From a virus, in the IMG/VR virus record IMGVR_UViG_3300013005_000128, positions 1-28,838 of that record: 28,838 nt of DNA. One strand, written 5' to 3'. The notes beneath the pieces were generated by a model. That model saw only the letters and a list, made by a program, of their open reading frames with translations, had not been told where the DNA came from and did no database searches. Position 1 is the first letter of the stretch, and each line of letters starts with the position of its first letter. Positions 1 to 28,838 of the stretch are shown in pieces. Made by a program: the position numbers and the translations under genes.

Positions 1-13
1 CCAAGAAACTGAA

Positions 14-208
14 ATGCCTTACAGAAAAGGTAAGTGTTTGGTGATGCGGGTCCCGTTTACAGAGCCAGGTTTTTATTTAGGCCTGTGGGTTGAGCGCCCT
101 CAAATTGGTTGGGAAGATGAAGATAAGATTGATAAGATACTATCTGACGCTATGAAAGCTAGAATTGCTTGGAAGCCAGAGGATGGATTATTTGATGAAT
201 CTTTTTAA
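14..208 (+). CDS. Small hypothetical protein, possibly 5'-truncated
   Basis: Encodes 64 residues from ATG 14, beginning MPYRKGKCLVMRVPF and ending in an acidic, aromatic tail (EDGLFDESF). I do not recognise the family. The frame is open from the ATG back to the window edge (CAA GAA ACT GAA), and there is no clear ribosome binding site, so the true start may lie outside the window. The tryptophans and the DEDKIDKILSDAM segment suggest a small soluble protein. It overlaps the next gene by 14 bases if that gene starts at 195, which supports both being real and co-translated. It lies just upstream of the packaging genes, but no function can be assigned. Confidence 0.55.
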   Translation: MPYRKGKCLVMRVPFTEPGFYLGLWVERPQIGWEDEDKIDKILSDAMKARIAWKPEDGLFDESF

Positions 209-440
209 AAAGAAAGAACCTTGGTTAAAGCCGTTCTCTGAAAAGGTTTCTAATAGAGTATCTAAGATCCCTACCGCAGAGCTTGAGCAGTGGGTTGATC
301 AATCATTGTATGAGATCGGCCGTTGCATGACCGCTTACTCAAAACAAAGAGAGCCTATGTTCTTAAATGAGGCTTTATTAGGGGCGGAAGCCTTGCATGC
401 GGTTATAGATGAGTTAAACCGCCGAACAACCCGCCATTAA
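195..440 (+). CDS. Small hypothetical protein upstream of terminase
   Basis: Encodes about 81 residues with a basic N-terminus (MNLFKKKEPW) and an amphipathic helical body (IPTAELEQWVDQSLYEIGR, then EALLGAEALHAVIDELNRR). The start is uncertain: TTG 165 and ATG 183 are in frame, but ATG 195 is the more usual start, with AGAGG 12 bases and GGAT 6 bases upstream. The fold looks all-helical. The position before TerL would suit a small terminase subunit, yet the length is short for one and no helix-turn-helix is evident, so I leave it unassigned. Confidence 0.6.
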   Translation: MNLFKKKEPWLKPFSEKVSNRVSKIPTAELEQWVDQSLYEIGRCMTAYSKQREPMFLNEALLGAEALHAVIDELNRRTTRH

Positions 441-504
441 ATCAATTTGTCGACAATTGTGCTAAGCTTCTCTTGCCTCTCTTCTCTCCCCCGTGATGGC
501 AATC

Positions 505-540
505 AAAAAGTCCTGGGTTTAAACGCCCAGGCTTTTTGTT
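505..540 (+). terminator. Terminator-like hairpin in the TerL leader
   Basis: The arm AAAAAG-(T)-CCTGGG at 505-517 pairs with CCCAGG-CTTTTT at 526-537 around the loop TTTAAACG, with a single bulged T. That gives 12 base pairs and a run of T on the 3' side, the form of a rho-independent terminator. Because the A-tract is paired with the T-tract, it could also work on the opposite strand. It ends only 25 bases before the TerL start. A polypyrimidine stretch and the palindrome TTGTCGACAA (447-456) lie upstream in the same gap. Confidence 0.7.
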
Positions 541-562
541 TTCACCTAGACTAGGGAACACA

Positions 563-2134
563 ATGGACACAGCAATGGATGAAGAAGAGTTTTTTCCTGA
601 TGAAGAAGAAGACCTTGCGCCCGAAGAAGAAATTGAAGAGCTTGATGAGCTCTCAAAAGAATTTGTTAACAAACTTGTAGATCGTTGTATCCAGTTTCAA
701 ACTGCGCTTGTAGGCCATGAGCTACACCCTTATCAAATGCCTCTAGCCCGCAGAGTTATTGAGTCTGTAATCATTAACGATGGTGAAGAAATTACCGCGC
801 TTGCCGCACGTCAGTCAGGCAAGTCAGAAACCATTGCCAACACAGTAGCCGCGCTAATGGTGCTACTCCCACGTTTAGCAAAGATGTACCCAGACCTATT
901 AGGCAAGTTTGCTAATGGTGTGTGGATCGGTATGTTTGCTCCTGTTGAGGGTCAGGTAGAAACACTATTTGGTCGTACAGTAAACCGTCTTACATCAGAG
1001 CGCGCACTAGAGATCTTGGGTGATCCTGAAATTGACGATTCCCTAGGAAAAGTTCCAGGCGTTACACGGCAGATTAAACTTAAGAACTCTGGCTCATCTT
1101 TAATGATGATGACAGCTAACCCTCGCGCAAAGATTGAATCTAAGTCTTTCCACCTTATCGTTATTGATGAGTGTCAAGAGGCGGATGACTTTGTAGTGTC
1201 AAAGTCCATCTCCCCAATGCTTGCGTACTACTCAGGAACCATGGTTAAAACGGGTACCCCGACTACGCACAAGAATAATTTTTATCGTTCTATTCAGTTA
1301 AACAAGCGTAGACAGACAGGCGCACGTTCTAGACAGAACCACTTTGAGTGGGATTGGCGAGATGTGGCTAAAGTTAACGAGAACTACGGTAAGTTTATTA
1401 AAAAAGAAATGCTTCGTGTAGGGGAGGATTCCGATGAGTTCCAGATGTCGTACTCATGCAAATGGCTGTTGGAGCGCGGAATGTTCGTTACATCAACTAT
1501 TATGGACGAGCTCGGCGACACCTCCCAAGAAACTGTTAAAGCCTGGCACCGAACACCTGTCGTTGTTGGAATCGACCCCGCACGAAAACTTGACTCAACT
1601 GTAGTTACTGTTGTGTGGGTAGATTGGGATCGCCCAGATGAGTTTGGTTACTTTGACCACCGCGTTCTTAATTGGTTAGAGATCCAAGGTGACGATTGGG
1701 AAGATCAATATTTTCAAATTGTTCAGTTCTTAAGTAGTTACGATGTGCTAGGTGTTGGCGTAGACGCTAACGGTGTTGGTGACGCAGTAGCTCAACGACT
1801 TAAACTGCTTTTACCAAAATCTGAGGTTTATTCAATTGGCAGTAGCCAACCCGAACAGTCAAAGCGGTGGAAGCACCTTAAGGCACTTATTGACCGACGT
1901 ATGGTTGGGTGGCCTGCTCACGCAAAAACTCGCCGCCTACGTACCTGGAAGCGGTTCTACCAGCAGATGACAGATCTAGAGACTAAGTTCCAGGGCCCTA
2001 ATTTTTTAGCCAAAGCACCAGACGAAGCACATGCTCATGATGACTACGCCGACTCTTTAGCTATTGCTGTGGCCTTAACCATGGATTTAACTATGCCATC
2101 AGTTGAGGTTTCGAGTTCACCGTTTTATAGATAG
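563..2134 (+). CDS. terL: Terminase large subunit (DNA packaging ATPase/nuclease)
   Basis: This is the motor that translocates phage DNA into proheads through the portal and cuts it. Residues 82-89 hold a Walker A-type loop (ARQSGKSE), residues 198-203 a Walker B (LIVIDE), and the C-terminal half has the RNase H-like nuclease signatures: VVGIDPARKLDST (about residue 338), GVGVDANGVGD, and HAHDDYADSLAIA near the C-terminus. The length of 523 residues is normal for the family. An in-frame TTG at 536 would start inside the upstream hairpin; ATG 563 is preferred because AGGGA sits just upstream. The first 35 residues are strongly acidic, which is unusual but does not disturb the ATPase core. Portal follows two small genes downstream, as in many phages. 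Confidence 0.95.
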   Translation: MDTAMDEEEFFPDEEEDLAPEEEIEELDELSKEFVNKLVDRCIQFQTALVGHELHPYQMPLARRVIESVIINDGEEITALAARQSGKSETIANTVAALMVLLPRLAKMYPDLLGKFANGVWIGMFAPVEGQVETLFGRTVNRLTSERALEILGDPEIDDSLGKVPGVTRQIKLKNSGSSLMMMTANPRAKIESKSFHLIVIDECQEADDFVVSKSISPMLAYYSGTMVKTGTPTTHKNNFYRSIQLNKRRQTGARSRQNHFEWDWRDVAKVNENYGKFIKKEMLRVGEDSDEFQMSYSCKWLLERGMFVTSTIMDELGDTSQETVKAWHRTPVVVGIDPARKLDSTVVTVVWVDWDRPDEFGYFDHRVLNWLEIQGDDWEDQYFQIVQFLSSYDVLGVGVDANGVGDAVAQRLKLLLPKSEVYSIGSSQPEQSKRWKHLKALIDRRMVGWPAHAKTRRLRTWKRFYQQMTDLETKFQGPNFLAKAPDEAHAHDDYADSLAIAVALTMDLTMPSVEVSSSPFYR

Positions 2135-2212
2135 TTATGACTTTAGCCTGATTTTGTCTTACTTACGTAGCACACTATTGACTGAGGTCCTCAAACCAAT
2201 TTAGGAGTTTAT

Positions 2213-2611
2213 ATGTCAATCGCACCAGCCCCTCGCTTCCCTGAGAAGCACAGCCCTACATACGACCGTAAGATGGCAGGCGCTGTCCCAGGACAACGCG
2301 GCCCACTACGCTTTGAAGAAGGTATCGCGACTGATACCGATGTTCCACAATCTTTTACAACAGGCGCAATGCACGGATATATGCCTGCACCTGGCCGTCC
2401 AAACCGTAATGCAAACGTATTTGAAAAGCTTCCAGAAGAAACAATGCGCGAGCGCGCACACGTTGGTTCTGCAGCTTGGGTAGAAGCTCCAAGCAGCTTA
2501 AATGATTTTTCTGCTGGCGCATTTGCTGACCATGGCGATAACCGTTTTGAAGAGGTATTCCGCAATGGCGCTCATCAACAGGCTCTTAATCCTGCTGTAG
2601 TTCAAGACTAA
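2213..2611 (+). CDS. Hypothetical protein between terminase and portal
   Basis: A 132-residue protein with a strong ribosome binding site (TTAGGAG, 6 bases before ATG 2213). It is rich in Pro, Gly and Ala, with no predicted membrane segment or recognisable motif; parts such as GAMHGYMPAPGRPNRNANVF look extended or disordered. It lies in the packaging/portal block, and its own gap before and after suggests it can be expressed separately. A minor virion or packaging-related protein is possible from location only. The sequence does not say more. Confidence 0.75.
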   Translation: MSIAPAPRFPEKHSPTYDRKMAGAVPGQRGPLRFEEGIATDTDVPQSFTTGAMHGYMPAPGRPNRNANVFEKLPEETMRERAHVGSAAWVEAPSSLNDFSAGAFADHGDNRFEEVFRNGAHQQALNPAVVQD

Positions 2612-2626
2612 TAAATTAAATAGCAA

Positions 2627-2665
2627 GCCGTTCCCCCTGCCCCTTACGTGGCGGCAGGGGGCGGC
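2627..2665 (+). other. Strong GC-rich intergenic hairpin
   Basis: GCCG-tt-CCCCCTGCC (2627-2641) pairs with GGCAGGGGG-CGGC (2653-2665) around an 11-base loop, giving 13 base pairs with a TT bulge. No T-run follows, so it is not a standard intrinsic terminator. It may slow polymerase, protect the upstream mRNA end, or be a processing site. It ends 20 bases before the next start codon. Confidence 0.7.
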
Positions 2666-2685
2666 TGCCTATCTAAGGATTATAA

Positions 2686-2991
2686 ATGGCACTCATCTCA
2701 GGTAGAGAAGCAAAAGAAACCCCAACGCAGGTTGCTGCTAACCCTAAACTTTGGAACATGATTACTGCTCAAGCAGGAGCAAAGTTTTCTAAAAACTCTC
2801 CCGCTCGCGGCCACTGGATTCATGCTAAATACAACCAAATGGGCGGTCAATACGTTAAATCTAAGAAAGATATAGACCCTAGGTTTCGTGACTACGCTCA
2901 AGAAAAACGTGACAAAGAAGAAGAGCAAAAGAAAAAGAAAATAACCAAGAAGGTCGGGCAAGGCAACATCCGAGGCGAACGCTTCATATAA
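2686..2991 (+). CDS. Small basic hypothetical protein
   Basis: Encodes 101 residues, begun at ATG 2686 after AAGGATTATAA. The middle contains SPARGHWIHAKYNQMGGQY, and the C-terminal third is a charged, lysine-rich stretch (EKRDKEEEQKKKKITKK) that is probably helical or disordered. I do not recognise the family. The high basic charge would allow nucleic-acid contact, and the position directly before portal suggests a packaging or head-assembly role, but this is inference from location. Confidence 0.7.
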   Translation: MALISGREAKETPTQVAANPKLWNMITAQAGAKFSKNSPARGHWIHAKYNQMGGQYVKSKKDIDPRFRDYAQEKRDKEEEQKKKKITKKVGQGNIRGERFI

Positions 2992-2993
2992 GC

Positions 2994-3017
2994 TGTCGAT
3001 ATGTTAATATATCGACA
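2994..3017 (+). repeat. Perfect inverted repeat upstream of portal
   Basis: TGTCGATAT (2994-3002) and ATATCGACA (3009-3017) form a perfect 9-bp stem with a 6-base loop, 33 bases before the portal GTG. It could be an RNA hairpin that tunes portal translation or a palindromic protein-binding site; there is no T-run. Confidence 0.6.
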
Positions 3018-3049
3018 TTGAGTTTTACTTATTTTGAAAGAGGTGATTG

Positions 3050-4771
3050 GTGAGCGGTATTGATTTCTCGCCTCCGAGTTATCGCGCAGCCTCTTCTGAC
3101 TTAACAATCTCTATCTCCCCACTGGGGCTTGTAGAGCTTGCAGATGAAGAGTTTGAAGTACACGGCCCTCGCTTAAACCGTTATTCTCTTAACTGGGCGA
3201 TGTACCTTGGTCATCACTATTCATACCGCCGTCAAACAGGCGAAGCACAGATCATGCTCAACTATTACAGAGCATTTACAGACTTTTTAATTAACTTTAC
3301 ATTTGGTAAGGGCGTTAACTTTCGCTCATCTAAATTAACAGAAGCTATTGTCCCTGACTTACTTGAACGCGTTTGGGAAGTAGATAACAACAAAGCTACA
3401 GTGCTTTGGGAGATTGGGCAGCAAGGCTCTGTTTCTGGAGATTGTTTTATCAAAGTAGCTTATGAAGAAGCTTGGGTTGATCCAGCTGGTAGAAACCACC
3501 CTGGCCGTGTACGCGTTCTCCCACTTAACTCATCTTTTGCTTTTCCAGAGTTTCACCCCCATGACCGCGAACGCTTAATCCGTTTCAAGCTTAAGTATCG
3601 TTTCTGGGGAACATCATTAGAAGGAACACGTCAAGTCTTTACTTACACAGAAATTTTGACAGACGACATCATTGAGGAATATATCAACGATGAGCTTATT
3701 GACTCTCGCCCTAACCCGCTTGGTACTATCCCTGTTGTTCATATTCCAAACGTTCGTATATCTGGTTCTCCTTGGGGCCTATCAGACTGCAATGACATTA
3801 TTAACATTAACCGTGCGTACAATGAAACCGCTACAGATATTGCGGACATCGTTAACTACCACGCAGCGCCAGTTACGGTCATCATTGGAGCAAAGGCATC
3901 TCAGCTAGAAAAGGGTGCTAATAAAGTTTGGGGCGGGCTTCCAAAAGACGCTAAGGTAGAAAACCTTGAAGGCGGAGCTCAAGGCTTAAAAGGCGCCATG
4001 GACTTCATGGCTTTACTAAAGAAGTCTATGCACGAGATGATTGGTGTTCCTGAAACCGCCCTTGGCCAAGCACAACCAATCTCTAACACCTCTGGCGTAG
4101 CGCTTTCTATTCAATTCCAGCCTTTGATGAACCGTTACCATCAAAAGATTATTCAATATGCGCACGGCTTGGAAAGAGTTAATGAGTTAATCCTTGTAAG
4201 CCTTGCAGTCAAAGAGCCTGAAACATTTATTTGGGATCCTAATTCCCACACGGTGCCTCTAAAGCCAGGCCAGGCAGCTCAATTAGATCCTAATGACCCA
4301 TTAACTTTTCAAAACTATGTTTATTTTCCACAGCCACTGCCTCTAGATAAACTTATTGCACTTAACGAGATTCAAAGCAAGCTGTCTCTAGGCCTTGAAT
4401 CTAAAGAAGGCGCCCTACGGGCACTTGGGGAAGAGTTCCCAGCGGCAAAACTTACAGAAATTCGTCAAGAACTTATTGAAGATGCTAAATCTGATGGCGC
4501 TCTCAAGTTGGTACAGACTCAAATTGAAAATGACATCATGATGCTAACTGGTATGCAGTCAGCACAGCCAGGGCCTGGCGGAGGCCCAGCTCAGCCTGTA
4601 GGTGGCGGCTCCCCTGAAGCAGGGGTTCCTCAATCTGTATTACCTCCAATAATTGACGACGCAACTATTGCCGCACAGATGGGCGACCAAGCCCTGCGCG
4701 GCAACCTCGTCACACAAGCTTATGGAACCCAACTCCCACAGAGACGTGTTCCAGAAGGCTATGAAAAATAA
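3050..4771 (+). CDS. Portal protein
   Basis: The portal forms the ring at one head vertex through which terminase pumps DNA. The 573-residue product has typical portal features: an N-terminal segment with a conserved-looking YYRAFTDFLINFTFGKG, a central beta-rich part, the helical stretch KKSMHEMIGVPETALGQ, then SNTSGVALSIQFQPLMNRY, and a long helical region after it. The C-terminus is Gly/Pro/Gln-rich and probably flexible. The start is read as GTG 3050, with an excellent AAAGAGGTGA site upstream; an adjacent TTG at 3047 is less suitable. A gap of 117 bases follows before the scaffold-like gene, in which I see only a ribosome binding site (AAAGGATG). Confidence 0.92.
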   Translation: MSGIDFSPPSYRAASSDLTISISPLGLVELADEEFEVHGPRLNRYSLNWAMYLGHHYSYRRQTGEAQIMLNYYRAFTDFLINFTFGKGVNFRSSKLTEAIVPDLLERVWEVDNNKATVLWEIGQQGSVSGDCFIKVAYEEAWVDPAGRNHPGRVRVLPLNSSFAFPEFHPHDRERLIRFKLKYRFWGTSLEGTRQVFTYTEILTDDIIEEYINDELIDSRPNPLGTIPVVHIPNVRISGSPWGLSDCNDIININRAYNETATDIADIVNYHAAPVTVIIGAKASQLEKGANKVWGGLPKDAKVENLEGGAQGLKGAMDFMALLKKSMHEMIGVPETALGQAQPISNTSGVALSIQFQPLMNRYHQKIIQYAHGLERVNELILVSLAVKEPETFIWDPNSHTVPLKPGQAAQLDPNDPLTFQNYVYFPQPLPLDKLIALNEIQSKLSLGLESKEGALRALGEEFPAAKLTEIRQELIEDAKSDGALKLVQTQIENDIMMLTGMQSAQPGPGGGPAQPVGGGSPEAGVPQSVLPPIIDDATIAAQMGDQALRGNLVTQAYGTQLPQRRVPEGYEK

Positions 4772-4888
4772 AGGTGTTTAGCCTGTAATTTTTCATAGGG
4801 ATAGAGAAAATAAACTCGTAATACAACGTTTGGTCACTCGTGCTCTTACTTCGGACAACGACCCCTAGGACATAAAGGATGTATAAAA

Positions 4889-5668
4889 ATGGAAAATGCA
4901 GAAACTATGGCGGCTGCTTTTGAAGCAGAAGCCAATACAGCTCCAGTTGTAAATGTGTCGGGCGTTGACGCGCCGACTGTTACTACTACAGATTCTACTA
5001 GTCTTAACAAGTTCTATACTGACGAAGATCTAGCAAGAGTCCGACATCAAGAAAAGGATAAGCTCTACCCTCAAATTGAAAGTTTGAAGGAAGAACTTAA
5101 TTCACTACGAAAAGAAAAAGAAGAAGAAGCATCTCGTCGTAATGCAGACGCGCAAGCAGAGGCAGAACGAGCAAGAGTAGAGGCATTGTCGGAACTAGAT
5201 TCCAAGTCATATGCAGATGCTCGATTGTCAGAGTTGCAGGAGCAGTTGGAGCGTGAGCGTACTGAACGCGAACGAGCCTTCGCTCTTCTGGAGCAAGAAA
5301 AGTTATATGCAGATTTACAATTTTATCGTACTCAAGTAATTGAAGAAGAACGTGACAATATCATTCCGCAGTTAGTTGATTTTATTCAGGGTAACACCCG
5401 CGAAGAGATCGCTGAAAGCGTAGAACGATTGAAGGAACGTTCAGCAAGTATTCTTGAATCTGCGCAGTCTGCTATGCAGAACGCCAGAAAAGAAATGAAG
5501 GGAACGAGCATTTCTGCTCCTCCCGCTGGACCACTGGAAACTAATATGGAGCAACGTACCCTTACGCCACAAGAAATTGCGGCAATGCCGATGAACGAAT
5601 ACGCAAAATATAGAGAACGACTCATGAGCGACACCGCTCGTGGGAAGTCTCGCGGGCTGTTCGGTTAA
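4889..5668 (+). CDS. Probable head scaffolding protein
   Basis: A 259-residue acidic protein placed between portal and major capsid protein, where phage scaffolds usually lie. Residues about 45-160 are dominated by heptad-like charged helices (KEELNSLRKEKEEEASRR, QEQLERERTERERAF), which predicts a long coiled coil. The C-terminal part (TLTPQEIAAMPMNEYAKYR, then basic RGKSRGLFG) resembles the helical coat-binding tail of scaffolds. Its low-complexity N-terminus is rich in Ala, Thr and Val. No protease motif is visible, so it does not look like a protease-scaffold fusion. The assignment rests on composition and gene order rather than a specific family motif. Confidence 0.8.
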   Translation: MENAETMAAAFEAEANTAPVVNVSGVDAPTVTTTDSTSLNKFYTDEDLARVRHQEKDKLYPQIESLKEELNSLRKEKEEEASRRNADAQAEAERARVEALSELDSKSYADARLSELQEQLERERTERERAFALLEQEKLYADLQFYRTQVIEEERDNIIPQLVDFIQGNTREEIAESVERLKERSASILESAQSAMQNARKEMKGTSISAPPAGPLETNMEQRTLTPQEIAAMPMNEYAKYRERLMSDTARGKSRGLFG

Positions 5669-5703
5669 CCCCCAACCCAAAATCTAACAAGGAGTCAATT
5701 TAA

Positions 5704-6774
5704 ATGGCATCATCCATTACAGGTACTGGCAATTTAGCCGCTGCGCCTACCGCGTACTCAGGTACCAATACCCAACTGACACAAGCGATCCAGACAATCT
5801 GGTCTAAGGAAATTCTTTTCCAGGCCATGCCAATCCTTCGCTTTGAGCAGTTTGCAGTTAAGAAGACAGAACTAGGCGTAGCGCCTGGTCTTCAGATTAA
5901 CTTTATGCGTTATAACAACCTCGGCTTCGCGGGTTCACTCGTTGAAGGCGTTCGTATGCAAACTAACGCACTAACAGCCCAACAGTTCTCAATCACAGTG
6001 TCAGAGCATGGATATGCTCTTGCTGTTTCAGAACTACTTCTAAACGCTTCATTCGATGACGTAATGGCTTCAGCCTCACGTCTTCTAGGTCGTAACATGG
6101 CTATCTATCTAGATCAGCTTTCACGCGACACACTATATGCAGCTACATCAACAATCTACGGTGAAGACCGCTCTAACCTCTCAGCAGTTAATAACTGGTA
6201 TGCAGATGGTACAAAGGGTACAAACCGCGCTTCTATGACAGGTGCCTTTAACTTGACACCAAAGACAGTCAAGGACGCAGTTGAGACACTTGCAACCAAG
6301 AACATCCCTCGCCTAGGTGAGACATATGTTGCTTTCATCCACCCACACCAAAGCCGTAAGCTTCGTGACAATCCAGAATTTATTGAAGTCACAAAGTACG
6401 CAGCTCCAGGTAACTTCATGCTTGGTGAGATCGGCCGTTTGTACGACACAGTATTCATTGAGACCACACAGGTTCTTAAGGTTGCTGGTGGTGCTGGCGC
6501 TGGCTACTCAGCTGATACAGCTGTTGCTAACCCAACAGTAACTGCTGGTGGAGGTTACACAACCCCTGCTACATTCACTGGCAACGGTGCATCTGATCGT
6601 TATTCAGCTATCTTCATTGGAGATAACGCATTCGGTCACGCAATCTCGCTTCCAGTTGAACTCCGCGATGGCGGTATTCTAGACTTCGGTCGTGAGCACG
6701 CACTTGCTTGGTACTCAATCTTTGGACTTGGTCTAATCACAGATCAGTCTGTAATCATTGCAGAAACCAACTAA
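5704..6774 (+). CDS. Major capsid protein, N4-gp56 type
   Basis: The shell subunit. The 356-residue product carries stretches I recognise from the N4-gp56 coat family: TQAIQTIWSKEILFQAMPIL near residue 25, PGLQINFMRYNNLG, then VSEHGYALAVSELLL and MAIYLDQLSRDTLYAAT. The C-terminal region (FIGDNAFGHAISLPVELRDG and REHALAWYSIFGLGLI) fits the same family. Start ATG 5704 has AAGGAG upstream, and a strong hairpin follows the gene. No prohead protease is encoded between portal and this gene, which fits coat proteins that mature without cleavage. The N4-type coat with a contractile tail shows the modular nature of the genome. Confidence 0.9.
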   Translation: MASSITGTGNLAAAPTAYSGTNTQLTQAIQTIWSKEILFQAMPILRFEQFAVKKTELGVAPGLQINFMRYNNLGFAGSLVEGVRMQTNALTAQQFSITVSEHGYALAVSELLLNASFDDVMASASRLLGRNMAIYLDQLSRDTLYAATSTIYGEDRSNLSAVNNWYADGTKGTNRASMTGAFNLTPKTVKDAVETLATKNIPRLGETYVAFIHPHQSRKLRDNPEFIEVTKYAAPGNFMLGEIGRLYDTVFIETTQVLKVAGGAGAGYSADTAVANPTVTAGGGYTTPATFTGNGASDRYSAIFIGDNAFGHAISLPVELRDGGILDFGREHALAWYSIFGLGLITDQSVIIAETN

Positions 6775-6786
6775 TACAACTGAATA

Positions 6787-6843
6787 GTGATGGGGCGAGG
6801 ATAAGCAAGGGCTGAAATTACGCTCGCACTCTCGCCCCATCAC
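6787..6843 (+). other. 13-bp perfect stem after the major capsid gene
   Basis: GTGATGGGGCGAG (6787-6799) is followed after 31 bases by its exact reverse complement CTCGCCCCATCAC (6831-6843). The stem starts 12 bases after the capsid stop. There is no T-run, so a simple terminator is unlikely; stabilising the abundant capsid mRNA or partial termination are plausible. Confidence 0.75.
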
Positions 6844-6876
6844 ACCCTTCCACAGTCACTAATTAGGAGAATATAA

Positions 6877-7239
6877 ATGGCTACAAAAAAGCCCACCGAT
6901 GTAACTGGTCGCATGCGTGAGCAGCAACTAGAAGATAATCTAGAAGTTATGCAGGAACGAGCAGCAGAGATGTCTATGGCATCAGCTAATGCCGCTGTAC
7001 GACTTGAAACAGAAGTTATTGATGCAACTAAGCCAGACCGTCAAACTATAATTGTTGATGAAGTAATCACCGTAGGTGAGTCAAATGACACAGTTGAAAT
7101 TCGTGTTATTGAAACAATTGAAAACATGACGCTTGGCGCAGGCAATAACTACAACTTCAAAGCTGGTCAAAAGTACAAAGTCACTAAACAAGTAGCTCAA
7201 CACCTTAAGGAAAAAGGCTACCTCGCAGGCGTAATCTAA
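6877..7239 (+). CDS. Small head-region structural protein
   Basis: Encodes 120 residues, start ATG 6877 with AGGAG 7 bases upstream. The N-terminal half is a charged helix (MREQQLEDNLEVMQERAAEM), the middle is beta-rich (QTIIVDEVITVGESNDTVEI), and the C-terminus reads NFKAGQKYKVTKQVAQHLKE then KGYLAGVI. That C-terminal pattern occurs in small phage proteins encoded next to the coat gene. Its separate leader between two hairpins suggests independent dosage. A decoration or head-completion role is possible but not demonstrated. Confidence 0.75.
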   Translation: MATKKPTDVTGRMREQQLEDNLEVMQERAAEMSMASANAAVRLETEVIDATKPDRQTIIVDEVITVGESNDTVEIRVIETIENMTLGAGNNYNFKAGQKYKVTKQVAQHLKEKGYLAGVI

Positions 7240-7257
7240 ATCAGTTAGACGCGGGGG

Positions 7258-7283
7258 GCGGGCTTTCGGGCCCGCTTCTTCGT
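7258..7283 (+). terminator. Possible rho-independent terminator
   Basis: GCGGGC (7258-7263), loop TTTCGG, GCCCGC (7270-7275), followed by TTCTTCGTTT. The stem is GC-rich, but the U-tract is interrupted, so termination is probably partial. It separates the small head protein from the connector gene. Confidence 0.6.
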
Positions 7284-7342
7284 TTATTAAGACTTTTTCT
7301 TTAAAAAGTGACACCATGTAACCTGAAAGGTAAGGATTAATA

Positions 7343-8401
7343 ATGGCCCTACTTGCAGACTTGGTAGCACGAGTTCGTACTGAATTAGGAGACTCTAAAA
7401 AGCAGTTTAGGTTTACCGATACAGGTACAGGCTCTGAAAAGAGCTTCTATTTAAATGCAAAACCTGTTGAATTAACAGGGCTATATGTAACTGTAGCGGG
7501 CACGGCTATTGCGTACCCAGCTGGCTATACCCTTGAAAGTGGTATTGGCGTCATTCACTTTGTAAACGCCCCAGCCCTTAACGCTGCAATTGTAGTTGAA
7601 GGCATGTCTTCAAGATATTTCTTAGATAGCGAGCTGGAAGAGTTTGTCAACACAGCCGTTCTACAGCACACAGACAACCGTACAGACCAGTTTGGTACCC
7701 AAGTAACCCTAGCGTCTCTACCGCCTGTTGAAGAGTACCCTGTGGCCATTCTGTCGGCTATTGAGGGCCTATGGACACTCGCAACCGACGCTGCTTTTGA
7801 CATTAACATCACCGCTCCAGATGGGGTTGTAATCCCACGCGCACAGCGCTATACCCAATTAACTGGAATTATTACCCAACGCGTAGAGCAGTACAAACAG
7901 TTATGCGCCGCGCTTAACATTGGTTTGTGGCGGTTGGAAATGGGCACTCTACGCAGAGTCTCACGAACAACTAACAAGCTAGTCCCTATCTACCTAGCTC
8001 AAGAGATTGATGACTCACGTCGTCCAGAGCGTATTTATATTAATAATGATTTGAAGGGCAGAACCCCACTGCCTTCTTACGCGGGCACCTATGACATTAT
8101 CCTTTATCAGGGTGATAACTGGTCGGGTACATTTGATTTCCCATTTGATGTAACTAATTTAAACTTTAAAGCTCAAGTACGAACTTACCCAAATAGCCCA
8201 GCTATTTATGCAACATTTACAATTACTAAGACCAGTGCTGTTAATGGAACTATTCTATTAACTCTTCCATCAAGTGCTACTAAGTACATGCCTGCACGAG
8301 CTTTTTGGGATCTACAAGCAACTATGGATTCTGACCCTGACTTTGAACAGACGTATGTTAGAGGCCAAATATTTACTCAACAACAAGTAACATTGGACTA
8401 A
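7343..8401 (+). CDS. Probable head-tail connector/adaptor with C-terminal beta domain
   Basis: A 352-residue protein starting MALLADLVARVRTELGD, a pattern common at the start of phage connector or adaptor proteins encoded after the coat gene. Residues to about 190 are a mixed region including LDSELEEFVNTAVLQH and a long helix. The last 110 residues are different: DIILYQGDNWSGTFDFPFDV followed by beta strands, which resembles beta-sandwich modules used in phage fibers and baseplates. The protein may therefore be a fusion of a neck-binding part with a fiber-anchoring part, which would fit the fiber genes starting two bases downstream. The connector role is inferred from position and the N-terminal pattern. 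Confidence 0.6.
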   Translation: MALLADLVARVRTELGDSKKQFRFTDTGTGSEKSFYLNAKPVELTGLYVTVAGTAIAYPAGYTLESGIGVIHFVNAPALNAAIVVEGMSSRYFLDSELEEFVNTAVLQHTDNRTDQFGTQVTLASLPPVEEYPVAILSAIEGLWTLATDAAFDINITAPDGVVIPRAQRYTQLTGIITQRVEQYKQLCAALNIGLWRLEMGTLRRVSRTTNKLVPIYLAQEIDDSRRPERIYINNDLKGRTPLPSYAGTYDIILYQGDNWSGTFDFPFDVTNLNFKAQVRTYPNSPAIYATFTITKTSAVNGTILLTLPSSATKYMPARAFWDLQATMDSDPDFEQTYVRGQIFTQQQVTLD

Positions 8402-8402
8402 T

Positions 8403-8699
8403 ATGACAATTCCTACTCACGTTCCTATTGTCGTTACAGTCACGCCGCCAGCAGCACCATCAATAACTGTAAACGATATTGTAGTTAGCGGTATAAACCA
8501 ACCTACAGTCGCGTATCATCATACGCAGGGAACTTCTTCAGCTACTTGGGTTATTACCCATAACCTGGGGTGGAAACCTAACGTTACCGTTCAGGACTCA
8601 GGCGGTTCAATCGTAGAAGGCGAAATTGCCTATACGAGCGTGAACTCCCTTACCGTTACTTTTACTGGCGCATTCAGCGGCAACGCGTATCTTTCTTAA
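8403..8699 (+). CDS. Stand-alone fiber C-terminal-type domain protein
   Basis: A 98-residue beta protein. Its last half, WVITHNLGWKPNVTVQDSGG and the strands after it, is a domain I recognise from the ends of many phage fibers. The next gene ends with a related version (YTITHNLGTRDVTVAL). The N-terminus (VPIVVTVTPPAAPSITV) is a short Pro-rich stretch that could act as an anchor. It starts one base after the upstream stop codon, so translation is probably coupled. It may be a small fiber tip or a decoration on a neck fiber. Confidence 0.7.
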   Translation: MTIPTHVPIVVTVTPPAAPSITVNDIVVSGINQPTVAYHHTQGTSSATWVITHNLGWKPNVTVQDSGGSIVEGEIAYTSVNSLTVTFTGAFSGNAYLS

Positions 8700-8711
8700 A
8701 GGAGAAGGTAA

Positions 8712-10175
8712 ATGGCACGTAAGTTTTTAACCGCACTTGATCTAGGTAAGAACGAGCTTCAAAACGCTAGAGTTCAAAACCTAGCAACTGACCCAGCAAG
8801 TCCTGTCCTTGGTCAAATCTATTACAACACCGTATCTAATGAAATGCGTATCTATAACGGTACGCTATTTGAAGCAATTGGTCTTAACGGTGTCACCGCA
8901 GATGCTGCAGAAATTAACATCCTTGATGGAGCTACGCTTACCACTACAGAGCTTAACTATGTAGACGGCGTAACCTCTGCAATCCAAACACAGATTGATA
9001 CTAAATCTCCGTCAGCTAACCCAACTTTTACAGGCACAGTAACCCTTGATACTGGCGTTAACATCGTTTTTGAAGGCGCAACAGCCAACGCATTTGAGGC
9101 CACCCTTACAGCTGGCGACCCAACAGCAGATCGCACAATTACTCTTCCAGACCTTACAACAACTCTTGTTGGTCAAGATACAACTGACACTCTTACTAAC
9201 AAGACACTTACTAGCCCAACAATTTCAGGTCTTACTCTTTCAGATTCTTCAATTGTTGTTGAAGGCGCTACCGCAGATGCCTACGAAACTACGCTCTCAT
9301 TTGTAGACCCAACCGCAGATCGCACAATTTATGTACCAAACGCTGACGGTACTTTAGCTCGCGTTGAAAACAAGCTACACGATTTTGCCGTAGCTACTGC
9401 TTCAGTAGATCTTAACAGTCAGAAGATTACAAACCTTGCCGCACCTACAGACCCAACAGATGCCGCTAATAAAGGCTACGTTGATGCAGCAGTTGTTGGT
9501 ATTGATTGGAAAGCATCTGTTCGTGTAGCAACAACAGCAGCTGTTACTTTAGCAACAGCTTTTGAAAACGGAGATACTCTTGACGGAGTAACTCTTGCTA
9601 CAGGTAACCGCGTTCTTGTTAAAGATCAAGCGGATGGATCAGAAAATGGTATCTATACAGTAAACGCTTCTGGCGCCCCTACCCGAGCAACTGATGCCGA
9701 TACTTCAGCTGAAATCACAGCCTCTTTTGCAGTATTTGTAGAAGAAGGAACTGTAAACGCTGACTCTGGCTGGGTTCTTACAAATAACGGCACTGTAACA
9801 GTAGGAACAACCGCACTAACTTTTACACAGTTTACAGGCCTTGGACAGATTACAGCTGGTGCTGGTTTAACTAAGGCAGCTAACACTCTTGATGTTGGGG
9901 CAGGCACTGGTATTACGGTTAATGCTAACGATGTAGCAATTGACACAGCGGTAGTTGTTCGCAAGTACGCAGTTAGCTTAGGTGACGGCTCAGCTACCTC
10001 TTACACAATCACACACAACTTGGGTACTCGCGATGTAACAGTTGCTCTCTACGAAGCCGCTTCACCATACGCTGAAGTAGTAGCAGATATTGAACACACA
10101 ACTACAAACACCATCACAGTTAAGTTCTCAGTAGCGCCAACTACAGATCAATACCGCGTAGCCGTACAGGGATAA
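8712..10175 (+). CDS. Repeat-rich phage fiber protein
   Basis: A 487-residue fiber. It contains fiber-type repeats: INILDGATLTTTELNYVDGV then QTQIDTKSPSANPTFTG, two copies of an EGATA-A-E-TL...DPTADRTI-P unit around residues 118-215, and the DPTDAANKGYVD motif typical of tail fibers. A globular section around KASVRVATTAAVTLA to GTTALTFTQFTGLG follows. The C-terminal domain has THNLG and is related to the whole preceding small protein. Start ATG 8712 has AAAGGAGAAGG upstream, the strongest site in this part, so it may be a high-level entry point for the fiber operon. Location next to head genes leaves open whether the fiber sits on the neck, head or tail. Confidence 0.85.
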   Translation: MARKFLTALDLGKNELQNARVQNLATDPASPVLGQIYYNTVSNEMRIYNGTLFEAIGLNGVTADAAEINILDGATLTTTELNYVDGVTSAIQTQIDTKSPSANPTFTGTVTLDTGVNIVFEGATANAFEATLTAGDPTADRTITLPDLTTTLVGQDTTDTLTNKTLTSPTISGLTLSDSSIVVEGATADAYETTLSFVDPTADRTIYVPNADGTLARVENKLHDFAVATASVDLNSQKITNLAAPTDPTDAANKGYVDAAVVGIDWKASVRVATTAAVTLATAFENGDTLDGVTLATGNRVLVKDQADGSENGIYTVNASGAPTRATDADTSAEITASFAVFVEEGTVNADSGWVLTNNGTVTVGTTALTFTQFTGLGQITAGAGLTKAANTLDVGAGTGITVNANDVAIDTAVVVRKYAVSLGDGSATSYTITHNLGTRDVTVALYEAASPYAEVVADIEHTTTNTITVKFSVAPTTDQYRVAVQG

Positions 10176-10178
10176 CCC

Positions 10179-11231
10179 ATGAGCCGTAAGTCGCTCGTAC
10201 CTGTAAACGTTCCAGCACTAGCTAGTGCTCCGTCCACACCTACCCTGCGTGCTGGCGACCTTTACTTTAATACGACCGACTCAACGCTCTACAGCTACAC
10301 AGGTGCTGCGTGGGCCGCTTCAGGCGGCGGCGGTAGCAGCTCAATCACCGTATCGGACACCGCGCCTGCCTCTCCTGGAGAAGGTGACTTGTGGTTTAAA
10401 TCAGATGTTGCTCAGACTTTTGTTTACTACGATAGCTTTTGGATTGAAATTGGCGTAGGCCCACAAGGCCCAGCTGGTCAAGCCACAATCAGCCGTTGGA
10501 AGAAGACAGTAGCTGGCGGAGAGACATCTCTTACTGGCAATGACGACAACTCAGTACCTTTGGCATATACCGTTCAAAAAGAACAGCTTTACTTAAACGG
10601 TGTTTTGCTTGTTCGAGGCTCAGATTACACAGCTACTACGGGAACATCTATTACTGGCCTAACCGCGTTATCTGCGGGAGACATTGTTGAGATCATTACC
10701 TTTGGTGAATTCATATTAAACAGCGGAATTAGCGTTAACACAATTGATGCTAAAGGTGACCTACTTGCTGGTACTGCCGCTGACACTATCGGCAAACTAG
10801 CAGTTGGAACTAACGGACAATACTTACAGGCTGACTCAAGTACTGCTACTGGACTTACTTGGTCAACAGTATCTGGATACTCAGCCCCGACACTAGGTTC
10901 AACATCTATTGCTTCTGGCGCAACAGTAGCAAATGTTGATGGGTTAACTATTAACTCAACTACTATTCCTACATCTAAAACTTTGGTTGCTACAGACTCA
11001 ACTGTCTATGTAGTACCAAGTCAGGCTGGAAACTCTGGTAAGTACCTAACTACCGATGGAACTACATCATCTTGGGGAACTGTTACTACTTACTCAGCCC
11101 CAACACTAGGCTCAACATCTATCGCCTCTGGTGCAACAGTGACAACAATTTCAGGTTTAACAGACATCGTATTAAACGGTCCTGGAAGTATTAAAGACGA
11201 ACTAACACTCATGCTTATGGGTGCCCTCTAA
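10179..11231 (+). CDS. Fiber protein with collagen-like segment
   Basis: A 350-residue fiber protein. The N-terminus has the fiber pattern AGDLYFNTTDSTLYSYTGAA and a second version (PGEGDLWFKSD), then a short collagen-like GPQGPAGQ, a globular part (LYLNGVLLVRGSDYTATTG), and fiber shaft repeats including NSGKYLTTDGTTSSWGTV and two copies of SAPTLGSTSIASGATV. It ends LMLMGAL, like the end of the fiber at 14531-15055 (FMLMGA), and both are followed by related small proteins. No SD-rich gap precedes it; the ATG is three bases after the upstream stop, so coupling is likely. Role: extended trimeric fiber, probably host contact. Confidence 0.82.
   Translation: MSRKSLVPVNVPALASAPSTPTLRAGDLYFNTTDSTLYSYTGAAWAASGGGGSSSITVSDTAPASPGEGDLWFKSDVAQTFVYYDSFWIEIGVGPQGPAGQATISRWKKTVAGGETSLTGNDDNSVPLAYTVQKEQLYLNGVLLVRGSDYTATTGTSITGLTALSAGDIVEIITFGEFILNSGISVNTIDAKGDLLAGTAADTIGKLAVGTNGQYLQADSSTATGLTWSTVSGYSAPTLGSTSIASGATVANVDGLTINSTTIPTSKTLVATDSTVYVVPSQAGNSGKYLTTDGTTSSWGTVTTYSAPTLGSTSIASGATVTTISGLTDIVLNGPGSIKDELTLMLMGAL
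10878..11140 (+). repeat. 50-base direct repeat within a fiber gene
   Basis: Copies at 10878-10927 and 11091-11140 differ at five positions, all synonymous, so both encode SAPTLGSTSIASGATV exactly. The repeat forms part of the fiber shaft. Confidence 0.85.
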
Positions 11232-11249
11232 CACGAAAGGTAGTAACTA

Positions 11250-11555
11250 ATGGCTACTCTAACTAAGGCGCTGTTCCGCGGAGCTGCGACCACTACAACA
11301 ACAACTACGTTATACACAGTGCCTAGCGCTACAACTACAGTTGTAACAGATATTATTGTGGTTAATACAGCATCTTCAGCGGGTACTTTTACATTAGCTC
11401 TTGCTGGAACCTCATTAGCAACCACTGTTGCTGTTGGCGCAAACGATTCAACCGTTATTCCTATTAAACAAGTTTTGGTTGCGACAAATACAATTCAAGG
11501 CGGGGCCTCCGCTACAACAATTAACTTCCACATTTCTGGAGTAGAGATTTCGTAA
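11250..11555 (+). CDS. Small fiber-associated beta protein
   Basis: A 101-residue Thr/Val/Ala-rich beta protein preceded by GAAAGGTAG. The core TTTLYTVPSATTTVVTDIIV and following VNTASSAGTFTLAL aligns with the protein at 15057-15383 (ATALYTVPSSKEAVVSSISI, NLASSSATYRIAI) and more weakly with 23006-23302. Both closer relatives follow fibers that end in MLMGA, so the pair fiber plus small protein seems to be a duplicated unit. It could be a cap or a chaperone that remains attached to the fiber. It ends with a TAATG overlap with the next gene. Confidence 0.75.
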   Translation: MATLTKALFRGAATTTTTTTLYTVPSATTTVVTDIIVVNTASSAGTFTLALAGTSLATTVAVGANDSTVIPIKQVLVATNTIQGGASATTINFHISGVEIS

Positions 11556-12478
11556 TGGCCGCAAAAGTATTTAAATTTTCTAATTTAACAATAAAAGCCA
11601 TTTCGCAGACTTATCACAATAGTATGTCGGCGGCGAATGGAAACCCTTTTGCGGGATCTACCGGAACTGACATCTCTACCTCTGGATTTTGGATTCAACA
11701 ATTTACTGGCACTGGTTCATTAGTTACAAGCAGAACTATGAACATTGATTACTTAGTAGTTGCTGGCGGTGGCGCAGGCGCTTATGGTGGAGGTGGCGCA
11801 GGTGGAATGAAAACTGGAACAACTAATGCTACTCCCTCTGGAACCTACACCATAACAGTAGGTGCTGGCGGTACTTCTAAAAATGGAGTACGTGCCCAAG
11901 GCGGTACGCAAGGAAATAGTGGTAGCAACAGTTCTATAGCATTTCCTACTGCAATTACATCAACAGGTGGCGGTGGTGGCGGTGGCGTAGCGGACGCAAA
12001 CTCACCAAACGCTTTGGGAGCTGAAGGCGCTAATGGCGGTTCTGGCGGAGGTCAAGGTTCTAACTACAACACTGCGCAAACAGGCGTTGGCGGAACTGGT
12101 ATCTCTGGACAAGGTTTTGCTGGTGGTGCAGGTGGTGGGTACAATCCAACAAACGGCTATCGTGCTGGCGGTGGCGGTGGTGCTGGCGCTGTAGGTGGTA
12201 ACGTATCAGGTGGAACAGGCGGTAATGGTGGAGTTGGACTTCAATCTTCAATTACTGGAACCTCAACTTATTATGCTGGCGGCGGTGGCGGCAGCGGTGG
12301 ACAAGCCAATGGAACTGGTGGTTTAGGTGGCGGTGCTAACGCTAACCCTACTGGCACTGGCACCGCTGGAACGGCAAACAGAGGCGGTGGAGGTGGTGGC
12401 TGCGCTCCCATTAGTGCTGGTTACGGCACTACTGCTGCTGGTGGTTCGGGAATTATTATAGTAAGTGTGGCTAAATAA
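11555..12478 (+). CDS. Glycine-rich fiber tip/adhesin-like protein
   Basis: A 307-residue protein with an N-terminal domain of about 65 residues (FKFSNLTIKAISQTYHNSM...) and then DYLVVAGGGAGAYGGGGAGG, the entry into a long glycine-rich region that continues to the C-terminal GGSGIIIVSVAK. Such regions are known from phage adhesins, where glycine-rich helices pack into a lattice with receptor-binding loops at the tip; here the loops between Gly runs vary (NPTNGYRAG, NYNTAQTGVG). It starts on the last base of the preceding stop (TAATG). The probable role is receptor recognition. Confidence 0.8.
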   Translation: MAAKVFKFSNLTIKAISQTYHNSMSAANGNPFAGSTGTDISTSGFWIQQFTGTGSLVTSRTMNIDYLVVAGGGAGAYGGGGAGGMKTGTTNATPSGTYTITVGAGGTSKNGVRAQGGTQGNSGSNSSIAFPTAITSTGGGGGGGVADANSPNALGAEGANGGSGGGQGSNYNTAQTGVGGTGISGQGFAGGAGGGYNPTNGYRAGGGGGAGAVGGNVSGGTGGNGGVGLQSSITGTSTYYAGGGGGSGGQANGTGGLGGGANANPTGTGTAGTANRGGGGGGCAPISAGYGTTAAGGSGIIIVSVAK

Positions 12479-13326
12479 TGGCTTATTTTGCACAATTAAA
12501 TGAAAATAATATTGTTCTACAGGTCTTGGGCGTAGATAATAAAGATATAACTATTGATGGCGTTGAGTCAGAGCAAGCAGGAATTGATTTTCTTGCTGCC
12601 CTTGGATTGGGCTCTAACTGGCTTCAAACTTCCTTTAACGGAAACATCAGAGCGAAGTTTGCTGGTATAGGTGATGTTTATGATCCTATTGAAGATGTTT
12701 TTACTTTGGCAGAGATTGATGCGCCTCATAATAAAATTTCTTGGGGCGGCATACTTACGCCAACAAGCCCATCTATTCTTGTTGATTCCGCACCGCGTTC
12801 AGCAAACCAATTCTTTAATGAAGTTTTAGTACAGGCATTTCCGCAAGCATTTCATAGGTGGGGATACTTACATCAACATAATTCAAAGTCATTTGCTAAA
12901 GGCATAGGTAAGTTTGATGTTGTTGCAACTATAGTTCGTAACCCTATTGATAGCGTAGCTTCGTCAATACTTGCTTTCAATTTAACAACTGACGAGAGCA
13001 TCGTTGAGCAGTTAAAAGAAACCTTAAAAATGTTAACTGCTACAAAAGACAACAAGGCAAATATTCTTGTATTTGATTTCAATAGCATAACGGCAGACCC
13101 TACCGTTGCGGTAGCAGTTATTGCTGCACGTTTAGGTGTAACGGCAGAACCTTACAACGCAGAAACAATTACAGAACTACTTAGAATGTTTGAAATAAGT
13201 TCAACTTATTCTTTGCCAATTAATAATAATGACTTACTAGATGAGGCTAAAAGCACTCTTACAGGTGCAGGGTTTGCAGAGTTATTGACTCAATGTACAG
13301 ACCTATATAACGAGCTTATTGCCTAA
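12478..13326 (+). CDS. Phage tail-region N-terminal domain fused to a sulfotransferase-like domain
   Basis: Two parts in 282 residues. Residues 1-75 (MAYFAQLNENNIVLQVLGVD, WLQTSFNGNIRAKFAGIG, YDPIEDVF) match a small domain I know from many phage tail-region proteins, also present as a 29-residue remnant at 20438. Residues about 97-282 look like a PAPS-dependent sulfotransferase: DSAPRSANQFF (103-113) fits the 5'-phosphosulfate loop, VRNPIDSVASS (153-163) fits the 3'-phosphate-binding motif, and ILVFDFNSITADP then IAARLGV fits the usual strand and helix after it. The canonical SGT of the loop is SAN here, so activity is not certain. The next gene encodes an APS-kinase-like protein, the enzyme type that makes PAPS, and the two overlap by one base. 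Confidence 0.75.
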   Translation: MAYFAQLNENNIVLQVLGVDNKDITIDGVESEQAGIDFLAALGLGSNWLQTSFNGNIRAKFAGIGDVYDPIEDVFTLAEIDAPHNKISWGGILTPTSPSILVDSAPRSANQFFNEVLVQAFPQAFHRWGYLHQHNSKSFAKGIGKFDVVATIVRNPIDSVASSILAFNLTTDESIVEQLKETLKMLTATKDNKANILVFDFNSITADPTVAVAVIAARLGVTAEPYNAETITELLRMFEISSTYSLPINNNDLLDEAKSTLTGAGFAELLTQCTDLYNELIA

Positions 13327-14078
13327 TGATTATTCAAATAATTGGACTACCGGGATCGGGTAAAACCGCCCTTGCGGAACTACTCGCAGATCGAATCAAT
13401 GCTATTCACTTCAACGCTGATAAAGTGCGAGCTGATCTAAACTCAGATTTAGGGTTTTCCCCCGCCGATCGTATTGAACAAGCTCGCCGCATGGGGGCAC
13501 TAGCTCGCCTTACCAGCTCTCAAGGCTATATAACTGTTGTGGATTTTGTCTGTCCTACAGAAGAAACCCGCTCTGCTTTTGGTAAACCTGATGCTTTAAT
13601 CTGGGTAAACCGGATTGAGGTTGGCCGGTTTGAGGACACTAACAAGATGTGGGAAAGCCCAAGTAATGCGGATGTAACCATCCTTGACGGGATGACCCTT
13701 GAAGCAGAAGTTGACTTAATTATCAGAAAGTTTGAGCTTCCAGACTGGAAAGCCCCTACTACCCTTCTCCTTGGTCGCTACCAACCTTGGCATGAAGGTC
13801 ACGAAACATTAAAGGAAAAAGCCCATGAGCGAACAGAACAAGTCGTCATTGCCGTCCGAGACACCTGCGGAACCTCAGACAAAGACCCGCTCAGCTTTAA
13901 AGATGTTAAGCGCCATATTGTTCAAGGAACAGCCAGATCTCCTTTTGTAATAAAGGTGCCTAACATAACCAACATTGTGTATGGTCGAGATGTGGGGTAC
14001 AAGATTGAGCAGATTGATCTTGGCGCGGAAGTACACTCTATCTCAGCTACTCAAAAGCGTAAGGAGTTAGGGATATGA
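13326..14078 (+). CDS. APS kinase-like domain fused to a nucleotidyltransferase domain
   Basis: Residues 1-137 resemble adenylylsulfate kinase, which phosphorylates APS to PAPS: P-loop GLPGSGKT (7-14), FNADKVRADLNSDLGFS (29-45), DRIEQARRMGALARL (48-62) and VVDFVCPTEETR (71-82) align in order with CysC motifs. Residues 144-250 are a HIGH-type nucleotidyltransferase: LLLGRYQPWHEGH (147-159) and C-terminal ISATQKR (239-245). That second domain is closer to NMN- or CMP-transferase patterns than to ATP sulfurylase (which has QxRNPxHxxH), so a full PAPS synthetase is not proven. A NadR-like role is an alternative, but the CysC motifs argue against it. ATG overlaps the preceding stop by one base. 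Confidence 0.82.
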   Translation: MIIQIIGLPGSGKTALAELLADRINAIHFNADKVRADLNSDLGFSPADRIEQARRMGALARLTSSQGYITVVDFVCPTEETRSAFGKPDALIWVNRIEVGRFEDTNKMWESPSNADVTILDGMTLEAEVDLIIRKFELPDWKAPTTLLLGRYQPWHEGHETLKEKAHERTEQVVIAVRDTCGTSDKDPLSFKDVKRHIVQGTARSPFVIKVPNITNIVYGRDVGYKIEQIDLGAEVHSISATQKRKELGI

Positions 14079-14281
14079 AAGTAACCCGTTCCCGCTCATT
14101 TACTAAATCATTAAGCTACCGCATCTTTGGCACGTTATCGTCTTTTGCGGTGGTTTACGCCATAACTGGCAAAGGTAGCCTTTCAGCTCTTATTGCGTTC
14201 TGGGAAACTATTGTCAAGGTGGGAATATATTATTGGCATGAACGCATCTGGAATAAAGTACCTTGGGGCCGTACTAAGTAG
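14075..14281 (+). CDS. DUF2061 small membrane protein
   Basis: A 68-residue protein with a basic N-terminus (MKVTRSRSFTKSLSYRIFGT), two hydrophobic segments (about residues 17-32 and 36-52) and the C-terminal YYWHERIWNKVPWGR. This pattern is that of DUF2061, whose typical end is YY-HER-W. From memory, DUF2061 genes often sit beside or fused to adenylylsulfate kinase genes in bacteria. The ATG overlaps the stop of the kinase gene by four bases (ATGA), so the two are probably made together. It would lie in the cytoplasmic membrane of the infected cell; the biochemical role is unknown. Confidence 0.8.
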   Translation: MKVTRSRSFTKSLSYRIFGTLSSFAVVYAITGKGSLSALIAFWETIVKVGIYYWHERIWNKVPWGRTK

Positions 14282-14342
14282 CCCCTGAAAGACCACAGCT
14301 TTACCAGTAAACTAGAGGGAATCACAGACAGAGGTATTACCG

Positions 14343-14531
14343 ATGGCAATTGACTTTCCAAATTCACCAAGCGTGAATGACACATACGCAGTAGGAAGCC
14401 GTACTTGGACTTATACTGGTACAGCTTGGGTATTGACCGGATCTGTGGGCTTGCCTGATGGTGGTGTGTTAGACGGCGGACAGCCCTCTACAACTACCCA
14501 GTACTACACCTATAGCGGAGGAACACCCTAA
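14343..14531 (+). CDS. Short fiber-type N-terminal domain protein
   Basis: Encodes 62 residues: MAIDFPNSPSVNDTYAVGSR followed by TWTYTGTAWVLTG, a short motif very common at the base of phage fibers. The start has AGAGG eight bases upstream, after a 61-base gap, so this is a new translation entry after the sulfation cassette. It stops with TAATG, overlapping the next fiber gene. It may be the detached first domain of that fiber or a small connector protein. Confidence 0.75.
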   Translation: MAIDFPNSPSVNDTYAVGSRTWTYTGTAWVLTGSVGLPDGGVLDGGQPSTTTQYYTYSGGTP

Positions 14532-15055
14532 TGGCAGTTAATACATTAATGCAGATCCGCCGCGGTACTGCCGCGGCTTGGACTTCTGCCAACCCTACTC
14601 TTGCCGCAGGCGAGTGGGCGCTAGAAACTGATACTAAGCTCCTTAAGATGGGCGATGGCTCTACAGTGTGGACTTCATTAGCTTATGTAGTTCCAACTCA
14701 AACTGGCCAATCAGGTAAATATCTAACTACTAACGGAACCGTTACAAGTTGGGGAACTGTCGCTGGAGATATTGAAGGCGTAACAGCAGGAACTGGTTTA
14801 ACTGGTGGTGGAACAAGTGGAACAGTAACTGTCGGACTTGATACTGCAAGCGCTTATGTTGTGCCAACGCAAACTGGTCAGTCTGGTAAGTATCTAACTA
14901 CAGATGGAACAGCATCTTCTTGGGCAACCGTAGATGCGCTCCCAACACAAACAGGAAACAGCGGAAAGTACCTGACTACTAACGGTAGCGCAGCTTCATG
15001 GGCTACAATTGTTACTGATCCAACACCTTCTATCTTCATGCTTATGGGAGCCTAA
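14531..15055 (+). CDS. Fiber protein with Mtd_N-like head and shaft repeats
   Basis: The N-terminal 50 residues (LMQIRRGTAAAWTSANPTLA, GEWALETDTKLLKMGDG) match the Mtd_N-type domain that attaches fibers in several phages, including the major tropism determinant of Bordetella phage. The rest holds three shaft repeats of the form PTQTG-SGKYLTT-G---SWATV (about residues 53-78, 110-135, 137-160), also present once in the fiber at 10179-11231, and a GVTAGTGLTGGGTSGTVTVG segment. The protein ends FMLMGA. No C-type-lectin variable domain or diversity-generating repeat is seen. It is 174 residues, short for a full fiber, so the small downstream protein may form the tip. Confidence 0.8.
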   Translation: MAVNTLMQIRRGTAAAWTSANPTLAAGEWALETDTKLLKMGDGSTVWTSLAYVVPTQTGQSGKYLTTNGTVTSWGTVAGDIEGVTAGTGLTGGGTSGTVTVGLDTASAYVVPTQTGQSGKYLTTDGTASSWATVDALPTQTGNSGKYLTTNGSAASWATIVTDPTPSIFMLMGA

Positions 15056-15056
15056 T

Positions 15057-15383
15057 ATGGCAAAGAAAGTACTCGGCCAGTCCAATCCAGCAGCTACTAC
15101 AGCCACCGCGCTGTACACAGTTCCTTCATCGAAGGAGGCGGTGGTTTCATCCATCTCTATCTGTAACCTAGCTTCTTCATCTGCTACCTACCGTATTGCT
15201 ATCCGCCCAGCGGGAGCTACTCTAGCTAATCAACACTACTTAGCTTATGACGTAACAGTTGGCGCCGCGGATACCACAATCATCACAGTAGGTATCACAC
15301 TAGCTACTACTGACGTTATTACTGTCTACGCCTCAACCGCTAACCTAGCCTTTTCAGCATTTGGAGATGAGGCTTCCGTCTAA
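15057..15383 (+). CDS. Small fiber-associated beta protein, paralogue of 11250-11555
   Basis: A 108-residue protein from ATG 15057, one base after the preceding stop. An upstream in-frame start at 15009 would overlap the fiber gene more deeply and is less likely. The core ATALYTVPSSKEAVVSSISI is related to the protein at 11250-11555. It is beta-rich, without membrane segments. Being placed after a fiber ending MLMGA in both cases argues for a shared task, such as capping or folding that fiber. It ends with a TAATG overlap with the first gene of the tandem array. Confidence 0.75.
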   Translation: MAKKVLGQSNPAATTATALYTVPSSKEAVVSSISICNLASSSATYRIAIRPAGATLANQHYLAYDVTVGAADTTIITVGITLATTDVITVYASTANLAFSAFGDEASV

Positions 15384-15946
15384 TGTCTATTACTAGCGCT
15401 AAGTCTGGTGCGACAGGTATCAGTCTCGCGCTAGACAATAACTTTATGGAGCCTATTGCCAGCACTTTGCTGTCGGCTAATACTAATACAGTTATATTTA
15501 GTGACATACCTCAGACATACAAGCATTTGCAGGTAAGATATTTAGCAAAATCGGGTAGAGTGCAAAATCTTGCTGGTCAAATGGCTATGAGATTTAACGG
15601 TAGTTATGCTGCAAGAGGTCATAATTTATACGGCGACGGCGCTGGTGTTGCCGCTAATAGTTATGTGCCAGCAATAGGTGAATTTGCTTTAGCGGCAACA
15701 GGAAGTACTGCGGGCAGCGCTTTTGGTGCTGGTATTATTGATATTTTAGATTACGCAAACACCAATAAAAACAAAACTATTAGGTCGTTAACAGGTGCAG
15801 ATATTAACGGTTCGGGAAATATATTTCTTTCGTCGCAATTGATAAACAGCACCACGGAAATATCATCAATTACTTTTGAAACTTTAGATGGTGGAACTAA
15901 TCTCCAACAATACTCCCGTTTCTCACTATACGGAATCAAAGGGTAA
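15383..15946 (+). CDS. Array protein A1 (fiber-tip-like paralogue)
   Basis: First of the nine LYGI paralogues; 187 residues. Subfamily A marks: an N-terminal extension of about 35 residues, then IPQTYKHLQVRYLAKSG, FNGSYAARGH, IIDILDYANTNKNKTIRSL and the end LQQYSRFSLYGIKG. Beta-rich, with no signal peptide or membrane segment. The sampled DNA is AT-rich (about 40% GC on one 60-base stretch), lower than in A3. Its ATG shares a base with the stop of the small beta protein before it. Probable role: a small fiber tip or decoration protein; this is inferred from the island it lies in. Confidence 0.78.
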   Translation: MSITSAKSGATGISLALDNNFMEPIASTLLSANTNTVIFSDIPQTYKHLQVRYLAKSGRVQNLAGQMAMRFNGSYAARGHNLYGDGAGVAANSYVPAIGEFALAATGSTAGSAFGAGIIDILDYANTNKNKTIRSLTGADINGSGNIFLSSQLINSTTEISSITFETLDGGTNLQQYSRFSLYGIKG

Positions 15947-15948
15947 TT

Positions 15949-16431
15949 ATGGCTGCAAAGACAGGCACATACACTTTGATTGCTAGCACTACATTAAGCA
16001 GTGCAGGTGGTGCAACATTTAGTAGCGTACCTCAGACCTATACCGATTTGGTTGTTGTTGTAAATGTGTCAGCATCTCAAACTCCTGTAAATAGTGGATT
16101 GCGTTTTAATGGTGATAGTGGAACAAATTATTCTAGTACAAGAATTACTGGCGATGGTAGCAGTGCTTCATCATCAAGAGATAGCAATGATGATGTTTTA
16201 AGAACTGGTGTTGTAAGCACAAATAGCGTAGTAATATCTCACATATTTGATTATGCCAATACAACTACTTATAAAACTGTAATATCTAGAGGAAGTGGGG
16301 CTTCTGATCGTGTTGCTGCTTTTGTAGGTATGTGGAGAAATACTGCTGCAATAACTACAGTGTTTGTAACAAACTTAAATTATCCAATAGGAACAACCTT
16401 TAGACTATTTGGGATTGAGTCGGCAAAGTAA
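15949..16431 (+). CDS. Array protein B1 (fiber-tip-like paralogue)
   Basis: 160 residues. Subfamily B marks: TYTLIASTTLSS at the start, then SVPQTYTDLVVVVNVS, RFNGDSGTNYSSTRITGDG, IFDYANTTTYKTVISR, MWRNTAAITTV and the end GTTFRLFGIESAK. It lacks the N-terminal extension of A genes. The RBS is AAAGGG inside the end of A1, five bases before ATG 15949. The last motif is LFGI here instead of LYGI. Sampled DNA is AT-rich (about 38% GC over 60 bases). Confidence 0.78.
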   Translation: MAAKTGTYTLIASTTLSSAGGATFSSVPQTYTDLVVVVNVSASQTPVNSGLRFNGDSGTNYSSTRITGDGSSASSSRDSNDDVLRTGVVSTNSVVISHIFDYANTTTYKTVISRGSGASDRVAAFVGMWRNTAAITTVFVTNLNYPIGTTFRLFGIESAK

Positions 16432-16931
16432 TGGCGCTACAGTTATTTAAAATTGCTGACACCACTGTCTCTAGCCCACAGGCTACCGTTGAGTTTACAT
16501 CTATACCTCAAGTCTACACCGATTTAAAAATTGTAATGTCAGTGCGTTCTGCCAACGCAAGCAACTTTGACAATCCACGCATATCAATTAACGGTAGCAC
16601 TTCAACATTTACTCGCAGAGAAATCTATGGTGAGTCAGGTTCTGTTGGTTCAGAATCAGTAGCGGACCGCATTATTGGAAACTGTCCAGCCGCTAGTGTA
16701 ACTGCCAGCACGTTTGGTTCACTAGAATTTTATTTGCCAAACTACACAAGTTCTAACTACAAATCTTGGTCATCTGATTCGGTAACAGAAAATAACTCAA
16801 CAACAAATTCAATGTGGTTACTTGCTGGTTTATGGAGTACCGTTACAGCAGTTTCTACAATTGCGGTTTCATTACAGACAAGTGCCAACTTTGTTACTAA
16901 CTCAACCTTCACACTTTACGGAGTCCTATAA
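16431..16931 (+). CDS. Array protein C1 (fiber-tip-like paralogue)
   Basis: 166 residues. Subfamily C marks: LFKIADTTVSS, IPQVYTDLKIVMSVRS, INGSTSTFTRREIYGESGS, TASTFGSLEFYLPNYTSSNY and KSWSSDSVTENNSTTN, ending NSTFTLYGVL. The first base of ATG is the last of the B1 stop (TAATG). The C-type PNYT motif replaces the DYA of A genes at the same place, so the three subfamilies are alignable but clearly distinct. GGAG encoded by the terminal YGV codons is a usable ribosome binding site for A2. Confidence 0.78.
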   Translation: MALQLFKIADTTVSSPQATVEFTSIPQVYTDLKIVMSVRSANASNFDNPRISINGSTSTFTRREIYGESGSVGSESVADRIIGNCPAASVTASTFGSLEFYLPNYTSSNYKSWSSDSVTENNSTTNSMWLLAGLWSTVTAVSTIAVSLQTSANFVTNSTFTLYGVL

Positions 16932-17530
16932 TGGCTATTAGAAGTCTTAAGACAGGGTCTTTAAGTAGAAGCGCTCAAGCTGGAAACACCATGATCTTTC
17001 CTGGCTCGTACGAGTCTATTGCTACTGTGACTGTCGGTGCAGGCGGTGCAAGTTCTATTACATTTAGTTCTATACCTGCAACCTATAGTCACTTACAGAT
17101 TCGCGGCATAAGTCGTGTTGGTTCTGCTGGCTCTGGTGCAGGCACAAATGATTTATTAGTGCAATTCAATGGAGTCACAACTTCAACTTACTCAAGACAC
17201 GCTTTATATGGAACAGGTAGCGCAGCAGGTGTTAATGGTTCAGGGTCAAACACTTCAGCATACGCAGCAAGAGCAGTAACCCCGCGTTCTGGTATTACAG
17301 CAAGCGTATTTGGAACATTTGTAATTGACATTCTTGACTATGCCGACACAAACAAATTCAAAACAATTCGTTCGTTAGCGGGTATGGATTCAAACGATAC
17401 TAATGGCATTGTTGCACTTGCTTCAGGTTCTTCACAATCCACTTCAGCAGTATCAAGCATCACCCTGTTTGATGAATCTTCTTTTAGTTTTGTCCAATAC
17501 TCACAATTTGCACTTTATGGGGTGAAATAA
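16931..17530 (+). CDS. Array protein A2 (fiber-tip-like paralogue)
   Basis: 199 residues, the longest array member. Subfamily A marks: an N-terminal extension (MAIRSLKTGSLSRSAQAGN...), TVGAGGASSITFSSIPATY followed by SHLQIRGISR, FNGVTTSTYSRHALYG, VIDILDYADTNKFKTIRSL and VQYSQFALYGVK. It resembles A3 around TVGAGGA-SIT-SSIPA more than A1. A Gly/Ser/Ala insert (GTGSAAGVNGSGSNTSAYAA) sits in the variable middle, which in this family is where lengths differ most and could be a surface loop. Confidence 0.78.
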   Translation: MAIRSLKTGSLSRSAQAGNTMIFPGSYESIATVTVGAGGASSITFSSIPATYSHLQIRGISRVGSAGSGAGTNDLLVQFNGVTTSTYSRHALYGTGSAAGVNGSGSNTSAYAARAVTPRSGITASVFGTFVIDILDYADTNKFKTIRSLAGMDSNDTNGIVALASGSSQSTSAVSSITLFDESSFSFVQYSQFALYGVK

Positions 17531-17531
17531 T

Positions 17532-18038
17532 ATGCCAGCAGGAATGACTTATACACCAATTGCTAGAACTACTCTTAGTTCTAGTTCTTCAACCGTTACT
17601 TTTAGTTCAATTCCTGCTACTTATACAGATTTGGTAGTGTCAATAGGGATTGCTGGTTTATCAGCACAGGAAACGCCAAGGATGTATTTTAATGGCGACA
17701 CTAGCGCTTTATATTCAACTACATTTATAGACGGAAATGGAACCTCTGTTTTAACAAATAGAACAACTGGTCAAAGTTCATTTTATGGTATTGGTGCGTA
17801 CAACTCTGGTAACCCTACTGGGGTGAGCAGCATATTAGTAAATATAAATAACTACTCTAATACAACAACTTTCAAAAATATGATAGCGCGTAGCGCTGCT
17901 GCAACTTTGTCAACAAACTTAACTGTAGGACTGTATCGTTCTACTTCCGCTGTTTCTTCTATTAGTTTTATTGTTCACGGTGGAAATAGTTATTTACCTG
18001 GCTCAACCTTTACGTTATATGGAATTGCGGCGGCTTAA
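17532..18038 (+). CDS. Array protein B2 (fiber-tip-like paralogue)
   Basis: 168 residues. Subfamily B marks: TYTPIARTTLSSSSSTVTFS, then SIPATYTDLVVSIGIAG, YFNGDTSALYSTTFIDGNG, NINNYSNTTTFKNMIAR, LYRSTSAVSSI and the end PGSTFTLYGIAAA. One base separates it from the A2 stop; GGGGTGA within the A2 end lies about six bases before the ATG. The start MPAGM-TYTPIA is close in form to B3 MPLPS-TYIPIA, supporting common descent of the B genes. Confidence 0.78.
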   Translation: MPAGMTYTPIARTTLSSSSSTVTFSSIPATYTDLVVSIGIAGLSAQETPRMYFNGDTSALYSTTFIDGNGTSVLTNRTTGQSSFYGIGAYNSGNPTGVSSILVNINNYSNTTTFKNMIARSAAATLSTNLTVGLYRSTSAVSSISFIVHGGNSYLPGSTFTLYGIAAA

Positions 18039-18566
18039 ATGTCATATACATATAGCAAGATAGCCTCATATACTGTTGGCTCTGGCGGAATTAGCGAAGT
18101 AAGTTTCTTAGCGATACCTCAAAACTACACCGATTTAGTAATTAAGGTTTCAGCAAGAACTGCCTATACTGCTGGCAGTTATGGCGATGGATTAAATATA
18201 TCTTTCAACTCAAGTACCACTGGTTACACATACAGATACTTACAAGGTTACGACTCTACTGCTTCTTCTGCCAGCGGAAGCACTCAACTTACTGGTTTGA
18301 TTCCAGATGATGCTACTGCACAGACAGCAAATGTGTTTAGCAACAATGAAATTTATATTCCAAATTATACAAACGCAAATAATAAATCTTATTCCGTTGA
18401 TAATGTGGTTGAAAAGAATGGCACAACTAACTGGGTGCTTTCAATGTATGCTGGTCTTTGGTCAAATACAGCAGCAATAACTTCTATTGGTTTGACATCA
18501 TCAAACGCTTCAACTTTCAAACAACACTCAACCTTCTCCCTCTACGGAATTAAGGCGGAAGTATAA
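18039..18566 (+). CDS. Array protein C2 (fiber-tip-like paralogue)
   Basis: 175 residues. Subfamily C marks: YSKIASYTVGSGGISEV, IPQNYTDLVIKVSARTAY, FNSSTTGYTYRYLQGYDST, TANVFSNNEIYIPNYTNANN followed by KSYSVDNVVEKNGTTN, MYAGLWSNTAAITSI and HSTFSLYGIKAEV. It starts directly after the B2 stop with no gap. The TVGSGG-S and IPQNYTDL stretches are shared with C3, and KNGTTN parallels NNSTTN in C1. AAGGCGGAAG encoded at its C-terminus can serve as ribosome binding site for A3. Confidence 0.78.
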   Translation: MSYTYSKIASYTVGSGGISEVSFLAIPQNYTDLVIKVSARTAYTAGSYGDGLNISFNSSTTGYTYRYLQGYDSTASSASGSTQLTGLIPDDATAQTANVFSNNEIYIPNYTNANNKSYSVDNVVEKNGTTNWVLSMYAGLWSNTAAITSIGLTSSNASTFKQHSTFSLYGIKAEV

Positions 18567-19141
18567 TGTCAGTAGTAAGCCTTAAATATAAAACTAAAGC
18601 AGGCACCCTTACTGCCCCTGGCGATGTAGACCTTGGCGCGATGGTTCCATTGGCTACGAGCACAGTTGGGGCTGGCGGAGCTGCCTCTATTACTCTTAGC
18701 TCTATCCCCGCCTACTACGAGCATTTACAGATCCGCTGGGTAGCCAGAGGTTCATCTTTAGCTGGACTGTATTGGACATTTAACGGCGACACTGGCGCTA
18801 ACTACTCTAGAAACCGCATTAGCGCAGCTGGCACTCCTGGCGTTTCTGGCCTTGCGAGCCAAGCAAACATTTACACTGTTGCTCAATGGGGCATACCTAC
18901 TGGAGCTAGTATTTTTGCTGGCGGCGTGTACGAGATCCTTGACTACGCAAACGTAAGCAAAAACAAAACGCTGCGCGGAATTGCTGGTCAAGACTCTACT
19001 GCTTCTGGCGGGTGTGAGTTTATCTCTGGTCTATGGATGAGCACAGCCGCGATTACATCTATAACAGTTACGCCAAACGTTGGCACGTTTCAACAGTACA
19101 CTTCATTTGCTTTATACGGTATTGAAAGGGCAGGTGCGTAA
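18566..19141 (+). CDS. Array protein A3 (fiber-tip-like paralogue)
   Basis: 191 residues. Subfamily A marks: N-terminal extension (MSVVSLKYKTKAGTLTAPGD), TVGAGGAASITLSSIPAYY then EHLQIRWVARG, FNGDTGANYSRNRISAAG, VYEILDYANVSKNKTLRGI, GLWMSTAAITSITV and QQYTSFALYGIERAGA. A 60-base sample has about 57% GC, clearly above the A1 sample, and codon choice here looks like the phage core genes. It overlaps C2 by one base. Confidence 0.78.
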   Translation: MSVVSLKYKTKAGTLTAPGDVDLGAMVPLATSTVGAGGAASITLSSIPAYYEHLQIRWVARGSSLAGLYWTFNGDTGANYSRNRISAAGTPGVSGLASQANIYTVAQWGIPTGASIFAGGVYEILDYANVSKNKTLRGIAGQDSTASGGCEFISGLWMSTAAITSITVTPNVGTFQQYTSFALYGIERAGA

Positions 19142-19644
19142 TGCCTTTGCCATCAACTTATATTCCAATTGCTACAGTAAAGACCACCGCGGAAGTGGCA
19201 ACTATAACTATGTCTAATATCCCGCAGACGTACACTGATTTAATTTTAGTTGCTACCTGCGGCAACCCTAGCTCAGCAGTAAACTACAATTTACGGTTTA
19301 ATGGTGACGCTGGCTCAAACTATTCAACTACCTACATGGTATCCAGCGGCGGTACGCTTAGCGGCGGGTCAACCGCGGCTGTCCAAGATAAAGTGTATTT
19401 AACGCAAACTGGCGCTAACTTGGCAGGTAAATGGGGAAGTCAGATCAACCATATTATGAACTACTCAAGCACTAATACTTTTAAAACAGTGCTTAGTCGA
19501 ATGAGCTCTGATATTGAAGTGGCGTTAAACACATCTATTTACAAAACTACCACCGCTATTACCTCTGTAACTATCCTAAGTAATGAGGTACAAATCTATA
19601 CAACTGGTTCTTACTTTACTTTGTATGGGTTGAAGGCAGCATAA
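19141..19644 (+). CDS. Array protein B3 (fiber-tip-like paralogue)
   Basis: 167 residues. Subfamily B marks: STYIPIATVKTTAEVATITM, SNIPQTYTDLILVATCG, RFNGDAGSNYSTTYMVSSGG, IMNYSSTNTFKTVLSR, IYKTTTAITSVTIL and the end TGSYFTLYGLKAA. It contains a single cysteine (in ATCG). One-base overlap with A3 and with C3. A 60-base sample has about 60% GC, higher than B1. GAAGG near the end is placed seven bases before the C3 start. Confidence 0.78.
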   Translation: MPLPSTYIPIATVKTTAEVATITMSNIPQTYTDLILVATCGNPSSAVNYNLRFNGDAGSNYSTTYMVSSGGTLSGGSTAAVQDKVYLTQTGANLAGKWGSQINHIMNYSSTNTFKTVLSRMSSDIEVALNTSIYKTTTAITSVTILSNEVQIYTTGSYFTLYGLKAA

Positions 19645-20153
19645 TGGCTAATTACATACCTATTTCCACAGTCACTGTTGGCTCAGGTGGAGCTTCTAGT
19701 ATTAACTTTATCGACATCCCGCAAAACTACACTGACTTAAACGTGTTACTTTCTGTTCGGTCTAACACTGGTGGAGCTTTTGCGGGGTTAGTTATTGCGT
19801 TTAACGGTTCAACCTCGGGGTACACCCTGACTTGGTTAGGTGATGCTAACGGGGCCGCGGTTACTTACACCTATTCCGCTTTTGGCTACAACCACATTGC
19901 TTACATTCCTGGGTCTGCTGCCACCGCCAACTCATTTGGAAGCGTAACGTTTACTATGCCAGACTACACATCCTCTCACGCTAAAGCCGTAAATGTAGAT
20001 GGCGCCAACACAAACAACGCATCAACCATTTACCAAGGTCTATCTATAGGCTCATGGAGCGGAACAGACCCTGTTAGATCTTTGTCTTTTACAACAGGTG
20101 GAAGTTTTGTACAATATTCAACCGCTACACTTTACGGCATCCGTAAATACTAA
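19644..20153 (+). CDS. Array protein C3 (fiber-tip-like paralogue)
   Basis: 169 residues, last of the array. Subfamily C marks: YIPISTVTVGSGGASSINF, IPQNYTDLNVLLSVRSN, FNGSTSGYTLTWLGDANG, TANSFGSVTFTMPDYTSSHA then KAVNVDGANTNNAST and YSTATLYGIRKY. The array ends here; the next gene has its own AAGGAG in a 16-base gap, so a new translational entry begins. The middle (AAVTYTYSAFGYNHIAYIPG) is the most divergent part relative to C1 and C2. Confidence 0.78.
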   Translation: MANYIPISTVTVGSGGASSINFIDIPQNYTDLNVLLSVRSNTGGAFAGLVIAFNGSTSGYTLTWLGDANGAAVTYTYSAFGYNHIAYIPGSAATANSFGSVTFTMPDYTSSHAKAVNVDGANTNNASTIYQGLSIGSWSGTDPVRSLSFTTGGSFVQYSTATLYGIRKY

Positions 20154-20169
20154 CCAAGGAGAAAAACAA

Positions 20170-20400
20170 ATGACAGATACAAAGATCGTCGTAAACTGCG
20201 AAACAGGTGAGACTCAAGTCGTTACCTTGACCAGCGAAGAGATCGCTCAGCGTGAAGCAGATGCCGCAGCCTTTGCTGTAGCAGAAGCAGAGCGCGTAGC
20301 AGCAGCAGAAGCACTGGCTGCCCTAAAGGCATCAGCTAAGGCCAAGCTTGTGGCAGGCACACCCCTAACACCAGAAGAGGCTGAAACCCTCGTTCTTTAA
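20170..20400 (+). CDS. Small fiber-region protein with Ala/Glu-rich helix
   Basis: 76 residues from ATG 20170, chosen because AAGGAG lies eight bases upstream; the in-frame extension to 20098 would run back into C3. Begins MTDTKIVVNCETGETQVVTL followed by TSEEIAQREADAAAFAVAEA, a long amphipathic helix of Ala, Glu and Arg, then KASAKAKLVAGTPLTPEEAE. Proteins starting this way are common next to phage fiber genes, where a helper role in fiber assembly is often proposed. That is an analogy from position; I see no specific catalytic motif. Confidence 0.75.
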   Translation: MTDTKIVVNCETGETQVVTLTSEEIAQREADAAAFAVAEAERVAAAEALAALKASAKAKLVAGTPLTPEEAETLVL

Positions 20401-20437
20401 TAGTAAACTGTAAGCCTACATATACGGAGGTTTTACT

Positions 20438-20527
20438 ATGGCCCACTTTGCCGAAATTGATAACGCGGGGGTAGTCCTGCGTGCCTTAGTCGTACCTAAT
20501 GAAGAAGAAGACCGCGGGACTGAATGA
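20438..20527 (+). pseudogene. 29-residue remnant of the phage tail-region N-terminal domain
   Basis: ATG 20438 with a strong CGGAGG site opens a 29-codon frame: MAHFAEIDNAGVVLRALVVP followed by NEEEDRGTE. This is the first third of the domain found complete at the start of the sulfotransferase-like gene (MAYFAQLNENNIVLQVLGVD); the WLQTS-NGNIR-FAGIG part is missing. The stop overlaps the next fiber start by four bases (ATGA). It is either a deletion relic or a short peptide kept because it couples translation into the fiber gene. The strong ribosome binding site argues that it is still translated. Confidence 0.6.
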
Positions 20528-21708
20528 CCAAAGCCCGTGACCTAGCCAATGCTTCAACAGCATTATCTGTTGTATCTGCTACGGAACTTGCGTTCTTAGA
20601 TGGTGTAACTTCTGCTGTTCAGACTCAGATTAATACTAAGCAAGCAGTTGTATCTGGAGTAGATGATACTGAACTTGGATATCTTAACGGTGTTACGTCT
20701 GCCTTACAAACTCAACTAAATCAAAAACCAGAAGTAGTTGCTGGCAAAAATAAAATAATTAACGGTGATTTTTTTGTAAATCAACGTGCGTTTACAAGCA
20801 CTACCACAAGTAATACTTATGGATTTGACCGTTGGTTTATTGGTTTTTCTGGTGGAACTGTTACCTATTCAGCACAAACTTTTACTTTAGGAACTGCACC
20901 TGTTGCTGGTTATGAAGGAACAAACTTTGCTCGTGTAGTAACAGCATCACAAAGTGCTGCGGGAAATTTTACTTATTTACAACAACGTATGGAAAATGTA
21001 AGAACTTTTGCTAATCAAACAGTAACTGTTTCTTTTTGGGCTAAAGCATCTACTGGTACTCCTAGCGTTGGCGTAGTCCTTGAACAACAATTTGGCACAG
21101 GTGGTTCTGGAACAGTTGTAACTTCTGGTGGCACAACAGCAATTACTACTTCGTGGGCTAGGTATTCCAAAACAATTTCAGTTCCATCTGTTGCTGGAAA
21201 AACTATTGGGACTGGAACTGTTGCCCTTAACTTAGGTTTAATGACTAGCGTTGGTACTACTATTTCTGCTGCGGGTTATCCTGCCGTTGGTTTACAAAAT
21301 GAAACCATAGATTTCTGGGGCGTTCAGGTAGAAGCAGGCAACGTAGCCACCCCATTCACAACTGCCACTGGCACTGTTCAGGGTGAACTTGCTGCTTGTC
21401 AGCGGTATTACTATCAGTCTGACACTGACGTTCAGACATGGACAAATTTACAATATCAGGCAAACGTGAACGTTAGTCGTGGCGGAACTTTATATTTTCC
21501 GCAAACTATGAGAACGACTCCGACTTTAACTTTATTTGATTCACCTGGTAACTCAGGAAAGGTAAGTGTATCTGCCTCAAGCGGTGGATATTCCGACAAC
21601 ATTACGCCAAATATGTTTGGAACGGGCAGAAATACTTATGCCTTTTACGTAATTGGTACTTATGTTTTAGGTTACGTCAGCAAATTTACAGCAAGTGCGG
21701 AGTTATAA
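20524..21708 (+). CDS. Fiber with carbohydrate-binding-type domain
   Basis: A 394-residue fiber protein. Residues 1-75 are a fiber-base segment with two copies of an L-GVTSA-QTQ-N-K unit (FLDGVTSAVQTQINTK, YLNGVTSALQTQLNQK). Then KNKIINGDFFVNQRAF introduces a jelly-roll domain of the carbohydrate-binding type often found in phage fibers, with VTVSFWAKASTG, FWGVQVEAGNVATPFTTATG and AACQRYYYQ as typical landmarks. The last 90 residues are a second beta domain. The probable job is binding a host surface glycan. There is no ribosome binding site of its own apart from coupling to the 29-codon frame, with which it overlaps by ATGA. Confidence 0.85.
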   Translation: MTKARDLANASTALSVVSATELAFLDGVTSAVQTQINTKQAVVSGVDDTELGYLNGVTSALQTQLNQKPEVVAGKNKIINGDFFVNQRAFTSTTTSNTYGFDRWFIGFSGGTVTYSAQTFTLGTAPVAGYEGTNFARVVTASQSAAGNFTYLQQRMENVRTFANQTVTVSFWAKASTGTPSVGVVLEQQFGTGGSGTVVTSGGTTAITTSWARYSKTISVPSVAGKTIGTGTVALNLGLMTSVGTTISAAGYPAVGLQNETIDFWGVQVEAGNVATPFTTATGTVQGELAACQRYYYQSDTDVQTWTNLQYQANVNVSRGGTLYFPQTMRTTPTLTLFDSPGNSGKVSVSASSGGYSDNITPNMFGTGRNTYAFYVIGTYVLGYVSKFTASAEL

Positions 21709-21709
21709 A

Positions 21710-21898
21710 ATGAATACTTATGAAGTTAAACAATCAATAGATGGTACAAACTTTATTGAAATGACAACACCCGAAGGCGTAGTTTCTTTTGTGCCTATGG
21801 TTGATGGCAACTCAGATTATCAACGCTACTTGCGTTGGCTTGAAGATCCAAACGCGCCTGAAGAATTTATGCTACCAATGCCAGAGGTGACCGAATGA
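21710..21898 (+). CDS. Small hypothetical protein after fiber
   Basis: 62 residues: MNTYEVKQSIDGTNFIEMTT then PEGVVSFVPMVDGNSDYQRY and LRWLEDPNAPEEF. Start ATG 21710 is one base after the fiber stop, with CGGAG nine bases upstream; the GTG at 21695 overlaps the fiber gene and is less likely. Small acidic proteins of this type, with a D-x-YQ-YL-WLEDPN pattern, commonly follow fiber genes in phages. A fiber assembly helper is possible, but this is location-based. It overlaps the next 20-codon frame by four bases. Confidence 0.72.
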   Translation: MNTYEVKQSIDGTNFIEMTTPEGVVSFVPMVDGNSDYQRYLRWLEDPNAPEEFMLPMPEVTE

Positions 21899-21957
21899 CA
21901 CGCGCACGCGACGGCTTTGTGGTTGTTAGATATACAAGAGCGCAAGTAGGCGGATAA
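21895..21957 (+). CDS. 20-residue frame linked by overlaps on both sides
   Basis: ATG 21895 overlaps the preceding stop (ATGA), and its own stop overlaps the next start (TAATG). It encodes MTRARDGFVVVRYTRAQVGG. The FVVVRYT segment is like the usual last strand of glycine-rich fiber proteins (compare GGSGIIIVSVAK at 12478), so it may be the C-terminal scrap of a lost adhesin. It may also serve only as a coupling bridge between neighbours. Confidence 0.45.
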   Translation: MTRARDGFVVVRYTRAQVGG

Positions 21958-22532
21958 TGAGATCCTATAGTCCAGGCGGTCGGTTTGACGCAGACTTTGA
22001 AACAGATGAACTACTTATAGGTGTTGATGCTGATCTTAAAAATCCGGTAGGCACCTCCGCGCTTTGGTACATCTACGACCCAGTCAATACGGTCTTAGAC
22101 CCTATCTACGATGTAGGTCAAGATGTAACAGGCGGAGTAGGCGGAAAAGCCTGGACAGGGCCGTTTACTATCCCTGTAGTTAGAGCTGTTATTGACCAAG
22201 GTGAAGCTCGTACCTCCGCGGTTGGTTTCTATAACGCTGACACCCTGCACTTAACTTTTAACATTGAAGATGTCCAGAAGTACGCCCCTAATATCATTAT
22301 CCGTCCCGACACAAACAACCGCGACCGTATTGTCTGGCGCGGTCAGGTATATCGCCCATTCTCAATCCAAGAACGCGGTATCATTGCCGAGAGGTTTACT
22401 ATTCTGTCTGTTGACTGTATTCAGGTTATGCCTGAAGAAATGGTCAACGACGCTCAATTTTTCACCTCTGCATCTAGTACCGTTACTTATAGTGCAGGTT
22501 ATTACGGCGATGGAACTTATGGAGGAGCTTAA
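21957..22532 (+). CDS. Probable neck or tail-completion structural protein
   Basis: 191 residues, with no fiber-type repeats, so it marks the exit from the fiber island. It has an N-terminal region with WYIYDPVNTVLDPIYDVGQD, a central TIPVVRAVIDQGEARTSAVG, and VWRGQVYRPFSIQERGIIAE followed by FTILSVDCIQVMPEEM. The alternating strands and the W-G-VYRPF pattern recall head-closure or stopper proteins, but I cannot name the family. The C-terminus (TVTYSAGYYGDGTYGGA) is Gly/Tyr-rich. It starts inside the stop of the 20-codon frame. Confidence 0.55.
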   Translation: MRSYSPGGRFDADFETDELLIGVDADLKNPVGTSALWYIYDPVNTVLDPIYDVGQDVTGGVGGKAWTGPFTIPVVRAVIDQGEARTSAVGFYNADTLHLTFNIEDVQKYAPNIIIRPDTNNRDRIVWRGQVYRPFSIQERGIIAERFTILSVDCIQVMPEEMVNDAQFFTSASSTVTYSAGYYGDGTYGGA

Positions 22533-22534
22533 TT

Positions 22535-22996
22535 ATGCCCGTTATTAAACCTACGGTTGGATCTAATAGTTGGGGTACAACCCTTAACACCGCTATTGAC
22601 ACCTTAGACGCAGAAAAATCACCTATTGCTGACCCTACCTTCACAGGGGTTGTAACTAAGCCAATCTCAAACATTACTTCATATCAGAAGTTTGCTGTAG
22701 CTGCGGTTACTACACCCATTACAGCTGGTCTCTACACAGTTCCTGTAACTGACACCTTTGTTATCTTTAACTCAGCCTCAGCCATCTCTGTAACTTTACC
22801 AACCGCATCATCTTTTACAGGCCGTATGCTTCACTTTAAAACAATCAATACGGGCCCAGTTGCATCTGTTTCTTCAAACGTAGTTGCATTGGCAACTGTT
22901 ACACCTGCTACAACCATCTTTTCTGCCAACACGGCGGGAAAGTGGACAATCCTAGTTAGTAACGGCACTAACTGGGTAATCATGGCACAGAACTAA
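22535..22996 (+). CDS. Small fiber-type protein
   Basis: 153 residues. Starts MPVIKPTVGSNSWGTTLNTA and IDTLDAEKSPIADPTFTGVV, a common fiber-base pattern (also SANPTFTG in the fiber at 8712). The C-terminal two thirds have ITAGLYTVPVTDTFVIFNSA and KWTILVSNGTNWVIMAQN, a beta domain typical of short fiber tips. Two bases separate it from the preceding stop; GGAGG lies 11 bases before the ATG. It shows that fiber-type genes extend beyond the main island. Confidence 0.75.
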   Translation: MPVIKPTVGSNSWGTTLNTAIDTLDAEKSPIADPTFTGVVTKPISNITSYQKFAVAAVTTPITAGLYTVPVTDTFVIFNSASAISVTLPTASSFTGRMLHFKTINTGPVASVSSNVVALATVTPATTIFSANTAGKWTILVSNGTNWVIMAQN

Positions 22997-23005
22997 GGAG
23001 ACATA

Positions 23006-23302
23006 ATGGCACTAGTACACGAAAGCTTTATTCTTGCGGCGGCTACGCCGACAATTATTGCAACAATCCCAGCTGGTAATCCTTTGACAAATGTTGTTAT
23101 TACTAATGTAAACGCATCATCTGTATATATTGGAGACGCTTCAGTAGCTACAGCTGGGACAGCTGACAGAGGTATAAGAGTATCCACAAACGCAACTGAA
23201 CGTATTTGGTTAAATGCTGGGGATGTTCTTTACGCTATTTCAGCTGCTGGAACAGGCTCATCATACGATGTGGCGGTTCTTTACTCTAAGGTTATTGGCT
23301 AA
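23006..23302 (+). CDS. Small beta protein related to fiber-associated proteins
   Basis: 98 residues with a strong AAGGAG. The core TIIATIPAGNPLTNVVITNV and NASSVYIGDASVATAGTADR is a compact beta protein, a distant relative of the ones at 11250 and 15057 in length and strand pattern (ALYTVP, IxxxN-ASS). As there, it follows a fiber-type protein. Its C-terminus is SYDVAVLYSKVIG. A trimer-capping or linker role is a guess from the repeated order fiber, small protein. The next gene starts on the last base of its stop. Confidence 0.7.
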   Translation: MALVHESFILAAATPTIIATIPAGNPLTNVVITNVNASSVYIGDASVATAGTADRGIRVSTNATERIWLNAGDVLYAISAAGTGSSYDVAVLYSKVIG

Positions 23303-23469
23303 TGGCACCTAAGAAAAAAGCTTTCTGGGATAAGAAGGATCCAACTCCAGAAACTAGTAGTAAACTAAGCAAGAAGCAGAAGTCTTCTGCTAAAGCAAAG
23401 GCTAAGGCAGCAGGCCGCCCTTACCCTAACCTTGTCGACAACGCCGCGGCCTCCAGGAAGAATAAATAA
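23302..23469 (+). CDS. Lysine-rich small protein 1
   Basis: 55 residues, about a third of them Lys or Arg. Starts MAPKKKAFWDKKDPTPETSS and ends in a RPYPNLVDNAAASRKNK segment that I have seen in other phage small proteins. Probably mostly disordered. It overlaps the preceding stop by TAATG and is followed after one base by another basic gene, so three are made together. A nucleic-acid-binding or packaged virion protein is possible, without a specific motif to support it. Confidence 0.72.
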   Translation: MAPKKKAFWDKKDPTPETSSKLSKKQKSSAKAKAKAAGRPYPNLVDNAAASRKNK

Positions 23470-23470
23470 T

Positions 23471-23614
23471 ATGTGCGCGACTTGCGGCTGTGGTCAACCA
23501 AAGAACAAGCACGGGATGAAGACATTGCCAGCAGCAAACAAGAAGTTTGCTGCCAAAAAAGCTGTACCTGCAAAGGCTAAGAAAGCATCTATGCCTAGAA
23601 AGAAAGGCATGTAA
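23471..23614 (+). CDS. Lysine-rich small protein 2 with Cys cluster
   Basis: 47 residues starting MCATCGCGQPKNKHG, where CxxCxC plus a nearby His can bind a metal ion, followed by a basic tail (KKFAAKKAVPAKAKKASMPR). The start is ATG 23471, one base after the preceding stop; an earlier in-frame start at 23432 would overlap most of the previous C-terminus and is not favoured. The Ala/Lys/Pro tail is like eukaryotic and bacterial histone-H1-type tails in composition only. Confidence 0.72.
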   Translation: MCATCGCGQPKNKHGMKTLPAANKKFAAKKAVPAKAKKASMPRKKGM

Positions 23615-23892
23615 TGAAGAAGCTTACTGCTGGCGGCACTAAACCTTATAACAAAGCAAACGACAAAGCTCAAGATGCCAAAACCACTCGCGGCTTAGAC
23701 AAAGAAGAAAAAGCTAAGTTTGAAAAGATGGATAAGCAGCATCGTAAGCCTGTTAGCCAAAAAGAAGATACTTATATGGATAAGGCAAACGTAGAGCGCA
23801 TTAAAGAGCGTGAGCGAGCCCACGAAGCTAAAGAAGGCAAAAAAGGCGAAAAGGCTGAAGACAAGAAAAAGAAGAAGCCAAAAAAGAAGTAA
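23614..23892 (+). CDS. Lysine-rich small protein 3
   Basis: 92 residues, very charged, starting MKKLTAGGTKPYNKANDKAQ and ending in EDKKKKKPKKK. Almost no hydrophobic core is visible, so it is probably disordered or helical. One-base overlap with the preceding gene. The transcription unit ends here, 4 bases before the arm of a clean terminator, so the trio closes the fiber/neck operon. Low-complexity composition makes homology hard to judge. Confidence 0.72.
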   Translation: MKKLTAGGTKPYNKANDKAQDAKTTRGLDKEEKAKFEKMDKQHRKPVSQKEDTYMDKANVERIKERERAHEAKEGKKGEKAEDKKKKKPKKK

Positions 23893-23896
23893 GGTT

Positions 23897-23924
23897 AAGG
23901 CCCCGCGAGGGGCCTTTTTCTTTA
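23897..23924 (+). terminator. Rho-independent terminator
   Basis: AAGGCCCC (23897-23904), loop GCGA, GGGGCCTT (23909-23916), then TTTTTCTTT. A compact 8-bp GC-rich stem with a tetraloop and U-tract, the best terminator in the window. It ends the fiber/neck operon just before the tail operon. Confidence 0.9.
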
Positions 23925-23934
23925 TACTTATGAT

Positions 23935-23950
23935 GACCTCATGCGAGGTC
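23935..23950 (+). repeat. Short inverted repeat after the terminator
   Basis: GACCTC-ATGC-GAGGTC, a perfect 6-bp stem with a four-base loop. It lies between the terminator and the next gene, where a promoter or operator would be expected, but no clear -35/-10 pair is seen. Confidence 0.45.
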
Positions 23951-23998
23951 AAAGCTGTACCTTGCGAAGTATGTTGCCCTACTCTTAGGAGACTTGCC

Positions 23999-24145
23999 AT
24001 GTCTAATGTAGACAAACCAGATGAAGTCGCATTTGCGCGAGCAATCGCCGAAAATCTTCCTTCGCATGACGACAAGACTAAACAACTGGCTGGCTTGGGT
24101 TTATCATACTTACTAGGTAGAGCAGTTAAATATGTCTCAAAATAA
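23999..24145 (+). CDS. Small hypothetical protein, start of tail operon
   Basis: 48 residues: MSNVDKPDEVAFARAIAENL then PSHDDKTKQLAGLGLSYLLG and RAVKYVSK. Start ATG 23999 chosen from AGGAG eight bases upstream. An in-frame ATGATG at 23930 would add a Cys-rich N-terminus (CEVKAVPCEVCC), but it has no ribosome binding site. It is helical, without a known motif. It overlaps the next gene by 14 bases, so it is likely a real, coupled gene. Confidence 0.65.
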   Translation: MSNVDKPDEVAFARAIAENLPSHDDKTKQLAGLGLSYLLGRAVKYVSK

Positions 24146-24461
24146 CAACGTAGACATCCTTGCTTCTGACGCAGCTTACGCGTTAATCCCCGTTCTTGAA
24201 CAGAATCTTCGCCTTGCCGCAGATGCTGGCGGGTGGCCTGATGACATTATTAAAGAGCTCTCAGTAAAATTTGATGAGGGCGCCCTTTCTGTTGCTTGGC
24301 CAGAGAACCTAGAACAGACTATTCAAGATTTAGAATATGGTTCTAAAGGCAACAGCCAGCCAGTACTTCGTGGTTTTATTTACCGAGCTGACTCTCATAT
24401 TAAATCGGTATTAGCTAATCAAACAGTTGATTTGCTTATGCAGTACGAGGAGGTATTTTAA
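24132..24461 (+). CDS. Small helical protein of neck/tail region
   Basis: 109 residues, acidic and helical: LASDAAYALIPVLEQNLRLA, then GGWPDDIIKELSVKFDEGAL and a C-terminal YRADSHIKSVLANQTVDLLM. I do not recognise the family. Located between the operon start and the tail-terminator-like protein, it may be a neck or tail-joining component. It ends with GAGGAGG placed before the TAATG overlap into the next gene, an unusually strong ribosome binding site. Confidence 0.65.
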   Translation: MSQNNNVDILASDAAYALIPVLEQNLRLAADAGGWPDDIIKELSVKFDEGALSVAWPENLEQTIQDLEYGSKGNSQPVLRGFIYRADSHIKSVLANQTVDLLMQYEEVF

Positions 24462-25084
24462 TGGGAAATCCATTTATTATTGCTGAAGACCTCGCTTTAA
24501 AAACCCACCTGTCTGGGCTTACCGTATCTGATGAAAAAAGCGCCTCACGTCAAGTAAAGCTTTGGTTTGGGTACCCTGATGTAGAGGTACGCGCCCAGGA
24601 ATTCCCATTTGTAACTATTGATTTAATTGATATTATGCCCGCAAATGACCGCCAAACATCTGGTTTTACCTACGATAGTGACTACAACGGAACAGTAGCG
24701 GTCAACTCAGATGGTGCTTACGGCTACGAGATTCCTATTGCTTATGACCTTATATATCAAATTACATCTTACGCTCGTCATCCAAGGCACGATAGAGCAA
24801 TTATGTTCCAGCTACTAAATAAGTTTCCATCAAAGTTCGGAAAGCTGCCAGTACCTAATCAACTTGGTACAGAAATTGGTTATCGCTCGATGTTCCTTGA
24901 TGGATTTGTAAAACGAGATGCTGTGGAGGGGGAGACTGGAAACCGTCGCCTGCTCCGTAACGTTCTATCAGTACGTGTAATAAGTGAGATGTCTCCTGAA
25001 TTGGCGCTCTCTCGAACACCGTACGTAGAAGAAGTATCTTTGGCTACTACCCCGACTCCCCCTTCTGGATACACACTGGTATAA
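24461..25084 (+). CDS. Probable tail terminator/completion protein
   Basis: 207 residues. The pattern VRAQEFPFVTIDLIDIMPAN followed by YEIPIAYDLIYQITSYARHP and RHDRAIMFQLLNKFPSKFG resembles phage tail-terminator or neck proteins, in which a central PxxPYDL-like strand and helix define the ring fold. The position directly before the sheath gene fits. The C-terminus (PYVEEVSLATTPTPPSGYTL) is probably a flexible tail. Strong GAGGAGG ahead of the start suggests efficient translation. A head-completion protein is an alternative. Confidence 0.6.
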   Translation: MGNPFIIAEDLALKTHLSGLTVSDEKSASRQVKLWFGYPDVEVRAQEFPFVTIDLIDIMPANDRQTSGFTYDSDYNGTVAVNSDGAYGYEIPIAYDLIYQITSYARHPRHDRAIMFQLLNKFPSKFGKLPVPNQLGTEIGYRSMFLDGFVKRDAVEGETGNRRLLRNVLSVRVISEMSPELALSRTPYVEEVSLATTPTPPSGYTLV

Positions 25085-25122
25085 CACATGTCACTTACGA
25101 AACAACTTAAGGAGATAATCTA

Positions 25123-26694
25123 ATGGCATTTTCACGCCCTGGGGTGTACGTCCAAGAGACGCTAACCCCTATTCAACCTATAGATGGGCCAAACTCGGAT
25201 TCAGTAGCAGCTTTTGTTGGTGCTAACGACCGCGGCCCTGTTACACCAACACTAGTTACATCCTGGACTCAGTATGTAAATCTTTTTGGTTCTTGGAACT
25301 CAACGTTTTCAAATGACCTTCCAATTGCAGTTTATTTGTTCTTTACAAACGGCGGACGCCAGGCGTATATTCTACGCGTAGTTACTACCGATAACGCTAC
25401 TGCAGGAAACAATGCAGCTGTTGCTACTAGAACGCTTCTAGATAGAGCTGGAACAGCTGTAAACACCCTTGTAATAAGTGCAAAAAACCCTGGTACCTGG
25501 GGTAACCGCATCAGCTATACTATTACAGACGCCCCAACTACAGGGTATTTTAATTTATCTGTCTATTACAACGCACCAGCAGCCCCAACAGATGCGTATA
25601 TTGTTGAAAAATTTACAGATTTAAGCATGGTTACTACTGACACAAGATACGCTGTGACTGTAATTAACAGCTCTTCAACATATATTACAGCAGCGCAGCC
25701 TGCAACACCTTCAGCAACCACTGCTCCTAATAACAACCCAGCTGTTGCCTCAACCCCAGTTGCATTAGTAGGTGCTACAGACGGCCTTACTCCAACAGCA
25801 ACAATCCTTACAACTGCTCTTTCTTTGCTTGACCCAATTAATTCGTCTTTGATACTAAACCTTCCAAACAAAACTGACGCTACTACTATCAACGCTGCGC
25901 TTTCATATGCGTCTGCTCGTGGAGATGTGTTTGTTGTGATTGATCCACTTGCTGGAGCCTTAGTTGGCCCAGTTGCAACTGCTGGAACACAGTTGCACCT
26001 AACAGCAACATATGGAACAAGCACAACTGGATCATACGGCGCTGTTTACTATCCACAGATTGTAATTAGTGACCCAACAGTTGGCCTTGGCGCTGCCACA
26101 GGCACTACCCGTAATGCCGCTCCTGGTGGAGCAATTGTTGGTCTGTACTCAGCTACCGACGCCGCACGCGGAGTGTTTAAAGCACCTGCAGGTATTCAAA
26201 GCAGAATTGCTGGAGCAGTATCGGTTACTCCTCTATCAAGTACTGACTTAGATTCACTAAACAGTGCGGCCGTTCCAGTAAACGCTATTAAATTTGTTCC
26301 TGGCTCAGGAATTGTAGTTATGGGAGCTCGTACGCTTAAGTCAGGTTACATAGATCGTTATGTTCCTGTTCGTCGTACCCTTATCTACTTAAATAAGTCC
26401 CTTAAAGACTTAAGCGAGTTTGCAGTGTTTGAGCCAAACGACCCATCTTTATGGCGTCGAATTAACTCTACGCTGTCCGCTTTCTTGACCAATTTTTGGG
26501 CTCAAGGCGGCCTTAATGGAGCAACCCCAGCACAGGCTTTCTATGTAAAAGTAGATAGCACTAATAATTCACAGGCATCAATTGATAATGGAGATCTTAC
26601 AATTGAAGTCGGTGTTTCCCTTCAGCGCCCAGCTGAATTCGTAATCATCAAAATAGGTCAGTTCAACGGTAGAACTACCGTTACTACTGCGTAA
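25123..26694 (+). CDS. Tail sheath protein
   Basis: The contractile outer tail layer, 523 residues. It begins with the sheath hallmark RPGVYVQETLTPIQPIDGPN and AAFVGANDRGP, has an expected middle domain (residues about 100-260, with low-complexity PATPSATTAPNNNPA), and a C-terminal domain with YVPVRRTLIYLNKSLKDLSE, EPNDPSLWRRINSTLSAFL and TIEVGVSLQRPAEFVIIKIG that locks subunits together and onto the tube. AAGGAG precedes ATG 25123. This gene makes the phage a myovirus type. Tube gene follows at once, in usual order. Confidence 0.96.
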   Translation: MAFSRPGVYVQETLTPIQPIDGPNSDSVAAFVGANDRGPVTPTLVTSWTQYVNLFGSWNSTFSNDLPIAVYLFFTNGGRQAYILRVVTTDNATAGNNAAVATRTLLDRAGTAVNTLVISAKNPGTWGNRISYTITDAPTTGYFNLSVYYNAPAAPTDAYIVEKFTDLSMVTTDTRYAVTVINSSSTYITAAQPATPSATTAPNNNPAVASTPVALVGATDGLTPTATILTTALSLLDPINSSLILNLPNKTDATTINAALSYASARGDVFVVIDPLAGALVGPVATAGTQLHLTATYGTSTTGSYGAVYYPQIVISDPTVGLGAATGTTRNAAPGGAIVGLYSATDAARGVFKAPAGIQSRIAGAVSVTPLSSTDLDSLNSAAVPVNAIKFVPGSGIVVMGARTLKSGYIDRYVPVRRTLIYLNKSLKDLSEFAVFEPNDPSLWRRINSTLSAFLTNFWAQGGLNGATPAQAFYVKVDSTNNSQASIDNGDLTIEVGVSLQRPAEFVIIKIGQFNGRTTVTTA

Positions 26695-26709
26695 AGGAGA
26701 TAAATAAAA

Positions 26710-27342
26710 ATGGCAGGCGATACAGCAATCAATAGATTTTCTACTTTAGCAACTGACCCGTTACGTTCGTTTCGGTTTCGCGCAGAGTTTTCAGCGGTTG
26801 ATAACACATTTAGCGATAAGCTAGTTACAACCTCAGGACAAACACCAAGCCTTAGCGCTATGTCTACAGGCTTTATTGGTGGATTTACATCCATCAGCGG
26901 CCTTAACATCACAACACAGGCTATCCAGTATCGTGAGGGTGGTTATAACACCACTGTTCACCAAGTACCTGGTATGACTACGTTCTCACCAATCACACTA
27001 CAGCGTGGTGTTCTTTACGGAAATGACCAAGGAATCACATGGATGCGTGGCCTATTTGCTGCAGTATCAGGTGACGGCATCCAAGCTGGCGCAACCAATG
27101 CAAAGGGTTTCCGCGTAAATATGAAAATTTACGTAATGGACCACCCAAACGCACAAGCTAACAACACGCCACGTATGGGATTTGATATCCGTAACGCATG
27201 GATCACTCAGCTAAGCTATACCGACTTAAACGCTAATGACGGCGCTCTTCTATTTGAATCAATGAACTTGGTTCACGAAGGCTTATCTGTGTTCTTTACA
27301 GATGCGTCATTTAGCCCAACAGATAGCCGTACACTTTCTTAA
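26710..27342 (+). CDS. Tail tube protein
   Basis: Inner tail tube subunit, T4 gp19-like, 210 residues. Landmarks: DPLRSFRFRAEF near residue 18, GFTSISGLNITTQAIQYREG, MTTFSPITLQRGVLYGNDQG and ITWMRGLFAA. These match the tube family, and the gene sits directly after the sheath. AAAGGAGATAA lies before ATG 26710. The C-terminus FTDASFSPTDSRTLS is a short tail. Confidence 0.92.
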   Translation: MAGDTAINRFSTLATDPLRSFRFRAEFSAVDNTFSDKLVTTSGQTPSLSAMSTGFIGGFTSISGLNITTQAIQYREGGYNTTVHQVPGMTTFSPITLQRGVLYGNDQGITWMRGLFAAVSGDGIQAGATNAKGFRVNMKIYVMDHPNAQANNTPRMGFDIRNAWITQLSYTDLNANDGALLFESMNLVHEGLSVFFTDASFSPTDSRTLS

Positions 27343-27364
27343 TCAAACAAAAGGAGCACAATAA

Positions 27365-28156
27365 GTGTCAAACGTCATCACTGATGCGGAACTCGTATCA
27401 CAATTCGCAAAAAAAGCTATGGAAGAGCCCGAGGCGGTTATTACGTCTCGGGCACCTTCCGAAACTTCTGTAGACCTTCCTGGCGGGTACATTAAAAACG
27501 GTACCGTCATTAAAACCGCAGAAGTAAGAGAACTAAACGGAGCTGATGAAGAAGCCATCGCAAAGGCAGGGTCTCGTGCTAAAGCTCTACACGTTCTCCT
27601 TCAAAGGGGGCTTGTAAAGCTAGGAGCAGATGAAGTTACTAAAGAAGATTTAGATAATCTTTTATCTGGTGACCGAGACGCTATCTTGCTTGGTATTCGC
27701 AAGGTTACTTTTGGAGAAGAAATGCCTTTAAACGTTCGTTGCTTTACCTGCAACGAAGACCAAGAGGTTGTATTAAATCTAACTGAAGATGTACCAGTCG
27801 TAAAACTAGAAGACCCTATTGAAGGCCGCGCTTGGTTTGTAGATACTAAACACGGTCAAGTGGGCGTAGCCTTACCTACTGGAACAGTCCAAAAAAAGTT
27901 AATGGATAACGCAGATAAAACAGCTGCTGAGATTAATACTCTTCTTTTATCTGGCTGCGTTCTTTCTGTTAACGGCGTGCCGTCTATGGGAGCGCACACT
28001 GTGCTTTCTCTTGGAATGGTTGACCGAAGCAAAATTGTTGATGAAATTATTGAAAAGAACCCAGGCCCACGCCTTGGGGAGGTGAGCAAAGCCTGCAAGG
28101 CATGCGGTGAATATATAAGTCTTCCGTTGAGCTTGCTTGATTTGTTTCGACTCTAG
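27365..28156 (+). CDS. Tail assembly chaperone-like protein with zinc motifs
   Basis: A 263-residue protein, start GTG 27365 with AAGGAG nine bases upstream. Two CxxC pairs (C126-FT-C129 and C244-KA-C247) indicate a zinc site; related proteins in T4-like and other contractile phages lie between tube and tape measure and help load the tape measure or hub. The N-terminal part has ITDAELVSQFAKKAMEEPEA, and the middle is helical. The last residues, LPLSLLDLFRL, end at TAG 28154, but an open +1 frame continues. The chaperone role is inferred from gene order and the CxxC pattern; a baseplate hub assembly chaperone is the closest alternative. Confidence 0.78.
   Translation: MSNVITDAELVSQFAKKAMEEPEAVITSRAPSETSVDLPGGYIKNGTVIKTAEVRELNGADEEAIAKAGSRAKALHVLLQRGLVKLGADEVTKEDLDNLLSGDRDAILLGIRKVTFGEEMPLNVRCFTCNEDQEVVLNLTEDVPVVKLEDPIEGRAWFVDTKHGQVGVALPTGTVQKKLMDNADKTAAEINTLLLSGCVLSVNGVPSMGAHTVLSLGMVDRSKIVDEIIEKNPGPRLGEVSKACKACGEYISLPLSLLDLFRL
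28145..28150 (+). promoter_or_regulatory. Putative +1 frameshift site TTT-C-GA
   Basis: In frame 0 the codons are TTT CGA CTC TAG. A +1 slip lets the tRNA-Phe on TTT re-pair with TTC, with GAC as the next codon. CGA is often slowly decoded and the TAG follows one codon later, both of which favour slipping. No stem was checked downstream. Confidence 0.5.
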
Positions 28157-28304
28157 ATTAAGTACATATGATGATCTGTTAAACCAATACGAGGTATTAA
28201 CAAGATCATTTACAGGTTGGACGTTGACAGAGATTAAAACGCTTTCTTATAGAGAGCGTTTAAACTGGTTAGACAGAGCGATGCGGTATAACGGAAGGAA
28301 ATAG
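28149..28304 (+). CDS. +1-frame extension of the tail assembly chaperone
   Basis: The +1 frame is open from 28131 (after TGA 28128-28130) to TAG 28302-28304. From GAC 28149 it gives 51 residues: DSRLSTYDDLLNQYEVLTRS, FTGWTLTEIKTLSYRERLNW and LDRAMRYNGRK. No credible start codon with a ribosome binding site occurs at its beginning. The composition is protein-like, and the I--LSYRER-NWL pattern is reminiscent of the short second products of phage tail chaperone genes. A fused product would have 261 + 51 = 312 residues. If it is not a frameshift extension, it may be a re-initiated small gene. Confidence 0.6.
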   Translation, partial: DSRLSTYDDLLNQYEVLTRSFTGWTLTEIKTLSYRERLNWLDRAMRYNGRK

Positions 28305-28306
28305 CA

Positions 28307-28838
28307 ATGGCTGATAGCAAAAGCGGTATGAATTTACCATCGCGTACTAGCTTTGTTATTTCCGACCTTAAAACTGGCATCTCTGGCATGCGCCAAGAGA
28401 CATCTCTTTTAAATCAAGAGTGGTCAAGCCTTGTTCAAAAAATGGGCACGGGCGTAACCAAATTTAATAGTGTTGGTGAAAGAGGTCCTGGCGGCCTAGC
28501 CTCAACTAAAGTTGCCCCAGACCCCGTCTTTAACAATTCTAATCCTAATTCTGGAAACCTAGTTGCTGCTGGTCCTCCTGGCGGACCCCCTGGTGGCGGA
28601 GGCGGTGGGGGCAATAGACCTCCTGATGGCCCTTCTGGTGGCGGTGGCGGTGGAGGAGGTGGGGGCGGAAACCTATTCAGAAACCTCTCTGAGTTTATTA
28701 GTAATAATAAAACTGGCTCCGCACTATATGGCATGGGAACCGCACTAGGGGCGGCTCAAGCCACATCTGACATGGTTCAAGCGCAGCTATTAATGCAGCG
28801 TACCGCAGCTAACATGCCGCTTGACCCAGGCTTATCAA
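28307..28838 (+). CDS. Probable tape measure protein, N-terminal part
   Basis: ATG 28307, preceded by GGAAGGAA, opens a frame that runs off the window end after 177 codons. Residues 1-60 are helical (TSFVISDLKTGISGMRQETS, LLNQEWSSLVQKMGTG), as at the start of many tape measures. Then comes a Pro/Gly-rich linker (about residues 88-125: GGPPGGGGGGGNRPPDGPSG and a run of 10 Gly), followed by a hydrophobic Ala/Gly/Met-rich segment (GMGTALGAAQATSDMVQAQL). Position after the chaperone, tube and sheath supports a tape measure, which sets tail length. The gene is incomplete here, so length and domains cannot be checked. Confidence 0.72.
   Translation, partial: MADSKSGMNLPSRTSFVISDLKTGISGMRQETSLLNQEWSSLVQKMGTGVTKFNSVGERGPGGLASTKVAPDPVFNNSNPNSGNLVAAGPPGGPPGGGGGGGNRPPDGPSGGGGGGGGGGGNLFRNLSEFISNNKTGSALYGMGTALGAAQATSDMVQAQLLMQRTAANMPLDPGLS

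Follow-up and report, generated by a model that had tools for sequence, protein, structure and literature searches.

Results and Discussion

Nine back-to-back open reading frames on the + strand, each coding for 160–199 amino acids, occupy positions 15383–20153 of the window, as we call the whole stretch of 28,838 nucleotides that was analyzed (IMG/VR virus record IMGVR_UViG_3300013005_000128, from a freshwater phage). The gaps between them range from −1 to +2 bases; the start of C1 and the stop of B1, for example, overlap by one base. All nine proteins are homologous, with 22–43% identity among them, and a search of the whole record found exactly these nine family members. They belong to three classes (A, B and C) and are numbered by unit in the following list, in which the cultured Planktophila phages E7 and F5 (LanE43AprE7 and AprF5; OX376640 and OX376641) serve for comparison.

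14531..15055, + strand: upstream fibre protein with an N-terminal Mtd_N domain and the C-terminal end IFMLMGA
15057..15383, + strand: small protein of 108 amino acids (phrog_1276) between the fibre gene and A1, at the same place in phage E7
15383..15946, + strand: A1, first subunit of unit 1, with address peptide t1 at residues 1–25, MSITSAKSGATGISLALDNNFMEPI
15949..16431, + strand: B1, second subunit of unit 1, with the class-B Arg at family column 119
16431..16931, + strand: C1, third subunit of unit 1, with the class-C Asp at column 119
16931..17530, + strand: A2, first subunit of unit 2, with address peptide t2, MAIRSLKTGSLSRSAQAGN...
17532..18038, + strand: B2, second subunit of unit 2
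18039..18566, + strand: C2, third subunit of unit 2
18566..19141, + strand: A3, first subunit of unit 3, with address peptide t3 (MSVVSLKYKTKAGTLTAPGDVDLGA)
19141..19644, + strand: B3, second subunit of unit 3
19644..20153, + strand: C3, third subunit of unit 3
20170..20400, + strand: small downstream protein (MTDTKIVVNCETGE...), at the same place behind the trio in E7 and F5

The nine proteins gave no reliable match in Pfam or PHROGs, where no family covers them, and a profile search of the PDB with the family gave no match. The array lies within the tail-fibre region and adjoins fibre genes: the Mtd_N fibre protein and PHROG tail-fibre matches flank it, and tail sheath and tube are found further on. 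From its position and the same gene order in E7, the fibre protein at 14531..15055 is likely the carrier of the tip. A protein similar to the small downstream one was seen by eye behind the trio in loci L259 and L504.

Two parallel sets are found in the window (10179–11555 and 14531–15383), each consisting of a fibre protein with MLMGA(L) at its C-terminal end and, behind it, a phrog_1276 protein of about 100 amino acids; downstream of the first set lies a glycine-rich protein, downstream of the second the nine-gene array. The protein at 11555–12478 is glycine-rich and encoded by a separate open reading frame (PF21722). At 12478–14078 one protein combines a phage-specific N-terminus (phrog_7759) with a weak match to sulfotransferases; behind it lies an APS-kinase domain fused to a part that weakly resembles a cytidylyltransferase. 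Together these proteins could make and use a sulfate donor beside the fibre genes.

Three classes in a fixed order

In the phylogenetic tree of the nine proteins A, B and C each form a clade (support 82/87, 98/97 and 94/96, respectively), and every window gene has a member of its own class as best blastp match, with identities within the classes of the window of 32–43%. Given three clades of three, a perfect repeating order such as the observed ABC-ABC-ABC is expected by chance in 6 of 1680 cases. An earlier note on this DNA, made from the letters alone, had described the nine paralogues as A-B-C three times and had named a grouping by unit as the outcome that would refute it. Trees forcing such unit monophyly were rejected (AU p 0.0004 for A1B1C1, 0.0007 for A2B2C2 and 0.0006 for A3B3C3, all below 0.001), and thus the claim stands. 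The motifs given there were also right, with HLQ..R and I(L)DY(A) marking A, TY/F-K..(S/A)R marking B and P(N/D)YT marking C.

Scans of IMG/VR with profiles of the three classes, together with a scan of genome contigs, gave at least 486 loci (L numbers) from at least 320 distinct contigs. The members were sorted by a profile scan of all open reading frames using class HMMs derived from 290 domains that had been checked on a tree; as the scans pick by similarity, the sample consists of the matches listed and is not exhaustive. The 208 complete viral arrays among these matches comprise 194 ABC, 8 ABCABC and 4 ABCABCABC arrays, so that 206 of the 208 are pure (ABC)n (n = 1–3) in the same order and on the same strand, the other two being one BACBAC array and one ABC array with a distant lone domain. 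Incomplete patterns were seen where arrays reach contig ends, and as no incomplete unit occurs among the complete arrays listed, ABC is the basic unit. The same order sought in other phages recurs on viral contigs, and the 206 pure arrays bear out the suggestion that a whole three-gene cassette was duplicated with selection for keeping all three kinds. Phages as a rule have a single ABC set, and the threefold form of the window is the rarer exception. The class labels on the tree of 290 non-redundant domains (from the matches listed) need 2 changes, which is the minimum, and the commonest spacing between B and C is a one-base overlap (at least 120 cases).

E7 and F5 each have a single trio in the same gene context. 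The terminase of the window is closest to those of Streptomyces phages such as BRock (54%), which together with the trio in two phages of Ca. Planktophila points to actinobacterial hosts, presumably also for the window itself. Between E7 and F5, which share the same host strain, B, C and the 138 residues of A held by the F5 locus are 100% identical within a surrounding alignment of 96.8% identity, a comparison of two phages and as such too small for a test.

Address peptides and docking slots

The family domain begins at median residue 26 in A and at residue 1 in B and C (among the matches listed). The N-terminal extension had been described before as a feature of A, and this holds for the window; among relatives it is the first gene of the unit that bears the extension. 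In L247 (3229–6513, BACBAC) and L018 (4321–5986, BACABC) the leading class-B gene is extended and the A gene behind it has no extension, with the class residues unchanged despite the rare BAC order. The extension as a property of class A was therefore dropped.

The three A genes of the nine-gene phages carry different peptides, namely t1 (SITSAKSGATGISLALDNNFMEPI), t2 (AIRSLKTG.FSRS..VGN) and t3 (SLKYKSK.G.LTAPGD), and the window, L024, L025, L026 and L023 share this order, in which the peptides mark units 1, 2 and 3. Phage E7 and the loci L059, L106 and L108 have three extended genes in succession, of which the third is the A gene of an ABC trio and the first two encode one glycine-rich protein each (277–309 amino acids) with t2-like peptides. 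The peptide of the second glycine-rich protein in this group is nearly identical to the unit-2 address of the window, as seen for A2 and the slot-2 protein of E7. The trio A in slot 3 gives a weaker t3-like match, and as the slot-1 peptide type is weak (15–18 bits, scored t2-like), the matching of slots is based on the order and on slots 2 and 3. The proteins in slots 1 and 2 are probable adhesins, and since these slots are held by single glycine-rich proteins, an ABC trio stands in for one polypeptide and contributes a single address. The LGIxASS-type address, present on many single-unit A genes, was found on no other protein, and thus the interchange is shown solely for the t2-like and t3-like types.

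In trees of the nine-gene phages C1, C2 and C3 form unit groups (98, 87 and 93) and A and B do so less cleanly; the orthology of units 1, 2 and 3 between phages is partial. The unit-1 A domain of L023 pairs with the unit-2 A domain of L026 at 100%, yet it has kept the unit-1 address. We read these trees as suggesting an ancient triplication and then an exchange of domains behind fixed addresses. Among the matches listed, C-terminal extensions of more than 80 amino acids are found on C (25 cases) and B (11) and never on A, and N-terminal extensions of this length on A (11), B (1) and C (1). The C-terminal extensions inspected are glycine-rich and resemble the window protein at 11555–12478. Moreover, L014 (8001–9320) and L020 (1–1065) encode fusions in which an Fn3-like stretch links the C of one unit with the A of the following unit (units 1 and 2 in L014), suggesting that head-to-tail stacking of units is possible. 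Extensions and fusions are consistent with the N-terminus of A lying near the fibre and the C-terminus of C pointing outward.

Predicted fold and a class-specific sheet face

The AlphaFold2 monomer of C2 (58 rows in the alignment) has a pLDDT of 88.5 and a pTM of 0.86 and is nearly all beta, with twelve strands. For the trio we modeled L048, in which A, B and C are in frame and two stops were read as Gly, together with 57 read-through rows of other loci. The alignment used in-frame pairs, as lone B and C rows were placed unreliably on their own parts, and the placement of the rows was verified on a local alignment of nearly equal rows. The resulting A-B-C chain of 542 residues has a pLDDT of 81.8 and a pTM of 0.77, and solely the A address (1–32) and one linker fall below pLDDT 50. 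In our judgement three unpacked beads would score a clearly lower pTM, a reading that applies to a single linked chain, in which the linkage itself can favour packing. Searching the PDB for the fold gave no Foldseek match below E 0.001; the best VIA-align Z was 7.7, to GH32 beta-domains and lectins, which is within the range of models without a clear match. In BFVD 198 matches below E 0.001 were obtained, mostly to uncharacterized phage proteins and some to proteins annotated as tail-fibre or collagen-repeat proteins.

The interface analysis covered 308 aligned trios among the matches listed. Column 119 is Leu in 87% of A, Arg in 95% of B and Asp in 89% of C, and all nine window genes show the class residue there (A: Leu, Leu and Ile; B: Arg; C: Asp). 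Column 117 holds Arg, Leu or Ile, and Ser in A, B and C, respectively, and the other most class-divergent columns include 105, 64, 103, 135, 121, 35 and 33. In four strands the mean divergence is 1.01 for odd and 0.17 for even columns, with a p value of 8e-7 that is descriptive, as the segments were picked after ranking. Every second side chain of a strand points to the same side of its sheet, which places the class-specific residues on a single sheet face. If column 119 faces its equivalents across the axis, the charges of the B Arg or C Asp would clash in homotrimers of B or C. For each of the three subunit pairs the mutual information peaks where the alignment positions are equal (mean Z 0.87–0.99 vs 0.01–0.12 in shuffled pairings), as expected of residues near a pseudo-threefold axis, and shared residue alphabets could be an alternative cause of this signal. 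The cyclic consistency of the inter-subunit couplings did not separate the two orientations. The joint loss of Arg and Asp at column 119 (8/9; Fisher 1e-11) was discarded as a signal, as it is not significant after phylogeny with 2–3 independent events.

The proposed A:B:C tip

The reading that we favour, with a probability of roughly 0.74, is that A, B and C would form a heterotrimer that acts as a receptor-binding fibre tip and docks through A. Classes, order, obligate trio, address peptides and sheet face were derived from the sequences, and a 1:1:1 stoichiometry, fibre docking and receptor binding are what we infer. The three paralogous beta-sandwich domains would assemble into one pseudo-threefold knob with each subunit in a fixed place, and this knob would dock at its site on the tail fibre through the N-terminal peptide that the first gene (A) encodes. 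B and C, which have no address, would be recruited by binding A; their C-termini would point outward and be able to bear further glycine-rich adhesin domains, and exposed loops of the knob would bind the host surface. A three-part fibre tip had already been suggested, and it best explains the address peptides, the sheet face that distinguishes the classes and the packing in the AlphaFold2 model, the heterotrimer being the proposed part of it. In the window phage the cassette would have been copied to three units, whose three addresses would give three knobs at three fixed docking sites per tail. We propose only tentatively, and at somewhat less than even odds, that each tail carries three unlike A:B:C knobs at fixed sites of one fibre complex, so that none of the nine subunits is repeated and each slot is filled over evolution by a trio or by a single glycine-rich adhesin. 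That the units of one phage each meet a different receptor, as the earlier note suggested, is possible; the clear difference between the units is the docking address.

Alternatively, A, B and C could each form their own homotrimer, stacked as beads along the fibre with A nearest to it, followed by B and C. This would agree with the fixed order, with C-terminal extensions being commonest on C as the last gene, and with the fusion in L014, by which units are at least linkable head to tail. We regard it as improbable, as B and C have nothing ahead of their domain to hold a preceding bead, B also bears C-terminal adhesins in the 11 cases listed, L247 shows the BAC order with unchanged class residues, and the conserved Arg of B and Asp of C would be unlikely in homotrimers if their face is the subunit interface. 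Markedly less probable still is that ordinary homotrimeric fibres use the three classes as alternative adhesins, a repertoire retained for host-range switching and not joined in any complex. The region is indeed adaptive, and the paper on E7 and F5 places three such proteins in a hypervariable host-recognition island (PMC10202952), but losses, extra copies and changes of order would then be expected, whereas whole trios make up 206 of the 208 complete arrays among the matches listed and the address is on the first gene only. Within the window, identities of no more than 32–43% inside a class do not fit a recent local duplication. Phage tail regions often contain tandem paralogues, but such a duplication without functional meaning is refuted by conservation, namely by units that are partly orthologous across phages and by a family found in at least 320 distinct contigs, nearly always as trios.

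Comparison with known systems

The tips of phage fibres are nearly always homotrimers, and thus the receptor meets three equal faces. If the obligate A:B:C heterotrimer is true, three faces could evolve independently while being joined in one knob, the slot addresses would let whole knobs be swapped, and the class-specific sheet face would be a simple sequence rule for the placement of the subunits. The gp38 of T-even phages is one polypeptide with polyglycine helices. Like the proposed ABC tip it is an asymmetric receptor-binding piece that caps the fibre, and in the phages studied here glycine-rich proteins occupy the same slots; in contrast to gp38, ABC consists of three beta-rich subunits. 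The tail spikes of Ackermannviridae are each placed by their own N-terminal docking part, and each spike is a homotrimer, unlike the heterotrimer proposed for ABC. Their branched complex (PMC11414711) resembles the proposed ABC tip in joining several receptor-binding proteins in one complex. The gp38 of phage PP01 has been described (PMC12892980).

The closest parallel is the virophage DSLV2 (Aquatic Virophage 1 lineage), for which a heterotrimeric tail fibre encoded by three genes was reported in 2025 using co-expression and native PAGE (PMC12724248). As in the ABC family, three adjacent paralogues in a fixed order form clades by position, the DSLV2 proteins clustering by position and not by virus (PMC12724248). 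The DSLV2 proteins co-purify as a heterotrimer when co-expressed (PMC12724248), whereas ABC is known here from sequences and an AlphaFold2 chain. DSLV2 also differs in being a virophage without a phage tail and in the reported PF07484 collar and T4 gp37-tip fold, and neither repeated cassettes nor address peptides are described for it (PMC12724248). For the phage tail collar domain PF07484 no match was found in the nine window proteins and 58 aligned members. A full-text search of open-licence papers gave this one report of a heterotrimeric three-gene fibre and no description of such a fibre in a tailed phage, the absence being weak evidence.

In the paper on E7 and F5 'three proteins encoding DUF2541' are mentioned in the host-recognition island and no joint complex is proposed (PMC10202952). 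These are probably the ABC trio, a link that we draw ourselves; DUF2541 gave no match in the set scanned, namely 58 family members at E 0.1 and the nine window proteins at E 1. Unlike the window, E7 and F5 have one trio and not three, slots 1 and 2 of E7 being filled by glycine-rich proteins. Uncultured aquatic phages commonly carry the family, and as its trio also occurs in two cultured phages of Ca. Planktophila, an abundant freshwater bacterium, the question is directly testable.

Diverged members

Diverged trios occur on three contigs of one Acidimicrobiaceae MAG (L259, L504 at 6561–8238 and L505 at 2467–3596; one is truncated by the contig end), in the order of an extended gene, an A-like gene of the HLQ type without extension, and a third gene. 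Among 396 genomes of the phylum of this MAG, the family was found only in the MAG itself. Lone diverged domains form the C-terminal ends of other proteins in L058 (15118–16386) and L448 (3776–4570), and both contigs also carry a normal trio. Family domains at the C-terminus of fibre proteins are seen as class A in the long fibre-like proteins of L017 and L058, and in L260 (6972–8492, a Desulfosporosinus genome), where a fibre of 506 amino acids beside P2-like tail genes ends in a single diverged domain (residues 345–506). This single-domain fibre has Ile at column 119, without the class signature, and is a possible homotrimeric ancestor form.
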